This document shows positions 1 to 64,000 of a stretch of DNA of 64,000 bases, in pieces. The notes under the pieces are model-generated. The model did not search any database. It was not told the DNA's origin and saw only the letters and a program-made list of their open reading frames with translations. The stretch comes from an uncultured Clostridia bacterium. GTDB taxonomy: Bacteria > Bacillota > Clostridia > Monoglobales > Monoglobaceae. The first letter of the stretch is position 1, and every line of letters starts with the position of its first letter. Position numbers and translations under genes: made by a program. The DNA is taken from positions 1 to 64,000 of the forward strand of contig CANQQJ010000012.1 of assembly GCA_947625905.1 (NCBI GenBank). Direction: 5' to 3'.

Positions 1-106
1 CCACCTTGACAAGGACAGCTTGAGGCGAAACTTTTTATTTTTTAAAAAAAGTGTCACCCATCATTGACAATTGTACATTATGCCCGAATAAATTCTTTGC
101 GGGTAT

Positions 107-135
107 TTGACAATCGGGACCTTCTGTGGTATAAT
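107..135 (+). promoter_or_regulatory. Sigma-A type promoter of the DUF975 gene
   Basis: TTGACA at 107-112 and TATAAT at 130-135 are both perfect matches with a 17-bp spacer. They lie about 33 bp before the ATG at 169, so the leader is short. Nothing recognisable was seen in 1-106 except AT-rich runs. Confidence 0.85.
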
Positions 136-168
136 CTTTTTGATTATCCGTATGAAAGGAGTTTTAAA

Positions 169-912
169 ATGAAAAGCAAAAATTTTAAGATATTGGCTTT
201 AAATCAGCTCAGAGGGCGCTGGGGCGCGGTGATCGCGGCGCTGATCGTGCCGTCGCTGGCACTGGCGGCGCTGTCGCTTCTCACCAGTCTTCCGCTTCAG
301 ATTTATAATATGTTCGCGGCGGGGCCTTATTATTTCGGAGATGCCGGCGCAAGCTATGTTCCCGCGGCCGCAATGCGCGAAACCTTGCTCTCTGTCCCCG
401 CGTTTTTGGGCGAGATAGCGGTCTTTGTGTTATCCGCGGCTCTGCTTTACGGAATTTCCCGTTATCTGCTTAAGTTCGTTCGCGGCGGACAGCCAGTGAT
501 AGGCGAGATCTTCGGCGGCTTTACGCGCGGCGCCGAGACCTTTGGCAGAACTGTGCTGCTGCGGCTGCTTATCGCTGTGTTCACGGCCCTGTGGTCGCTG
601 CTCTTTGTTATCCCGGGAATAATCGCGGGCTACAGATATTCAATGGCGTTTTATATCCTGGCCGATAACGACAATATTTCGGCTCATGACGCGCTGAAAG
701 CCAGCAAGGAAATGATGCGCGGACATAAGTGGGAGCTCTTTAAGCTGCATCTGAGCTTTATCGGCTGGATTATCCTGTGCTGTATCACCTGCGGTATCGG
801 ATTTATTTTCCTGAGCCCCTACATAAACACCGCCCAGGCGAATTTTTACGAGTATCTGCGCGGTATCCGCTCGGCGGGCGCCGCGTACGCGGGCGCGCCT
901 CAAACATTTTAA
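169..912 (+). CDS. DUF975 family integral membrane protein
   Basis: A 247-residue membrane protein of unknown biochemical function. The family is recognised by the N-terminal LNQLRGRWG motif, several hydrophobic segments (roughly residues 17-40, 80-112, 130-160 and 195-222), the central YRYSMAFYILADN motif and the C-terminal PYINTAQANFYEYL motif. I chose ATG 169 because it follows an AAAGGA ribosome-binding site and sits just downstream of a perfect promoter; an upstream in-frame start at 64 would precede that promoter. The next gene begins 12 bp after the stop, so the two may be cotranscribed. Known DUF975 proteins are scattered through Firmicutes without an assigned role; I do not assign one. 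Confidence 0.85.
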   Translation: MKSKNFKILALNQLRGRWGAVIAALIVPSLALAALSLLTSLPLQIYNMFAAGPYYFGDAGASYVPAAAMRETLLSVPAFLGEIAVFVLSAALLYGISRYLLKFVRGGQPVIGEIFGGFTRGAETFGRTVLLRLLIAVFTALWSLLFVIPGIIAGYRYSMAFYILADNDNISAHDALKASKEMMRGHKWELFKLHLSFIGWIILCCITCGIGFIFLSPYINTAQANFYEYLRGIRSAGAAYAGAPQTF

Positions 913-924
913 ACGCGAATTATT

Positions 925-2772
925 ATGAAAACGAGATTATCAACGTTTTTAAAAATTATCAGCGCTGCCGCCGTTTGCGCCGCGGCCGCGCTGAATTTTG
1001 CCCCGGTGTCGGCGGATGCGCCGCCCGAGCCGTCGGCTGACGTAACGGCGGAAGCGTCGCCGCGGCCGTCGGCTGAAGCGGTGCCCGACGCGTCGCCGGG
1101 ACCGTCTGCGGACCCGGCGGAAGATGAGTCGATCGCTCTGATGGTAGAAAATATAAGCCGAATGGAGCAAATATGCGGCGCTTCGGATTTCAGGCTGTAC
1201 CGCGAGGCGCCCGCCGAAAACCGTTATTTCAGAGGCGGCAGGTTCGAGCCGGGCAGCGGTATCTATCACGGCACGCCGATCGACGTGCCGTATGACGGCT
1301 TTGACAACGCTCTTAATACCGAGTATATTTGGTTCGACCAAAGCCTTACGAACGCCTCCGGCTGCGAGCGCGCGGATATCGCGCCATACAGCGAGCGCAC
1401 CGGAGCGCCGTATCTTTACAACTGGAACTGCGCTTTTAAAGACAAAGAGATCGATCCCGAGGATTACTCAAACTATATAATGAACACGATCGACAACATG
1501 TCCGCCACGGGCGACGACATTCTGCTCGTGTTCGCCAAGGAATTTAATATCAACGACAACTTCACGCATCCCGAAAATTTCAAAGAGCTGTTCCGCTACG
1601 TGGCGGACTACGCCCACACCAAGGACAATATCGCGGTCGTGTGGCCGCCAAACAACGTGGGCTCGGTCAACATCAGACTGATAGACTACTACCCGGGCGA
1701 CGAGTATGTTGACTGGATAGGAATGAGCCTCTATGTCATGCCGTATTTCCAGGGCGACCCGCTGCAGACTAACTATTCGAACAGCGTGGCTTTCGTGGCG
1801 GGCGACTACAGCAACGCGGTGATCGGCGCAAAGGCCCTGATCGATTATATGGACGGGTACGGCGTGAAAAAACCGTATATCATAACCGAGGGCAGCGTGG
1901 GTTTCGGCGAGACTCCGGGCAGGCCCGCCTACAAGAGCGGCAGAGAGTTCGTCGACTGGGCGCAGCAGCAGCTCAGAAGATATTATTACGAGCTGCCGCG
2001 GGTGTTCCCCGAAATAAAGATATATATTAACTTCAACCGCAATGTGAAAAGCGACTACTATCAGTACCGTTTGATAAACGTGCCCGAGCTGTCGCATGCC
2101 GTGCAGCAGGCTGTGACTAAGCCGCCTTACCTGCTTGAGTATCCTTCCGAATCTCCGATAGAGTATGTCGATATAAGCGGCGAGCGCGAAATCGACATGG
2201 AGGAAGGAGAGTCGCTGGAGCTTTCGGCGTACGCGTATGAGCCGAAGGCGCTGTATTTGACGACGCGTTATTTGATCGACGGCGAAAACGTTTTTGAGAG
2301 CAGCTACCCGCCATACTCATTCACGCTGAGCGGCGAGGATTTAAGGCGCGGAAGGCACAAGCTGACGGTGCAAAAGCTGTCGGGCGACGCTGTGCTTGAC
2401 AGCAAGGAGTTTGACCTGGCCTACGACGAAACGATAGAAGTGCTCCTAAGCGGCGAAAAAATGGAGTTTGAAAAACCGCCGATAATCGAAAACGACCGAA
2501 CGCTGGTTCCGATGCGCGCCATATTTGAGGCGCTGGGCTGCGATGTGCTGTGGAACGGCGACGATAAAAAGGTCACGGCGTTAAACGGAGGCGATTCGAT
2601 CACCCTTGAGATCGACAGTGATACCATGACAAAAAACGGCGAGACAATAACCCTTGACGCCCCGGCAAGATTGATCGACGATGTGACGTTCGTGCCCCTG
2701 CGCGCCGTTTCCGAGGCTCTCGACCGAGCGGTATCGTGGGACGAAGCCGGCGGCACGGTGGCGATAGAGTGA
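925..2772 (+). CDS. Secreted GH26-like glycosidase with copper-amine-oxidase-N type domain
   Basis: A 615-residue exported protein. A signal peptide covers about residues 1-31, followed by a low-complexity Pro/Ser/Ala linker to about residue 70. The catalytic region (about 75-400) resembles glycoside hydrolase family 26: YIWFDQ early on, FAKEFNI with Glu206 as candidate acid/base, YPGDEYVDWIGMS, and YIITEGS with Glu322 as candidate nucleophile. Residues about 505-615 form a copper-amine-oxidase N-terminal-like domain (RTLVPMRAIFEALG and FVPLRAVSEAL motifs), the same domain found at the start of the GH3 protein at 6879-8363. GH26 members mostly cut beta-mannan; the substrate here is inferred only. 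The ATG has no clear Shine-Dalgarno sequence, so it may depend on coupling to the gene before it. Confidence 0.75.
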   Translation: MKTRLSTFLKIISAAAVCAAAALNFAPVSADAPPEPSADVTAEASPRPSAEAVPDASPGPSADPAEDESIALMVENISRMEQICGASDFRLYREAPAENRYFRGGRFEPGSGIYHGTPIDVPYDGFDNALNTEYIWFDQSLTNASGCERADIAPYSERTGAPYLYNWNCAFKDKEIDPEDYSNYIMNTIDNMSATGDDILLVFAKEFNINDNFTHPENFKELFRYVADYAHTKDNIAVVWPPNNVGSVNIRLIDYYPGDEYVDWIGMSLYVMPYFQGDPLQTNYSNSVAFVAGDYSNAVIGAKALIDYMDGYGVKKPYIITEGSVGFGETPGRPAYKSGREFVDWAQQQLRRYYYELPRVFPEIKIYINFNRNVKSDYYQYRLINVPELSHAVQQAVTKPPYLLEYPSESPIEYVDISGEREIDMEEGESLELSAYAYEPKALYLTTRYLIDGENVFESSYPPYSFTLSGEDLRRGRHKLTVQKLSGDAVLDSKEFDLAYDETIEVLLSGEKMEFEKPPIIENDRTLVPMRAIFEALGCDVLWNGDDKKVTALNGGDSITLEIDSDTMTKNGETITLDAPARLIDDVTFVPLRAVSEALDRAVSWDEAGGTVAIE

Positions 2773-2804
2773 GAAAATAATAATATTTTAGAAGGGAGAT
2801 CATT

Positions 2805-3185
2805 ATGGATATAAATTTACCGCAATACTTCAAGAGCGTGATCGACGCCGACAAATGCGCGGTGGTGATCTGCGATTTGAGCCACACAATAATTTATATG
2901 AATCCCGCCGCCTGCGAGCGGTATTCAAAGCGCGGAGGAGCTGTGCTCGTCGGGCGGAGCCTGATGGACTGCCACAGTCCAAGATCGCGGGAGTCGATCG
3001 AAAAGGTCGTCGCGTGGTTCAAAAAGAGCAAAGACAACAATGCGGTTTTCACGTTCCGCAACATAAAAGAAAACAAGGACGTTTACATGGTCGCCCTGCG
3101 AGACGAGTCGGGAGAGCTTATCGGGTACTACGAAAAGCACGAGTACCGCACTCCCGAAACCGCCGAGCCCTACAAAATGCCATAA
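2805..3185 (+). CDS. Small stand-alone PAS domain protein
   Basis: A 126-residue cytoplasmic protein consisting almost entirely of one PAS fold: VVICDLSHTIIYMNPAA is the typical PAS entry strand, followed by GRSLMDCHSP and a closing strand VYMVALRDESGELIGYYEKH. It has no output domain, so it probably senses a ligand or redox state and acts through a partner, or binds a cofactor itself. The ATG follows a good GAAGGGAG site, 32 bp after the GH26-like gene. A strong terminator follows the stop codon, so this ends the transcription unit that starts at the promoter at 107. The partner protein is unknown. Confidence 0.75.
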   Translation: MDINLPQYFKSVIDADKCAVVICDLSHTIIYMNPAACERYSKRGGAVLVGRSLMDCHSPRSRESIEKVVAWFKKSKDNNAVFTFRNIKENKDVYMVALRDESGELIGYYEKHEYRTPETAEPYKMP

Positions 3186-3190
3186 ATAAA

Positions 3191-3216
3191 TCCCTCCCGC
3201 CCGGGAGGGATTTTTT
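3191..3216 (+). terminator. Intrinsic terminator after PAS gene
   Basis: A 9-bp perfect stem (TCCCTCCCG / CGGGAGGGA) with a two-base loop is followed by six T residues at 3211-3216. It starts 6 bp after the PAS stop codon. Confidence 0.9.
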
Positions 3217-3231
3217 AGAGGCAATAAATAG

Positions 3232-3280
3232 GCGCCCCCTCGGGGGAGCTGTCGCCGAAGGCGACTGAGGGGGGAGGCTC
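3232..3280. repeat. Dispersed palindromic element, family B, copy 1
   Basis: A C-rich arm and a G-rich arm flank a central hairpin GTCGCC-GAA-GGCGAC (3251-3265). It lies between the convergent PAS and ABC transporter genes. The same architecture with different stem sequences recurs at 21731, 21797, 35378, 35568, 41560, 48919, 50012, 50070, 50195 and 59564. The bases after it (about 3281-3335) are a degenerate tandem of CTAATCACTA units that runs into the 3' end of the next gene. Confidence 0.8.
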
Positions 3281-3300
3281 TAATTACTATTCCCTAATCA

Positions 3301-5142
3301 CTAATCACTACGTTCGCTAATCGCTGCGTTGGCCGCGTAGTATCTGCCTTTTAGCGCCATCAGCTCGGCGTGGGTGCCGCTTTCGCAGATCTCGCCGTTG
3401 TGTATGACGATTATGTTGTCCGCGTCGCGTATCGTGGACAGGCGGTGGGCTATTGTGATGCCCGTGCGGTTTTCCATCAGATTGAGCAGCGCCCGCTGGA
3501 TGTCCTTCTCGGTCTTGGTGTCGACAGAGCCCGTCGCCTCGTCGAGGACCAGAACCGGACTGCTGTGGAGCAGAGCGCGGGCGATCGCGATAAGCTGCCG
3601 CTGACCCATGCTCAGGCTGTCGCGGCTGCCCGAGACCATGGTGTCATAACCGTTGGGCAGGCGGCGGATGAATCCGTCGGCTCTCGCCAGCCGCGCCGCC
3701 TCTATTACCTGCTCGCGGGTGGCGTCGGGGCGGGAATATCTGATGTTGTCGAGTATCGTCCCGGTGAACAGGCAGGTGTCCTGCAGCACGACCGAAAAGC
3801 ATTTTTCAAGGCTCTCGCGCTTGATGTCGCGGATATTCACGCCGTCGAGCAGGATCTCCCCGCTGTCCGCGTCGTAAAACCGCGTCAGCAGATTTATGAT
3901 CGTGGTCTTGCCCGAGCCCGTCTCGCCCACAAGCGCCGCGTTCTCTCCGGGACGGACCTTGAACGAGATGTTTTTCAGCACCGGCCTTCCCGGGATGTAC
4001 GAAAAGCAGACGTTTTTGAACTCGATCTCGCCCCTCATGCCGTCCATGCTGACGGCATTCTCGCTGTCGGGCGTTTCCTCGTTCTCATCAAGTATCTCAA
4101 AAACGCGCTCCGCGCCCGCCAGAGCCGACTGGATGTTGTTAAACAGGCCCGCTATCGAATTGAGCGGCGTGGCGAACTGCTTTGAGTATGTCATAAAGCT
4201 GACCGCGGTGCCGATAAGCAGCCCGTGCTTGGCGCACAGGATGCCGCCCACGGTGGCGGTGATCGCGAATGTAAGATTGTTTATTATGTTCATCAGCGGC
4301 ATCATGTATCCCGCCCAAGTCTGCGCCGCCGTGCCGCTCGCTCGGAGCTCCTCGTTTATTTCTTTGAATTCCTCAAGCTTGGCGTCCTCTTTTGAGAAGG
4401 TTTTTATCATTTTAAGGCCGTATATGCTCTCTTCGATAACCCCTCCCAGCTCGCCCAAGGCGCGCTGCTGCCTGTAAAAATTGCCGCGGCTCCTTGACGC
4501 TATGATTTTGGTCAGCAGAAATACCATCGGCACGCACACGAGCACCGTCAGAGTCAGCGTGACGCTGAGCGACAGCATAACGACAAGCGAGCCTATGAGC
4601 GTCAGAGCCGCGGACGCCAGCTGTGTGGCGGACTGGGCGATGGTGCCGCTTATCGTGTCGGTGTCGTTGGTGAGGCGGCTCATGGTGTCGCCCCTTTGGG
4701 TCGTGTCAAAAAAACCGAGAGGCAGCCTCTGCAGCTTGGCGAACAGCTCGGAGCGCAGCGCCGAGACCAGCTTCTGAGACACCTTGAGGATCGTTGCCGA
4801 GCTGATCGTGTTTATGACCCAGTTTGTTATGTAAAGCCCGACGATTATCGCCGTCATGGTGTAGAGCATTCCTAGATCCACGCGCATAAGCTCGGGCACA
4901 AACGCGTTGAACGCTTTGCCCACATAAAGCGGTATCAGCACCGATATGCCCGACGACATCAGTGTCAGGACCACCGCTGCGATAACCGGCTTTTTGAATT
5001 TCATATAAACGGACATCAGGCGTATCAGCGTTCCCTTTTGGTTCTTGGCGCGCTCGTTGTTCGAGAACCGCGCCACGCCGCCGACCTTCGGACCGCCCAT
5101 GCGCGGCATTTCAGCCCGTTTGCGTTGATTCGCGTCGGCCAT
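3301..5142 (-). CDS. ABC exporter subunit with consensus catalytic residues
   Basis: A 613-residue half-transporter: an N-terminal membrane domain (about residues 45-335) and a nucleotide-binding domain. Walker A is GETGSGKT near residue 405, the signature is LSMGQ, Walker B is VLVLDEATGS with the catalytic Glu, and the switch motif is IAHR with the His. It pairs with the upstream half-transporter, whose catalytic positions are degenerate, so together they look like a heterodimeric exporter. ATG 5142 is one base after the stop of the upstream gene and is preceded by GGAGG at 5152-5156; a longer start at 5202 would overlap that gene. The last codons and the TAG lie in a degenerate CTAATCACTA repeat, so the C-terminus may have been reshaped by it. 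Substrate unknown. Confidence 0.9.
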   Translation of the reverse strand: MADANQRKRAEMPRMGGPKVGGVARFSNNERAKNQKGTLIRLMSVYMKFKKPVIAAVVLTLMSSGISVLIPLYVGKAFNAFVPELMRVDLGMLYTMTAIIVGLYITNWVINTISSATILKVSQKLVSALRSELFAKLQRLPLGFFDTTQRGDTMSRLTNDTDTISGTIAQSATQLASAALTLIGSLVVMLSLSVTLTLTVLVCVPMVFLLTKIIASRSRGNFYRQQRALGELGGVIEESIYGLKMIKTFSKEDAKLEEFKEINEELRASGTAAQTWAGYMMPLMNIINNLTFAITATVGGILCAKHGLLIGTAVSFMTYSKQFATPLNSIAGLFNNIQSALAGAERVFEILDENEETPDSENAVSMDGMRGEIEFKNVCFSYIPGRPVLKNISFKVRPGENAALVGETGSGKTTIINLLTRFYDADSGEILLDGVNIRDIKRESLEKCFSVVLQDTCLFTGTILDNIRYSRPDATREQVIEAARLARADGFIRRLPNGYDTMVSGSRDSLSMGQRQLIAIARALLHSSPVLVLDEATGSVDTKTEKDIQRALLNLMENRTGITIAHRLSTIRDADNIIVIHNGEICESGTHAELMALKGRYYAANAAISERSD

Positions 5143-5143
5143 G

Positions 5144-6850
5144 CTACACCACCTCCACCGTCTGAGAATCGTAAATGTCCCGATATATCGGGCAGTTTTC
5201 AAGCAGTTCCTCGTGCCTGCCCAGCCCCGCGAGGGCGCCCTCGTTGAGCACCAGTATCTTATCGGCGTCCATGGCGGCCGAGCAGCGCTGGGTGATAAGT
5301 ATAACGGTGCGCGCGCCGCCCGATATGTTTTGCTTGACTTTTTTTTCGGTTATGGGGTCGAGCGCGCTTGTGGCGTCGTCCAGTATGAGTATCGGCGCGT
5401 TTTTCATCAGCGCGCGGGCGATCGAGATACGCTGCTTCTGCCCGCCCGAGACGTTGACGCCGCCGCTGCCCAAAAGACTGTCGGCGCCTTTTTTCATGTT
5501 GAAAACAAAGTTCGCCTCCGCGGCTTTCAGAGCGGCTGTTGTGCGCTCGTCGGGCGCGCTCGGGTCGGCCCAGTTCACGTTGTCGCGCACTGTGCCCGAG
5601 AACAGTGTCGCCTTTTGCGGCACAGGCGCGATCGCGCCCCGCAGATCGGAAATTTTTATGTCCCTGATGTCTATGCCGTCAACCAGAATTTCGCCGTCCG
5701 ACACGTCATACAGCCTAAGCAAAAGCCACGCGACCGTTGATTTGCCCGAGCCCGTCGGGCCGATTATCGCGATCCTCTCGCCCGGCTCGACCTTAAACGA
5801 CAAATTTTTCAGCGACGGCAGACCGCTGGAGCCGGGATATGAAAACGTCACGTTTTTAAACTCGACTCCGCCTTTGATCTTGGGCGACGCGCCGACATCC
5901 TCAAAATCATCGGCGCTGCTTAAAACCTCGCTGACCCTCTCGACCGAGGCGCGCGTCCTGACAAATGTGTTGAATATGTTTGTTATCATCATAAGAGACG
6001 ACAGGATCTGGGTCATATACACGATAAACGCCGAGATCTGTCCGGGCTGCGTTAGTCCGAGACCGAACAGTTTGCTTCCCAGCAGCAGCGCCGCGCCCGT
6101 GGCAAAGCCCACAGCCAGAGTCAGGATAGGCGATATAAGCGTTATCACGATCTGGGCGCGCACGCCTTTTTTGTAAAGGTCGGTATTTTTGAGTTCAAAA
6201 CGCCGGGTCTCCTCATCGTATGTGCCGAAGGCCTTGACCAGCCGAACGCCCATCAGGTATTCCTCGGCCGCGGTGTTCAGCGCGTCCATTGATTTTTGGA
6301 GCTTGCGGAAAGCGGGATGCGACAGCCTCATGCTTATAAACAGCAAAACGCCCACGACAGCCACCAGCGAATAGACGATCACGCTCATGCGGAGATTCAG
6401 CATCGAGGCGAGGACTATGCTGCCCAGGCAGGTCAAGGGCGCTTTGAAAAATATCCGCATGGTGCCGTTGGCAAACTGAGTCAGCTGCGTCACGTCGCCC
6501 GTCATGCGGATAATAAGAGAGCCGCTCTCCAAACGGTCACAGCTCTCCTGTCTTAAATTCAATATTTTTTTAAAAAGGTCATAGCGCAGTTCGGCGCCGA
6601 AGCTCTGAGACGTGCGGCTTGCCAAAATATTTCTGGAAGCGGCGAAGACCGCGCCCAGCGCCGTTACCAGGATCATGCGCAAACCCCAGAAATACACCGC
6701 CGAAACGGAGCCGCCGCCTATGCCCTCATTTATAATGTGCGACATCAGCGTCGGGCCCATAAGGTCGCAAAGAGCCTCAAACGCCACGCATATGACCGCG
6801 GCGAAAAAGCCCCATTTATACTTTCCGAAATAGCACGCGTACAGCTTCAA
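5144..6850 (-). CDS. ABC exporter subunit with degenerate catalytic residues
   Basis: A 568-residue half-transporter with a six-helix membrane domain and a nucleotide-binding domain. Walker A is GPTGSGKST near residue 365 and the signature SGGQ is intact. Walker B ends ILILDDATSA, with Asp instead of the catalytic Glu, and the switch region reads ITQR with Gln instead of His. These are the substitutions known from the degenerate partner of heterodimeric exporters such as TM287/288 and BmrCD. The start is TTG 6850, with GGAGG at 6858-6862. It follows the GH3 gene by 28 bp and precedes its partner by one base, so the three genes look like one operon. Confidence 0.9.
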   Translation of the reverse strand: MKLYACYFGKYKWGFFAAVICVAFEALCDLMGPTLMSHIINEGIGGGSVSAVYFWGLRMILVTALGAVFAASRNILASRTSQSFGAELRYDLFKKILNLRQESCDRLESGSLIIRMTGDVTQLTQFANGTMRIFFKAPLTCLGSIVLASMLNLRMSVIVYSLVAVVGVLLFISMRLSHPAFRKLQKSMDALNTAAEEYLMGVRLVKAFGTYDEETRRFELKNTDLYKKGVRAQIVITLISPILTLAVGFATGAALLLGSKLFGLGLTQPGQISAFIVYMTQILSSLMMITNIFNTFVRTRASVERVSEVLSSADDFEDVGASPKIKGGVEFKNVTFSYPGSSGLPSLKNLSFKVEPGERIAIIGPTGSGKSTVAWLLLRLYDVSDGEILVDGIDIRDIKISDLRGAIAPVPQKATLFSGTVRDNVNWADPSAPDERTTAALKAAEANFVFNMKKGADSLLGSGGVNVSGGQKQRISIARALMKNAPILILDDATSALDPITEKKVKQNISGGARTVILITQRCSAAMDADKILVLNEGALAGLGRHEELLENCPIYRDIYDSQTVEVV

Positions 6851-6878
6851 ACAAGCGCCTCCAATCTACGAAGCCCTT

Positions 6879-8363
6879 TTAATTCTCCGGAATCAATCCT
6901 CTTGTCATCTTCGCGTCAAGTATTCTCATAATGCTCTCGTCGATCCTCTCGACCGAGATCGCGCCGTTTTGCACCGCGGTGCCGATAGCGTAGTGCGCCT
7001 CGTTTATGTCGGAGGGCATGAGCAGAATGTCAACTCCCGCCTCAACCGCCGATACGCAGGCGTCGGTGGTGGTGTATATGTTGCTTATCGCGCCCATGTT
7101 CAGCGCGTCGGTCGTAACAACTCCGCTGAATCCTATATCGTTTCTCAGCATTGATATTATCATCGACGAGAGAGACGCGGGAATATCGTTGCCGGTTATC
7201 CGGGGAACCGAGATGTGTCCCACCATGGCAAAGTCAGCGTCTGCCTGCGCCGCGGCGGTGAAGGGAACAAACTCGGCGGATTTAAACTGCTCAAGCGTCC
7301 TGTTTGTCTTTACAAATCCGTCATGGGTGTCGCCGCTTGATGAGCCCATTCCGGGGAAGTGCTTCACGCAGGCACTTGTTCCCGCGTTCTGCATGGCGGT
7401 TATCTCGCTCGCGACCATCGACGCCACAAGATCCGGGTCGGAGCCGAACGAGCGGCTGCCGAGCGCCGAGCCGCTGACTATGTTCACGTCGGCGACTGGG
7501 GCAAAGTCCAGATTAAATCCGAACTCTTTAAGGTTCGCGCCGAGAGTGGTTCCCGTTTCCGCCGCCGCGGCCGGGTCGCCGGTGTTTCCTATATCGCGCA
7601 TCGAGGATATCGCGGGGAATCCGATATCGGCCTTCCCCAGACGCGAAACGGTTCCGCCCTCCTCGTCAACGCCGATAAACAGCGGAATTTTTGAGAAGCT
7701 TTGAGTGTTGGCGATCATCTGCTTGACCTGCTCCGCGCTCTCGATGTTTTGCGCAAAATAGATCAGGCCGCCGACCGGATAAGTCTCGAGCGCGCTTTGG
7801 GTGGTCTCGCCGGCGGAAGTTACCCGCTCGACTCCGGTTATGCTTTCGGGAGTCACGATCATCATCTGATATATTTTTTCGTCCAGGGTCATGGCGGAAA
7901 TTCTGTTTCTGAGAGCGTCAAGCCGCGCGTGCGTGCCGATATACGCCGATTTTGTGGGATTGTCCCACTCGACATCATAGTCGTATGCCTCGGATACGGC
8001 GCGCAGCGGGATCAGCGTTCTGTCACCGCTTGCGCTGAGCACGGGTGCCGCGTCCAAAGCGACGCTTTTGTCATTAACGTACATGGTGCCGCTGCCGATG
8101 GTCAGACTGACCGAAACGCCGTCCTTAACGCCTATCGCGGTCCTTGTGCCCGAATCCCAGCTGACATTCGCGCCCAGCGCCTCGAAAATGGCGCGCATCG
8201 GAACCATAGTCCTGCCCCCGAGTATAATAGGTTCGGAATCAAAAGCGAGCTTTTGGTCATTTACGTATACCGTCACCTTGTTGTTATCCTCCGCGTAAGC
8301 CGAGAGCGCGGGCATCATAAACGCCGCGCAAAAAATCATAAGTCCCAATATAATTTTCTTCAT
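6879..8363 (-). CDS. Exported glycoside hydrolase family 3 protein with copper-amine-oxidase-N type domain
   Basis: A 494-residue secreted protein: signal peptide 1-24, then a copper-amine-oxidase N-like domain (about 28-143; RTMVPMRAIFEALGA and TLIPLRAVSEA), then a GH3 N-terminal TIM barrel. GH3 hallmarks are LFIGVDEEGGTVSRL, KHFPGMGSSSGDTHDG near residue 336 and VVTTDALNMGAI, with the nucleophile Asp near 416. The KHFPGMG..DTHDG loop is characteristic of NagZ-like beta-N-acetylhexosaminidases, so action on peptidoglycan or chitin-type sugars is plausible, but other glycosides are possible. The ATG follows GAGGG. It heads an operon with the two exporter subunits. An AT-rich region upstream carries TATAAT (minus strand, 8398-8403) without a convincing -35. 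Confidence 0.85.
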   Translation of the reverse strand: MKKIILGLMIFCAAFMMPALSAYAEDNNKVTVYVNDQKLAFDSEPIILGGRTMVPMRAIFEALGANVSWDSGTRTAIGVKDGVSVSLTIGSGTMYVNDKSVALDAAPVLSASGDRTLIPLRAVSEAYDYDVEWDNPTKSAYIGTHARLDALRNRISAMTLDEKIYQMMIVTPESITGVERVTSAGETTQSALETYPVGGLIYFAQNIESAEQVKQMIANTQSFSKIPLFIGVDEEGGTVSRLGKADIGFPAISSMRDIGNTGDPAAAAETGTTLGANLKEFGFNLDFAPVADVNIVSGSALGSRSFGSDPDLVASMVASEITAMQNAGTSACVKHFPGMGSSSGDTHDGFVKTNRTLEQFKSAEFVPFTAAAQADADFAMVGHISVPRITGNDIPASLSSMIISMLRNDIGFSGVVTTDALNMGAISNIYTTTDACVSAVEAGVDILLMPSDINEAHYAIGTAVQNGAISVERIDESIMRILDAKMTRGLIPEN

Positions 8364-8513
8364 ATAAAAACCCTCATTTCACAGGAAAAATTTCAGTATT
8401 ATATTTTATTGTACACCATTTAAAACCATAAGTCAAATAATTTTACCCAATAATAAAGCAAAAATTAATAATAAGAACCTAAAAAATTTTATTTAGTTTT
8501 TTAAAATTTACTC

Positions 8514-8542
8514 TTGACAAACTCCCGATAATATACTATAAT
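8514..8542 (+). promoter_or_regulatory. Promoter of the CAU tRNA gene
   Basis: TTGACA at 8514-8519, 17-bp spacer, TATAAT at 8537-8542; both hexamers are perfect. The tRNA starts 33 bp downstream. Confidence 0.9.
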
Positions 8543-8574
8543 GTAAAAGTTCCTGCGCGGAGCAAACATCATAA

Positions 8575-8651
8575 GGACCTTTAGCTCAGTTGGTTAGAGC
8601 AACCGGCTCATAACCGGTCGGTCCGGGGTTCGAGTCCCTGAAGGTCCACCA
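8575..8651 (+). tRNA. tRNA with CAU anticodon (Met, or lysidine-modified Ile2)
   Basis: A full cloverleaf can be folded: acceptor GGACCTT/AAGGTCC, D-arm GCTC/GAGC, anticodon stem ACCGG/CCGGT with loop CTCATAA, and T-arm CGGGG/CCCTG containing TTCGAGT. The 3' CCA is encoded. The anticodon is CAU. The acceptor and D-arm resemble the firmicute tRNA often labelled tRNA-Met but which may be tRNA-Ile2 read after lysidine modification by TilS. It is not an initiator, because it starts with a paired G1. It is a single-gene unit with its own promoter and terminator. Confidence 0.95.
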
Positions 8652-8667
8652 TTAACACACATAGACG

Positions 8668-8707
8668 AACTCCGATAATCGTTTTGATTATCGGGGTTCT
8701 CTTTTCT
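8668..8707 (+). terminator. Intrinsic terminator after tRNA
   Basis: A 13-bp stem (8668-8680 with 8686-8698, one G-T pair) encloses a GTTTT loop and is followed by CTCTTTTCTT. It begins 17 bp after the encoded CCA. Confidence 0.85.
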
Positions 8708-8781
8708 TACGTCTTATAGCAGAGTCAGAGTTCGGTAAACTCATGAATCGTAATATTATTGCCGCTTGACAATATTTCTTG

Positions 8782-10095
8782 TTATAATACCTGTTTCAAC
8801 AACTCTGCCGCGCTTTCTTCCGAGGGGTCATTGGTTCCCAGCTCTCCGCGGAAGGCACGGGCGAGGATGGATTTTTTCATGGTTTCGATTTGATCTAAAA
8901 CAGTTTCGGCAGCTTCTTTTGCTTGCTGTGTCGTTTTTAGAATATTATCTAAAATCCTCACAATTTCTTTCTGCTCTAATGTTGAAGGTAGATTAATTTG
9001 ATATTGCTCCAGAAAACTTTTCGGAACACGTTGTTGGCCTACGGCTCCGGCCATTACTGCTTTTGCCTGATCTCGAAATGATTGACTGCGAATCATATGA
9101 TATAAATAGCGGTTGAATAATTTATCTCCACAGCGTAACACAAAGAACTCTGTTGTTCCAAAGCCAATGTCATTTACGAGTTTCTCAATAATTGCGGACT
9201 TTCCGTTTTCCATGCAGGGGGTGATTTTAGCAAATACTACGTCACCTTCCAAAAAGCTAGTAAATCCTCTGCGCACTTCCTTCAATAATCTGGTTTGAGG
9301 GTCTGTTATTGCTCCGTATATTTCAGATAATGAGGACATCGGGAAAAAAGATACCTCTAAATCATCCGGGAAATTTTTAGTATTTAACTTCGATGGATTG
9401 ACTTTGCAGACGTCTGACAATGTCACATTTTTCCAGTTATTTAAATCAATATGGTGTATTTCTCGCCACTGCGCTGTAAGTTCTCCCATAAACGCCTTAT
9501 GCAGAATCGCTGCTTTACGGGTTTCAAAACCGTCTATCACGGCCTGCGCCTTTTCTTTCGCCTCGTCCAGTTTGGCAAACAGGCTTTCTATGCGGTCAAC
9601 AATACGCTGTTGCTCCGTTAAGGGTATCAAAGGAACAGGATATTTCTCAAATGCCTGTACTGTAACTTGAGGTTGAGCTGTTCCCGAAATCAACGATGTA
9701 ATATTAAGCGCAGAAAATAGATAATATATATATTCCATATTCACATTTTGAATCTTGCTTTTCATAATTAGAGAATTACTTGTAACATATGAATATGGAA
9801 GTGAACGGTTCATTGTTCCGCTATAAGCACCGCGGCAGCTCATAATTGCCTGCGGTTTTTCAAACATATAAGAGCTGTAAAAACCAATTTGTCCATTTGC
9901 ACCAAAAACCGGGTAACCATCTTCTTTTAGTTCTTTAGTAGAAAGGCCCTTGCCATATTCAATATCGAAAATACAAGGCGAATATACCCAGCACCAATTC
10001 TCAGGCACAGAATACGGCTGTTCTTCTATCGGAACAAGGGCCTGTTTCAGCCGTTCCTCTATCGTCAGTTCTTTTTTTTTCTTTCCCCGCGCCAT
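8782..10095 (-). CDS. hsdS: Type I restriction-modification specificity subunit
   Basis: A 437-residue S subunit that sets the DNA target of the HsdM/HsdR complex. It has two target-recognition halves, each followed by a conserved helix: PLTEQQRIVDRIESLFAKLDEAKEKAQ after the first (about residues 155-185) and LEQKEIVRILDNILKTTQQAKEAAE after the second (about 370-400). Each TRD should recognise half of a bipartite sequence; neither half-site can be read from sequence. ATG 10095 starts one base after the hsdM stop (TGATATG). Base composition is AT-richer than the flanking chromosome. It is the last gene of the operon, 131 bp from the tRNA 3' end. Confidence 0.93.
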   Translation of the reverse strand: MARGKKKKELTIEERLKQALVPIEEQPYSVPENWCWVYSPCIFDIEYGKGLSTKELKEDGYPVFGANGQIGFYSSYMFEKPQAIMSCRGAYSGTMNRSLPYSYVTSNSLIMKSKIQNVNMEYIYYLFSALNITSLISGTAQPQVTVQAFEKYPVPLIPLTEQQRIVDRIESLFAKLDEAKEKAQAVIDGFETRKAAILHKAFMGELTAQWREIHHIDLNNWKNVTLSDVCKVNPSKLNTKNFPDDLEVSFFPMSSLSEIYGAITDPQTRLLKEVRRGFTSFLEGDVVFAKITPCMENGKSAIIEKLVNDIGFGTTEFFVLRCGDKLFNRYLYHMIRSQSFRDQAKAVMAGAVGQQRVPKSFLEQYQINLPSTLEQKEIVRILDNILKTTQQAKEAAETVLDQIETMKKSILARAFRGELGTNDPSEESAAELLKQVL

Positions 10096-10096
10096 A

Positions 10097-11518
10097 TCAC
10101 ACCTCTGCGCTTTCCAGCGACTTCAATTCTTTCACAACGCTCATCAGAAGATCTACAGCTTCTTCCAACTGCGCGATGGCTTCTTCACCGCTTTCGATCG
10201 GGTCGGGCAGATCTTCATAGTCAACTATGGAATCATCACGGATCAGGCCCAGGTCCAATCTGTTGCCCTTCTCGGCGATCTGCTCTCTGGTAAATACGTT
10301 CCACCGCTCGTCCTGTACGGCGTGGCGGTCTTTTGCTTCATAGGCAGCTTCAAACTCCGCGAAATGCTCATTCTTCAGCGGGTTGGTCTTGCCAAAGGAC
10401 GGCATATTGGTGCGCATGTCATAGAACCACACTTCCCGAGTGTTGTCTTTGTCGGTCTTTCCTCTGGTAAAGAACAGCACATTGGTCTTTACCCCCTGAG
10501 CGTAGAAAATTCCGGTAGGCAGACGCAGAACCGTGTGCAGGTTACATTTATCCATCAAGTCAACTCGAATCCGCTCACCCTCACCCTCCGCAAACAGGAC
10601 GTTATCGGGAAACACCACGGCGGCGCGGGCTTTTCCGTCCGCTTTCAAGCTGCGGTAAATGTGCTGCAGGAAGTTCAGCTGCTTATTGACGGTGGTGAAT
10701 GTAAAGTCATCACGGGTGGCGCGTTCGCCGCCTTTTTTGTTGCCAAACGGAGGATTTGCCAAGACGACATCATAGCCCTTCATGGATTTCCCCAAATTGG
10801 ACAAGGTATCGCCTAAAATGATCTCTCCATCTATATCATGGAGCATGGCGTTCATCAGCGCCAAACGGTGGGTATCAGGGACAAGCTCACAGCCTGTAAA
10901 CGCCTTTTTACGTTCAAAAGCCGCCGTATCAGCGTCCAAATCAAAGAAAGAATCCGTCCGGTCTGACACATATTGATGGGCGGCGATCATAAAACCGAAT
11001 GTTCCGCAGGCGGGGTCGTTGCAGCGTTCGCCGACCTGAGGCTTCACAAGTCTCGTCATAACATTGATCAGCACACGGGGCGTAAAATATTGGCCTGCGC
11101 CGGATTTCTTCTCATTGGCGGTTTTCTCCAATAACCCTTCATACAGGTTTCCGAGCCCTTCTTCGCGGGCGGAATACCAATCCAGCCCGTCAATGGTCGT
11201 GATGATTTTTTCCAGATTTTTTGGTTCGTTAATGTAGGTCTTGGCCCCTAGGTAAATTTCCCGCACTCTGCCTGTGCAGTTTTCACCCAAATGCTCCAAC
11301 AGCTCTATATAAAACTTTTTCAGTTCGATACCGCTTTTGGAAGCCAAAGCGTCCCAGCGGTAGGCTTTGGGGATCCGGCTCTCCGCTCCTGTTTCCTTCG
11401 CCATTTTCAAGAACAGTATATAGGTAAGCTCGGTCACATATTCGAGATATGTAATACCGTCATCCCACAGGACGTTACACAGGTTCCAGAGCTTTGATAC
11501 GATTTCTTGTGTGGTCAT
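10097..11518 (-). CDS. hsdM: Type I restriction-modification DNA methyltransferase subunit
   Basis: A 473-residue N6-adenine methyltransferase subunit. An N-terminal HsdM helical domain (about 1-125) precedes the SAM-binding methylase fold: motif I DPACGTFGFMIAA and catalytic motif IV NPPFGNKKGG. ARTDDFTFTT-like and VVFPDNVLFAEGEGERIR segments are typical of the family. It methylates the same bipartite site that HsdS selects and is required for both modification and restriction. The start overlaps the hsdR stop by four bases (ATGA at 11515-11518), indicating translational coupling. Length is normal for the family. Confidence 0.95.
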   Translation of the reverse strand: MTTQEIVSKLWNLCNVLWDDGITYLEYVTELTYILFLKMAKETGAESRIPKAYRWDALASKSGIELKKFYIELLEHLGENCTGRVREIYLGAKTYINEPKNLEKIITTIDGLDWYSAREEGLGNLYEGLLEKTANEKKSGAGQYFTPRVLINVMTRLVKPQVGERCNDPACGTFGFMIAAHQYVSDRTDSFFDLDADTAAFERKKAFTGCELVPDTHRLALMNAMLHDIDGEIILGDTLSNLGKSMKGYDVVLANPPFGNKKGGERATRDDFTFTTVNKQLNFLQHIYRSLKADGKARAAVVFPDNVLFAEGEGERIRVDLMDKCNLHTVLRLPTGIFYAQGVKTNVLFFTRGKTDKDNTREVWFYDMRTNMPSFGKTNPLKNEHFAEFEAAYEAKDRHAVQDERWNVFTREQIAEKGNRLDLGLIRDDSIVDYEDLPDPIESGEEAIAQLEEAVDLLMSVVKELKSLESAEV

Positions 11519-14500
11519 GCTGTTTTTCCTCCGTCGTCGTACAGATACTCGTTGAGTTCCAGCACGATGCTTTCTAATTTATTTCCAAAAACCTTATTGA
11601 TTTTCTTAAATCCGCCCTGCGCTTTAAAACGCCCGTCCTCATCAAAAACGGAGATATTCAAGACGGATTCTTCCAATAAATACTTTTCCATTCTTTTGAC
11701 CCAATTCAATTCCTGCTTGGAAAATCTATGAGCCTTTTTAAGTTTATCCACGGCTTGTCTTATCCGCGCTTCGTGGGAAACGAGCGCGGAGCCGATAGCG
11801 TAACGTCGAATCAGACTGATAATATCCGCGGCAATATCTTCATTTGTCATCTGTGAAATCGCCGTATTAAGCTGCCGAGTCGTAAAACCTTCCCGGTCCA
11901 GCGCCAGCCGCAAGGATTTCAGGCTTTCTCTGGTCAGTTCCTTCGGGCGGGTGCAAATAATATTTAAAGCGGCAATTTCGTTGAGGTTTCTTTTGATATA
12001 TGCCGCGAAGTCATCCAGATAATCTTCGGGCCTGCTTCCTGTGCCATAGCCTCTATTGTGTTCTAACAGCTCATCTTCCGCGTCGGATATTACCACAGGA
12101 TTATTGCCGTTTGCCTTCGTTTCTTGAAGCATTTTGAACACGTCCGTATAAGCCAGGATGCAGTTTCGGGCATCATCCGGTTTGCGCTTTCTAATGTCAG
12201 CGATAAATTGTGTGGGGTCTTGCCCTCCGGTCATGCTGACGAAGTGCTCCATGGCCGTGCTGTCCATGCTGCGCTTTTTCCGCTGCAGTTTGGCAATGAT
12301 CTGGTTTATCTGGTACTGTACATGTTTTTCATCCTCAAGCACTTCCAATCCGTCTAATAGCTGCGTAAACGTCGCCGATGGGTTTGCCACAACCGGTTTC
12401 ATTGTATTGACAGCCTCAAGTGAATCATACACACCGACAGGATCATAAATTTCAAAGTGGGTTTTGTGGATTTCAGGGCATAATCTGGTGGCTCGTCCCA
12501 TCATCTGTTCAAACAGAATACGTGATTTCACACGGCGCATGAACACAAGCGTTGTGATTTCGGGAACATCAATTCCCGTAGTCAGCAGGTCAACCGTGAC
12601 CGCAATGCTTGGAAAACGCTCATTTTTAAAACGTTTTATCGCTTCCTGTACCTTTTTCTTATTTCCGCCGCCGACGCTTCCGGTGATTTTCATAATCGCA
12701 TCGTTGTCAACACCCGTTTGAGAATAAATATCTTTCAGTATTTTGACAATCATATCGGCATGCTGATCATCCACCGCATAGATAAGCGTCTTCCCTTGTT
12801 CTTCCGGACATTCGGGATCAATATCACGGGCAATTTCGGTAAGAACCGTCTTATTAAAGTTTTCCGTGATAACTTGGCGATTGAAAGTGTCAATATCAAA
12901 ATCCAGCTCATCCGAGAGAAGCTCGCTGTTGGTGATCTCTCCTGTAACCGGGTCATAGACGGTAACGGTATCGCCCGCTTTATAATGAATACCGTCTTTT
13001 CCTAATTTTGTGGTTAATTCATGCGGTGCATCATGGTCCACCAAATATCCTTCTATGACAGCTTCTCTATAGGTATATTTGAACACCGGTTGGCCGAAAA
13101 ATTCCGTGGTTTGCAGCGCGGGTGTTGCGGTGAGCGCAATCTTAACAGCTTCGAAGTATTCAACGACGCTGCGATATTTGCTTTGGTAATCGGTTTGATC
13201 TCGATATAAAAGCTCGTCCTCGCCCATCTCCTTGTCCAATATGTAACCTCTGTGCGCCTCGTCAATAATCACAAGGTCATAGTCGGAAACAGCGGGCATC
13301 GTATCCTCGGCATTGTAAAGAATACGTTTTACCATACTTTGAACCGTTGCCACCTGAATACGGGTTTCGCGGTCAATCGTTTTGTCATCAAGCCCTTTGA
13401 CATTATAAATATCATCAAGGGTCATCAAATCTTCCAGTTTGACTTCCTTAAAAACATCTTCCGCCTGTTCTCCCAATGCGTTACGGTCTACAAGAAACAG
13501 AATGCGGCGGAAGCGTTCGGTTTTCAGGAAACGATAAATCAGGCCCAAGATCGTTCTTGTTTTGCCCGTGCCTGTAGCCATTGCCAGAAGGATATTCTGC
13601 TGTCCGTTGATGATCGCATTTTCGGTAGCCTGAATAGCCTTCATCTGATATTCACGCAGATTCAGGCCGTCTTTATCTCTCAGAAGGTCATACGGCATTT
13701 TTTGTAAAGCCCGATTTGCAGTCTCAATATCTTTTTCCAGCAGTTCCATAATACCCGTGGGGCTTATCCAGCCTTTTAATGCCTTTGGCGCATTATCGGG
13801 CAGTCTCAGATCCAAGAACCAAATGCCGCTTTTTGTGTCATATTGTTTCAAATATGGCCTTCCGTTGGTGGCAAAGGTGAACGGAACTTTATAATTGCCC
13901 CATGTACCGATCTGATATTGGGCATCTTTCTCACGAATATTTTCGGAGTACTCCTTGCACTGGTAGTCAATGACAGACGGAATATCTTTATGAATCGCCT
14001 TGGCCTCCATGGTTGCAACCATCCGGTTATCAACAAACAAAGCATAATCCGCATAGCCTTTGTTGCCGACCGTGGAATCGGTAGGCCATTCGGCGATTGC
14101 AATATTACGCCCTTTTTCGGGCCGGGTTCCCTTAGAATAACGCAGATTTTGTGTATCGGCCTCCCAGCCGACTTTGCGGAGCTGTTCATCAATAAGATAT
14201 CGGGTTTCCGCCTCCGTGCGAATCCTTTGGCTTGCCGCCTTGCCCGCCTGTTGCTTTCGGGTTTCTTTCGCTACTTCGGGGGAAGCAGCAGCTGCGGCCT
14301 CTGCCTCATGTACCAGCTTTTCTTCCTGCTCTTGTTCGGCTTGTTTGTCGGCGGCAACAGGCGCAGAATCGTTCCGGGGCATCACAAAAGGCTTGTTTTG
14401 GTAATTCCAATCCCCATAAGTTTGCATAAACCACTCGCACAGGCCGTATGCCATTTGGAGCAATGTTTTACTTTCTTCAACAGAAGCATAGTTTTCATGT

Positions 14501-14781
14501 ACTGCCTTGTTGCGTATTTTTCGGAGTGCATGGAGAATATCCGATAAGTCCCTTGTGATCAATCCTTCCCGTAAAAGCGTGTCAATCCGTGCTGCGGCAG
14601 TATTATCACAGGGCAGTTCCAGACGGTCATATGTAAAAATCAGATTTACGATTGTTTCACCGATCATACCCAATTTCATAAGGCAGGAATTAGCGTCGGA
14701 ATAGCAATATTTTTCTGCCAACTCACCAAAATTGGCCAGCACCGGAAAATGGCTATTCAAAAACTTAAAATTCGATTTCAT
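11515..14781 (-). CDS. hsdR: Type I restriction-modification motor/nuclease subunit
   Basis: A 1088-residue R subunit. Residues about 1-125 form a DUF4145-like helical domain. After an Ala/Glu/Lys-rich linker comes the HSDR_N PD-(D/E)XK nuclease (about 190-330) with DYALFVDNRMVATMEAKA containing the catalytic EAK. The SF2 translocase has Walker A ATGTGKTRTI, the DEAH box IIDEAHRGY, and the motif VI region RVKSRILFEQMMGRATRL. The C-terminal part resembles EcoEI-type R subunits. It is full length with no frameshift. The ATG follows GGAGATTGCC. The gene is first in the operon R-M-S, driven from the promoter at 14884-14912. Lower GC than its neighbours suggests horizontal acquisition. Confidence 0.95.
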   Translation of the reverse strand: MKSNFKFLNSHFPVLANFGELAEKYCYSDANSCLMKLGMIGETIVNLIFTYDRLELPCDNTAAARIDTLLREGLITRDLSDILHALRKIRNKAVHENYASVEESKTLLQMAYGLCEWFMQTYGDWNYQNKPFVMPRNDSAPVAADKQAEQEQEEKLVHEAEAAAAASPEVAKETRKQQAGKAASQRIRTEAETRYLIDEQLRKVGWEADTQNLRYSKGTRPEKGRNIAIAEWPTDSTVGNKGYADYALFVDNRMVATMEAKAIHKDIPSVIDYQCKEYSENIREKDAQYQIGTWGNYKVPFTFATNGRPYLKQYDTKSGIWFLDLRLPDNAPKALKGWISPTGIMELLEKDIETANRALQKMPYDLLRDKDGLNLREYQMKAIQATENAIINGQQNILLAMATGTGKTRTILGLIYRFLKTERFRRILFLVDRNALGEQAEDVFKEVKLEDLMTLDDIYNVKGLDDKTIDRETRIQVATVQSMVKRILYNAEDTMPAVSDYDLVIIDEAHRGYILDKEMGEDELLYRDQTDYQSKYRSVVEYFEAVKIALTATPALQTTEFFGQPVFKYTYREAVIEGYLVDHDAPHELTTKLGKDGIHYKAGDTVTVYDPVTGEITNSELLSDELDFDIDTFNRQVITENFNKTVLTEIARDIDPECPEEQGKTLIYAVDDQHADMIVKILKDIYSQTGVDNDAIMKITGSVGGGNKKKVQEAIKRFKNERFPSIAVTVDLLTTGIDVPEITTLVFMRRVKSRILFEQMMGRATRLCPEIHKTHFEIYDPVGVYDSLEAVNTMKPVVANPSATFTQLLDGLEVLEDEKHVQYQINQIIAKLQRKKRSMDSTAMEHFVSMTGGQDPTQFIADIRKRKPDDARNCILAYTDVFKMLQETKANGNNPVVISDAEDELLEHNRGYGTGSRPEDYLDDFAAYIKRNLNEIAALNIICTRPKELTRESLKSLRLALDREGFTTRQLNTAISQMTNEDIAADIISLIRRYAIGSALVSHEARIRQAVDKLKKAHRFSKQELNWVKRMEKYLLEESVLNISVFDEDGRFKAQGGFKKINKVFGNKLESIVLELNEYLYDDGGKTA

Positions 14782-14883
14782 GGCAATCTCTCCTTAAATG
14801 GGTAGTGTAAAAAAATAGATCTTCTATAATAAATTTCATAATATAGACCGAAAGGTCAATTTTTGACTATTTCGCCTAAATCT

Positions 14884-14912
14884 AATATAACATTGATTTT
14901 TTGACATGTCAA
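14884..14912 (-). promoter_or_regulatory. Promoter of the hsdRMS operon
   Basis: On the minus strand, TTGACA (14912-14907), a 17-bp spacer and TATATT (14889-14884). The predicted leader of about 95 nt contains a small hairpin GACC-GAAA-GGTC at 14846-14857 with a GNRA-type loop, which could be an operator or RNA element; no regulator gene is adjacent. Confidence 0.8.
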
Positions 14913-15026
14913 GAACGTGATCTATATTCGTTCTGTCTTAAACAGGTTTCGGAAAGCGTTTAAGTTTTGAATTTGCGGGTGTTTGGTCCGCCAAAGCGGA
15001 ACCGTGCGGACACTTGTCTCGGCGGT

Positions 15027-15920
15027 TTATTCAAGAAAGCTCTTGCGGAACTGTTTGGGAGAGATATGTTTCGCCTCCCGGAACCGGCGTATAAAATAAC
15101 TTGTGTTGGAGAATCCGACCATCATAGAGATCTCGGTTATGCTCAGATCCGAGGTCGTAAGCAGCGTTTCGGCGGCCGATAACCTCACGTAGTTGAGGTA
15201 ATCGGTAAAACTTTGCTTCATGATCGTTTTAAAAAGCCGCGAAAAATAACTGTAGCTCAGATTGCACAGCTCAGCCATTTCGTGCGCCGTTATGTCATAG
15301 CGATAATTGACCGCAACATAGTCAATAACCTTTTGGCAGCGTTTGATCAGATTTTCATTCACTCCGCTGCTCAGATTCAGATTTATCCCGCGATCGTTCC
15401 AATAGCGCAGGATCCATAAAAATATCCGTCCTATATTTGTGCGCAGCGCCAGCTCGTACCCGTACTTTTTTTCCGTGTATTCACGAAGATTTTCCCTGAA
15501 CAGAGAGGGCAGGAGCGTTTCGGAGATCTCTTCCGCGCGGAACACGCGCTGATGATCAGCGTCGTTCAGAGTGAACGGAAGAATATATTTCATTTCAAAA
15601 GCGCTGGGCAGAGAACTGCAAAGGACCTCGGGCTCAAAACGCATTACCAAATAGGCGCTGATATTATCCGCGCCGCTTTTGCCTCTTATTAGGTGGATCT
15701 CTCCCGAGTTTATCAGCACCATATCGCCCGGCCCGAATTCGTAATGATTTGCGCCGAGCAAAATGTCATGATATCCGCGGTCGCAGTATATAAGCTCGAT
15801 GTATTGATGCACGTGCGCCCGAACAAAAAGGGTTTTCGCTTCGCTCGATTGATAGTGCATAACGATCGATTGATTTGTTCCGTCCTGATTCTTGACGGGG
15901 TTTTCATGCAAAAATTCCAT
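15027..15920 (-). CDS. AraC family transcriptional regulator with cupin sensor domain
   Basis: A 297-residue regulator. The N-terminal half is a cupin-like ligand domain (VRAHVHQYIELIYCDRGYHDILL, FGPGDMVLINSGEIHLI). The C-terminal 100 residues are the double helix-turn-helix of AraC/XylS proteins (ITAHEMAELCNLSYSYFSRLFK, LSITEISMMVGFSNTSYFIRRF). It is divergent from the dehydrogenase/isomerase operon that starts at 16056 and most likely controls it in response to a sugar or glycoside; this is an inference from position. The ATG follows TTGGAGGACGC. Proteins of this type are usually activators of the neighbouring catabolic operon. Confidence 0.93.
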   Translation of the reverse strand: MEFLHENPVKNQDGTNQSIVMHYQSSEAKTLFVRAHVHQYIELIYCDRGYHDILLGANHYEFGPGDMVLINSGEIHLIRGKSGADNISAYLVMRFEPEVLCSSLPSAFEMKYILPFTLNDADHQRVFRAEEISETLLPSLFRENLREYTEKKYGYELALRTNIGRIFLWILRYWNDRGINLNLSSGVNENLIKRCQKVIDYVAVNYRYDITAHEMAELCNLSYSYFSRLFKTIMKQSFTDYLNYVRLSAAETLLTTSDLSITEISMMVGFSNTSYFIRRFREAKHISPKQFRKSFLE

Positions 15921-16055
15921 ACGCGTCCTCCAATTTGATTTGCGCTCCCAAATGACAAAATTTTTATATTTTTAAGTTGTTTTATTATATCATATTATTG
16001 TTAAATATGCTATACTTTTTTAAAAAAATATTTACTATTTCGGAGGTTGTTAATT
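15921..16055 (+). promoter_or_regulatory. Divergent promoter region between araC-type gene and sugar operon
   Basis: An AT-rich 135-bp intergenic region. On the plus strand an extended -10 (TGCTATACT, 16008-16016) has no good -35, as expected for an activator-dependent promoter. On the minus strand TATAAT lies at 15989-15984. The AraC-type binding sites cannot be defined from one copy. Confidence 0.55.
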
Positions 16056-17135
16056 GTGGATAAGAAACTCAGGATCGGTATCATAGGATGCGGCGGGATC
16101 GCCAACGGCAAACATCTGCCCGCCCTTAAGCAAATTCCGGAAGCGGAGATGGTCGCGTTTTGCGACATTATTCCCGAACGCGCCGAAAAGGCGGCAAAGG
16201 AATACGGCATACCCTCCGCCGCGGTATATGAGGATTATACCGAGATGCTTCGCAAAGAGAAGCCGGACGTTGTGCATGTGTGCACGCCGAACAGCTCCCA
16301 CGCCCCCATATCCGTGGCGGCAATGGAGGCGGGATGCCATGTAATGTGCGAAAAGCCGATGGCAAAAACCGTGGAACAGGCCAAAACCATGCTGGACGCG
16401 CAAAAGCGGACCGGAAAGAAGCTGACGATCGGTTATCAGAATCGTTTCCGTCCGGACAGCATTTATTTGAAGCGCGCCTGTGACCGCGGAGATCTGGGTG
16501 AAATTTATTTTGCGAAGGCCCACGCGCTCAGGCGGAGAGCGGTTCCCACCTGGGGCGTTTTTCTTGACGAGGAAAAGCAGGGCGGCGGCCCTCTCATAGA
16601 CATCGGCACGCACTCACTTGATCTGACGCTCTGGTGCATGGATAACTACGAAGTGGAATCCGTGAAAGGCGCCGTGTACAAAAAACTTGGCGATCAGACA
16701 GAGACAGGAAACGCCTGGGGTGATTGGGATCCCCAAAAATACACCGTTGAGGATTCCGCTTTCGCTTTTATTACGATGAAGAACGGAGCCACGATCATTT
16801 TGGAAAGCAGCTGGGCGATCAATATGCTTGACACCCGCGAAGCGTCAACTACTCTGGCGGGAACCAAAGCCGGCGCGGATATGAACGACGGCCTGCGCAT
16901 AAACAGCGTTGATTTTGGAAAGCTGACGATCCTCAAACCGTGTCTGGACGCTGAAGGCGTTGATTTTTACGAAGGCGACAGCACTCCTCCGGGGTATCTT
17001 GAGGCTCGCTGCTGGATAGACGCGGTCCTCAACGACACCGAGCCCGTGGTCAAACCGGAACAGGCCTTTATGGTCACGCGGATATTGGAGGCTGTTTACA
17101 CGAGTGCCAAAACCGGAGAAACGATCAAATTCTGA
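16056..17135 (+). CDS. Gfo/Idh/MocA family NAD(P)-dependent oxidoreductase
   Basis: A 359-residue sugar dehydrogenase: N-terminal Rossmann domain with GIIGCGGIANGKHLPAL, the EKPMAKT motif carrying the conserved Lys, and a C-terminal alpha/beta domain with DIGTHSLDLTLW, where the Asp and His of the family active site sit. Family members oxidise or reduce sugar hydroxyls, including C3 of glycosides. I start at GTG 16056, nine bases after GGAGG; the TTG at 16047 directly abuts that site and is unlikely. It is the first gene of an operon with an isomerase, a second dehydrogenase, a second isomerase and a ThuA-like protein, opposite an AraC regulator. Confidence 0.93.
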   Translation: MDKKLRIGIIGCGGIANGKHLPALKQIPEAEMVAFCDIIPERAEKAAKEYGIPSAAVYEDYTEMLRKEKPDVVHVCTPNSSHAPISVAAMEAGCHVMCEKPMAKTVEQAKTMLDAQKRTGKKLTIGYQNRFRPDSIYLKRACDRGDLGEIYFAKAHALRRRAVPTWGVFLDEEKQGGGPLIDIGTHSLDLTLWCMDNYEVESVKGAVYKKLGDQTETGNAWGDWDPQKYTVEDSAFAFITMKNGATIILESSWAINMLDTREASTTLAGTKAGADMNDGLRINSVDFGKLTILKPCLDAEGVDFYEGDSTPPGYLEARCWIDAVLNDTEPVVKPEQAFMVTRILEAVYTSAKTGETIKF

Positions 17136-17195
17136 TACACGGTCAAAACATAGGCATTTATATATTTTAAGTATATTTTAAGGAGGTTGTTATTT

Positions 17196-18161
17196 ATGAA
17201 ACTCGGAGTTATGAATCCGGTCCTCAATGAGTTTTCGTTTGAGGATGCGCTGAAATATCTTAATTCACTCGGGGTGCAATGTATCGAGATCGGCGCGGGA
17301 GGCTTTCCCGGCGATGCGCATCTCAAGCCCGCCGAGCTGTTGAGCGCGCCGGAAAAAGTTCGGGAGTACAAGGAGCTTGTCGCCAAGTACGGTTTGGAGA
17401 TCGCCGCGATCAGCTGTCACGGCAATCCGCTGCATCCGCAAAAGGAGGCTGCCGAGAAATATCACAACGAATTCAAAAACGCGATCCTTGCCGCGGAAGC
17501 GCTCGGAGTCAAGACGATCATCGGATTTTCGGGCTGCCCGGGCGACTGCGAAAATTCTATGTACCCCAACTGGGTAACCTGCGCGTGGCCCGATTATTTT
17601 GGAAAAATTCTGGATTGGCAATGGAACGAAAAGGTCATTCCTTACTGGAAGGAAATGGCAGAGTTTGCCGAGAGCCACGGCATAGAGCATATCGCGTTTG
17701 AGATGCATCCCGGCTTTGTGGTTTACAATCCCGAAACGCTTCTCAGGCTGCGCGCGGCTGTCGGCGATATTATCGGCGCGAACTTTGACCCCAGCCATTT
17801 GTTCTGGCAGGGCATTGACGCCGTGGCCGCGATAAAAGCGCTCAAAGGCGCCATATATCATTTCCACGCGAAGGACACGCGTATTGATGAGAGCAACACA
17901 AAGGTCAACGGCGTTCTTGACTGCAAAAGCTACGCCGATATTATGAACCGTTCATGGGTCTTCCGCACCGTGGGCTACGGCCACGGCAAAGAGGTATGGA
18001 ACGACATAATCAGCGCGCTGAAGACGGTAGGCTACGACGGTCCCGTGTGCATAGAGCACGAAGACGGACTTATGTCTCCCAAAGAAGGCCTTGAAAAGGC
18101 GGTCGCTTTCTTAAATGATGTGCTGATCTACGAACAGGCGGGTGAAATGTGGTGGGCCTGA
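17196..18161 (+). CDS. Sugar phosphate isomerase/epimerase family protein (AP-endonuclease-2 type TIM barrel)
   Basis: A 321-residue TIM-barrel protein. Metal-binding residues of the xylose-isomerase-like fold are visible: Glu in AFEMHPGF, Asp/His in NFDPSHLFW, His in IYHFHAKD and Glu in VCIEHED. Relatives isomerise or epimerise sugars, dehydrate inosose (IolE), or cleave 3-keto-glycosides in C-glycoside pathways. ATG 17196 follows AGGAGG at 17181-17186; a TTG at 17187 lies too close to it. It ends overlapping the next gene by 13 bp. In this operon it probably acts on the oxidised sugar made by one of the two dehydrogenases. Confidence 0.9.
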   Translation: MKLGVMNPVLNEFSFEDALKYLNSLGVQCIEIGAGGFPGDAHLKPAELLSAPEKVREYKELVAKYGLEIAAISCHGNPLHPQKEAAEKYHNEFKNAILAAEALGVKTIIGFSGCPGDCENSMYPNWVTCAWPDYFGKILDWQWNEKVIPYWKEMAEFAESHGIEHIAFEMHPGFVVYNPETLLRLRAAVGDIIGANFDPSHLFWQGIDAVAAIKALKGAIYHFHAKDTRIDESNTKVNGVLDCKSYADIMNRSWVFRTVGYGHGKEVWNDIISALKTVGYDGPVCIEHEDGLMSPKEGLEKAVAFLNDVLIYEQAGEMWWA

Positions 18162-19231
18162 CAGAAAAAAAGCATGTTTTGGGCATCATCGGTTTCGGAG
18201 GCATGGGATCTCATCATGTCAGAGTGCTTAAAAGCACCGCGTACAGCCGCCTGAGAGTGAAGGGCGTGTATGACATCAATGAGTCAAGAATGAAAACCGC
18301 AGAGAGTATCGGACTGAGATCATATCCCTCCAAGGAGGCGCTGCTGTCGGATCAAGAGATCGACATCGTTCTCGTCGCGGCGACCAACGAGGTCCACAAA
18401 GAGCTTTGCATTGACGCTCTGGCCGCGGGCAAACACGTGATCTGCGAAAAGCCCGTTACGGTCTCGTCGGCCGAGCTGCTGGAGATCATGGACGCGGCGA
18501 AGAAATATCAGAGGGTGTTTACCATAGACCAGAACCGCAGGACCAACCGTGATTTTGTCCTGATGCGCCGCAATGTGGAAAGCGGGATCATCGGAGAACC
18601 TTATGTCATTGAGTCCCGCGTTGAGGGTTCTCGCGGCATGCCTTCGGGCTGGCGCACGATCAAGGCGCTGGGCGGCGGCATGATGCTTGACTGGGGCGTG
18701 CATCTTATCGACCAGATCATGTATATGATCGACCGCAAGGTCGTCAGCGTTTACTGCAAGATGTTTTCTATCGAGTATCCGGAGGTGGACGATAATTTCC
18801 GCCTTACCATGACGTTCGATAACGGATTGGTTGCCCACATAGAGGTCTCCACGAACAACTACATCACCCATCCGCGCTGGTACGTGCTGGGACGGAACGG
18901 AACTTTGGTCGTGGACGATTGGGACTGCAGCGGCAGGATCGTCCGCCGCACCGACAAAGAGGACGTCTGGGAAGAGGAGATCATTTACACAAGCGCGGGC
19001 CCCACAAAGACCATGGCGCCGAGAAATAAGAATTCCACCGAGACCATTTTGCTCTCGATGCCGACGGACGTCACGGACGATATAACTGTCGTCTATGACG
19101 GAATGCTCGACGCCGTTGAAGGCAGAGCGGAACTGAAGATCAAGCCCGAACAGGCGCTGCGCGTCATGTATGTCATGGAAGCCGCGTTCCTTTCGGCGGA
19201 AAAGGACGAAGCGATAAAAACAGATATTTAA
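18149..19231 (+). CDS. Second Gfo/Idh/MocA family oxidoreductase
   Basis: A 360-residue protein with GIIGFGGMGSHHVRVL in the Rossmann domain, EKPVTVS with the conserved Lys, and GGGMMLDWGVHLIDQIMY holding the Asp/His pair. It is clearly distinct from the first dehydrogenase of the operon, so the two probably act on different substrates or positions, or in opposite directions. The start is GTG 18149 (GTG 18152 is an alternative), overlapping the end of the upstream isomerase by 13 bp, with GGCGGGTG as a weak ribosome site. Cofactor preference cannot be read with certainty. Confidence 0.92.
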   Translation: MVGLTEKKHVLGIIGFGGMGSHHVRVLKSTAYSRLRVKGVYDINESRMKTAESIGLRSYPSKEALLSDQEIDIVLVAATNEVHKELCIDALAAGKHVICEKPVTVSSAELLEIMDAAKKYQRVFTIDQNRRTNRDFVLMRRNVESGIIGEPYVIESRVEGSRGMPSGWRTIKALGGGMMLDWGVHLIDQIMYMIDRKVVSVYCKMFSIEYPEVDDNFRLTMTFDNGLVAHIEVSTNNYITHPRWYVLGRNGTLVVDDWDCSGRIVRRTDKEDVWEEEIIYTSAGPTKTMAPRNKNSTETILLSMPTDVTDDITVVYDGMLDAVEGRAELKIKPEQALRVMYVMEAAFLSAEKDEAIKTDI

Positions 19232-19290
19232 ATCGCTCTCGGTTTTGTATACGTTGATTTAAAATATTTTAAACAGATGAAGTGATATTA

Positions 19291-20034
19291 ATGAATATTT
19301 CGTTACAGCTCTATTCGGTAAAGGTTGACGCGGGAAAAGATTTCAAGGGCACGATAAAGCGAGTGGCGGAAATCGGTTATGACGGCGTGGAATTCGCGGG
19401 TTTCGGCGGACTGAACGCGGCCGAGCAGAAGGCATGGCTTGACAGCTGCGGACTGTACGCGAAAAGCTCGCACTGCGACAGGAACCTTTTTGAGACCGCT
19501 TTGGACGAGACTTTGGCGTACAACAGAGATATCGGCGCAAAGTATATGATCCTTCCAAGCCCCTGCGGAAGAAAACTGCAAACAAAATCGGATGTTGATG
19601 AGATGGTTTCTCTCTTAAATCACGCCGCGGAAAAAGCCGAGGCTTACGGTTTGAAGATCGGATACCACAACCACGCGCTTGAGTTTGAGAAGATCGACGG
19701 CGAGTACATACTGGATCATATCGCGAAGGGCACCGTCGACAATGTGGCGCTGCAGCTGGATGTGTATTGGGCGAGCTATGCCGGCGTCGACCCGATCGAG
19801 TATATCAAAAAGTTCGGCTCAAAAATTGAGTTGATCCATTTGAAGCAGATCGGCGCCGAAAAGAAAAACGTGTGTCTGCCCGACGGCCGGCTTGACATGG
19901 CACAGATCGTCAAGACCGCGGTATATTCCAAGGAATTTACGGTCGAGCAGGAGCCGAACAGCGCGGAAGGCGAAAGCGATATTTGGAACATGTTAAAGCG
20001 AAATGTTGAATATATGAAAGGATTGATATTATGA
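19291..20034 (+). CDS. Second sugar phosphate isomerase/epimerase family protein
   Basis: A 247-residue xylose-isomerase-like TIM barrel beginning MNISLQLYSVKVDAGKDF, a common start in this family. Likely metal ligands are in IGYHNHALEFE, VALQLDVYWASYAG, IELIHLKQIG and FTVEQEPNS. ATG 19291 is chosen over GTG 19282; the ribosome-binding site is weak (GAAGTGAT). The stop overlaps the ThuA-like start by four bases (ATGA). It is shorter than the first isomerase of the operon and probably has a different substrate. Confidence 0.9.
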   Translation: MNISLQLYSVKVDAGKDFKGTIKRVAEIGYDGVEFAGFGGLNAAEQKAWLDSCGLYAKSSHCDRNLFETALDETLAYNRDIGAKYMILPSPCGRKLQTKSDVDEMVSLLNHAAEKAEAYGLKIGYHNHALEFEKIDGEYILDHIAKGTVDNVALQLDVYWASYAGVDPIEYIKKFGSKIELIHLKQIGAEKKNVCLPDGRLDMAQIVKTAVYSKEFTVEQEPNSAEGESDIWNMLKRNVEYMKGLIL

Positions 20035-20753
20035 TTCGCGTAACGGTGTGGAATGAATTTATACATGAAAAAAAGCGTGAAGAAGTGAAACAGGTTTATC
20101 CTAACGGTATTCATGAAGTGATCGCGGATTTCCTCCGCTGTGATGATATTTCCGTTCGATGCGCTGCCTTGGATGAGCCCGAGTGCGGTCTGACGCGGGA
20201 GGTCGTGGACAGCACCGATGTGATGATATGGTGGGGACACTGCGCGCATGACAAGGTGCCCGATGAAATAGCCAAGCGGGTGCAGGAAGCGGTCTTGAAG
20301 GGAATGGGAATAATCTTTCTCCATTCCGCGCATATGTCAAAACCGTTTCATCTGCTGATGGGCACAAGCGGAACGCTGGGATGGCACGTGGACGGAGACA
20401 AGGAACGAGTTTGGGTGTGCGCACCTTCCAGTCCGATCGCGAAGGGGTTGGGAAGATATTTCGAGCTGCCGCAGGAGGAGACATACTCGGAGCCGTTTGA
20501 TATCCCGGAACCCGACCGTCTGGTTTTTATCAGCTGGTTCGCTAGCGGAGAGGTATTCCGCTCCGGCTGCTGCTATAACCGCGGCAGAGGAAAGGTGTTC
20601 TACTTCCAGCCCGGTCATGAGACGTGCCCGACGTATTATATCCCGGAGGTACGGACCGTGATCAGAAACGCTGTGCGCTGGGCGGCCCCGGAGGATAGGG
20701 TCGAAGAACTGGTATGTCCGAATGTGGCTCCCGCCGAGCCTTGCGGGGTTTAA
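20031..20753 (+). CDS. ThuA-like domain protein
   Basis: A 240-residue protein of the ThuA family (class I glutamine amidotransferase-like fold). Typical features are VTVWNEF at the N-terminus, STDVMIWWGHCAHDKVPD, GMGIIFLHSAHMSKPFH, and the C-terminal GRGKVFYFQPGHETCPTYY. ThuA was named for trehalose/sucrose utilisation in rhizobia, where its partner ThuB is a Gfo/Idh/MocA enzyme that makes 3-keto-disaccharides. Finding ThuA with two such dehydrogenases supports an oxidative glycoside route. Its own reaction is not known with certainty. It is the last gene of the operon; no clear terminator follows before the rpsB promoter. Confidence 0.88.
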   Translation: MIRVTVWNEFIHEKKREEVKQVYPNGIHEVIADFLRCDDISVRCAALDEPECGLTREVVDSTDVMIWWGHCAHDKVPDEIAKRVQEAVLKGMGIIFLHSAHMSKPFHLLMGTSGTLGWHVDGDKERVWVCAPSSPIAKGLGRYFELPQEETYSEPFDIPEPDRLVFISWFASGEVFRSGCCYNRGRGKVFYFQPGHETCPTYYIPEVRTVIRNAVRWAAPEDRVEELVCPNVAPAEPCGV

Positions 20754-20817
20754 CCGCTGCAGCGCCTCACGGCTTATATAAGTTTTAAAAATTTTTCAAA
20801 AAATTTCAAAATTTCTC

Positions 20818-20846
20818 TTGCAATCGGGAAATTGATGTGTTATAAT
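20818..20846 (+). promoter_or_regulatory. Promoter of rpsB-tsf
   Basis: TTGCAA at 20818-20823, 17-bp spacer, TATAAT at 20841-20846. The transcript start is expected near 20853, giving a leader of about 130 nt. Confidence 0.88.
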
Positions 20847-20853
20847 TTATCTC

Positions 20854-20980
20854 TGTGCGAAACCGCACAAATAAAATCAATACGCACGTCCCGTGATTTT
20901 TTCGGTTGTGCCGCGTTCCCATGTCGGTTCCGAAAAAAGCTGATCGGGGCGGAGGTATAACTTTACGGAGGTGTAAAATC
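20854..20980 (+). promoter_or_regulatory. Structured rpsB 5' leader, candidate S2 autoregulatory RNA
   Basis: The leader starts with a hairpin TGTGCG-AAAC-CGCACA (20854-20869). A second stem can form between TTTTTTCGG (20897-20905) and CCGAAAAAA (20930-20938), extended after an internal loop by CCCG (20890-20893) with CGGG (20945-20948). This leaves a GGAGG-type site before the ATG single stranded. Ribosomal protein operons are often autoregulated by such leaders; binding of S2 is inferred only. Confidence 0.5.
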
Positions 20981-21727
20981 ATGGGAGTAGTTCAGATGAA
21001 ACAGTTACTGGAGGCAGGCGTTCACTTCGGACACCAGACCCGCCGCTGGAACCCCAAAATGGCTGAGTACATTTTCACGGAGAGAAACGGCATCTATATC
21101 ATTGACCTTCAGAAAACTGTAAAGAAAATCGAGGAAGCGTATTACTTTACGCGCGACGTCGCGGCCGAGGGCGGCACGGTCCTGTTTGTGGGAACCAAGA
21201 AGCAGGCCCAGGAAGCGATAAAGGAAGAAGCCGAGAGAACGGGTATGTTCTATGTTAACGCGAGATGGCTGGGCGGAATGCTCACAAACTTTAAGACCAT
21301 CAAGCAGCGTATCGGCAGACTGTATCAGCTGGAGAAGATGACAGAGGACGGCACAATGGATCTTCTGCCCAAGAAAGAGGTCATCAAGCTCAACCTCGAG
21401 AAGGAGAGACTTGAAAAGTTCATGGGCGGCATCAAGGAGATGAAGGCTCTTCCGTCGGCGCTGTTCGTTGTTGACCCCAGGAAAGAGAAGAACGCAATAG
21501 CCGAGGCCCACAAGCTGGGTATCCCCGTTATCGCGATCGTTGATACAAACTGCGACCCCGAGGAAGCAGATTATCCCATCCCCGGAAACGACGACGCTAT
21601 CCGCGCGGTGAAGCTCATTGTCACCACGATCGGAAACGCCATTTTAGAGGGCAAGCAGGGCGAGCAGCTTGAGGACAATACCGAGAAAAAAGAGGATGAA
21701 GTAAATCTCGACATGCTCGACGAGTAA
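20981..21727 (+). CDS. rpsB: 30S ribosomal protein S2
   Basis: A 248-residue S2 protein. Recognisable from [20 protein letters not shown] near the start, [25 protein letters not shown], the PSALFVVDP segment and [16 protein letters not shown] 20981 lies 7 bases after an ACGGAGGTG site; a start at 20906 would lie inside the structured leader and is not used. It is first in the rpsB-tsf operon, as in most bacteria. The Glu/Asp-rich C-terminal tail is normal for clostridial S2. Confidence 0.98.
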
Positions 21728-21730
21728 AAG

Positions 21731-21773
21731 CCTCTCCCCGGGGAGAGGTGTCCGCGGAGCGGACGGAGTGGGG
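21731..21773. repeat. Family B element, copy 2
   Basis: A hairpin CTCTCCCC/GGGGAGAG is followed by the central hairpin GTCCGC-GGA-GCGGAC (21750-21764) and a G-rich arm. It lies between rpsB and tsf, starting 4 bp after the rpsB stop. Confidence 0.85.
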
Positions 21774-21796
21774 CTGTGATTTCTAAAAGCAATTTG

Positions 21797-21844
21797 TCCC
21801 CCCCTCAGTCGCCTTTAGGCGACAGCTCCCCCCGTGGGGAGCCC
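21797..21844. repeat. Family B element, copy 3 (inverted relative to copy 2)
   Basis: A reverse-oriented copy with central hairpin GTCGCC-TTTA-GGCGAC (21808-21823) and flanking C-rich/G-rich arms. Copies 2 and 3 form a head-to-head pair filling the rpsB-tsf gap. Confidence 0.85.
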
Positions 21845-21877
21845 GAATATTAAAAACACGAAAGGAAGAAATATAAA

Positions 21878-22795
21878 ATGGCATTTACTGCAAAAGATGT
21901 AAAAGAGCTCAGAGAGATGACCGGCTGCGGCATGATGGACTGCAAAAAGGCGCTGGTCGAGACCGACGGCGACAAGGACGCGGCGGTTGAGTATCTGAGA
22001 GAGAAGGGCCTCTCGAAGGCCGCTAAGAAGGCGGGCAGAATAGCCGCCGAGGGTATCGTTCTGTCGCATATCGACGGCGGAGTGGGCGTTGTTGTTGAAG
22101 TCAACTCCGAGACCGATTTCGTTGCCAAGAACGATGATTTCAGAAGCTTTGTTTTGGACGTTGCGAAGACGATCGCGGCCGAGGATCCCGCGGATGTTGA
22201 GGACCTCAAGACCAAGACGATCGCGGGCGGCAGCCAGAACGTGGGCGACGCTCTGACCGAGAAGATCGCTAAGATAGGCGAGAACATGAACATCAGACGC
22301 TTTGAGAGGATCTCGACCGACGGCGTTGTCGTTGACTATATCCACGCGGGCGGAAAGATCGGCGTTATGGTAGAGGCTCAGGCTCCCGCCTGCGAGCAGG
22401 TCACCGAATGTCTCAAGAACGTGGCTATGCAGATAGCGGCGCTCAGCCCCAAGTATCTGTCAAGCGCCGACGTTCCCGAGGACTACAAGGAGCACGAGAA
22501 GGAGATCCTTATCGCTCAGGCCAAGAACGACCCCAAGAACGCGAACAAGCCCGAGAACATCATCGAGAAGATGATCACGGGCCGTCTCGCCAAGGAGCTC
22601 AAAGAGGTCTGCCTGCTTGAGCAGCCCTATGTTAAGGCTGTAAACAAAGAGACCGTTGCCGATTACGTTAAGCAGGTCGGCAAAGAGATCGGAGCCGACG
22701 TCAAGATCACAAAGTTTGTACGCTTTGAGACCGGCGAGGGCATCGAGAAGAAGCAGGACGATTTCGCGGCAGAAGTCGCCTCAATGATCAAATAA
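21878..22795 (+). CDS. tsf: Elongation factor Ts
   Basis: A 305-residue guanine nucleotide exchange factor for EF-Tu. The N-terminal UBA-like domain carries VKELREMTGCGMMDCKKAL. The dimerisation/core region follows with VVVEVNSETDFVAKNDDF (the TDFVA motif contacts EF-Tu), and the C-terminal module has LLEQPYVK. The ATG follows AAAGGAAG. It is cotranscribed with rpsB, but unusually two inverted repeat elements separate the genes and the usual downstream pyrH-frr pair is absent; a terminator and the convergent pfkA follow instead. Confidence 0.98.
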   Translation: MAFTAKDVKELREMTGCGMMDCKKALVETDGDKDAAVEYLREKGLSKAAKKAGRIAAEGIVLSHIDGGVGVVVEVNSETDFVAKNDDFRSFVLDVAKTIAAEDPADVEDLKTKTIAGGSQNVGDALTEKIAKIGENMNIRRFERISTDGVVVDYIHAGGKIGVMVEAQAPACEQVTECLKNVAMQIAALSPKYLSSADVPEDYKEHEKEILIAQAKNDPKNANKPENIIEKMITGRLAKELKEVCLLEQPYVKAVNKETVADYVKQVGKEIGADVKITKFVRFETGEGIEKKQDDFAAEVASMIK

Positions 22796-22810
22796 TCAAA
22801 GCATAACACA

Positions 22811-22840
22811 GCGGCGCGCAAAATTGCGCGCCGCTTTTTT
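22811..22840 (+). terminator. Intrinsic terminator after tsf (also usable by pfkA)
   Basis: An 11-bp stem (22811-22821 with 22824-22834, GCGGCGCGCAA / TTGCGCGCCGC) is followed by six T residues. It lies between convergent genes and may work in both directions. Confidence 0.93.
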
Positions 22841-22860
22841 AAAGCAAATTTTTAAATGCG

Positions 22861-23937
22861 TCAGTCGCCGAAGCAGATGCCCATCTGACGCGCGGTAACC
22901 ACCTCGTTGCAGTCGGGCGTTACGACCTTGAGCTTTCCCGCCACGTCCTTGAGAGGCACGGGAACGATCTCGTTGTCCTTGAGCGCGATCATGTAGCCGT
23001 ACTTCTTTTTGGCTATCAGCTGCGCGGCGCTGGTTCCGATCCTTGTCGTCAGAACTCTGTCGTAGGGGCAGGGGCTGCCGCCGCGCTGGAAGTGTCCGGG
23101 AACGCAGACTCTGATTTCGTTGGGGTGCTTGTCGCGCAGCTCGTCGGCAATGCGGTAAGCGATCGAGGGCTGCTTCATCGCCGCTCTGTGCTTTTTGAAT
23201 TCCTTTTTGCTCATGGCGGCCTCCTCTTTGGAGATCGCGCCCTCGGCCACCGCGAGTATCGAAAAGCTCTTGCCGATGCTGGCGCGCTTGGCGAGCTCGC
23301 GGTTCACGCTGTCGATATCATAGGGTATCTCGGGCAGGAGAATAACGTCCGCGCCGCCCGCGATTCCCGCGTACAGCGTGAGCCAGCCCACCTTGTGGCC
23401 CATTATCTCAACGATGAACACGCGGCTGTGGGACGTGGCCGTGGTGTGGATGCGGTCAATAACGTCGGTCGCCACGTTCAGCGCGCTGTAGAAACCGAAG
23501 GTCATGTCGGTGCCCCAGAGGTCGTTGTCTATCGTCTTTGGCAGGCCGATGATGTTGAGACCCTCCTCGCTGAGCAGGTTGGCGGTCTTGTGCGTTCCGT
23601 TTCCGCCCAGCACTACCAGACAGTCCAGCTTCATCTTTTTATAGTTCTTTTTCATTTTATCGACTTTTGTCAGGCCGTCCTTGTCCTTGTCAAGCATGTT
23701 CTTAAACGGTTGGCGCGAGGTACCCAATATCGTGCCGCCGCGTATCAGCAGGCCCGAAAAATCTATCGGCTCCATTTTGCGGTAAACCCCGTTTATGAGG
23801 CCGTAATAGCCGTTCTTGATACCGTAGATCTCAAGGTCCGCGCCGAAGTGCTCATACAGCGCCTTTGCCACGCCTCTTATCGCCGAGTTGAGACCCTGGC
23901 AGTCGCCGCCGCTGGTGAGAATACCTATTCTTTTCAT
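22861..23937 (-). CDS. pfkA: 6-phosphofructokinase (G104/K124-type)
   Basis: A 358-residue phosphofructokinase that phosphorylates fructose 6-phosphate in glycolysis. The N-terminal loop reads TSGGDCQGLN instead of the classic GGDAPG. The phosphate-donor site reads GGNGTHKTA (a Gly where PPi-enzymes have Asp) and PKTIDNDLWGTD (a Lys where the classic ATP enzyme has Gly). This Gly/Lys combination occurs in a subgroup reported to use ATP, as in actinobacterial PFKs, but PPi use is not excluded by sequence. The ATG follows AGGAGG. It is convergent with tsf and separated from the DUF2344 gene by 24 bp, so it may be cotranscribed with the two genes upstream. Confidence 0.93.
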   Translation of the reverse strand: MKRIGILTSGGDCQGLNSAIRGVAKALYEHFGADLEIYGIKNGYYGLINGVYRKMEPIDFSGLLIRGGTILGTSRQPFKNMLDKDKDGLTKVDKMKKNYKKMKLDCLVVLGGNGTHKTANLLSEEGLNIIGLPKTIDNDLWGTDMTFGFYSALNVATDVIDRIHTTATSHSRVFIVEIMGHKVGWLTLYAGIAGGADVILLPEIPYDIDSVNRELAKRASIGKSFSILAVAEGAISKEEAAMSKKEFKKHRAAMKQPSIAYRIADELRDKHPNEIRVCVPGHFQRGGSPCPYDRVLTTRIGTSAAQLIAKKKYGYMIALKDNEIVPVPLKDVAGKLKVVTPDCNEVVTARQMGICFGD

Positions 23938-23961
23938 GTGAAAACCTCCTGTTTTATATAA

Positions 23962-24642
23962 TTATTTAAATATTTTCGGATCGTTTATGTCGCAGAGTAT
24001 TTTTGTCCTGTGTATGTTGTAGCCCGTGACGCGTATATCCGCGTTTTCGGTCAGATATTTTATCAGCGCCTCTGCGGCTATCTCGGGCTTCAGGTTTTTT
24101 TGCCCGCCCGCCGACAGCGTGATATAAAGCTCGATCCCCTCGTCGGTGACCTTCGGAGCCTCGGCTCCGAGCACAAAGTCCATAAGGTTAACTTCCCTCT
24201 CGCCCTTCTTTTTGGTGCGCTTGATTATTTTGACCTCGGGCAGCGCGAAAAATTCTCCGGCCGCTTTGGGCGCGTTTTCGCCCGCGCCGCCGCACAGCAG
24301 CGTCAGACGGTACTCTGCGCCGAAAATATCGTTGGCCGAGATGTTCGGGTCTCTGACCGATATTATCCTGATGTCGGGAGGCAGCGCGCTGTTCAGCCGT
24401 TTCATGATCTCGCCGTCCGAGACGCCGCGTTCAAACTCGATGTCCACACACTCGCACGAGCTTGTGACGCCCACCGAAAGCGGGAGCGAGAACGTCATTT
24501 TCATGTGCGGGTTAAAGCCTTGGCTGTAGACCGCGGGCAGCTCGGCGCGCATGATCGACCGCGTGAAGCAGCGCAGCAGATCGAGGTGGGATATATATTT
24601 CGCCATGCCCGTTTTGGAAAACACAAGCCGTCTTTTACTCAA
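23962..24642 (-). CDS. DUF2344 (TIGR03936) radical-SAM-linked protein
   Basis: A 226-residue protein of the TIGR03936 family, which nearly always accompanies the B12-binding-type radical SAM protein found directly upstream here. It is recognised by RLVFSKTGMAKYISHLDLLR near the N-terminus and YSQGFNPHMKMTFSLPLSVGV. The start is TTG 24642, eight bases after GGAGG, overlapping the radical SAM gene by 8 bp; a longer reading frame exists but would overlap that gene by 86 bp. Function is unknown; the constant pairing implies a shared tRNA, RNA or cofactor modification role, which remains an inference. Confidence 0.9.
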   Translation of the reverse strand: MSKRRLVFSKTGMAKYISHLDLLRCFTRSIMRAELPAVYSQGFNPHMKMTFSLPLSVGVTSSCECVDIEFERGVSDGEIMKRLNSALPPDIRIISVRDPNISANDIFGAEYRLTLLCGGAGENAPKAAGEFFALPEVKIIKRTKKKGEREVNLMDFVLGAEAPKVTDEGIELYITLSAGGQKNLKPEIAAEALIKYLTENADIRVTGYNIHRTKILCDINDPKIFK

Positions 24643-26488
24643 AGCAGACACCTCCTCCGAACGACGCCGCACCGCAGCCGCCGCATTTTTCGCGGCAGTC
24701 CGGGGTGGTCTTTTCCTCATACGCCCTCTTGTGCTCTTTTATAAGATACGATTTCGGCACGCCAATATCGGCGTAGTCCCAGGGCAGTATCTCGTCATAG
24801 GGTATCCTGCGATTCGCGTAAAACGCCGGGTCGATATTGTTTATCCTAAACGCCTCGAGCCACTTTTCATAATCGAAAAAGTCGGTCCAGCCGTCGAACT
24901 TGCAGCCCAGCTCGTGGGCGGTGATAAGCACCTCCGACAGCCGTCTGTCGCCCTTGGCGAACACCGCCTCAAGCAGGCTGATGTCGCTGTTGTGCCAGTT
25001 GTACACGATCTTTTTCGAGCGGATATTCTCTTTCAGGAATCTCGCTTTGTCCTCCATCTCGGAGATAAGGTTCTGAGGTTCCCACTGAAACGGCGTGAAC
25101 GGCTTCGGCACAAAAAACGAAGTGCTTACGGTTATGCTGACGCTCCTGCCCTTGCGCTCCTCGGGCGGTATCGAGAAAAATCCCTCGTCGATCACCTTTT
25201 TGGCAAGATCGGCTATGCCCTTGACGTCGTCATATGTCTCGGTGGGCAGGCCCAGCATAAAGTAGAGCTTTATGCGGTTATACCCGCCGCCGAAGGCGAT
25301 CCTTGACGTTCTGATGAGGTCGCTTTCTATGACGTTTTTGTTTATAACGTCGCGGAGGCGCTGGGTGCCCGCCTCGGGAGCGAAGGTCAGACCGCTCTTT
25401 TTTACCTTCTGCACCTTTTCCATAAGCTCCATTGAAAAATTGTCCACCCTCAGCGAGGGCAGCGACAGATTGATGCGCTTGTCTACCGTCATGCCGAGCA
25501 GCCTGTCGATCAGCTCCTGAAGCTCCCGGTAGTCGCTGGTCGAGAGCGACGACAGCGACATCTCCTCGTAGCCCGTATTTTTGATGCAGCCGTCGGCTAT
25601 GCCGCACAGCCGATCCACCGAGCGCTCGCGCACCGGGCGGTAGATATACCCCGCCTGGCAGAATCGGCAGCCGCGGATACAGCCGCGGAACAGCTCAAGC
25701 ATGATGCGGTCGTGGACCGTTTCCATAAACGGAACGATCAGCTTTTCGGGCGCGTAGCATTTGTCAAAATCGAGTATTATCCTCTTTCTGACCTGTTTCG
25801 GCACGCCCGGGCGGTTGGGTTCAAAGCGCTTTATCGTGTTGTCGTCACTGAATTCCACATCATAGAATTTCGGCACGTATATGCCGCCGAGGGCGACCAG
25901 CGACATCAAAAAGTCGTCGCGGCTCTTTCCGCTGCCGCACCACTTTTTGTATTCGTCCATGATCTCGCCGTTGACTTCCTCGCCCTCGCCGAGGATAAAG
26001 AAATCGACCAGTTCGGCCAGAGGCTCGGCGTGATAGGCGCAGGGGCCGCCGCAGCAAACAAACGGGTCGCCTGCGCCGCGCTCGCGGGTCCTGAGCGGGA
26101 TCCCCGCCAGATCGAGCATATTGACCACGTTCGAGTAGCTCATCTCGTATTGCAGAGTAAAGCCCACAATGTCAAATTCTCTGACCGGCGCGCAGCTTTC
26201 CATCGAGAGCAGAGGGATATCCCGTTCCCGCATAAGTTTTTCCATGTCGTCCCAGGGCGCGAACACGCGCTCGCACACCGTGTCCTCCCTTTCGTTCAGC
26301 ATGTGGTACAGTATTTTCATGCCCAGGTGCGACATTCCCACCTCGTATACGTCGGGGAAGCAAAACGCGAACGACATCATGTCGTCGGTCTTGTCCTTGT
26401 GCACGCTGCCGAACTCGTTTCCTATATAGCGCGCGGGTTTCTGCACCCGCCGCAGGCAGTCCTCATAATCGGTTCTGTAGTCTCTCAT
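24635..26488 (-). CDS. Radical SAM protein, TIGR03960 family (B12-binding-like)
   Basis: A 617-residue protein. The N-terminal third is a B12-binding-like domain (FAFCFPDVYEVGMSHLGMKILYHMLN, DIVGFTLQYEMSYSNVVNMLDLAGIPL, GGPCAYHAEPLAELVD). The central radical SAM domain contains RGCIRGCRFCQAGYIYRPVRER with the CxxxCxxC cluster, followed by FAPEAGTQRLRDVINK. The last 20 residues are Cys/Gly-rich (CREKCGGCGA), a possible metal-binding tail. It is paired with TIGR03936 downstream. Substrate unknown. The ATG follows GAGGTAACAG. Confidence 0.92.
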   Translation of the reverse strand: MRDYRTDYEDCLRRVQKPARYIGNEFGSVHKDKTDDMMSFAFCFPDVYEVGMSHLGMKILYHMLNEREDTVCERVFAPWDDMEKLMRERDIPLLSMESCAPVREFDIVGFTLQYEMSYSNVVNMLDLAGIPLRTRERGAGDPFVCCGGPCAYHAEPLAELVDFFILGEGEEVNGEIMDEYKKWCGSGKSRDDFLMSLVALGGIYVPKFYDVEFSDDNTIKRFEPNRPGVPKQVRKRIILDFDKCYAPEKLIVPFMETVHDRIMLELFRGCIRGCRFCQAGYIYRPVRERSVDRLCGIADGCIKNTGYEEMSLSSLSTSDYRELQELIDRLLGMTVDKRINLSLPSLRVDNFSMELMEKVQKVKKSGLTFAPEAGTQRLRDVINKNVIESDLIRTSRIAFGGGYNRIKLYFMLGLPTETYDDVKGIADLAKKVIDEGFFSIPPEERKGRSVSITVSTSFFVPKPFTPFQWEPQNLISEMEDKARFLKENIRSKKIVYNWHNSDISLLEAVFAKGDRRLSEVLITAHELGCKFDGWTDFFDYEKWLEAFRINNIDPAFYANRRIPYDEILPWDYADIGVPKSYLIKEHKRAYEEKTTPDCREKCGGCGAASFGGGVCFE

Positions 26489-26519
26489 CTGTTACCTCGT
26501 AATATTTTTGATTTATTTA

Positions 26520-26548
26520 AGCATAGCATAATTTTTTTGTAAAATCAA
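26520..26548 (-). promoter_or_regulatory. Candidate promoter of the radical SAM operon
   Basis: On the minus strand TTGATT (26548-26543), 17-bp spacer, TATGCT (26525-26520). Both hexamers have two mismatches, so confidence is modest. Confidence 0.45.
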
Positions 26549-26570
26549 TATAATTTAGGCTGATTTTTTG

Positions 26571-26599
26571 TTGCAAAGGCTAAAAAAGAGTGGTATTAT
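26571..26599 (+). promoter_or_regulatory. Promoter of the glycosylase gene
   Basis: TTGCAA at 26571-26576, 17-bp spacer, TATTAT at 26594-26599. It lies 20 bp before the ATG, which follows GAGGTGA, so the leader is very short. Confidence 0.6.
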
Positions 26600-26619
26600 A
26601 TAATGCGAGGTGAGCGACA

Positions 26620-27099
26620 ATGAGCGGCGTGGTCCATCCGATACCGCCGGTATTTGACAAAAACTCAAAAATACTGATACTCGGCAGCTTTCCGTCGGTC
26701 AAATCGCGGGAGGCGCGGTTTTTCTACGGCCATCCCCAAAACCGATTTTGGAAAACTCTGGCCGCGGTGCTTGGCGCTGACACGCCCGGGACCGTTTCGG
26801 AAAAGAAGCGCTTTTTGCTGAAAAGCAATATAGCGCTGTGGGACGTGATACGCGCCTGCGAGATCAGCGGCTCGGCCGACAGCTCGATCAAAAACGCGGA
26901 GCCCAATGATTTTTCGGAGATATTCGCCGCAGCGGATATAGGCGCGGTGTTCGCCAACGGCGGAACGGCGCACGGACTTTACCGAAAATTTTTCCCCGAT
27001 AAAGAGATAACAAAGCTCCCGTCCACCAGCCCCGCCAACGCGGCGTTTTCGCTTGAGCGGCTTGTCGGAGAGTGGAAAATTATTTTGAAGTATTTATAA
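26620..27099 (+). CDS. DNA-deoxyinosine (hypoxanthine) glycosylase-like protein
   Basis: A 159-residue member of the uracil-DNA glycosylase superfamily, of the TIGR04274 type. Motifs: ILILGSFPSVKSREARFFYGHPQNRFWKTL at the N-terminus (the GSFPS..FYGHPQNRFW block is diagnostic), ALWDVIRACEISGSADSSIKNAEPNDF, and the C-terminal LPSTSPANAAFSLE, equivalent to the DNA-intercalation loop. The family removes hypoxanthine produced by adenine deamination. It is followed at 12 bp by a secreted GH5 enzyme, a chance or read-through neighbour with no functional link evident. Confidence 0.9.
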   Translation: MSGVVHPIPPVFDKNSKILILGSFPSVKSREARFFYGHPQNRFWKTLAAVLGADTPGTVSEKKRFLLKSNIALWDVIRACEISGSADSSIKNAEPNDFSEIFAAADIGAVFANGGTAHGLYRKFFPDKEITKLPSTSPANAAFSLERLVGEWKIILKYL

Positions 27100-27111
27100 A
27101 GGAGACCCCCA

Positions 27112-28659
27112 ATGAAAAAAAGCGCAAGGATCACCGCGGTTGTTCTGGCGGTCTGCATGGCGCTGCTCGGCGCGGCGTTTACGTTCCCCGACGTGCGCCC
27201 CGGCGAGTGGTACACCGAAAACATAGAGGCGATGGCCGCCGAGGGACTGCTCAACGGCTACGAGGACGGCACGTTCAGACCGGGCGGCACGATAACTTAC
27301 GCCGAGTTTGTGAGCGTGGCGGCAAGGTGCGTCGGCGCAGCTCCCGCGCAAAGCGGTTCACACTGGGCGTCGGGTTACATGAAGCGCGCCTATGAAAGCG
27401 GATGGTACGACTACGACGAAATTTATGAGGCGGACTTCGACAAGCCCATAACCCGCCAAATGGCGGTCAAGATAGTCGATCTGGCGTTTGATATTCCGCA
27501 GAACGAGCAGGAGAACAACGCCTATTACAAATACATGACGTCGATCAAGGATTTTAACGATATACCCGGGCGGTACGGATATTTGGTCGTTCGCGCCTAT
27601 AACAACGGAATTCTGACCGGAGACGAGAACGGGAATTTCAATCCGCTCTCGAATCTGACCCGGGCCGAGGCGTGCGCCGTTATCATGCGCGCGAGAGGAA
27701 AGAGTCCGGTTCCCGCCGCGCAAGGAGCGCCGGCATATACTCAGCCGCCGAAGGCAGCGGCGATAAGCGGCGGCGTTTCGCAAAACGGAAAGCTGTCGGT
27801 TTCGGGCGTCGATCTTGTGAACCAAAACGGCGAGCCGATCGTGCTCCGCGGCATGAGCAGCCACGGCGTGCAGTGGTACGGGAACTTCACGTCCCGTAAC
27901 GCGATAAAGAATACCGCGGACTTTGGCGCCAATCTGTTCCGCGTCGCGATGTACACGGGAGAAGGCGGGTATCTCGACCAAAGGGAGAGCGTGAAAAACG
28001 CGGCGTACGCGGCGGTCGACAACGCAGTTTCAAATGATATGTACGTGATACTTGACTGGCACATACTGAGCGACGGCGACCCGATGTCTCACGTGAGCGA
28101 GGCGGCGGAATTTTTTGCAGAGGCGTCGCGGAAATACGCGGATGTGCCCAACGTGATATTCGAGATATGCAACGAGCCTAACGGAAACATAAGCTGGAGC
28201 GGAAATGTCAAGCCCTACGCGGAGACGATAATTCCTATAATCAGACAAAACAGCGATGCGGTGATACTGGTAGGTTCTCCCACATGGAGCCAGGACATAG
28301 ACAAGGCGGCCGACGATCCGCTGAGTTTTTCGAACATAATGTACACCTGCCATTTCTACGCGGGCACCCACGGCGCGTGGCTGCGCGACCGCATAGACTG
28401 CGCCCGCTCAAAGGGCGCCCCGATATTTATAAGCGAGTGGGGCACAAGTGCGGCGGACGGCAGCGGCGGAGTGTTTCTCTCCGAGTCGGCCGAGTGGCTC
28501 GACTTTCTGGCGCAGCGCGGCATCAGCTGGGCGAATTGGTCTCTGTGCGACAAGGGTGAGACCTCGGCGGCGCTCAGACCCGGAACGAGCCCCGACGGAA
28601 CGTGGAGCGATACCGATTTGAGCGAGTCGGGGAAATTCGTGTTCTCAAGGCTTAGATGA
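27112..28659 (+). CDS. S-layer-anchored GH5 endoglucanase-type enzyme
   Basis: A 515-residue exported protein. After a signal peptide (about 1-22) there are three SLH-type repeats (FPDVRPGEWYTENIEAMAAEGLLNGYEDGTFRPG, then about 85-140 and about 140-200) that should attach it to the cell wall. A short Pro/Ala linker leads to a GH5 catalytic domain from about residue 225. The acid/base Glu355 sits in FEICNEPNG and the nucleophile Glu442 in FISEWGTS; GVQWYGNF, YVILDWHIL and MYTCHFYAGTH are also typical of GH5 subfamily 2 cellulases. It probably cuts beta-1,4-glucan at the cell surface. The start ATG follows AGGAGA. Confidence 0.9.
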   Translation: MKKSARITAVVLAVCMALLGAAFTFPDVRPGEWYTENIEAMAAEGLLNGYEDGTFRPGGTITYAEFVSVAARCVGAAPAQSGSHWASGYMKRAYESGWYDYDEIYEADFDKPITRQMAVKIVDLAFDIPQNEQENNAYYKYMTSIKDFNDIPGRYGYLVVRAYNNGILTGDENGNFNPLSNLTRAEACAVIMRARGKSPVPAAQGAPAYTQPPKAAAISGGVSQNGKLSVSGVDLVNQNGEPIVLRGMSSHGVQWYGNFTSRNAIKNTADFGANLFRVAMYTGEGGYLDQRESVKNAAYAAVDNAVSNDMYVILDWHILSDGDPMSHVSEAAEFFAEASRKYADVPNVIFEICNEPNGNISWSGNVKPYAETIIPIIRQNSDAVILVGSPTWSQDIDKAADDPLSFSNIMYTCHFYAGTHGAWLRDRIDCARSKGAPIFISEWGTSAADGSGGVFLSESAEWLDFLAQRGISWANWSLCDKGETSAALRPGTSPDGTWSDTDLSESGKFVFSRLR

Positions 28660-28691
28660 TCTTCGGCGGCGCGCGGCCGCGATGAAAAATC

Positions 28692-28720
28692 TTGACTGTA
28701 ATCAAAAAATATACTATAAT
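28692..28720 (+). promoter_or_regulatory. Promoter of the HATPase gene
   Basis: TTGACT at 28692-28697, 17-bp spacer, TATAAT at 28715-28720. The ATG is 29 bp downstream. Confidence 0.85.
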
Positions 28721-28748
28721 ATAGACACATTTTAAGCGAGGCATAAGA

Positions 28749-29687
28749 ATGAACGAGACAGAAGCGACAAAAATCGTTGATTGTTTGACAAGCGACGGCA
28801 AAATTTCGTCCGTAGCGCTTCGGAACTATATTCAAAGCGCCCTTGAGCGGAATATGTTTGACTTGGACGGCGTGTGTCCGAAGCGGAGTTTCGCGGACGC
28901 GGGCGATTTTGTCATGAAAGACTTTGAGGACAGCTTTTTCGATACTTACGATACATATGAGTATATTCTCGAAAATGAGGATCTGTCGCCGAAAGGACGG
29001 AGCGTTATAGAGGGAGCCATGTCGGCGCTTGGCGGAGCGTACCTCAGGGCAAGGAACCTGACCGAGATCTCGCGCGGCGGAAGCATTGACGATACGGAGC
29101 TTGTGCCGATAGACCTGACGGAGTACGCGGCGCAGTTTGCCGAGTATCTGCGCTCGGTGGTTTCGGCCGAGGTCGGAAAAGGCATAAGGCTTGTGCGCGG
29201 AGCCCGAAAAAGTTTGATGTGCGCGGCGGAGAGCACGATGCTGACATTGATACTCATTAACTTTGTGCATAACGCTTTAAAGCACAGCCGCTCGGAAGAC
29301 GGCCGCATTGACATAGCGGTCAGCAGGCTCGGCAAATATAACCGCGCTGCGCTGTCGGTTATAGATTACGGCATAGGCGTTGACATAAAAAAGCTGCGCG
29401 GCATGATGGAGCGAAACACGGTCCGCGCGGAAAACGGGTCTATGAAGCTCAGAAAATACCGCGGCTGCGGCCTGATCGCGTGCCAGCGCATGGCGGAAGC
29501 GCTCGGCGGAAATATTATGGTTGGAAACGTAGCGGGAGGAGGCGCGATCTTCACGCTTGTCATGCCCGATCCCGGCGAGATCAAAAACCGCGTTTCCGTT
29601 AGCGTGAGCGATCTTTCCGGGGCTGCGGGCCCCGACAAGAGATTGATAAAAATAGTGCTGCTAAAATTTATAAGGCACGAGAAATAA
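28749..29687 (+). CDS. Orphan HATPase (histidine-kinase-like ATPase) domain protein
   Basis: A 312-residue cytoplasmic protein. The C-terminal half is a clear GHKL ATPase: N-box LILINFVHNALKHS, G1 VIDYGIGVD, and G2-like RGCGLIACQRMAEALGGNIMVG. The N-terminal half (about residues 1-100) is helical and contains no recognisable H-box with a phosphoacceptor His. There are no membrane segments and no response regulator nearby. It may be a kinase with a divergent dimerisation domain, an anti-sigma-like or phosphatase-type GHKL protein, or a pseudo-kinase. The next gene, a lipoprotein, starts 23 bp later and may be cotranscribed. Confidence 0.8.
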   Translation: MNETEATKIVDCLTSDGKISSVALRNYIQSALERNMFDLDGVCPKRSFADAGDFVMKDFEDSFFDTYDTYEYILENEDLSPKGRSVIEGAMSALGGAYLRARNLTEISRGGSIDDTELVPIDLTEYAAQFAEYLRSVVSAEVGKGIRLVRGARKSLMCAAESTMLTLILINFVHNALKHSRSEDGRIDIAVSRLGKYNRAALSVIDYGIGVDIKKLRGMMERNTVRAENGSMKLRKYRGCGLIACQRMAEALGGNIMVGNVAGGGAIFTLVMPDPGEIKNRVSVSVSDLSGAAGPDKRLIKIVLLKFIRHEK

Positions 29688-29710
29688 ATAATGTACAGGA
29701 GTGTTTGATC

Positions 29711-30289
29711 ATGAGAAAAACATTAAAAATTTTGGCGGCCGTTGCTGCGGCCGCTTCGATGCTTGCCCTCGCGTCCTGCGGCGGAAACAGCGGACAAAAG
29801 GCGCAGGAGGCGCAGCAGGCTTTCGGAGCCGTTATTGACGATTTCAAAAGCGGCGACACGGCGGCGATAGAGGAATATGTGGACGTGAGCGTCGATCCGC
29901 AGCTCAGCGCGGCTCTGGCGGCGTCGCTCGGCAATATTGCTTATGAGGTCAAGTCGGTGGAAGTCAACGGGAACAAGGCGACCGTCGAGGCATCAGTGAC
30001 CTCGCTTGACACGTCGCAGATAATGCAGAAGTATATCGAGGGCGTGGCGGCGCTGGTCTCAAGCCCCGACTACCGCAGCAAGATAGACACCATGACCAAA
30101 GAGGAATACGACGCGCTGATGAACGAGCAGCTTGAAAAGATATTGTCAAGCGGCGAGATAGGCACGGTCACGAGCGACGAGACAATAGAAATGAAAAATG
30201 AGGACGGCGTGTGGAAGCTCAGCGACAGCAGCCTGCCCGACAAGCTTATCGGCAACACCTTAAGCGCGATCGAACAGATAAAGCAATAA
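29711..30289 (+). CDS. Putative lipoprotein
   Basis: A 192-residue lipoprotein: positively charged N-terminus, hydrophobic stretch and lipobox LASC with the lipidated Cys at residue 23. The mature part is acidic and alternates beta-strands and helices (VKSVEVNGNKATVEASVTSLD; a C-terminal DETIEMKNEDGVWKLSD), resembling the DUF4878/DUF5105 class of small extracytoplasmic lipoproteins with an NTF2-like fold. ATG 29711 is ten bases after AGGAG; a TTG at 29705 is too close to that site. Function unknown. Confidence 0.8.
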   Translation: MRKTLKILAAVAAAASMLALASCGGNSGQKAQEAQQAFGAVIDDFKSGDTAAIEEYVDVSVDPQLSAALAASLGNIAYEVKSVEVNGNKATVEASVTSLDTSQIMQKYIEGVAALVSSPDYRSKIDTMTKEEYDALMNEQLEKILSSGEIGTVTSDETIEMKNEDGVWKLSDSSLPDKLIGNTLSAIEQIKQ

Positions 30290-30294
30290 AACGC

Positions 30295-30323
30295 TTGCAA
30301 TAATATTCTTCTTGATGTATAAT
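30295..30323 (+). promoter_or_regulatory. Promoter of secA-prfB-prfA
   Basis: TTGCAA at 30295-30300, 17-bp spacer, TATAAT at 30318-30323, then GGAGG before the secA ATG at 30365. Confidence 0.88.
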
Positions 30324-30364
30324 AGAACAGTTAAGCATAGAATAAGATTTGGAGGTCAACTTTA

Positions 30365-33142
30365 ATGGGTATAAAAAAGATGATTGAAAAGGTCATCGGA
30401 ACATACAGCGACAGAGAGCTTAAAAAGATCTATCCCATCGCCGACAAGGTAATGGCTCTCGAGGGCGACATGGAAAAGCTCAGCGACGCCGAGCTCAAGG
30501 CCATGACACCCAAGTTCAAAGAGCGGATAAAAAGCGGCGAGACTCTCGATGATATTCTGCCCGAGGCTTTCGCGGTATGCCGCGAGGCGGCGTGGCGCGT
30601 GCTGGGTATGAAGCACTTCCGCGTTCAGGTAATCGGCGGTATAGTTCTGCACCAGGGCAGGATCGCCGAGATGAAGACCGGTGAAGGAAAGACGCTTGTG
30701 GCGACGCTTCCGGCTTACCTAAACGGTCTTTCGGGAAAGGGCGTCCACATCGTCACGGTCAACGACTATCTGGCAAAGCGCGACAGCGAGTGGATGGGCA
30801 AGCTCTATAATTTCTTGGGGCTCAGCGTGGGACTGGTCATTCACGACAAGACCAACGCCCAGCGCCAGGAAGCGTACAACGCCGACATAACCTACGGCAC
30901 AAACAACGAGATGGGCTTTGACTACCTGCGCGACAACATGGTCATATATAAAGAAAACAAGGTCCAGCGCGGCCACAACTACGCCATAGTCGACGAGGTG
31001 GACAGTATTCTGGTGGACGAGGCCAGAACGCCTCTCATCATTTCGGGTATGGGCGACAAGTCGACAGACCTCTACGAGCAGGCCGACAGATTCGCCAAAA
31101 CGCTCACGTTCAAAAAGATCGTCGAGACCGACACCAAGGTCGAGATCGAGGACGAGGACGAGCTGAACAAATATGATTATATAGTAGACGAGAAGGCGAA
31201 AACCGCCACGCTGACGCCCCAGGGTATCAAAAAGGCGGAGGAGGCTTTTCATCTTGACAACCTGACCGATCCCGCCAACATGACGATATCGCACCATATC
31301 AATCAGGCGATAAAGGCGATCGGCGTTATGCGCCGCGACAAGGACTACGTGGTAAAAGACGGCGAGGTCATCATAGTCGACGAGTTCACGGGCCGCATGA
31401 TGTTCGGCAGAAGGTACAACGACGGTCTGCACCAGGCGATAGAGGCGAAAGAGGGCGTTAAGGTCGAGCGCGAGTCAAAGACTCTGGCGACCATAACGTT
31501 CCAGAACTACTTCAGGCTCTACGGCAAGCTTTCGGGCATGACGGGCACGGCCCAGACCGAGGAAGAGGAGTTCCAGGAGATATACAGCCTGGACGTTATA
31601 GTTATCCCGACCAACAAGCCGCTGGTGCGCGTCGACGAGCCTGACAGCATATACAAGACCGAGGACGCGAAATTCAACGCGGTAATAGACGACGCGGTAA
31701 AAGCCCACGAAAAGGGCCAGCCGGTGCTTATCGGCACGGTCTCGATCGAGAAGTCCGAAAAGCTGAGCCGCATGCTGCGCCGCAGAGGAATAAAGCACAA
31801 CGTCTTAAACGCCAAGTTCCATGACAAAGAGGCCGAGATAGTCGCCCAGGCGGGCAAGAAGGGCGCGGTCACGATCGCGACCAACATGGCGGGCCGCGGA
31901 ACCGATATCGTGCTGGGCGGCAACGCCGAGTTCATGGCGCGCAGCGAGATGGAAAAGCAGGGTTATTCCGATGAGCTGATCGTTCAGGCGACGGGCTTTG
32001 CCGAGACCGACGACGAGGAGATCCTGGCGGCACGCGCCAAGTTCAGAGAATTGAACGACAAATTCAAGGCCGAGATCGAGCCCGAGCAGAAAGAGGTATT
32101 GGCGGCGGGCGGCCTTAATATATTGGGCACCGAGCGCCACGAAAGCAGACGTATAGACAACCAGCTCCGCGGCCGTTCGGGACGTCAGGGCGACGTTGGC
32201 AGGTCCAAGTTCTACATCTCGCTTCAGGACGACCTGATGCGTCTGTTCGCCCCCGAGAGGATCGAGCGTGTTATGAACACGCTGGGCATGGACGATAATG
32301 AGGCGATCGAGAGCAAGATGCTCAGCGGCACTATCGAGACGGCGCAGGAGCGCGTCGAGGGCAAGAACTTCGACATCAGACGCAATGTGCTGCAGTTCGA
32401 CGACGTCAACAACCAGCAGAGAGAGATAATATACAAGCAGCGCGACCAGGTGCTGGACGGCGGAGATCTGCGCGACAACATTATGAAGATGATGCGCGAC
32501 GTGATCTCAAATACCGCGGCGCTGTATATCGGCGACAAGGGCAACGTTCCGGAGGAATGGGACTGGCAGGGAATGCGCGAGCATTTCGAGTCGATCTTCG
32601 GCGAGATGCCCGAGAACTTTATGAAGTTCACCGATGTTGAGATAGACAAAATGACGCTCGAGCGTCTGACCGATTATATTTTCGAGGACGCCGAGAAGAA
32701 ATACAAGCAGAAAGAAGCCGAGTTCGGCGACGCCATGCGCGAGGTGGAGCGCGTCATCATGCTTCGGGTAGTTGACCAGAAGTGGATGGACCACATCGAC
32801 AACATGGAACAGCTGCGCCAGGGCATATATCTCAGAGCCTACGCTCAGCACGACCCGGTCGTTGAGTATAAGTTCGAGGCCATGGACATGTTCGAGGAAA
32901 TGACCGAGTCGATCAAAGAGGACACGGTCAAGCACTTGTTCCACGTGGTGCCCCAGACCAAGATCGAGCGTCAGCAGGTGGCGAAGCCCACCGCCGAGAA
33001 CGCGGGCGGAGACGGCACCGTCAAGAAAAAGCCGGAGCGCCGCGTGAACAAGATCGGCAGAAACGACCCATGCCCCTGCGGCTCGGGCAAAAAATACAAA
33101 AACTGCTGTCTCGACAAGGACAGAGCGGCGGGACGCGCTTAA
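30365..33142 (+). CDS. secA: Preprotein translocase ATPase SecA
   Basis: A 925-residue motor ATPase that drives secreted proteins through SecYEG. NBD1 has Walker [16 protein letters not shown] and the DEAD-type [19 protein letters not shown]. The preprotein cross-linking domain follows, then NBD2 with [14 protein letters not shown] and [16 protein letters not shown]. The helical scaffold/wing domains are complete. The C-terminus has the SEC-C zinc motif [17 protein letters not shown]. As a single secA it exports the CAZymes encoded in this window. It is followed at 34 bp by prfB, the usual firmicute order. Confidence 0.99.
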
Positions 33143-33176
33143 GCGCGGATATAATAAAAAATTAAGAGGTGATCAA

Positions 33177-34290
33177 GTGATAGCATTCGACGAATACAAG
33201 CTCGGGCTTGAAAACATGCAAAAAGATATTACGGAACTGAGGGATTCACTTTAACTTGGCCGCGCTGAGCGACGAGATAGCCGCGCTTGAGAAAGAGAGC
33301 TTTGAGCCCGATTTCTATTCCGACATGGAAAAGGCGGGGCGTACCCTTCAAAAAATAAAGGGCCTTAAGGACAAAGTCGCGGCCTTTGACGAGCTCTACT
33401 CAAAGTGGGAGGACCTCACCGCCCTTGTGGAGCTCGGCAACGAGGAGGAGGACGAGAGCCTGCTCGATGAGGTAAAGCCCGGATATAAAGAGCTAAAGCA
33501 GGCGATCGACGCCATGAAGCTGGACACGCTGCTCTCCGGCAAGTACGACAGATTAAACGCCATTGTGACCCTTCATTCGGGCGCGGGCGGCACCGAGGCT
33601 CAGGACTGGTGCGAGATGCTTTACCGCATGTACAACATGTGGGCCGACCGCCGCGGCTTTAAAACCGAGGTCATAGACTATCTGGACGGCGAGGAGGCGG
33701 GCATCAAAAGCGTCACGTTTTCGGTGAGCGGTCTCAACGCCTACGGATATATGCAGTCCGAAAAGGGCGTCCACCGTTTGGTGCGCATCTCCCCGTTCGA
33801 TTCGGCGGCGAGGCGGCACACGTCATTCGCGTCCTGCGAGGTCGTGCCCGAGCTCGACGAGGAACTGGACGTTGAGATAAACCCTGATGATCTGAGGATC
33901 GACACATACCGCTCAAGCGGAGCGGGAGGCCAGCACATCAACAAGACCGAGTCGGCGATCAGGATAACCCATCTGCCCACCGGCATTGTGGTGACTTGCC
34001 AGAACGAGCGCAGCCAGCACAAAAACAAGGAGACCGCCATGAAGGTCTTAAAGTCCAAGCTGGTGGAGATAGCCGAGCGCGAGCAGAAGGATAAGATAGA
34101 CGATTTAAAGGGCGTTCAGACCGAGATCGCGTGGGGAAGCCAGATACGCTCATACGTGTTCCACCCGTACACGATGGTAAAGGACCACAGAACGGGCTAC
34201 GAGGTCGGCAACGTGAACGCGGTCATGAACGGCGACATCAACGGATTCATCAATGCCTACTTAAAGGCGAAATCCAAAGGCGAGATTTAA
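33177..34290 (+). CDS. prfB: Peptide chain release factor 2, expressed by +1 frameshift
   Basis: RF2 terminates translation at UGA and UAA. The coding region is 33177-33251 joined to 33253-34290 (370 residues). The first 25 codons start at GTG 33177, after AGAGGTGA, and end CTT TAA; skipping T33252 continues with AAC TTG GCC. The RF2-specific SPF tripeptide is in VRISPFDSAARRHTSF, and the catalytic GGQ is in [17 protein letters not shown]. The second part aligns with other RF2 proteins from its first residues, so the shift is needed for a full product. Odd point: the stop inside the slippery site is UAA instead of UGA. prfA begins 12 bp downstream, an unusual arrangement. Confidence 0.96.
33249..33255 (+). 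other. Programmed +1 frameshift site of prfB (CTT TAA C)
   Basis: CTT (33249-33251), the in-frame stop TAA (33252-33254) and C33255 form the site; an internal SD-like AGGGA lies at 33240-33244. Canonical sites read AGGGGG-N3-CTTTGAC. Here the stop base G is A, and the SD-like element is weaker and one base farther upstream. Confidence 0.9.
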
Positions 34291-34302
34291 AGGAGTTAAT
34301 AT

Positions 34303-35373
34303 ATGTTTGAAAAGCTTTCATTCTTAGAGGAGCAGTTCGAGGAGCTGGCGCGCAAGATCAGCGACCCCGAGGTCATAGCCGATCAGGAGACGTGGCGCAA
34401 GCTGTGCAAGGAGCACTCCGACCTGACTCCGATAGTTGAAAAATACAGAGAGTACAAAAAGAACAAAGAGACGATAGACGACGCGGCCGCCATGATGGAC
34501 GATCCCGAGACCGACAAGGAGTTCCGCGAGATGCTCACGGAGGAGACCAAAGAGGCCAAGGCCAATATCGAGAAAATAGAGGAAGAGCTCAAGATCCTGC
34601 TTCTGCCCAAGGACCCCAACGACGACAAAAACGTTATGGTCGAGATCCGCGGCGGAGCGGGCGGCGACGAAGCCGCGCTGTTCGCGGGCGACCTCTACAG
34701 AATGTATTCCATGTACGCCGATTCAAAGCGCTGGAAAACCGAGGTGCTGAGCCTTAATGAGATCGGCATCGGCGGCATAAAAGAGATAACGTTTATGATA
34801 AACGGCGAGGGAGCCTACAGCCGCCTGAAATTCGAGAGCGGCGTCCACCGCGTTCAGCGCGTGCCCGAGACCGAGTCGAGCGGCAGGATACACACCTCGA
34901 CCGTGACCGTGGCGGTGCTGCCCGAAGTTGACGACGTGGAGGTCGAGATCAACCCCGACGATCTGGAGATCGACACCTACCGCTCAAGCGGAGCGGGCGG
35001 CCAGCATATCAACAAGACCGAGTCGGCGATCAGGATAACCCACAAGCCCACGGGGATCGTGGTGACCTGCCAGGACGAGCGGAGCCAGCACAAGAACCGC
35101 GAGGCGGCCATGAAAATGCTGCGCTCAAGGCTGTATGACAAGATGGAGCAGGAGCGTAACGCGGCGATAGCGGCCGACAGAAAGAGCCAGGTGGGAACCG
35201 GCGACCGCAGCGAGCGCATCAGGACATACAACTATCCCCAGGGCAGAATGACCGACCACAGGATCGGCCTCACGCTGTACAAGCTGGAGCAGATACTAAA
35301 CGGCGACCTCGACGAGATCATCGACGCCCTTATAACCACCGACCAAAGCGAGAAACTGAAACGCACGGAATAA
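34303..35373 (+). CDS. prfA: Peptide chain release factor 1
   Basis: RF1 (356 residues) releases peptides at UAG and UAA. The stop-codon recognition tripeptide of the PxT type is in [16 protein letters not shown], and GGQ is in [17 protein letters not shown]. The anti-codon region and the C-terminal [19 protein letters not shown] are standard. The ATG follows AAAGGAG, 12 bp after prfB. In many Firmicutes prmC (the GGQ methyltransferase) follows prfA; here it is missing from this position, and repeat elements lead to the sua5-ywlE fusion. Confidence 0.98.
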
Positions 35374-35377
35374 TGCC

Positions 35378-35424
35378 GCCTCCTCCCGGGAGGAGGTGTC
35401 AGGCGTAAGCCTGACGGAGGTGGG
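35378..35424. repeat. Family B element, copy 4
   Basis: A hairpin CCTCCTCCC/GGGAGGAGG followed by the central hairpin GTCAGGC-GTAA-GCCTGAC (35398-35415) and a G-rich arm, starting 5 bp after the prfA stop. Confidence 0.85.
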
Positions 35425-35437
35425 AACATAGCAAATA

Positions 35438-35466
35438 GGGCGGGCGGATAATATCCGTCCCTACGG
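35438..35466 (-). repeat. Family A fragment, inverted
   Basis: The minus strand reads GTAGGGACGGATATTATCCG then CCCGCCC, the same imperfect palindrome (GCGGAT..ATCCGC type) as the units at 52989 and 53061. Confidence 0.7.
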
Positions 35467-35494
35467 TATTTTGCGTATTGCCGTCGTATGGAAC

Positions 35495-35566
35495 GGGACG
35501 TCGAGGGCGCCGTCCCCTACGAATGTTGTGCGCAAATCATTGTAGGGGCGGCAATCTGCCGCCCGC
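35495..35566 (+). repeat. Family A element, copy 1
   Basis: Two short palindromic parts: GGGACG-TCGAGGGCGC-CGTCCC followed by CTAC, about 25 variable bases, then GTAGGGGCGG..CCGCCCG. The copy is 72 bp and is followed directly by a family B element. Confidence 0.85.
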
Positions 35567-35567
35567 G

Positions 35568-35622
35568 CCTCGCCCCTTGGGGAGAGGTGGATTTCCGCCT
35601 GCGGCGGAAAGACGGAGAGGGG
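35568..35622. repeat. Family B element, copy 5, supplying a ribosome-binding site
   Basis: CCCC-TT-GGGG, then the central hairpin TTTCCGCC-TGC-GGCGGAAA (35592-35610), then GACGGAGAGGGG. This last arm sits 6-17 bp before the ATG at 35628 and is the only Shine-Dalgarno-like sequence for the sua5-ywlE fusion. Confidence 0.85.
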
Positions 35623-35627
35623 TCATA

Positions 35628-37142
35628 ATGAAAACACTTTTATTAACAAACAGAACATCCGATCTGCAAACGGCTGCGGATCTTATTCGGTCGGGACAAA
35701 CCGTGGTTTTCCCGACCGAAACGGTTTACGGCATAGGCGCCGACGCCAAAAATCCCGAGGCCGTTAAAAAAATATTCGAGGCAAAGGGCCGTCCGTCGGA
35801 CAACCCTTTGATCGTGCATGTCTCGGACAGATCCCAAATTTCCGATATAGCCGCCGAGATCCCCGATGACGCTAAAAAGCTTATCGACGCCTTCATGCCC
35901 GGCCCGATAACGGTCATATTAAAAAAACGCCCCGACATCCCGAGCGAGGTGACGGCGGGGCTTGAAACCGTGGGAATACGCATGCCGTCAAACAGAACCG
36001 CGTCGGAATTCCTGCGTCTCTGCGGCAGACCTGTCGCGGCGCCCAGCGCCAATCTGTCGGGAAAGCCCAGCCCCACGCGGTTCGAGCACTGTGTCGAGGA
36101 TATGGACGGCAGGACCGCTGCGATAATCGACGGCGGGCCCTGCGATGTGGGCATCGAATCGACCGTGATCGACATGAGCGGCGAGCCGATAATCTACCGG
36201 CCGGGCCGCGTGAGCCGCGGCCGGATCGAGCAGGTCCTGGGCAAAAAGGTGAGCCTTGCCGCCTCTCTTAAGGACGGCGAAAAACCCAAGTCGCCGGGGC
36301 TGAAATACAAGCACTATTCCCCAAAGGCGAAAGTGGTGATCATAAAAGGCACCATAGACGAGGCGGCGGGCTGCGTCAACTCGCAGACAAAGCCGTGCGC
36401 GGTAATTCTGTTTGACGAGATCCTGAAAGAAATAAAGCCGAAGCTCAAACAAGGCGTCAGCTGTCTGTCTTTGGGCGGCATAAACAAGCCCGACGAGGCG
36501 GCCGCGGCTCTGTTCGCCGCGCTGCGAAAAGCGGACGAGCTGGGCGCCGAGACAGTTTTCGCTCCCGAGATACCCGACACCGACAAGTGGGCGGGCGTCC
36601 GCAACCGCCTCTACCGCGCCGCCGGTAATGAGATTTTTGATGCGTCCGAGTTTGCCGAAAGCGAGAAATCGGCCGCTGAAATTCCGATAAAAAACGTTCT
36701 TTTTGTATGCAGCGGCAACACCTGCCGCAGCCCGATGGCCGAGGGGCTGTTCAATTATTACGCGAAGGAGCGCGGCATGAGCGTCTCCGCCAAATCGGCG
36801 GGGCTGTTTGTGTTCCCGGGCTCCAAGGTGTCCGAAAACTCGGTCAGGGCGCTCGCTGAGCTTGGTATCGACATAAGCGGCCACGAGCCGACGCAGCTTG
36901 ACCTTGACCTGATCGGCGGCGCCGACCTGATACTCACCATGTCGGGCAGCCACAAGAGCGCGATTTGCTCCGCGGCGCCCGAGGCGGAAGATAAGATCTT
37001 CACTCTCAAGGAATACGCCGGCGCCGTCGGCGAGATATCCGACCCGTTCGGCGGCGGCATTGAGATATACAAAAAGTGCATGCTTGAGATAAAAAAATGC
37101 GTTGAAAAGGTTATCGCGAGGCTTGACGGTCATGAGAATTAA
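35628..37142 (+). CDS. Fusion of Sua5 threonylcarbamoyl-AMP synthase and YwlE-type arginine phosphatase
   Basis: A 504-residue bifunctional protein. Residues about 1-205 are the YrdC/TsaC fold (VVFPTETVYGIGADA, KGRPSDNPLIVHVS, RMPSNRTASEFL), which makes threonylcarbamoyl-AMP for t6A in tRNA. SPGLKYKHYSPKAKVV near 225 introduces the Sua5 C-terminal domain (to about 345). From about 355, NVLFVCSGNTCRSPMAEG is the phosphatase P-loop with Cys361 and Arg367; the Thr365 in GNTC is the residue that marks protein-arginine phosphatases such as B. subtilis YwlE. The catalytic Asp is in ISDPFGG. In B. subtilis ywlC and ywlE are near neighbours; here they are one gene. A longer frame from 35478 reads through repeats and is rejected. 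Confidence 0.93.
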   Translation: MKTLLLTNRTSDLQTAADLIRSGQTVVFPTETVYGIGADAKNPEAVKKIFEAKGRPSDNPLIVHVSDRSQISDIAAEIPDDAKKLIDAFMPGPITVILKKRPDIPSEVTAGLETVGIRMPSNRTASEFLRLCGRPVAAPSANLSGKPSPTRFEHCVEDMDGRTAAIIDGGPCDVGIESTVIDMSGEPIIYRPGRVSRGRIEQVLGKKVSLAASLKDGEKPKSPGLKYKHYSPKAKVVIIKGTIDEAAGCVNSQTKPCAVILFDEILKEIKPKLKQGVSCLSLGGINKPDEAAAALFAALRKADELGAETVFAPEIPDTDKWAGVRNRLYRAAGNEIFDASEFAESEKSAAEIPIKNVLFVCSGNTCRSPMAEGLFNYYAKERGMSVSAKSAGLFVFPGSKVSENSVRALAELGIDISGHEPTQLDLDLIGGADLILTMSGSHKSAICSAAPEAEDKIFTLKEYAGAVGEISDPFGGGIEIYKKCMLEIKKCVEKVIARLDGHEN

Positions 37143-37587
37143 GTTTGAGCTTATGGACGAGAGCCATATCGACGGCGTGCTTGAGATCGAGAAAAAGTGC
37201 TTCCCCGACGAGCCGTGGACGCGGGGCATGTTCGAGAGCGAGCTTGAAAACATGATCTCTGCGTTTTTGGTAGGCGTCGATGAAGACGTCGGAGCGGTCG
37301 TGTGCTTCGGCGGAATGTGGCTGATCGCGGATATGGCCGAGATCACCAACATCGCGGTCGACCCCAATCATCGGCGGCTGGGGATAGGCGAAAAGACGCT
37401 GAGCCTGCTATGCGGCATCTGCCGCGAGAGGGGCGTTTCTCGGATCAACCTTGAGGTCCGCGACGGCAACGAGGCCGCTATGGGGCTTTATAAAAAATTC
37501 GGATTCGAGCCCGTGGGCAGGCGCGCGAAATATTACGACAATAAATTCGACGCGATACTTATGACAAAAAATTTACAGAGGTGGTAA
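37132..37587 (+). CDS. rimI: GNAT N-acetyltransferase, RimI-type
   Basis: A 151-residue acetyltransferase that in other bacteria modifies the N-terminal amine of ribosomal protein S18 and perhaps other proteins. The acetyl-CoA motif is [18 protein letters not shown], followed by [27 protein letters not shown], typical of RimI. ATG 37132 lies inside the end of the fusion gene (11-bp overlap). It sits between Sua5 and TsaD; rimI beside tsaD is the common firmicute order, although tsaB and tsaE, which usually precede it, are not here. Confidence 0.9.
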
Positions 37588-37588
37588 T

Positions 37589-38605
37589 TTGAAAATTCTT
37601 GCGATAGAGAGCTCCTGCGACGAGACCGCGGCGGCGGTGGTGGAGGACGGGACAAACGTCCTCTCAAACGTGATAAACACCCAGATAGAGCTGCACAAGC
37701 TCTACGGCGGCGTGGTGCCCGAGATCGCGTCGCGGAAGCATATCGAGAACATAAGCGCGGTGGTAGACAAGGCGCTCGGCGACGCGGGCGTTACATTAGA
37801 CGAGATCGACGCGGTGGCTGTGACATACGCTCCGGGTCTTATCGGCGCGCTGCTTGTGGGCGTCTCGTACGCCAAAGGCCTGAGCTTCGCCGCGGGCAAG
37901 CCGCTGATACCCGTGCACCATATACGCGGCCATATCTGCGCCAATTACATAGAGACCCCGAGCCTTAAGCCTCCGTTCGTGTGCCTTGTGGCGTCGGGCG
38001 GCCACAGCAATATCGTGCATGTGAAGTCCCGAACGGATTATGAGGTCATAGCGTCGACCAACGACGACGCTGCTGGCGAGGCCTTCGACAAGGTCTCCCG
38101 CGTGCTGGGTCTCGGCTACCCCGGCGGTCCCGCCATACAGAAGGCGGCTGAGAGCGGAAACAGCGAGGCGGTGCGCTTCCCAAGGGTCAACATGGGCGAG
38201 GGCGGTCTCGATTTCAGTTTCAGCGGAGTAAAGACCGCGGTGCTCAACCATATACACAATTTAGAGCAGCGCGGCGAGGAGATCAACAAAAACGACATCG
38301 CTGCCTCGTTCCAGCAGGCCGTGATCGACGTGCTGTCCGATCATCTCATAACCGCGGCAGAGGAGCGGAACGTCAAGACTCTCGCTTTGGCCGGAGGCGT
38401 GGCGTCAAACCTGTCTCTTCGCGAACTGATACAAAAAAAGGCGTTATCGCGCGGCTTTGAGCTGTATTATCCGCGTCCCCTGCTCTGCACCGACAACGCG
38501 GCCATGATCGGCTGCGCCGCGTACTATGAGTTCCTTGCGGGCAGACGGGCAGATTTAAGCCTCAACGCGTACGCCAATATGGATATCGAGAACCCGACTG
38601 TGTGA
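37589..38605 (+). CDS. tsaD: tRNA N6-threonylcarbamoyladenosine transferase subunit TsaD
   Basis: A 338-residue ASKHA-fold enzyme that transfers the threonylcarbamoyl group from threonylcarbamoyl-AMP to A37 of ANN-decoding tRNAs. Features: [18 protein letters not shown] at the start, metal ligands in [26 protein letters not shown], and [18 protein letters not shown]. The start is TTG 37589 with AGAGGTGG just upstream and one base after the rimI stop. With the Sua5 domain upstream, this cluster encodes two steps of t6A synthesis; TsaB and TsaE must be encoded elsewhere. Confidence 0.97.
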
Positions 38606-38664
38606 AATTCGGCGCGCGGTATTGTGCAAAACACATAAACCAAGCATAAAATTTTAATTTATTA

Positions 38665-38693
38665 TTGACGATTTATATAATTTATGATATTAT
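38665..38693 (+). promoter_or_regulatory. Promoter of the GltD-like gene
   Basis: TTGACG at 38665-38670, 17-bp spacer, TATTAT at 38688-38693, followed by GGAGGTG before the ATG at 38727. Confidence 0.75.
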
Positions 38694-38726
38694 ATTTTTG
38701 CGTATTTAAAAATCGGAGGTGTTTTT

Positions 38727-39950
38727 ATGGCATTTAATATTATAAGCGAGGCGAAGCGCTGTCTGCACTGCAAAAAGCCGATGTGCAGAGAGGGCTGCCC
38801 TATACATACGAATATTCCCGACATGATCCGAATGTTTTTAGACGGAAAGATGAACGACGCGGGCAAAATGCTGTTTGACAACAACCCGCTGTCGGTGGTC
38901 TGCTCGCTCGTGTGCAACCATGAGAACCAGTGCCAGGGCCACTGCGTGCTCGGAATAAAGAGCCATCCGGTGCATATAAGCAGCATCGAGAACTACATCT
39001 CGTCGGCGTATCTTGAGCGCCTCGAGTACGAGAAACCGAAGCCCAACGGCAAGATGGTCGGCATCGTCGGCTCGGGTCCCGCGGGCATAACGATAGCGAT
39101 AGAGCTTGCGAAGCGGGGCTACGCGGTCACGATATTTGAGGCTAAGGACAAGATCGGCGGCGTGCTGCGCTACGGCATACCCGAGTTCAGACTGCCGAAG
39201 ATCATTCTCGACAAATACAAAAAGCTGCTGCTGGAGCTGGGCATAAAGATCAGACCCAACGCCACGATAGGCGGCGCGGTCGGCATAGAGGATATTTTCA
39301 GAGACGGATACGACGCGCTGTTTATCGGCACGGGAGTGTGGAAGCCCAACAGCCTCAAGATCAAGGGCGAGAGCCTTGGCAACGTGCACTACGCCATAGC
39401 CTATCTGATAAATCCCGACGAGTACGATCTGGGCAGCAGCCTGAATATAATCGGCGCGGGCAACGCGGCCATGGACGTGGCCAGAACGGCCATAAGACAC
39501 GGCGTGCGCTATGTGACGGTTTTCAACCGTACCGACGAGGTGGCGGCCAGCAATCAGGAATACGAGTACGCCAAGATCGACGGCGTAATGTTTCAGAACC
39601 GTAAGATACCCGTTGAGATCAAGACCGACGGCGTAATATTCGCCGACGCGAAGGTAAACGAGGACGGCAGCATAGAAAAGATCGAGGGCACCGAAAAGCT
39701 CTATCCGTCCGATTCGGTCATAATCTCGATAAGCCAGGGCGCCCAGGACCAGATATTATCCAGGACGCAGGGCATCGACACCAACAAAAAGGGCCTCCTG
39801 ATAACAAACAAATACGGAGAGACCACCCGCGACGGCATTTTCGCCTCGGGCGACATAGTCCGCGGCGCCAAGACCGTTGTCGAGGCCGTCAAGTATTCCA
39901 AGCAGGTGGCCGACGCCATGGACGAGTACCTTAAGAGCCTTGACAAATAA
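38727..39950 (+). CDS. GltD-like FAD/NAD(P)-binding Fe-S oxidoreductase
   Basis: A 407-residue flavoprotein resembling the small subunit of glutamate synthase and its relatives. Two N-terminal Cys clusters for Fe-S centres: RCLHCKKPMCREGCP and CSLVCNHENQCQGHC. An FAD site GIVGSGPAGITIAIELAKRG, an NAD(P) site NIIGAGNAAMDVARTAIRHG, and the terminal FAD contact GIFASGDIVRGAKTVVEAV. No large GltB subunit is adjacent. It could serve as an NAD(P)H-dehydrogenase module for another protein. It is monocistronic, with its own promoter and terminator. Confidence 0.88.
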   Translation: MAFNIISEAKRCLHCKKPMCREGCPIHTNIPDMIRMFLDGKMNDAGKMLFDNNPLSVVCSLVCNHENQCQGHCVLGIKSHPVHISSIENYISSAYLERLEYEKPKPNGKMVGIVGSGPAGITIAIELAKRGYAVTIFEAKDKIGGVLRYGIPEFRLPKIILDKYKKLLLELGIKIRPNATIGGAVGIEDIFRDGYDALFIGTGVWKPNSLKIKGESLGNVHYAIAYLINPDEYDLGSSLNIIGAGNAAMDVARTAIRHGVRYVTVFNRTDEVAASNQEYEYAKIDGVMFQNRKIPVEIKTDGVIFADAKVNEDGSIEKIEGTEKLYPSDSVIISISQGAQDQILSRTQGIDTNKKGLLITNKYGETTRDGIFASGDIVRGAKTVVEAVKYSKQVADAMDEYLKSLDK

Positions 39951-39965
39951 ATTTGACAACAATTC

Positions 39966-39991
39966 AAAAAGCGGCTTTCGGGCCGCTTTTT
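39966..39991 (+). terminator. Intrinsic terminator after GltD-like gene
   Basis: The stem AAAAAGCGGC / GCCGCTTTTT (39966-39975 with 39982-39991) encloses the loop TTTCGG and ends in T residues. Confidence 0.9.
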
Positions 39992-40037
39992 GTCGTTTTT
40001 TGCCATATTAACAATTTATGAATATTTCCTTTTTCGA

Positions 40038-40066
40038 TTGACTGTTATTGGAAAAAATGCTATAAT
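40038..40066 (+). promoter_or_regulatory. Promoter of citrate synthase gene
   Basis: TTGACT at 40038-40043, 17-bp spacer, TATAAT at 40061-40066; the ATG is at 40108. Confidence 0.88.
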
Positions 40067-40107
40067 TTAGGTATGTTTATCAAGTTTTTCGAAAAAGGGG
40101 GATTTAT

Positions 40108-41463
40108 ATGAAAAGGTTGTCCGTGATTTCTCCGGAAGTGTATGAGCTTTCAAAAAAGTGCGTGGAAATATGCAGGATCGACCCGTCGCTTTACGCCAAG
40201 TACGACGTCAAGCGCGGGCTCAGGGACCTTGACGGAAAGGGCGTTCTGACGGGCCTTACCGAGATCTCGGAGATAATTTCGAATAAAACGATCGACGGAA
40301 AAAAAGTCCAGTGCGACGGCGAGCTGTACTACAGGGGCTATAATATAATAGATATCGTGAAGAACTTAAAAGGGCGCAGGTTCGGCTTTGAGGAGACCGT
40401 CTACCTGCTTTTGTTCGGCGCTCTTCCGAGCAAGACCGAGCTTAAAGCGTTTTTGGCGCTGCTTTCCGAATACCGCAAGCTGCCCACCAGCTTTGTGCGC
40501 GACATTATATTAAAGGCGCCCAGCAGCGACATGATGAACACGCTCCAGCGCAGCGTGCTGACACTGTTTGCTTATGACGAAAAAGCCAACGACACGTCTA
40601 TCCCAAATGTGCTGCGCCAGTGCCTTCAGCTGATCGCGCTGTTCCCGCTGTTCTCGGTGTACGGCTATCAGGCCTATAACCATTACTACGCGGGCAACAG
40701 TCTGTTTATACATCAGCCCGTTTCGAGCTATTCGACGGCCGAGAACATTCTGCACTGCCTGAGACCCGACGGCAGATTCACCAAGATCGAGGCCGCGATC
40801 CTCGACATCGCGCTGATTCTGCACGCGGAGCACGGCGGAGGAAACAATTCGACCTTCACCGACCATGTGGTGACCAGCTCGGGCACCGATACATACTCGG
40901 TCATCGCGGCGGCGCTGGGCTCCCTCAAGGGTCCCAAGCACGGCGGAGCCAACATAAAAGTCGTTGAAATGTTTGAGAATATCAAGGCGAATATTTCCGA
41001 CTGGAGCGACGAGGACGAGATAAGAGAGTATCTGCGCCGAATGTTAAACGGCGAGGTGAACGACAAGAGCGGCCTCATATACGGCATGGGCCATGCGGTA
41101 TACTCGGTATCCGACCCGAGAGCCAAGGTGTTCAGCTCGTTTGTCGAGCGGCTTTCCGAGGAAAAGGGACGCGCCGAGGAATACAAACTCTACGCGATGA
41201 TAGAGCGGCTTGCGCCCGAGGTGATCGCCGAGAAGCGTAAGATATACAAGGGCGTCAGCGCCAATGTGGATTTCTACAGCGGCTTTGTTTACAAAATGCT
41301 CGATCTGCCGAACGAACTGTTCACTCCGATATTCGCCGTGGCGAGGATAGCGGGCTGGAGCGCCCACCGCCTGGAGGAGCTGATAAACGCGGGCAAGATA
41401 ATAAGGCCGTCCTACAAAAACGTCGCCGCCCGCCGCGAATACATAGAGTTCGACAAAAGATAA
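40108..41463 (+). CDS. Citrate (Si)-synthase family enzyme
   Basis: A 451-residue citrate/2-methylcitrate synthase condensing oxaloacetate with acetyl-CoA (or propionyl-CoA). The catalytic residues are visible: first His in LILHAEHGGGNNSTF, second His in GSLKGPKHGGANIKV, and Asp in VSANVDFYSGFVYKML. ELYYRGYNIIDIVKNL is the family's N-terminal block. It has its own promoter. In an anaerobe with pta-ackA it most likely feeds 2-oxoglutarate/glutamate synthesis, which fits the GltD-like flavoprotein just upstream; that link is inferred. Repeats A and B follow the stop codon. Confidence 0.95.
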   Translation: MKRLSVISPEVYELSKKCVEICRIDPSLYAKYDVKRGLRDLDGKGVLTGLTEISEIISNKTIDGKKVQCDGELYYRGYNIIDIVKNLKGRRFGFEETVYLLLFGALPSKTELKAFLALLSEYRKLPTSFVRDIILKAPSSDMMNTLQRSVLTLFAYDEKANDTSIPNVLRQCLQLIALFPLFSVYGYQAYNHYYAGNSLFIHQPVSSYSTAENILHCLRPDGRFTKIEAAILDIALILHAEHGGGNNSTFTDHVVTSSGTDTYSVIAAALGSLKGPKHGGANIKVVEMFENIKANISDWSDEDEIREYLRRMLNGEVNDKSGLIYGMGHAVYSVSDPRAKVFSSFVERLSEEKGRAEEYKLYAMIERLAPEVIAEKRKIYKGVSANVDFYSGFVYKMLDLPNELFTPIFAVARIAGWSAHRLEELINAGKIIRPSYKNVAARREYIEFDKR

Positions 41464-41479
41464 CCGGCAAATTTAAAAC

Positions 41480-41555
41480 GGGACGCCGAGGTCGTCGTCC
41501 CCTACGACCATAATACGCAAAAAACTGTAGGGGCGGACGACCTCGGCCGCCCGCC
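41480..41555 (+). repeat. Family A element, copy 2
   Basis: GGGACGCCGAGGTCGTCGTCCCCTAC, split as two arms GGGACG/CGTCCC, then a spacer and GTAGGGGCGG..CCGCCCG. Its palindromic stems differ from copy 1 but still pair. Confidence 0.83.
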
Positions 41556-41559
41556 AGAC

Positions 41560-41603
41560 TCGCCCCTTGGGGAGAGCTGTCAGCGCAGCTGACTGAGAGG
41601 GGT
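41560..41603. repeat. Family B element, copy 6
   Basis: CCCC-TT-GGGG followed by the central hairpin GTCAGC-GCA-GCTGAC (41579-41593) and GAGAGGGG. It directly follows family A copy 2. Confidence 0.85.
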
Positions 41604-41665
41604 GGCCTAGTCCCTAGTCCCTGCGTTGGCTGATGGGAATTATAAAATAAATTCCCAAAAAATCC

Positions 41666-41694
41666 TTGACATTCACATTTGTGTGTAATAAAAT
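41666..41694 (+). promoter_or_regulatory. Promoter of rubrerythrin gene
   Basis: TTGACA at 41666-41671, 17-bp spacer, TAAAAT at 41689-41694. The region between is AT-rich; no clear PerR or Fur box could be assigned. Confidence 0.7.
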
Positions 41695-41799
41695 ATAAAC
41701 AATGATGATTGCCCCTTCGGCGCTGTGAATTGTGCCGGTTCGGGCAAGACGCGGCGGTGCCGCGCAAAAAATCTAAATTTTATATGGAGGTAATTTATT

Positions 41800-42342
41800 A
41801 TGAAAAAATGGGTATGCGGTGTATGCGGATATATTTATGAAGGCGAGTCGGCTCCCGAGCAATGTCCTCAGTGCAAGGCTCCCGCGAGCGCTTTTAAGCC
41901 GCAGGAAGGCGGCCTTTCGTGGGCATGCGAGCACGTTATCGGAATCGCCAAGGACGTTGACCCCAGAGTTATCGAGGGCCTCAAGGCAAACTTCACGGGC
42001 GAGTGCACCGAGGTAGGTATGTATCTGGCAATGGCGAGACAGGCGATCCGCGAGGGTTATCCCGAGATAGGCGCGTTCTATCAGCAAGCGGCCTATGAGG
42101 AAGCCGAGCACGCGGCCAAGTTCGCCGAGCTGCTGGGCGAGGTCGTATATCCCGACACCAAGAAGAATCTGCAGCTGAGAGCCGAGGCCGAGTGCGGCGC
42201 GACGGCGGGCAAGCTGGAGCTGGCGAAGCTGGCCAAAGAGCTGAACTATGACGCTATCCACGACACCGTTCACGAGATGGCCAAGGACGAAGCAAGACAC
42301 GGCTGCGGCTTTGAAGGACTGCTCAAGAGATATTTCGGATAA
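41800..42342 (+). CDS. Rubrerythrin with N-terminal rubredoxin domain (reverse rubrerythrin)
   Basis: A 180-residue peroxide-scavenging non-haem iron protein. The rubredoxin iron site is Cys6, Cys9, Cys22 and Cys25 (CGVC and CPQC) at the N-terminus, reversed from classical rubrerythrin. The ferritin-like diiron domain follows with the ligands in [38 protein letters not shown] and [11 protein letters not shown]. It uses electrons from NADH via rubredoxin partners to reduce hydrogen peroxide in anaerobes. The ATG follows TGGAGG. It is monocistronic with a terminator. Confidence 0.96.
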
Positions 42343-42350
42343 TTTTACAT

Positions 42351-42382
42351 AATGCGGTCGGCAAACGCCGGCCGCATTTTTT
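42351..42382 (+). terminator. Intrinsic terminator after rubrerythrin
   Basis: A 12-bp stem (42351-42362 with 42367-42378, one G-T pair) with loop AAAC is followed by T residues. Confidence 0.92.
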
Positions 42383-42723
42383 CGCGCGCAAAGGCGCGTG
42401 TTTCCGTGCTTGATTAATATTTATTTCGATATATGGCAAAAAAACAAAGAAAAGACAAAAAATCCAACCATCTGTCAAAATTCATGTAAAAAATTGTCAT
42501 TGCGATATATAGTAATTATCCCGTAAAAACGATTGCTGCTGGGCTTTAAGAAAATTTTGATACAATAAATATAGACAAAAATTGCTCAAAAATTCCGATT
42601 GAAAAATTTTTGCTTTAGATTACAGGAAATTTTACTCCGTGTTGAGAAACGCTTGAATTATTACGGGCGATATATTATTATTATTTTAGAAAAGTTTTTT
42701 TATTCTCAAGGAGGTTTTTTGTT
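42383..42723. other. Long AT-rich upstream region of the first pectate lyase
   Basis: About 340 bp without a gene. A candidate promoter is TTGAAT (42653-42658), 17-bp spacer, TATTAT (42676-42681), giving a leader of about 35 nt before the ATG at 42724. Farther upstream are AT-rich tracts that could hold regulator sites; I could not assign any. AAGGAGG precedes the start. Confidence 0.5.
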
Positions 42724-45700
42724 ATGTTTGGATCAAGAGCGTTAAAAAAATCCGCCGCGATGTTAATAAGCGTCGCGATGACAGTGACCATGCTTGCGGG
42801 TCTGACAATGACAAGCGTATCCGCGGCGGACGGAGAGACGATCTATAATATGTCCGCGTTGGAGACGATGCCCGATAAGGACGCGGCGAAAAACGGCACA
42901 ACGATATTTGGCGGCGCTGTCGGTTTTAAAGCTGATGAAGAGCCAAAACCCGGTGAAACGGATATTTCGATTATGACGCCGGGAGGATCAATACTGAGTT
43001 TCACACAATCTTTGCGCGTTAAGAGACCTATTTTGACTTTTGATGTCAAGGCGGGAGAAACGATCGTGGCTTATTACAGAGGCTGTGACTCAAAGGGCAG
43101 CGCGAAACTCATCAGCATGGCGATAAGTAATCCGTCGGGATCTGTCGTTGCAACCGAAACCAATGCCGAAAACGACAAGGCATCCGATTGCTATACGATC
43201 TCGTGCAAAGCTGATACCGACGGTAAGTATACCGTGGCCAACGCGGCTGATTCACCCACGAATCGTACCGATATATACGCGATAGTTATTACGCCGTATG
43301 AATATCGCGATCCCGGTTCGGCGGAACCTTTACCTCCGGCTGAGATCGGCGCGTTTACGGCCGAGCCGGGCGACGGCATGGTTACTCTCTCGTGGGACCC
43401 GGTTCCCGGCGCCGAATTTTATAATGTGTATGTAAACGACGACGAGGTTGAGAGCGGAACAACTAACACGTCATATGTTGCAGCGGGCCTTCAGAACGGC
43501 ACGCAGTATACATTTAAGCTCGAAGCCGTGAACACAACCGGAAAAACCGATAAAACTATCACTGCGGCGCCGACGGCTCCCACAGTCAAACCCGAGAGCT
43601 TCACGCTCAGCGGAAGCGCCAGAGACAAGGAAGTCGGTCTGTACTGGACAGCGGCGCGCTACGCGAAAACATATAACGTAATGAGGGGAACCGAAACGAT
43701 CGCAACCGGTCTTTCCGCCGCGACGCTCAGTTACCGCGACGCAGGTCTTACAAACGGCACGGAGTATACGTATAAAGTCGTGGCGGTCAATGACAACGGC
43801 ACCACCGATTCAAACGAGATAAAAGTGACCCCGGTTGAGCCGCCCCCGTCCGAAATAAAAATACCCGAGGATCATCCCGCTGTCGGCTGGCTTGAATCCG
43901 CGAATGTGATCTGGACAAATCCCGCCGAGGTTGACGGATATAACGTGTATCTGGTTTCAAGTGACGGCGCGGAGACAAAGCTTGACAACGAGTTGATCCG
44001 TTATTACGGAGGTTATTACAGAGCCGACGCGATAGGAGTTAAGCCGGGCGAATATTATTTTAAGATCGAAAACGCCGGAAATCATGATGATTTTGTTTTA
44101 TCAAACACATTCACCGTGCAGAAACATGTCAGGGAGGGCTTTGCCTTTGACCCCGCGTCTTCAAAATACGGAGCTTACGACGCCGAAGGCATCGGAGCGT
44201 ATAAAAACGACGGAACTCTTAAAGACGGCGCGCAAGTGCTCTATATTGACGACAAAAACAAGGACACTGTCACGCTTACCGTCAAGGTTGACGGCAAAGA
44301 CAACGTGGGCGTAGGTTTGGGAAATATTTTGGCCCTCAGAGAAAAGAACGGCGCAGAGCCCACACCTCTTGATATTCGTCTGATCGGTCAGATCGAAAAG
44401 CCGGCAGGCTCCGACAGTATGGGTTATATCAATGTCAAAAAATGCAGAAATATAACTATTGAAGGCGTGGGCGACGACGCGGTCGCTTATCATTGGTCTC
44501 TCCTGCTTAGAGAGGCGAAAAACGTTGAAGTAAGAAATCTGGCCGTTATGGAGTTCTATGATGACGGTATTTCTCTGGATACCAAAAACTACAACTGCTG
44601 GATCCACAACTGCGATATATTCTACGGTCAATACAGAGGCGGCGACCAGAAGAAGGGCGACGGTTCTCTGGACGTTAAGTCGGGCTCCGACTACTGCACG
44701 TTCTCGTATAACCATTTCTGGGACAGCGGCAAATCATCGCTTTGCGGAATGAAGAGCGACTCGTTCCAGGGTTACCACATGACGTATCATCACAACTGGT
44801 TCGACCATTCCGATTCGCGCCATCCGAGGATCAGAGGCGATCAGGTGCATATTTACAACAACTACTACGACGGAAATTCCAAGTACGGCGTGGGCGTCTG
44901 CACCGGCGGCAGCGCTTTTGTCGAAAAGAACGTGTTCAGAAACGTAAAATATCCCATGCTTATCGCCCTGCAGGGCAGCGATATTCACGGCGAAAATCAG
45001 ACGACGTTTTCGGGCGAGACCGGAGGAATGATAAAGGCGTTTGACAATGATATCAGAAGAGGCAGTCAGTCGCAGACCTTCTTTACTCAAAATGAACCCG
45101 ACGGAGATTCCAATAATGTTGACGCCTATGTGGCCAGCAGCAGAGATGAGATCGTTCCGGAGACATTTACGGCGGTGGCAGACGGCAGCAAATACAGTAA
45201 TTTCGACACTGCCGCCGATATGTATGATTATGATCCCGACGATGTGAATCAGGTTGTCGCGCTGGTGGAAGCGTACGCGGGCAGAGTTCAGGGCGGCGAC
45301 TTCAAATATGACTTTAACGATGAAACAGATGACGCGAGCTATGACCGCAGCCCCGAGCTTGGCGACAAATTGGCGTCTTATAAGACAACGCTCGGATACA
45401 GCTACACATCACCCGCGTCTTATCCGGCAACGGACGGCTCGGCTGTTGAACCCGGCCCCACGGCGCCGACTATCCCGACGCCCGGCCCCACGCTGAAGCC
45501 CGGCGAGAAGCCGACTCCCGCGCCCACGCCGACCCCGACCAAGGCACCCGTAATGGCCGGCCCCGTTATGTGGGACTTCGGCAAGGCTCCGTTCACTGTG
45601 ACGGAAGAAGGAAACGTTCATCCCGACACCGATTATTTTACAGCCGGAAAGACTTCGAGCTCAGGCGCCATGCAGTATAACATAAAGAGCGATTCGATCA

Positions 45701-46350
45701 CTCCGGAGGTATTCGGAGGACTTAAGCTGACGACCTCGGGCGTGCTTGAAAATAAGTATCAAAAATCAGACGCGTCCTTCTCTGACGGCTTTAAGGGCAC
45801 TTGGCAGATCAAGACGAAAACGGCATTCAGCTTTATTCCGGCGCTTAGGGGCACGGTGACGATATACGCGCGCCACGGCAGCACAGACGGTACAAAGCCG
45901 GACGACACCGTCACTGTTAAGCAGGGCGGAGAGAACATAGGAACTCATGTTTATAAGCCCGGAAAGTTTGACACATACGAGCCCTTCACGGTCGATGTCG
46001 CGGCAGGAGAAAAAGTTGAGATCGCGGGAAGCGAGGAGACCGGATACTACGCTGTTTTGTACAAGGCAAACGGATATAACATCGAGTCCGTCGAGCAAAA
46101 CGGCGACAGTCTTGACGTAACTGTGACATACGGCGAGAGCGATACGCCTCCCGCGGGCGTGATGCTTGCCGCGAAGTGCGACGCGGCAGGAGCGCTGAAA
46201 GACTTCGCGGAAGGCGGCGCGGTAAGCGGACCCGGCAAGTATACCATAAACGGACTTAAGCTCGACCCGGGCGAAACGTTAAAGGTGTTCATTTGGAACA
46301 GCTTGACCGATATGGCTCCGCTCGCGGCTCCGTTTGAAAAAAGTAATTAA
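42724..46350 (+). CDS. Large secreted multidomain pectate lyase (PL1-type)
   Basis: A 1208-residue exported protein. Signal peptide to about residue 34; a beta-rich N-terminal domain (about 37-200); two fibronectin III domains (about 210-290 and 292-378); a module with LIRYYGGYYRADAIGV that is also present in the lyase at 60805; then a PL1-type parallel beta-helix (about 480-860) with DDGISLDTKNYNCWIHNCDIF, GDGSLDVKSGSDYCTFSYN, HHNWFDHSDSRHPRIRGD and VHIYNNYYDGNSKYGVGV. A Pro/Thr linker (about 910-945), a second beta-rich domain and a C-terminal domain ending LKVFIWNSLTDMAPLAAPFE follow. It cleaves polygalacturonan by beta-elimination outside the cell. No dockerin or SLH anchor is seen. Confidence 0.92.
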   Translation: MFGSRALKKSAAMLISVAMTVTMLAGLTMTSVSAADGETIYNMSALETMPDKDAAKNGTTIFGGAVGFKADEEPKPGETDISIMTPGGSILSFTQSLRVKRPILTFDVKAGETIVAYYRGCDSKGSAKLISMAISNPSGSVVATETNAENDKASDCYTISCKADTDGKYTVANAADSPTNRTDIYAIVITPYEYRDPGSAEPLPPAEIGAFTAEPGDGMVTLSWDPVPGAEFYNVYVNDDEVESGTTNTSYVAAGLQNGTQYTFKLEAVNTTGKTDKTITAAPTAPTVKPESFTLSGSARDKEVGLYWTAARYAKTYNVMRGTETIATGLSAATLSYRDAGLTNGTEYTYKVVAVNDNGTTDSNEIKVTPVEPPPSEIKIPEDHPAVGWLESANVIWTNPAEVDGYNVYLVSSDGAETKLDNELIRYYGGYYRADAIGVKPGEYYFKIENAGNHDDFVLSNTFTVQKHVREGFAFDPASSKYGAYDAEGIGAYKNDGTLKDGAQVLYIDDKNKDTVTLTVKVDGKDNVGVGLGNILALREKNGAEPTPLDIRLIGQIEKPAGSDSMGYINVKKCRNITIEGVGDDAVAYHWSLLLREAKNVEVRNLAVMEFYDDGISLDTKNYNCWIHNCDIFYGQYRGGDQKKGDGSLDVKSGSDYCTFSYNHFWDSGKSSLCGMKSDSFQGYHMTYHHNWFDHSDSRHPRIRGDQVHIYNNYYDGNSKYGVGVCTGGSAFVEKNVFRNVKYPMLIALQGSDIHGENQTTFSGETGGMIKAFDNDIRRGSQSQTFFTQNEPDGDSNNVDAYVASSRDEIVPETFTAVADGSKYSNFDTAADMYDYDPDDVNQVVALVEAYAGRVQGGDFKYDFNDETDDASYDRSPELGDKLASYKTTLGYSYTSPASYPATDGSAVEPGPTAPTIPTPGPTLKPGEKPTPAPTPTPTKAPVMAGPVMWDFGKAPFTVTEEGNVHPDTDYFTAGKTSSSGAMQYNIKSDSITPEVFGGLKLTTSGVLENKYQKSDASFSDGFKGTWQIKTKTAFSFIPALRGTVTIYARHGSTDGTKPDDTVTVKQGGENIGTHVYKPGKFDTYEPFTVDVAAGEKVEIAGSEETGYYAVLYKANGYNIESVEQNGDSLDVTVTYGESDTPPAGVMLAAKCDAAGALKDFAEGGAVSGPGKYTINGLKLDPGETLKVFIWNSLTDMAPLAAPFEKSN

Positions 46351-46399
46351 TCCGATATTGTTTAACAAGCTGTACAAACAATAAGATTTCTTTTCGGAA

Positions 46400-46433
46400 G
46401 CGGCGGGTCATCGGCCCGCCGCTCCGCTTTTCA
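46400..46433 (+). terminator. Intrinsic terminator after pectate lyase
   Basis: The stem GCGGCGGG / CCCGCCGC (46400-46407 with 46415-46422) is followed by TCCGCTTTTC. Confidence 0.75.
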
Positions 46434-46470
46434 CGGGTTAAAATATTTGTATAATTTGCCAAAATTTCTC

Positions 46471-46499
46471 TTGAAATGGCGCTGTCCCTGATGTATAAT
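46471..46499 (+). promoter_or_regulatory. Promoter of pta-ackA
   Basis: TTGAAA at 46471-46476, 17-bp spacer, TATAAT at 46494-46499. The leader to the pta ATG (46581) is about 75 nt and AT-rich. Confidence 0.85.
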
Positions 46500-46580
46500 A
46501 TTTAAAGGAATAACTCTATGTTGTTTTTTAAAACCGCAAAATAATAAACAAAAAATACATTACGAAACGAGGTTAAGCAA

Positions 46581-47576
46581 ATGTCAAAATTCATGGAAAC
46601 AATCAAAGCTAAGGCTAAGGCCGATTTAAAGACCATAGTGCTGGCCGAAGGCGAGGAGCAGAGAACGATCGACGCCGCGGCTCAGGTCCTGAGCGAGGGC
46701 TATGCGAAGGTCATCCTGCTGGGCGATCCCGAGGTCATCAAGTCAAAGGCCGCAAACGTTGACATCTCCGCCGCGGAGATAATCGACCCCAAGGCAAGCG
46801 ACATGGCTCCCGAGCTGGCAAACGGCCTGTACGAGCTGAGAAAGCACAAAGGCATGACCCCCGAGCAGGCGGCCGAGCTTATCAAGGACGTGCTGTATTT
46901 CGGATGCATGCTGGTGAAGACCGGAAAGGCCGACGGCATGGTAGCCGGAGCGGTACACGCCACGGCGGACGTTATGCGCTCTGCGCTCCAGACCATCAAG
47001 ACCGCGCCCGGCACAAAGGTCGTGTCCGCGTTCTTCCTGATGCTGGTTCCCGACTGCGAGTACGGAAACAACGGCACGTTCGTGTTCTCCGACTGCGGCC
47101 TCAACGAGTATCCCGATTCCGAGAAGCTTGCCGAGATCGCCATGTCGTCTGCCAAGTCCTATAAGGCTCTGGTCGGCGACGAGCCCAGAGTAGCCATGCT
47201 GTCATACTCGACCTACGGCAGCGCCAAGTCCGAGCAGGTAGATCTGGTCAGAAACGCGGCGGATATCGCGAAGGCGGCGGCTCCCGATTTGAAGCTCGAC
47301 GGCGAGCTCCAGCTGGACGCGGCTATCGTTCCGAGCGTTGCGGCGCTCAAGGCCCCCGAGAGCAAAGTCGCGGGCAAGGCCAACGTTCTCATATTCCCCA
47401 ACCTTGACGCGGGCAACATCGGCTACAAGCTGACCCAGAGACTGGCGAAGGCCGAGGCATACGGCCCCATGACCCAGGGTATGGCGAGACCGGTCAACGA
47501 TCTGTCCAGAGGCTGCAGCGCCGAGGATATCGCGGGCGTTGTCGCTATCACAAGCGTTCAGGCGCAGAACATGTAA
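46581..47576 (+). CDS. pta: Phosphate acetyltransferase
   Basis: A 331-residue enzyme that converts acetyl-CoA and phosphate to acetyl phosphate. Features: TIVLAEGEEQRTIDAAAQVLSEG, KTGKADGMVAGAVHATADVMRSALQ, VSAFFLMLVPDCEYGNNGTFVFSDCGLNEYP, MLSYSTYGSAKSEQ, and VLIFPNLDAGNIGYKLTQR. This is the short form without the N-terminal regulatory domains of enterobacterial Pta. It is followed at 39 bp by ackA, the standard acetate and ATP-generating pair. Confidence 0.98.
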   Translation: MSKFMETIKAKAKADLKTIVLAEGEEQRTIDAAAQVLSEGYAKVILLGDPEVIKSKAANVDISAAEIIDPKASDMAPELANGLYELRKHKGMTPEQAAELIKDVLYFGCMLVKTGKADGMVAGAVHATADVMRSALQTIKTAPGTKVVSAFFLMLVPDCEYGNNGTFVFSDCGLNEYPDSEKLAEIAMSSAKSYKALVGDEPRVAMLSYSTYGSAKSEQVDLVRNAADIAKAAAPDLKLDGELQLDAAIVPSVAALKAPESKVAGKANVLIFPNLDAGNIGYKLTQRLAKAEAYGPMTQGMARPVNDLSRGCSAEDIAGVVAITSVQAQNM

Positions 47577-47615
47577 TTTATCAAAAATATTTAAAATTTA
47601 TCGGAGGGTTTACAT

Positions 47616-48809
47616 ATGAAAGTATTAGTTATAAACGCGGGCAGCTCGTCTCTTAAGTATCAGCTTATCGAGACCGACACCGAGGAAGTTCTGGCAAAAG
47701 GTCTCTGCGAGAGAATAGGCCTTGACGGCTCAAAGCTTACCCACTCGCCCGAGAACAAGGACGAGTATGTCAAAGAGCAGGCCATGCCCACTCACACGAC
47801 CGCCGTTCAGCTGGTTCTTGAGGCTCTTGTCGACCCCGATCACGGCGTTATCGAGCATATCGACGAGATCTCGGCAGTCGGCCACAGAGTTCTCCACGCG
47901 GGCCAGGTCTACAGCGACTCGGTAATAGTCAACGACGACGTTAAGAGAGTTATAAAAGAGTGCTTCCCGCTCGGTCCTCTGCACAATCCCGCGAACCTTA
48001 TCGGTATCGAAGCGTGCGAGGAAGCAATGCCCGGCAAGCCGCAGGCAGCCGTGTTCGACACCGCCTTCGGCCAGAGCATGAGCCCCAAGGCGTATATGTA
48101 CGCGATACCCTATAAGTTCTACGAGAAGTACGGTATTCGCAAGTACGGATTCCACGGCACCAGCCACAAGTTCGTTTCGGGCAGGACCATTGAGTTTGCC
48201 GATCTTGACAAGAGCTCCTGCAAGGTCATTGTGTGCCACCTGGGCAACGGCGCCAGCATTTCGGCCTCGATCGGCGGCAAGTGCGTCGACACCAGCATGG
48301 GCCTCACGCCTCTTGAGGGCCTTATCATGGGCACCAGAAGCGGCGATATAGACGCGGCCGTTGTGCAGTTCCTTGCCAACAACGAGAACATCAGCGTCGA
48401 CGAGGTGCTGAACATACTCAATAAGGAATCGGGCGTTTTGGGCATTTCGGGCGTTTCCAGCGATTTCCGCGATCTCACCGCGGCCGCAGAGGGCGGCAAT
48501 GAGAGAGCGCAGGTCGCGCTTGACGCGTTTATCTACAGAGTAGCCAAGTACATCGGCTCATATGTGGCTGCTATGAACGGCGTTGACGCGATAGCCTTCA
48601 CGGGCGGAATCGGCGAGAACGACTGCGCGACCCGCGGCAGGATCTGCGAGTATCTGGGTTACTTGGGCGTCAGCATAGACCCCGAAAACAACTCAAAGCG
48701 CGGCGAGGAGATGTATATCTCAACTCCCGACTCAAAGGTAAAAGTCATGGTTATCCCCACCAATGAGGAATTGGCCATAGCGAGAGAGACATTGGCGCTT
48801 GTAAAATAA
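47616..48809 (+). CDS. ackA: Acetate kinase
   Basis: A 397-residue ASKHA-fold kinase that makes ATP and acetate from acetyl phosphate. Features: VLVINAGSSSLKYQLI at the N-terminus, AVGHRVLHAGQVYSDSVIV, VFDTAFGQSMSPKAYMYAIP, YGFHGTSHKFVSGR, VCHLGNGASISAS, DTSMGLTPLEGLIMGTRSGDID and FTGGIGENDCATR. Length and motif order are standard. The ATG follows CGGAGGG. Repeats follow the stop codon and lead to the sigma factor gene. Confidence 0.98.
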   Translation: MKVLVINAGSSSLKYQLIETDTEEVLAKGLCERIGLDGSKLTHSPENKDEYVKEQAMPTHTTAVQLVLEALVDPDHGVIEHIDEISAVGHRVLHAGQVYSDSVIVNDDVKRVIKECFPLGPLHNPANLIGIEACEEAMPGKPQAAVFDTAFGQSMSPKAYMYAIPYKFYEKYGIRKYGFHGTSHKFVSGRTIEFADLDKSSCKVIVCHLGNGASISASIGGKCVDTSMGLTPLEGLIMGTRSGDIDAAVVQFLANNENISVDEVLNILNKESGVLGISGVSSDFRDLTAAAEGGNERAQVALDAFIYRVAKYIGSYVAAMNGVDAIAFTGGIGENDCATRGRICEYLGYLGVSIDPENNSKRGEEMYISTPDSKVKVMVIPTNEELAIARETLALVK

Positions 48810-48844
48810 GATAATTTCAACGGGCGGCCGAATCGGCCGCCCGT

Positions 48845-48915
48845 GGGACGTCGAGGGCGCCGTCCCCTACAACTAAATTAAATATAATATCGTAGGGGCG
48901 GCAACCTACCGCCCG
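48845..48915 (+). repeat. Family A element, copy 3
   Basis: GGGACGTCGAGGGCGCCGTCCC (arms GGGACG/CGTCCC) with CTAC, an AT-rich spacer, then GTAGGGGCGG..CCGCCCG. It starts 35 bp after the ackA stop and is followed by a family B element. Confidence 0.85.
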
Positions 48916-48918
48916 CTT

Positions 48919-48970
48919 GCCTCGCCCTCCGGGGAGGGAGAGGTGCCCGCTTGCGGGCGGAGAGGGAGGC
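48919..48970. repeat. Family B element, copy 7, supplying a ribosome-binding site
   Basis: A CCTCC-GGGGAGG arm pair, the central hairpin GCCCGC-TT-GCGGGC (48945-48958), then GGAGAGGGAGGCG. The last GGAGG (48965-48969) is the only Shine-Dalgarno-like sequence before the sigma factor ATG at 48984. Confidence 0.83.
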
Positions 48971-48983
48971 GAAATTAATTCGC

Positions 48984-49577
48984 ATGAACTACCAAAACTA
49001 TACCGACGAGGAACTGGCGGCGCGCGCCAAAACCGACCGCGCTGCGGCCGACTTCCTTTTAAACAAATACAAAAACATGGTCCGCGCCCGCGCGAAGGCG
49101 TATTTCCTGGCAGGAGGCGACAGCGACGATCTGGTACAGGAGGGCATGATCGGCCTGTTCCGCGCCATCGGCGACTTCGACCCGCGCAAAGAGGCGTCAT
49201 TCTCAAGCTTTGCCGAGCTCTGCGTTCGGCGCCAGATATACACCGCCATCAAATCGGCGGGGCGGCAGAAGCATATCCCGCTCAACAATTACGTGTCGCT
49301 AAACAAGCCCATAGACGGCGAGAAGTCCGACATCACGCTGTCTGACACTATCCCGGGGCCCGTGCTGCTCGACCCCGAGAATTTGTATATCAGGAACGAA
49401 AATCTGAGGGATATCGAGCGGGAGATAGAAGAAAAGCTCAGCGACCTTGAAAAGCGCGTGCTGATCCTGCATCTTCAGGGCATGTCATACGGCGAGATCG
49501 CGGAAATAATCAACAAGCCCGCCAAGTCGATAGACAACGCGCTGCAAAGAATAAAAAAGAAGCTGGACGAAAGTTAG
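48984..49577 (+). CDS. RNA polymerase sigma factor, SigH (Spo0H)-like
   Basis: A 197-residue sigma-70 family protein. Region 2 reads DDLVQEGMIGLFRAIGDFDPRKEASFSSFAELCVRRQIYTAIKSA; region 4 reads LSDLEKRVLILHLQGMSYGEIAEIINKPAKSIDNALQRIKKKL. Both match the early-sporulation sigma factor SigH more than SigA or SigE/F/G. ATG 48984 has GGAGG 14 bases upstream, provided by a repeat element; that is a long spacing, so translation may be weak. It is alone here, not in the usual rpmG-secE-nusG neighbourhood of SigH, so it might be an SigH paralogue. Confidence 0.88.
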   Translation: MNYQNYTDEELAARAKTDRAAADFLLNKYKNMVRARAKAYFLAGGDSDDLVQEGMIGLFRAIGDFDPRKEASFSSFAELCVRRQIYTAIKSAGRQKHIPLNNYVSLNKPIDGEKSDITLSDTIPGPVLLDPENLYIRNENLRDIEREIEEKLSDLEKRVLILHLQGMSYGEIAEIINKPAKSIDNALQRIKKKLDES

Positions 49578-49731
49578 TAACCGTTCGGCTTTTTGTTTGC
49601 AAAATATCTGTAATTTTATACTAAATTCGGTCTAAAATAAGAAAAAAATTCCAATCACAAAAATTAAAAAATGTCAAGGGGTAATTTAAAAATTATTAAA
49701 ATTCAAATACAATTGTGTTAAGCGAATATTA

Positions 49732-49846
49732 TTTTCCACCGCCCGAAATCGCCGTAAAATAAGTTATCAACAGAGTTATACACTTTTTCCACCGTTTTTT
49801 AAGTGTAAAAACTGTCAAAAATCAGATTTTTAAAAAGTTATCCACA
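49732..49846 (+). other. Cluster of DnaA-box-like 9-mers
   Basis: TTATCCACA at 49838-49846 is a perfect match to the DnaA-box consensus. TTATCAACA (49764-49772) and TTATACACT (49776-49784) each differ at one position; TTTTCCACC occurs at 49732-49740 and 49785-49793 (two differences). All are in the same orientation, next to an AT-rich stretch. This may titrate DnaA or modulate nearby transcription; no dnaA, dnaN or other origin gene is adjacent. Confidence 0.55.
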
Positions 49847-50011
49847 ATTAACGTTTTCACGCCGTTTCGGAGAATTTGTTAAACTTGAGTCAATTCGTCA
49901 CGCTCTTTCGTTTATGCCGAGTCCGAAAAATACATCCCGAATTTTACAGAAATTTTGTCATTATAGAACGAGACGCCGGGCCGTCATAGTAATTAACGAA
50001 TAGCGGTTAGA

Positions 50012-50127
50012 CACCTCATCAGTCAGACTTAGTCTGACAGCTTCCCCTCAAGGGGAAGCCTATTTTTGCTTTCCCTTTGAGGGGAAGGTGGGTTTTTGCC
50101 CATTCGGGCAAAAAGTCGGATGAGGTG
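50012..50127. repeat. Family B elements, copies 8a and 8b, facing each other
   Basis: Copy 8a (50012-50060): central hairpin GTCAGA-CTTAG-TCTGAC and CTTCCCCT/AGGGGAAG. Copy 8b (50070-50127): TTCCC..GGGGAA arms and the hairpin TTTTTGCCC-ATTC-GGGCAAAAA (50093-50114). The outer ends ACCTCATC and GATGAGGT are inverted repeats of each other, so the whole 116 bp looks like one larger palindromic unit. Confidence 0.8.
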
Positions 50128-50173
50128 GAAACGCAGTGATAAGCTATTAGCAAATATTAATTAGGATCTCGGT

Positions 50174-50235
50174 GTAGGGCGGCACGCCCGCTTGCCTCCT
50201 CCCGGGAGGAGGTGGCTGCGGTATGCCCGCATCCG
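50174..50235. repeat. Decayed family A fragment followed by family B element, copy 9
   Basis: GTAGGGCGGCACGCCCGC (50174-50191) is a shortened family A palindrome. It is followed by CCTCCTCCC/GGGAGGAGG and the small hairpin TGCGG-TATGC-CCGCA (50217-50231). It shows the same A-then-B order as at 35495, 41480 and 48845. Confidence 0.7.
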
Positions 50236-50339
50236 GCCCTGCGACATTTTCATCCATCTGCCGTGCGCCCGCGACCTTGGCCTCCCCTACGGCTAATTTA
50301 TATTTTCAAAATAAATTGCGAATAATATAAAAAATATTC

Positions 50340-50391
50340 TTGACATATACCGGATGGGGGTATATAATATAAATATACCCATCAGGGGTAT
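50340..50391 (+). promoter_or_regulatory. csoR-copA promoter with two CsoR-type operators
   Basis: TTGACA (50340-50345), 17-bp spacer, TATAAT (50363-50368). A 17-bp pseudo-palindrome ATACC-GGATGGG-GGTAT fills the spacer (50347-50363), and a second, ATACC-CATCAGG-GGTAT, follows the -10 (50375-50391). Both have the AT-ACC/GGT-AT shape with a G/C tract that CsoR proteins recognise, so copper-free CsoR should block polymerase binding and copper should relieve it. Confidence 0.85.
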
Positions 50392-50408
50392 GTTAAAGGA
50401 GTGATATT

Positions 50409-50702
50409 ATGTGCGAATGCTGTCACAAGACAAAAAAGCGGACCGAGGAAGAATACAAGAGCCTGACGAATCGCTTAAGCCGCATCGAGGGTCAGATCCG
50501 CGGAATAAAGGGCATGGTCGAGCGCGACGCTTACTGCCCTGACATTCTTATACAGGTGTCCGCCGTCACGGCGGCGCTTAACGCGTTTAACAAGGAGCTG
50601 CTTTCAAGCCATATAAGGACCTGCGTGGCGGACGATATCAGAGACGGCAAGGATGAGATAATAGACGAGCTTGTCGCGACTTTGCAAAAGCTTATGAAAT
50701 AG
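50409..50702 (+). CDS. csoR: CsoR family copper-sensing repressor
   Basis: A 97-residue all-helical DNA-binding protein. The Cu(I)-binding triad of the family is present with standard spacing: Cys43 (AYCPD), His68 and Cys72 (SHIRTC). RLSRIEGQIRGIKGMVERD is the family's helix 1 signature. The additional N-terminal CECCH cluster may help bind metal. It is followed at 12 bp by copA and controls this operon through the two operators upstream. Related family members sense nickel or sulfide, but the operon content fits copper. Confidence 0.95.
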   Translation: MCECCHKTKKRTEEEYKSLTNRLSRIEGQIRGIKGMVERDAYCPDILIQVSAVTAALNAFNKELLSSHIRTCVADDIRDGKDEIIDELVATLQKLMK

Positions 50703-50714
50703 AGGTGAGATGAT

Positions 50715-53411
50715 TTGGAGCAATATAACGTTACCGGAATGAGCTGCGCGGCGTGCAGCGCGCGGGTCGAAAAGGCGGTGCTGAAGGTGGAAGGCGTCAG
50801 TTCGTGCTCGGTCAGCCTGCTTACAAACTCGATGGGCGTCGAGGGGACCGCGCGGCCGGGCGACGTAATCGCGGCGGTCAAGGCCGCGGGCTACGGTGCC
50901 TCGCTCAAGGGCGCGGAGACAAAAGCGGACGCCCAAAGTGCGGATGAGGACGCGTCGACGGCGGATTTTAAGACGCTCAGAGCGCGGCTCATATCCTCGC
51001 TGGGTTTTTTGATCGTGCTTATGTATATCTCGATGGGGCACATGATGTGGAATTGGCCTTTGCCCGCGTTTCTCGCCGAGAACCATGTGGCGATGGGACT
51101 CACCCAGCTGCTTTTGACCGAGATAATCATGATAATAAACGGAAAGTTTTTCATAAGCGGATTCAGGGGCCTGCTCCGCGGCGCGCCGAATATGGACACC
51201 CTCGTTGCGCTGGGCGCGGGCGCGTCGTTCGCTTACAGCACATACGCGCTGTTCGCCATGACCGCGGCGCAGAATGTCATGGACCATGCCGCCGTGATGA
51301 GTTATATGCACGAGTTCTATTTTGAGTCGGCGGCGATGATACTGACGCTTATAACCGTGGGCAAAATGCTTGAGGCGCGCTCCAAGGGCAAGACGACCGA
51401 CGCGCTAAAGGGGCTTATGAAGCTGGCGCCGAAGACGGCGGTAGTGCTGCGCGGAGATACCGAGACCGAGGTCGCGATCGAGAGCGTAAATATCGGCGAC
51501 ATATTTATTGTGCGTCCGGGCTCGAGCGTTCCGGTTGACGGTGTGGTGATCGAGGGCGGAGGAGCGGTCGACGAGTCCGCGCTGACCGGAGAGAGCATAC
51601 CGGTCGACAAAAACGCGGGCGACACGATCTCGGCCGCGACTATCAGCGGCTCGGGATTTTTAAAATGCCGAGCGACCCGGGTCGGCGAGGACACGACTCT
51701 CTCGCAGATAATAAAAATGGTGAGCGACGCGGCGGCCACCAAGGCGCCCATCGCAAAAGCGGCCGACAAGGTATCGGGCGTTTTCGTGCCCGTGGTTATC
51801 ACGATCGCGGTTATTGTGACTTTGATATGGCTGATCGCGGGATACGGCGCGGGCTTCGCGCTGGCAAGGGGGATATCGGTACTGGTTATCAGCTGTCCGT
51901 GCGCGCTGGGCCTCGCCACGCCCGTTGCCATAATGGTCGGAAACGGAGTCGGCGCGAGATGCGGCATACTGTTCAAAACCGCCGTGTCGCTTGAAAACGC
52001 CGGAAAGGCGGCGGTCGCGGCGCTCGACAAGACGGGCACCATAACCAAAGGCGAGCCCCGCGTCACCGACATAATACCGTCGGGAGGGGCGGCGGAGGAA
52101 GAGCTGCTGACGTTTGCCTGCTCCCTTGAGTCGGGCAGCGAGCACCCGCTGTCAAAGGCCGTGATCACGCGCGGAAAAGAAATCGGCATAAAGCCTTTTG
52201 ACGTTCAAAATTTCAGAGCGCTGCCGGGACGCGGGCTTACGGCGGAGCGCGGCGGCAAAGTGCTGCGCGGCGGAAATCTTGAGTATATAGGCAAAAATGC
52301 GTCGGTTCCCGACAGCGCGGCAAAGGCCGCGGCGGAGCTTTCCGAGCGGGGCAAAACGCCGCTGTTTTTTGCGGAGGACGACAGGCTGCTGGGTATCATC
52401 GCTGTGGCGGATGTCATAAAAGAGGACAGTCCGTCGGCAATACGCGAGCTCCGCGATATGGGTATCGAGGTCGTGATGCTGACCGGAGACAACGAGAAAA
52501 CGGCCAATGCCATAGGCGCGCAGGCCGGCGTCAGCCGAGTTATCGCGGGCGTGCTGCCCGACGGCAAGGAGGCGGCGATTCGCGAGCTTAAAAAATCGGG
52601 CAGGGTGATAATGGTAGGCGACGGCATCAACGACGCTCCGGCGCTCACCGCGGCAGACACGGGAATCGCCATCGGCGCGGGGACCGACGTCGCCATAGAC
52701 GCGGCGGACGTCGTGCTGATGAACAGCAGACTTTCAGACGTTCCGGCGGCCGTCAAGCTGAGCCGCGCCACGCTGAGAAACATACACGAAAATCTGTTCT
52801 GGGCGTTTATCTACAACATAATCGGCATACCGTTGGCGGCGGGCGCGCTGATACCGCTGTTCGGGCTCAAGCTCAATCCGATGTTTGCGGCGGCGGCCAT
52901 GAGCCTTTCGAGCTTTTGCGTCGTCAGCAACGCGCTCAGGCTGAATTTTGTGAAGATAAAAAAGAGCGCGCAAAGCCCGCGGGACGTTGTAGGGGCGGAT
53001 ATCATCCGCCCTAGGGACGTCGAGGGCGCCGTCCCCTACGATCATAATACACAAAACGCCGTAGGGGCGGATATCATCCGCCCGCGGGACGTCGAGGGCG
53101 CCGTCCCCTACAATCATAATATGCAAAATGCTGTAGGGGCGAATATCATAAGCCCGCAAACTTCGGATTTGAAAAATAAAAATAATAATAAAAAGGAGTT
53201 AAAAACTATGGAAAAAACAATTAAAATCGAAGGCATGATGTGCCCCCACTGCGAGGCGACGGTAAAAACCGCGCTTGAGGAGCTGCCGGGCGTTGAGTCC
53301 GCGGTCGCCAGCCACACGGCGGGCACGGCGGTAGTGACCCTGAGTTCCGACGTTTCCGACGATGTGCTCAGGCAGACGGTCGAGGCCAAAGGCTACAAGG
53401 TGGTAGCGTAA
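50715..53411 (+). CDS. copA: Copper-exporting P1B-type ATPase joined in frame to a CopZ-like domain
   Basis: An 898-residue open frame. Residues 1-757 are a CopA: N-terminal metal-binding GMSCAACSARVEKAV, membrane CPC at 394-396 (SCPCALGLATP), phosphorylated DKTGT from 438, ATP-binding HP in GSEHPLSKAV, TGDN and GDGINDAPAL, and the last helix motif MSLSSFCVVSNALRLN. From residue 759 the frame runs through two 24-residue units (VGADIIRPRDVEGAVPY...) encoded by tandem 72-bp repeats, a partial third unit and an Asn/Lys-rich linker. Residues 832-898 are a CopZ-like metallochaperone. The start is TTG 50715 with AGAGGTGA. The repeat has removed or never allowed a stop between the two proteins. Cu(I) export from the cytoplasm is the expected role. 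Confidence 0.9.
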   Translation: MEQYNVTGMSCAACSARVEKAVLKVEGVSSCSVSLLTNSMGVEGTARPGDVIAAVKAAGYGASLKGAETKADAQSADEDASTADFKTLRARLISSLGFLIVLMYISMGHMMWNWPLPAFLAENHVAMGLTQLLLTEIIMIINGKFFISGFRGLLRGAPNMDTLVALGAGASFAYSTYALFAMTAAQNVMDHAAVMSYMHEFYFESAAMILTLITVGKMLEARSKGKTTDALKGLMKLAPKTAVVLRGDTETEVAIESVNIGDIFIVRPGSSVPVDGVVIEGGGAVDESALTGESIPVDKNAGDTISAATISGSGFLKCRATRVGEDTTLSQIIKMVSDAAATKAPIAKAADKVSGVFVPVVITIAVIVTLIWLIAGYGAGFALARGISVLVISCPCALGLATPVAIMVGNGVGARCGILFKTAVSLENAGKAAVAALDKTGTITKGEPRVTDIIPSGGAAEEELLTFACSLESGSEHPLSKAVITRGKEIGIKPFDVQNFRALPGRGLTAERGGKVLRGGNLEYIGKNASVPDSAAKAAAELSERGKTPLFFAEDDRLLGIIAVADVIKEDSPSAIRELRDMGIEVVMLTGDNEKTANAIGAQAGVSRVIAGVLPDGKEAAIRELKKSGRVIMVGDGINDAPALTAADTGIAIGAGTDVAIDAADVVLMNSRLSDVPAAVKLSRATLRNIHENLFWAFIYNIIGIPLAAGALIPLFGLKLNPMFAAAAMSLSSFCVVSNALRLNFVKIKKSAQSPRDVVGADIIRPRDVEGAVPYDHNTQNAVGADIIRPRDVEGAVPYNHNMQNAVGANIISPQTSDLKNKNNNKKELKTMEKTIKIEGMMCPHCEATVKTALEELPGVESAVASHTAGTAVVTLSSDVSDDVLRQTVEAKGYKVVA
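52989..53156 (+). repeat. Tandem family A repeat, 72-bp units, inside the copA-copZ frame
   Basis: Unit 1 is 52989-53060, unit 2 is 53061-53132 and a partial unit 3 is 53133-53156. Each begins GTAGGGGCGGATATCATCCG and contains the GGGACG..CGTCCC palindrome. The period of 72 is a multiple of three and the units contain no stop in this frame, so the repeat is translated as 24-residue units. Confidence 0.93.
53208..53411 (+). CDS. copZ: CopZ-like copper metallochaperone (internal start in the copA frame)
   Basis: A 67-residue heavy-metal-associated domain starting MEKTIKIEGMMCPHCEATV, with the Cu-binding CxxC. It has its own Shine-Dalgarno AAAAGGAGTT (53191-53200) seven bases before ATG 53208. 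A separate CopZ is therefore likely made even if the ribosome also reads through from copA. Such domains hand Cu(I) to CopA and CsoR. The annotated span is nested in frame inside the copA open frame. Confidence 0.9.
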   Translation: MEKTIKIEGMMCPHCEATVKTALEELPGVESAVASHTAGTAVVTLSSDVSDDVLRQTVEAKGYKVVA

Positions 53412-53424
53412 CATTAGGCGAACA

Positions 53425-53460
53425 AGCCGCCCCTTCCCAAACGTAGGGGCGGCTGTTTTG
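53425..53460. terminator. Terminator between copZ and the convergent histidine kinase
   Basis: A 10-bp stem AGCCGCCCCT / AGGGGCGGCT (53425-53434 with 53445-53454) is followed by GTTTTGTC. Its right arm GTAGGGGCGG matches the family A repeat, so a repeat fragment may have been adopted as terminator. Confidence 0.8.
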
Positions 53461-53462
53461 TC

Positions 53463-54920
53463 TTATTCTTTTGTTTCTTTGTTTTTTGCTTTGGGCTCTT
53501 TGCCGCGGTCGAGGCTGAACGTGAACCTCGCGTACTCGCCCTCAACGCTGTCGACCTTTATGTCTTTTCCGTGGGCCGCCAGCATACTCTGCACGATGTA
53601 CAGCCCGATACCGGTGCCCTCTTTGTTGATGGCGCGCGACTTGTCCACCTTATACAGACGCTCGAAAATGATCTTCTGCTGCTCGGCGGGGATGCCCACG
53701 CCGGTGTTGTGGACAGAGATCCAGATCTCGCCGCCCTTTGGATGGGTCTCGATAGTGATCTTGCCCTTGTCATAGGTGAACTTTATCGCGTTGTCGATAA
53801 GGTTGGTGAGGACCATTTTGATCTTGTCCGCGTCGGCTCGCACAAAGCTAACGTCGCGGTCGAATATCAGATTTATGTCAAGGTCCTTCGCGTCAATTTT
53901 ATTGCCGAGCCCGATGATGATAAGTCTGATAGTCTCGTTGATGTCAAAATTCGACATGGTGAGGTTGACCTTGTCGGACTGCATTCGGGTTATGTCAAGG
54001 AAGGTATTGACCAGCCGCGTCAGGCGCGTCACCTCGTCTTTGACGATTTTTAGATATGAGCTCTGCTTTTCGGGCGGGATCGTCCCGTCCAGAATTCCGT
54101 CTACAAAGCCGCCTATGGTCGTCATGGGAGTCCTGAGCTCGTGCGACACGTCGGATATAAAGCTCATGCGCACGTCCTCCGAGCGCTCTATCGCGTCGGC
54201 CATGTTGTTAAAGCTGTCCGCCAGCTCGGTGAGCTCCTCAACGCTCTCGTCGAATCTGTCGATCTCGACCCTCGATTTCATGTTGCCGCTCGCGAATTCC
54301 TTGACGCTTGTGCTTACGCGCTTTATCGGGTTCGCGAGGATCTTTGACAGCATGTACGACAGGACAAACGACACGATGATAACCACGAGCGCCGAGAACA
54401 GCAGTATTTTGAACATCTCGTTGATCGTGCTGCGCCTCTGCGGCATCGGCGTGCTTATCAGCACCGAGCCGAACACCTTGTTCTTGTCGCTGCTCATGAT
54501 CGGTACTTCAAGGGTGAACATTGTCTCGTTGAAGGCTCCGCTCATGGTGCCGATCGAGGTCGTCCGCTTGCCGGTGAGTACCTCGTGCAGCTCGTCGGTC
54601 GGTATGGATCTTTCCCTGCCCGACCAGTAGCCGCTGTCGGCGGTGTTAACGAGCATAGTGCCGTCCGAGTCGGTGATTATTATATGGCTGCTGCTGCTCC
54701 GCGAAAAGCCTGTCAGAACCGACGACAGACTCTCCTGCGATATGCCGTTGTTGATAAGGCTCACGATCGAGTCGGCGTTCTTGCTTATGTTGTTCTCTAT
54801 CTGCTTGGAAATAAAGTTGTTCACCAGCACCATCTGCAGCGACGCGAGTATGATTATTCCGATAAGCACCGTCGCCAGATTGGTGAAAAGCACGCGGGAA
54901 AATATGTTTTTTCCGAACAA
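53463..54920 (-). CDS. Membrane sensor histidine kinase
   Basis: A 485-residue sensor kinase: first membrane helix at about 10-31, an extracytoplasmic domain, second helix at about 170-193, a HAMP linker, the phosphoacceptor His in SFISDVSHELRTPMTTIGGF (about residue 260), and the ATPase with NLIDNAIKFTYDKG, ISVHNTGVGIPAEQQ and KEGTGIGLYIVQSM. The start TTG 54920 directly follows the response-regulator stop (TGATTG), with GAGGTGA as ribosome site. The signal is unknown; it lies beside but convergent to the copper operon, and no shared control is implied. It resembles PhoR/ResE-type kinases. Confidence 0.93.
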   Translation of the reverse strand: MFGKNIFSRVLFTNLATVLIGIIILASLQMVLVNNFISKQIENNISKNADSIVSLINNGISQESLSSVLTGFSRSSSSHIIITDSDGTMLVNTADSGYWSGRERSIPTDELHEVLTGKRTTSIGTMSGAFNETMFTLEVPIMSSDKNKVFGSVLISTPMPQRRSTINEMFKILLFSALVVIIVSFVLSYMLSKILANPIKRVSTSVKEFASGNMKSRVEIDRFDESVEELTELADSFNNMADAIERSEDVRMSFISDVSHELRTPMTTIGGFVDGILDGTIPPEKQSSYLKIVKDEVTRLTRLVNTFLDITRMQSDKVNLTMSNFDINETIRLIIIGLGNKIDAKDLDINLIFDRDVSFVRADADKIKMVLTNLIDNAIKFTYDKGKITIETHPKGGEIWISVHNTGVGIPAEQQKIIFERLYKVDKSRAINKEGTGIGLYIVQSMLAAHGKDIKVDSVEGEYARFTFSLDRGKEPKAKNKETKE

Positions 54921-55616
54921 TCAGCTCACCTCGAATTTATAGCCTACGCCCCAAACGGTTTTAAGGGCCCAACTCCTGTCTTTGCCCTCGAGTTTTTCGC
55001 GTATGCGCTTGATGTGGACGTCGACCGTTCTTGAATCTCCGAAGAACTCGTAGCCCCATATCTCGTCAAGCAGCTGGTCGCGCGTGAAGACCTTGTTGGT
55101 GTTTTTTGCGAGGAAATAAAGCAGCTCAAACTCCTTGGGCGGCATCTCGACTTTTTTGTCGTCAATATACACCTCGTATGTAGACTGGTTGATTCGCAGC
55201 CCATCGAACTTCAGCTCGTCGTCATCGGCCTTTTCCTCGTCGCTGCCCGCGCTGCGCCGCAGGACCGCGCGTATCCTGGCGATAAGCTCCTTTGGCTCAA
55301 AGGGCTTCACCACATAGTCGTCCGCCCCCAGCTCCAGTCCGAGCACTTTGTCAAACGTTTCGCCCTTGGCGGTCAGCATGATTATCGGCACATTGCTCTG
55401 CGCTCTGATCTCGCGGCACACCTGCCAGCCGTCCTTGATCGGCAGCATGACGTCCAGAAGTATCAGATCGGGCTTCTCGGTCGTGAATTTCGCCACGGCC
55501 TCCTGTCCGTCGCCGGCAATGACCGCTTCAAAGCCCTCTTTCTCAATATAGAGCCGGACCAGCTCGCATATGTTTTCTTCATCATCGACAATAAGTATCT
55601 TAGTTTTGCTGTCCAT
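54921..55616 (-). CDS. OmpR/PhoB family response regulator
   Basis: A 231-residue regulator. The receiver domain has the acidic pair Asp11-Asp12, phosphorylated Asp55 (LILLDVMLP) and Lys in VVKPFEPKEL. The C-terminal winged helix has PPKEFELLYFLAKNTNKVFTRDQLLDEIWGYEFFGDSRTVDVHIKRIREKL. ATG 55616 is preferred over the upstream in-frame start at 55625 because it follows GAGAGGTGCGG at normal distance. It is first in a two-gene operon with the kinase. Confidence 0.95.
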   Translation of the reverse strand: MDSKTKILIVDDEENICELVRLYIEKEGFEAVIAGDGQEAVAKFTTEKPDLILLDVMLPIKDGWQVCREIRAQSNVPIIMLTAKGETFDKVLGLELGADDYVVKPFEPKELIARIRAVLRRSAGSDEEKADDDELKFDGLRINQSTYEVYIDDKKVEMPPKEFELLYFLAKNTNKVFTRDQLLDEIWGYEFFGDSRTVDVHIKRIREKLEGKDRSWALKTVWGVGYKFEVS

Positions 55617-55655
55617 AAACCGCACCTCTCTTTTTCTCTTTTTGCTTTAAAATCA

Positions 55656-55684
55656 ATTATAACACAATATTCCTCAAATGTCTA
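55656..55684 (-). promoter_or_regulatory. Promoter of the two-component operon
   Basis: On the minus strand TAGACA (55684-55679), 17-bp spacer, TATAAT (55661-55656). The leader to the ATG at 55616 is about 35 nt. Confidence 0.7.
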
Positions 55685-55704
55685 AATATTTTGTGAATTT
55701 TTCT

Positions 55705-55735
55705 GAAATATTTTTTGAAGATGTGCTCATACTAT
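55705..55735 (+). promoter_or_regulatory. Candidate SigE-type promoter of the DUF2508 gene
   Basis: AAATATT (55706-55712), 15-bp spacer and CATACTAT (55728-55735) resemble the SigE mother-cell consensus. No good sigma-A promoter is visible before this gene. Confidence 0.4.
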
Positions 55736-55753
55736 AAAAAAAGGAGTGGTAAC

Positions 55754-56005
55754 ATGAGTGAGGCTGTCGCGGGAAGCTTGGCGGCGGAGAGCCGCGCGGA
55801 CAAAAAAATAATGAAACAGGAGGCGGCTGCATACGGCGTGCTTAGGGTCGAGGCGCTCGGCGCCCTTGAGGATTACCGCCGCTGCGTCAATAATTTTGAT
55901 TATATCTCCGACGAAAAACTGGTCGACGTTTCGATATACAATATTCAAAGCGCCGCCTGCCGCTATGAGTTTCTTCTTAAAAACCTAAAAAGAATAAGCC
56001 GCTGA
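55754..56005 (+). CDS. DUF2508 (YaaL-like) family protein
   Basis: An 83-residue protein. The DUF2508 pattern is in VNNFDYISDEKLVDVSIYNIQSAACRYEFLLKNLKRI, where the family usually reads DPDLVDxAIYEIxAAExRY. ATG 55754 follows AAAGGAGTGG; an in-frame start at 55715 would precede the candidate promoter -10. Function unknown. It lies upstream of the sporulation genes yqfC-yqfD but is separated from them by a terminator. Confidence 0.8.
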   Translation: MSEAVAGSLAAESRADKKIMKQEAAAYGVLRVEALGALEDYRRCVNNFDYISDEKLVDVSIYNIQSAACRYEFLLKNLKRISR

Positions 56006-56026
56006 CCCCTAGGGGGTCATTTTTTT
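56003..56026 (+). terminator. Intrinsic terminator overlapping the DUF2508 stop
   Basis: The stem TGACCCC / GGGGTCA (56003-56009 with 56013-56019) includes the TGA stop codon and is followed by T residues to 56026. Confidence 0.85.
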
Positions 56027-56044
56027 ATGATCCCGTCATATTAT
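56017..56044 (+). promoter_or_regulatory. Candidate SigE-type promoter of yqfC-yqfD
   Basis: TCATTTT (56017-56023; one mismatch to the SigE -35), 13-bp spacer, CATATTAT (56037-56044). In B. subtilis yqfCD is known to be SigE-controlled. The -35 lies in the 3' part of the upstream terminator. Confidence 0.5.
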
Positions 56045-56073
56045 ATATTATTAAATCAAAAAGGTGTGATCAT

Positions 56074-56376
56074 ATGTCGGAGAGACGGCGGCGGGACGGG
56101 GACAGGCAAAAACCCGCTTTGAGGGAAAAGATCGCCGACGCGGTGGATATTTCAAAAAATCTTGTGCTGGGGCTCCCGCTGGTCACCATGGTCGGCGACC
56201 GCGAGATGACGATAGAGAACTATGTGGGGATAATCGAGTACGGCGACGAGAGCATAAAAATAAAATGCAAGGCCGTGAATGTCGCGCTGTGCGGAAAAGA
56301 CCTTGAGCTAAAGACAATGACCGAGGAATTTTTATACATAACCGGGAGGTTCAAATGCTTTTCATTCGAATACTGA
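56074..56376 (+). CDS. yqfC: Sporulation protein YqfC
   Basis: A 100-residue protein; the B. subtilis homologue is 93 residues. GLPLVTMVGDREMTIENYVGIIEY and IKIKCKAVNVALCGKDLELKTMTEEFLYITGRF are the family hallmarks. It is made in the mother cell during sporulation in B. subtilis, of unknown biochemical role. It overlaps yqfD by 22 bp and heads the conserved yqfC-yqfD-phoH-ybeY-dgkA-era order. Confidence 0.93.
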   Translation: MSERRRRDGDRQKPALREKIADAVDISKNLVLGLPLVTMVGDREMTIENYVGIIEYGDESIKIKCKAVNVALCGKDLELKTMTEEFLYITGRFKCFSFEY

Positions 56377-57614
56377 ATTATCTGCGCGGCTATCTGCTGC
56401 TCGGTATAAGCGGCAGGTTCCCGGAGCGGTTCATAAACATCTGCGTCCGCCGAGGGATAAGAGTATGGGACGTGCGCTCGCGGGGCGGCGTGTTCCGCTG
56501 CAAGATGGCGGCAGCCGATTTTAAAAATGTCCGCGGTATTGCCCGCGTCACCGGGGCGAGGCCGAGGATAACCGAGCGGCGCGGCCTTGTGTTCACGCTC
56601 AGGCGCTACAGGAGCCGTCTGCCGGCCTTGATCGGGATAATTCTGTTTGTGATAATAATTTACATAACTACCACCCGCGTCATGAGCGTCGATATAGCGG
56701 GCAACAGCCGCGTCTCCGAGGACGAGCTCAGGAAGCTGCTTTCCGAGTGCGGCGTCAAAGTCGGAGCCGCCGCCAAGGACATAGAGCCCGACAGGGTGCG
56801 CAATGAGATGATACTCAAAAACGACGCGCTGGCGTGGGTCGGCGTGAACGTGCGCGGCTCCAGAGTCTTTATCGAGATAGTGGAGCGGCTCGATCCCGAG
56901 AGCGTGCCGCATATCACCGACGAGGAGTGCAATCTGGTGGCGGCGAAGGACGGAGTGATCAGCCGCATTGAGGTCAGGCAGGGGCAGACGATGGTGCGGC
57001 GCGGCGACGGGGTGCGCGCGGGCGATATGCTCGTGAGCGGCGTCGTGGACAGCGTGTACGGCGGATTCAGGCTGGTGCACGCCTTCGGCGAGGTGTACGC
57101 CGAGACCGAATATTCCGAAACGAGAGAATATCCGCTCGTCTATACCGAGAGGGAGTACAACGGAGAGGAAAAAAATCTGTACGGCCTTGAGCTTTTCGGC
57201 CGTGAATTTAACCTGTACCCGAAATCCGCGGCTCCGGGAGCGGATTTTGAGGAGGAGCGGAGCGAGACGTCGGTCACGCTGCCTTTTGTAAACTCGCCCA
57301 TCGGCGGCGTTTTAAAAAAATATCGAAAATTTGAGGAGGTCGAAAAGCGGCGCACCGTGCGCGAGGCGGTCGATACGGGCATAGCCGAGCTGACGCCGCT
57401 CGTTGAGCGCTCCGTTCCCGAGGGCGCCGAAATAACAAACAGGACAAACGAGCATAATATTTTATCGGGAGACCGCGTCGAGGTCACCGTGACTTTTAAG
57501 TGCCTTGAAAATATTGCCGAAGAGCGTGAAATTGACAAAAGTCTGATTGACAAAACCGAAAATTTGGATTATGATATAGAAAGTGATAATTCAAAGGGCG
57601 ATGAGTCCCGATAA
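56355..57614 (+). CDS. yqfD: Sporulation protein YqfD
   Basis: A 419-residue protein. The N-terminus (about 1-75) contains GYLLLGISGRFPERFINICVRRGI and FRCKMAAADFKNVRGIARVTG. A single membrane helix is at about 78-97 (LPALIGIILFVIIIYITTT). The outer part has SVDIAGNSRVSEDELRKLLSECGVKVGA, similar to POTRA-like domains. It is needed for sporulation in B. subtilis with a role at the mother-cell or outer forespore membrane. The start overlaps yqfC. Confidence 0.93.
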   Translation: MLFIRILNYLRGYLLLGISGRFPERFINICVRRGIRVWDVRSRGGVFRCKMAAADFKNVRGIARVTGARPRITERRGLVFTLRRYRSRLPALIGIILFVIIIYITTTRVMSVDIAGNSRVSEDELRKLLSECGVKVGAAAKDIEPDRVRNEMILKNDALAWVGVNVRGSRVFIEIVERLDPESVPHITDEECNLVAAKDGVISRIEVRQGQTMVRRGDGVRAGDMLVSGVVDSVYGGFRLVHAFGEVYAETEYSETREYPLVYTEREYNGEEKNLYGLELFGREFNLYPKSAAPGADFEEERSETSVTLPFVNSPIGGVLKKYRKFEEVEKRRTVREAVDTGIAELTPLVERSVPEGAEITNRTNEHNILSGDRVEVTVTFKCLENIAEEREIDKSLIDKTENLDYDIESDNSKGDESR

Positions 57615-57627
57615 CAGAGGGTATTTA

Positions 57628-58626
57628 ATGGAAAGATTTATTGAAGTTGAAAAAATGGAGCTCGTCATAAACCTGTTCGGCAGCTTTGACGAGAATGTGA
57701 AAATTATAGAAAAAGAGCTTGACGTGGCGATAATCAACCGCGGCTCGGCGATCAAGGTGGGCGGCGAGCCCGAAAAGGTCGACAAAGCTGTGTCCGCCAT
57801 AAATCAGCTTTTGGCGGTCGCGGCCAGGGGCGAGCAGATAGGCGAGCGGGAAGTCCGCTACGTGATGAGCCAGATCGACGACGGCAACGAGGAGGAACTC
57901 AAGGAACTGGGCAAGGATGTGATCTGCGTCACCTCAAACGGAACGCCGCTTAAAGCCAAAACCCTGGGTCAGAAAAAATACGTTGAAAAAATCAAGCAGA
58001 ACCCGATAGTGTTCGGCATCGGCCCCGCGGGAACCGGAAAGACGTACCTGGCGGTGGCGATGGCGGTGTCGGCTTTTAAGCATAAAGAGGTCAACCGCAT
58101 TATCCTGACCCGTCCCGCTATCGAGGCGGGCGAGAGCCTGGGTTTCCTGCCGGGCGATATGCAGGAAAAGGTCGATCCGTACCTGAGACCGCTCTATGAC
58201 GCGCTGGGCGAGATGCTGGGCTTTGAGACGTTCCACAAGGTCCTGGAGCGCGGACAGATCGAGGTGGCGCCTCTGGCGTACATGCGCGGCAGAACGCTGG
58301 ACGACGCGTTCATAATCCTTGATGAGGCGCAGAATACCACCCGCGAGCAGATGAAGATGTTCCTGACCCGAATGGGCTTCGCCTCAAAAATCGTGGTGAC
58401 GGGCGATGTGACGCAGGTAGACCTGCCGAGGGACAAGCAGTCGGGCCTTCGTGACGCGGAGATAGTGCTCAAAAATATCGAGGGCATAGAGTTTATGTAT
58501 CTTTCCGAAAAAGACGTCGTGCGCCATCCGCTGGTCCAGAAGATAGTCAAGGCTTATGAAAAGAAAACTTTGGAGCGCGAGCGCGTGGCTCAGCAGCGCA
58601 GAGATAAGCAGAGGAATAAGATATGA
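57628..58626 (+). CDS. phoH: PhoH-like ATPase/helicase
   Basis: A 332-residue ATPase. An N-terminal KH-like region (about 1-75) precedes the P-loop domain with NPIVFGIGPAGTGKTYLAV (Walker A), RPAIEAGESLGFLPGDMQEKVDPYLRPLYD and FIILDEAQNTT (Walker B). Related proteins have RNA helicase/nuclease-linked functions. ATG 57628 after AGAGGG is preferred over 57583 and 57601. It overlaps ybeY by four bases (ATGA); the membrane phosphodiesterase gene pgpH (yqfF) that separates them in B. subtilis is missing. Confidence 0.95.
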   Translation: MERFIEVEKMELVINLFGSFDENVKIIEKELDVAIINRGSAIKVGGEPEKVDKAVSAINQLLAVAARGEQIGEREVRYVMSQIDDGNEEELKELGKDVICVTSNGTPLKAKTLGQKKYVEKIKQNPIVFGIGPAGTGKTYLAVAMAVSAFKHKEVNRIILTRPAIEAGESLGFLPGDMQEKVDPYLRPLYDALGEMLGFETFHKVLERGQIEVAPLAYMRGRTLDDAFIILDEAQNTTREQMKMFLTRMGFASKIVVTGDVTQVDLPRDKQSGLRDAEIVLKNIEGIEFMYLSEKDVVRHPLVQKIVKAYEKKTLERERVAQQRRDKQRNKI

Positions 58627-59108
58627 AAGTCGCGATATTAAACGAGCAAAACAAGATAACGGTCAGCCGAAAGCTGCGCGAGCTTATCAAAAAGGCGGCG
58701 CGCGCGTCCTTGGGCTATTTCGGTCTGCGCGACGATGTGGAAGTGAGCGTCATGCTGACCGACAACGAGGGCATCAGGAACCTCAACAATCTTCACCGCG
58801 GGATCGACAGAGCGACCGACGTGCTGTCCTTCCCGATGTTCGAGTACGACGAGAAGGGCGATATCCACGAGGATTACGCAGAGTTTAACGAAATGGGCGA
58901 GATCGTGCTGGGCGACATAGTGATCTCCCTCGAGCGTGCGCGGGAGCAGGCGGAACAATACGGCCATTCGTTCGAGCGCGAGGTCGGCTTTCTGACCGTT
59001 CATTCCATGCTCCATCTTTTGGGATACGACCATATGACCCACGAGGACGAGGATGAGATGTTCGGCTATCAGAAAGAGATACTCGACAAAATGGGGCTTG
59101 AGCGATGA
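58623..59108 (+). CDS. ybeY: Endoribonuclease YbeY (rRNA maturation factor)
   Basis: A 161-residue metal-dependent RNase used in 16S rRNA 3' end maturation and ribosome quality control. The zinc ligands are in VHSMLHLLGYDHMTHEDED (the HxxxHxxxxxH motif). RATDVLSFPM, GEIVLGDIVISLERAREQAEQYGHSFEREV are also standard. It overlaps phoH (4 bp) and dgkA (4 bp), indicating tight translational coupling. Confidence 0.97.
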   Translation: MKVAILNEQNKITVSRKLRELIKKAARASLGYFGLRDDVEVSVMLTDNEGIRNLNNLHRGIDRATDVLSFPMFEYDEKGDIHEDYAEFNEMGEIVLGDIVISLERAREQAEQYGHSFEREVGFLTVHSMLHLLGYDHMTHEDEDEMFGYQKEILDKMGLER

Positions 59109-59560
59109 GCGGATTTAAAGACTTGCTCAAAAGCTTTGTCTATGCCGGCCGCGGTATTTTTGACTGCGCCGCGCGGGAGCGGAATTTCAGAATACATATC
59201 GCCGCGATCGTGACGGTGACGATATTCGCCGCGGTCTACGGTGTGACAAAAACCGAGGCGGCGGTCCTCGCTTTGACAATGGCGCTTGTGGCGTCGCTTG
59301 AGACGGTGAACACCGCGATAGAGGCGGCGGTAGATCTTGCGTCAAAGGAAATAAGCGAGACCGCGAGGCTGGCAAAAGACGCCGCGGCGGGCGCCGTGCT
59401 TATCGCGGCGGTCGGAGCGGTGTTTGTCGCGGTGTTTATATTCGGCGACGCGGCGCGGTTCTTCCCCGCCGTTTTGACGATCGCGCGCCATTGGTATATC
59501 GCCGCGCCATATATTTTGATAATGATATTGTTTGTTTTTGCAATGAAGTACAAAAAGTGA
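59105..59560 (+). CDS. dgkA: Diacylglycerol kinase family (undecaprenol kinase) membrane protein
   Basis: A 151-residue small membrane kinase. Three or four helices with the catalytic pattern ALVASLETVNTAIEAAVDLAS...AKDAAAGAVL, where the Glu and Asp residues bind ATP-Mg. The N-terminus SFVYAGRGIFDCAARERNFRIHI is typical. In Gram-positive bacteria the enzyme phosphorylates undecaprenol. A C-terminal extra helix is present. The cdd gene that separates dgkA from era in B. subtilis is absent; a repeat stands there. Confidence 0.93.
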   Translation: MSGFKDLLKSFVYAGRGIFDCAARERNFRIHIAAIVTVTIFAAVYGVTKTEAAVLALTMALVASLETVNTAIEAAVDLASKEISETARLAKDAAAGAVLIAAVGAVFVAVFIFGDAARFFPAVLTIARHWYIAAPYILIMILFVFAMKYKK

Positions 59561-59563
59561 CAG

Positions 59564-59686
59564 GCTCGCCCCTTGGGGAGTAATAAGCAAGCTTTGCTTG
59601 CGGATTCAAAGCTACCTTTCAAAATTGCTTGCAATTTTGACCAAGAGCTTCCTTAATGCTGTCTGCAAAGCAGACTGAGAGGGGTT
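59564..59686. repeat. Extended family B element, copy 10
   Basis: CCCC-TT-GGGG arm, hairpin AAGCAA-GCT-TTGCTT, a 9-bp hairpin CAAAATTGC-TT-GCAATTTTG (59619-59638), then GTCTGC-AAA-GCAGAC and the closing GAGAGGGG. It contains three stacked hairpins instead of one and fills the dgkA-era gap. Confidence 0.8.
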
Positions 59687-59729
59687 TAAATTGCCGTTTG
59701 ATCGGATAACGCACGCAAAGGAGGAATAT

Positions 59730-60620
59730 ATGAAATCAGGATTTGTCGCAATAACCGGCAGGCCCAACGCGGGCAAGTCGACACTGCTCAACCGTCTGGT
59801 TGGCGAAAAGGTCGCTATCGTCTCGCGCAAGCCTCAGACCACAAGAACAAAAATACTGGGCGTTCACACCACCGACGACTGTCAGCTGGTGCTTATCGAC
59901 ACGCCCGGGATCCACAAGCCCCACAACAAGCTGGGGCAGCGCATGGAGCGGTACATTTATTCCGCCACGCGCGACATCGACGCGCTGATATACATGGTGG
60001 ACGCGGGTATCTCCGAAAGCGGACTTGAGGCGGAGCGCGAGGCGCTCGGCGGCCTTAAGGCATCGGGCGTGCCCGTGGTGCTGGCGGTCAACAAGATCGA
60101 CACTATGCCCAGGATAAACATGCTGCCGCTGCTTGACAAGATACAGCATATATACGATTTTGAGGGCATCGTTCCGATCTCGGCCAAGTCGGGCGAGAAC
60201 GTGGACAAGCTGCTCGAGGTCGTGAACGGGCTGATGGAGGAGGGTCCGAAGTTCTTCCCCGACGACGTCATAACCGACCAGCCCGAGCGTCAGATCGTGG
60301 CCGAGCTTATCCGCGAGAAGGCGCTGCGCCTTTTGAACAAAGAGATACCCCACGGCATAGCGGTCGAGATCGAAAAAATGAAGCAGCGCGAAAACGGCAC
60401 CTATGACATTTCCGCGGTGATCTACTGCGAGAAGCAGAGCCACAAGGGAATAATTATCGGAAAAGGCGGCGAAAAGCTGAAGGATATCGGCAGACGCGCG
60501 CGCGAGGATATAGAAAAATTTCTGGACGAGAAGGTCTATCTCAAGCTTTGGGTCAAGGTCAAGGAAAACTGGCGCAATATCGAGAACTTTATAAACGATA
60601 TGGGCTTTGAGAAAAATTAA
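59730..60620 (+). CDS. era: GTPase Era
   Basis: A 296-residue GTPase that binds 16S rRNA during 30S assembly. G1 GRPNAGKSTLLNRLVGEKVAIVSRKPQTTR, G3 DTPGIHKPHNKLGQRM, G4 NKID, then the C-terminal KH domain with GIIIGKGGEKLKDIGRRAREDIEKFL. ATG 59730 follows AAAGGAGG; a start at 59691 lies in the repeat and is rejected. It ends the conserved sporulation/ribosome-assembly cluster. Confidence 0.98.
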   Translation: MKSGFVAITGRPNAGKSTLLNRLVGEKVAIVSRKPQTTRTKILGVHTTDDCQLVLIDTPGIHKPHNKLGQRMERYIYSATRDIDALIYMVDAGISESGLEAEREALGGLKASGVPVVLAVNKIDTMPRINMLPLLDKIQHIYDFEGIVPISAKSGENVDKLLEVVNGLMEEGPKFFPDDVITDQPERQIVAELIREKALRLLNKEIPHGIAVEIEKMKQRENGTYDISAVIYCEKQSHKGIIIGKGGEKLKDIGRRAREDIEKFLDEKVYLKLWVKVKENWRNIENFINDMGFEKN

Positions 60621-60647
60621 GAAATTATTAACTATTTGCATATACCG

Positions 60648-60676
60648 TTGACATTTTTTTGATCTTGAGTTATAAT
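60648..60676 (+). promoter_or_regulatory. Promoter of the second pectate lyase
   Basis: TTGACA (60648-60653), 17-bp spacer, TATAAT (60671-60676), both perfect. The leader to the ATG at 60805 is about 120 nt and contains a terminator-like hairpin. Confidence 0.9.
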
Positions 60677-60685
60677 ATTTTTGTC

Positions 60686-60750
60686 GCGGCAAGTGGCTTG
60701 TTGAAAGCGTAAATTATTTGCCGCTCTCATTATCCGGAGGGCGGTTTTTT
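60686..60750 (+). promoter_or_regulatory. Putative terminator/antiterminator leader
   Basis: A stem CCGCTCTC/GAGGGCGG (60721-60728 with 60737-60744) is followed by six T residues (60745-60750), as in an intrinsic terminator, but lies after the promoter and before the coding start. GCGGCAA (60686-60692) can instead pair with TTGCCGC (60718-60724), which would break the terminator. I recognise no known riboswitch or T-box in between. Confidence 0.55.
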
Positions 60751-60804
60751 ATGCGGCGTTTTATAATTTTGAGTTTGAAGAGAAGAGAAGGAGAGGTTTT
60801 TGAG

Positions 60805-62895
60805 ATGAAAAGAATTTTATGTGTTCTGCTGGCTCTGTGCATGATCGTGCCCGCCGTTGTTATTTCGGCCGCGGGCGATGATCTGAAAATCATTGATGCC
60901 GTCGGCGGCTTTGAAGTTATCGGGGTGGAATGGACAAACACCGCTGCGGCGAGCGGCTACAATGTGTATGTTAAAAAGACGACGGATTCGGCGTACCCCG
61001 AAAAGCCGATCGACAAACAGCTCATCAGATACTACGGCAGCTATTACCGCGCGGACGCTTTGGGTCTCGCCGCGGGCGAGTACGACGTAAAAGTCGAGAC
61101 CGCGGATAAATCCGCGTCCGCCGAGAGAAAAAACATAACGGTTCTCGCCCACAAGCGCGAGGGTTTCGCCTTTTCGCAGAATTCTCCCGCAAAGACGGCC
61201 TCGGGCGGCTATAACGAGGACGGAACAGTGCCGGATGACGCTGTTATCGTGTATGTAACCAACGAGAACGTAAACACTGTTAAGGCTACGATAAATAAAA
61301 AAGAATACACCGGCCTTTGCAAGATACTTGACGGGATCGGAAGTTTTTCAAGACCGGAAGGTCCGAGAGGACACTATATAATCAGAATAATCGGCAAGAT
61401 CGACGGCGATAATGTCATATTTGACGGAAACAGTGTAAACAAACCGGATGAACCGCGAAATAATTTTGCTGTTCAGCGTAACGCCAACGTTACCATAGAG
61501 GGCGTGGGAAACGACGCCACGCTCTACAAATGTGGCATTCTTATGAAGAGAAGCCAGAATATAGAGGTCAGAAACCTGGGAGTTATGCTGTTCCTTGACG
61601 ACGGCATATCGTCAGAAAATTCAAGCTCCAACACAAACACCAACCTGTGGATCCACAATAACGACCTGTATTACGGCACGAGCGGCACGGAAGCTGATAA
61701 GGTTAAGGGAGACGGCGGTATAGATCTCAAAGCCAACACAAAGTATGTCACTGTTTCATACAACCACTTACACGACAACGGAAAGACGTCCCTTGTTCAA
61801 CCCACGATAGATGGAGTGAATGGCGACGGAACCGACTTTTTGACCTATCACCACAACTGGTTTGACCATTCCGATTCGCGCCACCCCAGAATAAGATATT
61901 CGACCGTTCACGTGTACAACAACTACTACGACGGTAACGCGAATTACGGCGTCGGTGTGACATCGGGGGCTTCCGCTTTTGTTGAAGCGAATGTTTTCAG
62001 AGCTGTAAGGATGCCCATGATCTCGGCAAACCAAGGCCATGACCTTAACGAAGACGGAGAAAGCAGCACCTTGAGCGGCGAGGCAGGCGGCATAATAAAG
62101 GCCTTTAACAACAAATTTGAAGACAATTGCGGTGAGGTTTCATATTATGGCGAAGGTTCGGATTTTGATGCTTATAAGGCGAATTCAAGAGACGAGAAAG
62201 TCCCGGCGGATGTTAAGACCAAAGTTGATACTGCCGAAAAAACGGGTGAAGAAAAATTCAAAAACACCTACAATAACTTTGATACCGACAGTTCGGCAAT
62301 GTATAATTACACTCCCGACGACCCGGACAAGGTTGTGGCTGATGTCACAAAGTACGCCGGAAGATTCGGCGGCGACGATATAGATTTTGATCTGAGCGAT
62401 TACACTCCGTCACCGTACAACGGCGAAAAAGCTGCCGATAATCCCGATGAGGATCACTTTATAATTCCCGAGCTTAAAGCAATGCTTGAGAAATATCAAT
62501 CGTCCGTAGTCAAAAATTATGTCGGCTCCGAGACCGAGTATCCCGCCACAAGCGGAACAGCTCCGTCACCTAAGCCGACCGATGAGCCCAAGCCTACAAG
62601 CGCGCCGACGCCCAAGCCGGAGTTCGATTATGAAATAGCAAGCGCTTCGTACGCAGACGGCAAGCTCGCGGCGGAGCTGAAATATAACGGCTCCGACGAG
62701 AGTCCGACCGCCGTTTTGATCGTGGGAACATACAGCGAGGGTGACGTTTTGACGGACGCGAAGACGTTTGAGATAAACGGAACAGAGATCAAAAACCTCG
62801 ATTTCGCTGAGCCGCAAAGCGGCGTTACGCGACTGTTCGTGTGGAGCGGAACGGGAGACTCAAAGCCTCTCGCCACACCGTTTGAAATAGAATAA
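60805..62895 (+). CDS. Secreted pectate lyase (PL1-type), second copy
   Basis: A 696-residue exported protein. Signal peptide to about residue 22; an N-terminal module with LIRYYGSYYRADALGL that matches the one in the larger lyase; a PL1 beta-helix (about 115-480) with DDGISSENSSSNTNTNLWIHNN, GDGGIDLKANTKYVTVSYN, HHNWFDHSDSRHPRIRYS and VHVYNNYYDGNANYGVGV; then a Pro/Thr linker (PKPTDEPKPTSAPTPKPE) and a C-terminal beta-sandwich ending VTRLFVWSGTGDSKPLATPFE, the same module as in the larger enzyme. ATG 60805 follows GGAGAGG; an earlier frame start at 60718 would lie in the leader hairpin. It lacks the FnIII domains of its paralogue. Confidence 0.93.
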   Translation: MKRILCVLLALCMIVPAVVISAAGDDLKIIDAVGGFEVIGVEWTNTAAASGYNVYVKKTTDSAYPEKPIDKQLIRYYGSYYRADALGLAAGEYDVKVETADKSASAERKNITVLAHKREGFAFSQNSPAKTASGGYNEDGTVPDDAVIVYVTNENVNTVKATINKKEYTGLCKILDGIGSFSRPEGPRGHYIIRIIGKIDGDNVIFDGNSVNKPDEPRNNFAVQRNANVTIEGVGNDATLYKCGILMKRSQNIEVRNLGVMLFLDDGISSENSSSNTNTNLWIHNNDLYYGTSGTEADKVKGDGGIDLKANTKYVTVSYNHLHDNGKTSLVQPTIDGVNGDGTDFLTYHHNWFDHSDSRHPRIRYSTVHVYNNYYDGNANYGVGVTSGASAFVEANVFRAVRMPMISANQGHDLNEDGESSTLSGEAGGIIKAFNNKFEDNCGEVSYYGEGSDFDAYKANSRDEKVPADVKTKVDTAEKTGEEKFKNTYNNFDTDSSAMYNYTPDDPDKVVADVTKYAGRFGGDDIDFDLSDYTPSPYNGEKAADNPDEDHFIIPELKAMLEKYQSSVVKNYVGSETEYPATSGTAPSPKPTDEPKPTSAPTPKPEFDYEIASASYADGKLAAELKYNGSDESPTAVLIVGTYSEGDVLTDAKTFEINGTEIKNLDFAEPQSGVTRLFVWSGTGDSKPLATPFEIE

Positions 62896-62968
62896 TAACA
62901 TTACAACGCCGGTCTCGGCGGAGAGTGAGATCCGCTGCAAACCCGGAGATCGGTTTGGAGGACGATAA

Positions 62969-64000
<1,032 letters not shown>

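Follow-up and report, generated by a model that had tools for sequence, protein, structure and literature searches.

A copA–copZ gene of Clostridia carrying CopZ in frame, with a putative internal start for free CopZ and a palindromic repeat in its linker

The window, by which we mean the whole 64,000-nt stretch that was analysed, contains a single stop-free open frame of 898 codons (50715-53411, forward strand) that spans CopA, a linker repeat and CopZ, as read from the window ORFs, the translation and Pfam. This fused copA–copZ gene starts with TTG preceded by GAGGTGA, and under the same start-choosing rule TTG is also the copA start in two congeners (G002 and G005). Directly upstream, its stop 12 nt ahead of copA, lies csoR, encoding the copper-sensing repressor (50409-50702, forward strand; Pfam Trns_repr_metal, 4.5e-31). 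On the fusion, Pfam matches E1-E2_ATPase, Hydrolase and, at two stretches, HMA, and an HMA search places the N-terminal HMA domain at 50724-50894 (forward strand). P1B-1 Cu(I)-ATPases are recognized by an N-terminal HMA domain with CxxC, by CPC, DKTGT, HP and GDGIND motifs, and by the signatures YN and MxxSS of helices 7 and 8. The fusion translation contains GMSCAAC (in the N-terminal HMA domain), SCPCALG, DKTGT, SEHPL and GDGIND together with YN and MxxSS, and Cu(I) transport by the CopA half is predicted from these motifs and the neighbouring csoR.

The CopA core ends in NALRL and is followed by a linker of 88 codons (52944-53207, forward strand) that is hypervariable in relatives. Tandem Repeats Finder identified within it a 72-bp tandem repeat (52989-53157, forward strand; period 72, 2.3 copies, 89% matches, score 268), and the remaining two arrays in the window scored 56 and 50. 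Each unit combines a 51-nt palindromic dispersed element with a 21-nt spacer, and the repeat is translated as VGADIIRPRDVEGAVPY. The exact 72-bp period of the original prediction was upheld, but the units are not identical, and their exact count here may yet prove incorrect. Nested copZ follows at 53208-53411 (forward strand), encoding 67 aa, MEKTIKIEGMMCPHC, that form residues 832-898 of the fusion, match HMA at 5.4e-17 and carry the CxxC motif GMMCPHC in this C-terminal HMA domain. Its Shine-Dalgarno sequence, AAGGAG (53193-53198, forward strand), lies 9 nt ahead of the ATG at 53208 and is conserved in relatives. This site is unpaired in a 70-nt fold (53178-53247) and partly covered in a 100-nt fold (53148-53247), where GGAGTT pairs weakly with AACTTC (53159-53164). 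ORF and translation thus confirm the predicted arrangement, in which copA lacks a stop and its frame runs through the 72-bp repeat into a CopZ with its own Shine-Dalgarno sequence and ATG. The missing copA stop is not peculiar to the window, as repeat-free relatives are stop-less as well.

Two sets of related loci were compared at the nested start. CopZ is in frame in 105 of the 110 first-set loci with a CopA ORF (L009-L118; exceptions L013, at a contig end, L027, L035, L036 and L038), a figure biased toward fusion since the set comes partly from genome contigs ranked by their match to a fused query. A start codon stands directly ahead of the CopZ domain in 103 of these 105 fused loci (101 ATG and 2 GTG, the latter from sister genomes), L058 and L079 being the two without. 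The second set (L155-L255, 101 loci) was drawn from 291 genomes sampled across the class, of which 247 had a match; the search itself supplied 21 loci, and the other 80 were retrieved from its list of matches in descending order of strength. By the pattern used, which overlooks the C-terminal HMA of L244 and L246, 81 of the 101 are fused, and 78 of the 81 have a nested start (75 ATG, 1 GTG, 2 TTG); the other three are L185, L195 and L239, the last judged at its first C-terminal HMA.

A strict Shine-Dalgarno word, defined as AGGAG or GGAGG within 20 nt upstream of the nested start, was present in 91/103 first-set loci, compared with 37.5 expected when each locus's own synonymous codons were reshuffled, and in 59/78 second-set loci, compared with 15.35 expected. 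Binding to the 16S tail was stronger than the average of a locus's own shuffles in 95/103 first-set loci (Wilcoxon p 3e-16) and in 72/78 second-set loci (p 9e-14), and the distance from the end of GGAG to the nested start was 9 nt in 72/103 first-set loci. With both sets pooled (one of the 78 second-set sites duplicates a first-set site), the word occurs in 143 of 174 distinct 27-mers; it is absent from 12/103 and 19/78 loci, including the TTG locus L202. These counts do not represent independent events, the loci being related, and the excess is clear only across the set, with single loci often non-significant (median synonymous-shuffle p 0.24 in the first set). Much of the per-locus signal is supplied by the K/E-rich linker.

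That composition underlies one alternative, which we consider unlikely: the fusion would be the only product, and the Shine-Dalgarno-like word and the Met would be by-products of the linker or relics of a separate copZ. Purine-rich DNA is indeed expected from K/E-rich linker peptides, as the 37.5 loci explained by codon choice alone illustrate, but the observed counts in both sets lie far above the shuffled expectation. At codon -4, Glu is written GAG rather than GAA at a ratio of 81:9 in the first set, compared with 39:90 elsewhere in the linker, and at 45 to 5 in the second, compared with 26 and 77 elsewhere (Fisher 1.2e-14). The strict word also survives a change from Glu to Gly (GGA) at this codon in 13 loci over both sets (10/78 and 3/103), although 8 of the 18 second-set loci with GGA there lack it, and GTG or TTG replaces ATG in five loci (two of them in sister genomes, and L202 without the word). 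Internal Met codons of CopA, used as a control, are preceded by the word in only 55/2856 cases in the first set and 32/1892 in the second. Of 20 internal HMA–HMA junctions retrieved from CopA proteins with two HMA domains, 19 were usable; the word alone is found in 6/19, as a fusion-only gene would allow, and a start codon by the same rule in 3/19 (none ATG), but the two never occur together (0/19). Moreover, a relic of a separate copZ should have decayed, given how scrambled the linkers otherwise are across the clade. Over the set, start and Shine-Dalgarno sequence are therefore conserved beyond codon choice, in a way that looks like selection on the nucleotides themselves.

A second, quite improbable alternative is that CopZ is freed by proteolysis of an exposed linker, with the Shine-Dalgarno word acting as a pause that helps the membrane part to fold before CopZ emerges. 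The linker is probably disordered, judging by its polar composition and variability, and a word at a domain border would suit pausing, but a pause site needs no start codon at the near-fixed spacing seen here. The original prediction, that the operon may give rise to a CopA–CopZ fusion and also to free CopZ initiated within the gene, gains comparative support from the conserved start and Shine-Dalgarno sequence, the shuffles and the HMA–HMA control.

Other genes that might supply CopZ were sought among stand-alone HMA ORFs. At the search threshold, the window's own genome has three HMA domains: CopA carries one at either end, and a different P-type ATPase the third. Forty genomes were sorted by hand into 16 with a fused CopA, 15 with an unfused CopA (G048 doubtful) and 9 without a clear CopA, which were left out and include G016 and G042, both with stand-alone HMA ORFs of at least 45 bits. 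Such ORFs occur in 0/16 fused and 9/15 unfused genomes (Fisher 2.5e-4), at thresholds picked after the data were seen; unfused G037 falls narrowly under the line at 44.6, and weak, shorter HMA ORFs (27-39 bits) are present in four fused genomes (G004, G017, G023 and G050).

The fusion is also found on plasmid records of isolates. A single fused gene is present in Ruminococcus albus 7 (842 aa), Roseburia sp. 831b (844 aa) and Butyrivibrio fibrisolvens D1 (924 aa). In all three it is annotated as heavy metal translocating P-type ATPase, a metal-sensing repressor is encoded next to it, and the features listed in these records include no copZ. A Subdoligranulum variabile plasmid encodes an unannotated fusion of 867 aa. 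The strict word is present in two of the four isolates (R. albus and Subdoligranulum) and absent from Roseburia and Butyrivibrio; the nested site of R. albus 7 reads AAGGAGGATAATACA-ATG. Since isolate plasmids carry it, the fusion is not an artefact of metagenomes. It is accordingly very improbable that the frame in the window reflects an assembly or sequencing error, such as a lost stop or a misassembled repeat: the assembly comprises 68 contigs and repeats can be miscounted, but two relatives with other repeat numbers also remain in frame.

Within the window's genus, CopA and CopZ share one frame in 9/12 genomes, counting as fused G010, in which copA is split across two contigs with the break upstream of the linker. 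The CopA of G009 is a different one (43% identity), after which comes a separate HMA ORF, and no such CopA was seen in G001 and G008, both incomplete genomes. In a FastTree phylogeny of 129 CopA cores, the clade that includes the window (support 99) has 74 rows, 72 of them fused and two (L027 and L228) unfused. Rows were taken strongest match first, the cut loci L013 and L023 were left out, and L175, L209, L244 and L246, whose C-terminal HMA is missed by the regex and visible in their tails, were treated as fused. Over the whole tree the fusion label needs 10 changes, 7 of which the starred branches make unavoidable; elsewhere in the tree, then, CopA and CopZ fused or separated several times. 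With these four C-terminal HMAs missed, the regex called 90 of 114 loci fused, found a separate downstream CopZ in 10 and none in 14; in the 10 unfused relatives copZ lies closely 3' of copA. The linkers of 102 first-set loci range from 13 to 118 aa and contain no stop, compared with about 253 expected from composition, a contrast that depends on calling the loci fused, which makes the less biased 72/74 of the clade the fairer figure.

Repeat content varies among congeners. Linkers measure 88 aa in the window, 118 in G004, 48 in G010, 36 in G002, 30 in G005, 28 in G006 and 33 in each of G003, G007 and G011. The repeat-derived peptide VGA(D/N)II(R/S)P occurs three times in the window, four times in G004, where the units are 66 nt (22 residues), once in G010 and not at all in the six other congeners. 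Comparing junction and repeat number across relatives, as had been proposed, thus revealed a polymorphic repeat and a fusion kept in frame, and the suggestion that unit number could vary with the frame intact was borne out by the peptide counts. The further suggestion, that spread of the repeat into an ordinary copA–copZ junction abolished the copA stop and so made the fusion, fits the repeat's position exactly at the junction and its openness in the copA frame, but can be dismissed: six congeners (G002, G003, G005, G006, G007 and G011) are fused without the repeat, the repeat-free fused loci including L011 and L012 from congeners at 94% identity, and the fusion is clade-wide and present in the four isolates. 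On this comparative evidence the fusion is old and predates the repeat, which, to judge from the congeners, is a late arrival in a pre-existing hypervariable linker and polymorphic there.

The core of the 72-bp unit is the 51-nt palindrome GTAGGGG...CCCCTAC, and 52989-53040 alone folds at -28.7 kcal/mol. Further copies in the window lie at 35440-35564, 41479-41537 and 48837-48914 (all forward strand). The repeat had been placed outside genes at 35495, 41480 and 48845; copies are present at all three sites and look intergenic, but this was judged from ORFs alone and mechanical ORFs overlap each site. The latter two are probably intergenic, and the copy at 35495 is inside an ORF but 5' of its probable ATG. 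Matches to the junction number at least 56 in the window's own assembly, the junction site included and most of them partial, and this is perhaps a lower bound, with 40 of 131 first-look candidates scored. Among the 60 genomes searched, the core pattern GTAGGGGCGGN7CCGCCC was found in 11, comprising 10 of the 12 in the genus (the window's own included) and G041, and a reversed control pattern in none. An Rfam search of window positions 35000-54000 gave no match to a known structured RNA family at E up to 1. A REP/RAYT system was considered for the window's own genome and rejected, with no match to PF01797 (Y1_Tnp, the REP-associated tyrosine transposase) in the 94% complete assembly, whereas 5 of 14 control genomes were positive.

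The element can fit a coding frame because three of the six frames are stop-free in the copy examined and 51, 72 and 66 nt are all multiples of three. In the window's own genome 63 copy clusters were examined and, by our reading of the ORFs, 3 sit inside a convincing gene; ORFs over the other copies mostly run from stop to stop 5' of a probable start and are left out of the intragenic count. The in-frame cases are three insertions in two genes, copA and a gene for a DUF927 protein (G000:C23:10614-12269, minus strand; PF06048), the latter matching the element at two places over short stretches (29 and 40 nt). DUF927 homologues of G010, G004 and G002 have different repeat-like stretches at both places, not each of them traced to the element, and the homologue of G006 has shorter, unlike stretches there. 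These cases illustrate how a protein linker can grow through a dispersed element with the frame intact. They resemble in description Rickettsia palindromic elements, short palindromes reported in frame in unrelated protein genes in the accessible part of PMC10969869, which gives about 150 bp for those elements compared with a 51-nt core here, and nearly half in genes compared with 3/63 clusters here. A literature search, with subscription journals mostly outside its scope, found no such report of in-frame palindromic repeats for Clostridia.

Taken together, these data are most likely explained by an old Clostridia gene for copper efflux that serves two functions, encoding a pump–CopZ fusion as well as free CopZ from an internal start, with the repeat as a later passenger. 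Ribosomes starting at copA (TTG here) would cross the open linker into CopZ and produce a pump to whose C terminus a chaperone domain is tethered, while others would begin at the internal conserved Shine-Dalgarno sequence and ATG and produce the free 67-aa CopZ, which would carry Cu(I) to the pump. We infer from sequence that both proteins are made, as well as their ratio and the chaperone function of CopZ; with copA starting at TTG and the nested copZ at ATG behind AAGGAG, free CopZ may outnumber the fusion. In some species of the genus the 51-nt dispersed element would have entered the linker in frame and then expanded. It would be tolerated because the linker is little constrained beyond staying open and retaining the nested ribosome-binding site, and could expand because the tether is free to vary.

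Structures 3j08 and 3j09, which we take to be of Archaeoglobus fulgidus CopA, offer one point of comparison. As in our fusion, metal-binding domains flank the CopA core of A. fulgidus at both ends, the protein being a P1B-ATPase with a C-terminal metal-binding domain according to a title given in PMC7558416. Separate csoR–copA–copZ operons, named for Listeria in the available portion of PMC4938975, have the three functions in a like order, whereas here no stop separates copA from copZ. In the same portion, this survey of CsoR regulons reports csoR and copA and no CopZ-type chaperone for gut Firmicutes, gives a CopZ homologue in only 1 of the 10 most abundant gut Clostridiales genera and allows other regulated HMA proteins as possible chaperones (PMC4938975). 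Nested copZ may explain this reported absence: should the nested start be in use, annotation would have hidden the chaperone, since it shows a single large ATPase, R. albus, Roseburia and Butyrivibrio being examples. Our literature search, again with most subscription journals outside its scope, found no report from Clostridia of a CopA–CopZ fusion with an internal start, which does not prove its absence from print.

A close parallel is E. coli copA, whose chaperone product is the N-terminal domain of CopA. That gene and CopA(Z) were reportedly described by Meydan in Mol Cell and by Drees in Mol Microbiol, both in 2017. According to the accessible text of PMC10187127, the metallochaperone typically has a gene of its own, and E. 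coli CopZ arises from copA by frameshifting. Insofar as a single gene would serve for Cu(I)-ATPase and CopZ-like chaperone alike, the original prediction's comparison with E. coli was apt, but the route differs: there a programmed frameshift produces an N-terminal domain, while here the chaperone-like domain is C-terminal, lies in copA's own frame and has its own Shine-Dalgarno sequence and start. We think it likely that CopZ of gut Clostridia is nested in copA behind a selected in-frame start, an independent mirror image of the E. coli frameshift, and that a palindrome of this genus enters protein linkers in frame, much as the Rickettsia elements do. If so, one-gene designs for a pump and its carrier would have converged through two different translation tricks, and a direct test would be feasible in culturable strains.

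Immediate surroundings of the fused copA-copZ gene in the window include a convergently oriented sensor histidine kinase gene (HAMP, HisKA and HATPase_c domains; 53463-54920, minus strand). A second dispersed repeat family, D7 (GCTGTC...GACTGAGAGGGG), has copies at window positions 3248, 21747, 41576 and 59658, one of which immediately adjoins the copA-type repeat at 41480. Elsewhere in the same genome, the palindromic element of the copA-copZ linker has two in-frame matches inside a DUF927 protein gene (G000:C23:10614-12269, minus strand; locus L127:2612-4273, L256), and at both places the content varies among congeners.

In one congener (G009), a different CopA with 43% identity (C1:237067-239451) is followed immediately downstream by a separate HMA metal-binding domain ORF (a 74-codon frame), as if a replacement of the fused gene had taken place. 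The CopA of another compared locus, L239, carries two consecutive C-terminal HMA domains, with an ATG preceding only the last.

In three isolates (L286-L288), the fused gene is located on a large plasmid and adjoined by a metal-sensing repressor; plasmid pRUMAL02 was typed as conjugative. The same fused gene occurs at 63% identity in the spirochaete Treponema porcinum (L100, NZ_FUWG01000009.1), a match that suggests horizontal transfer.
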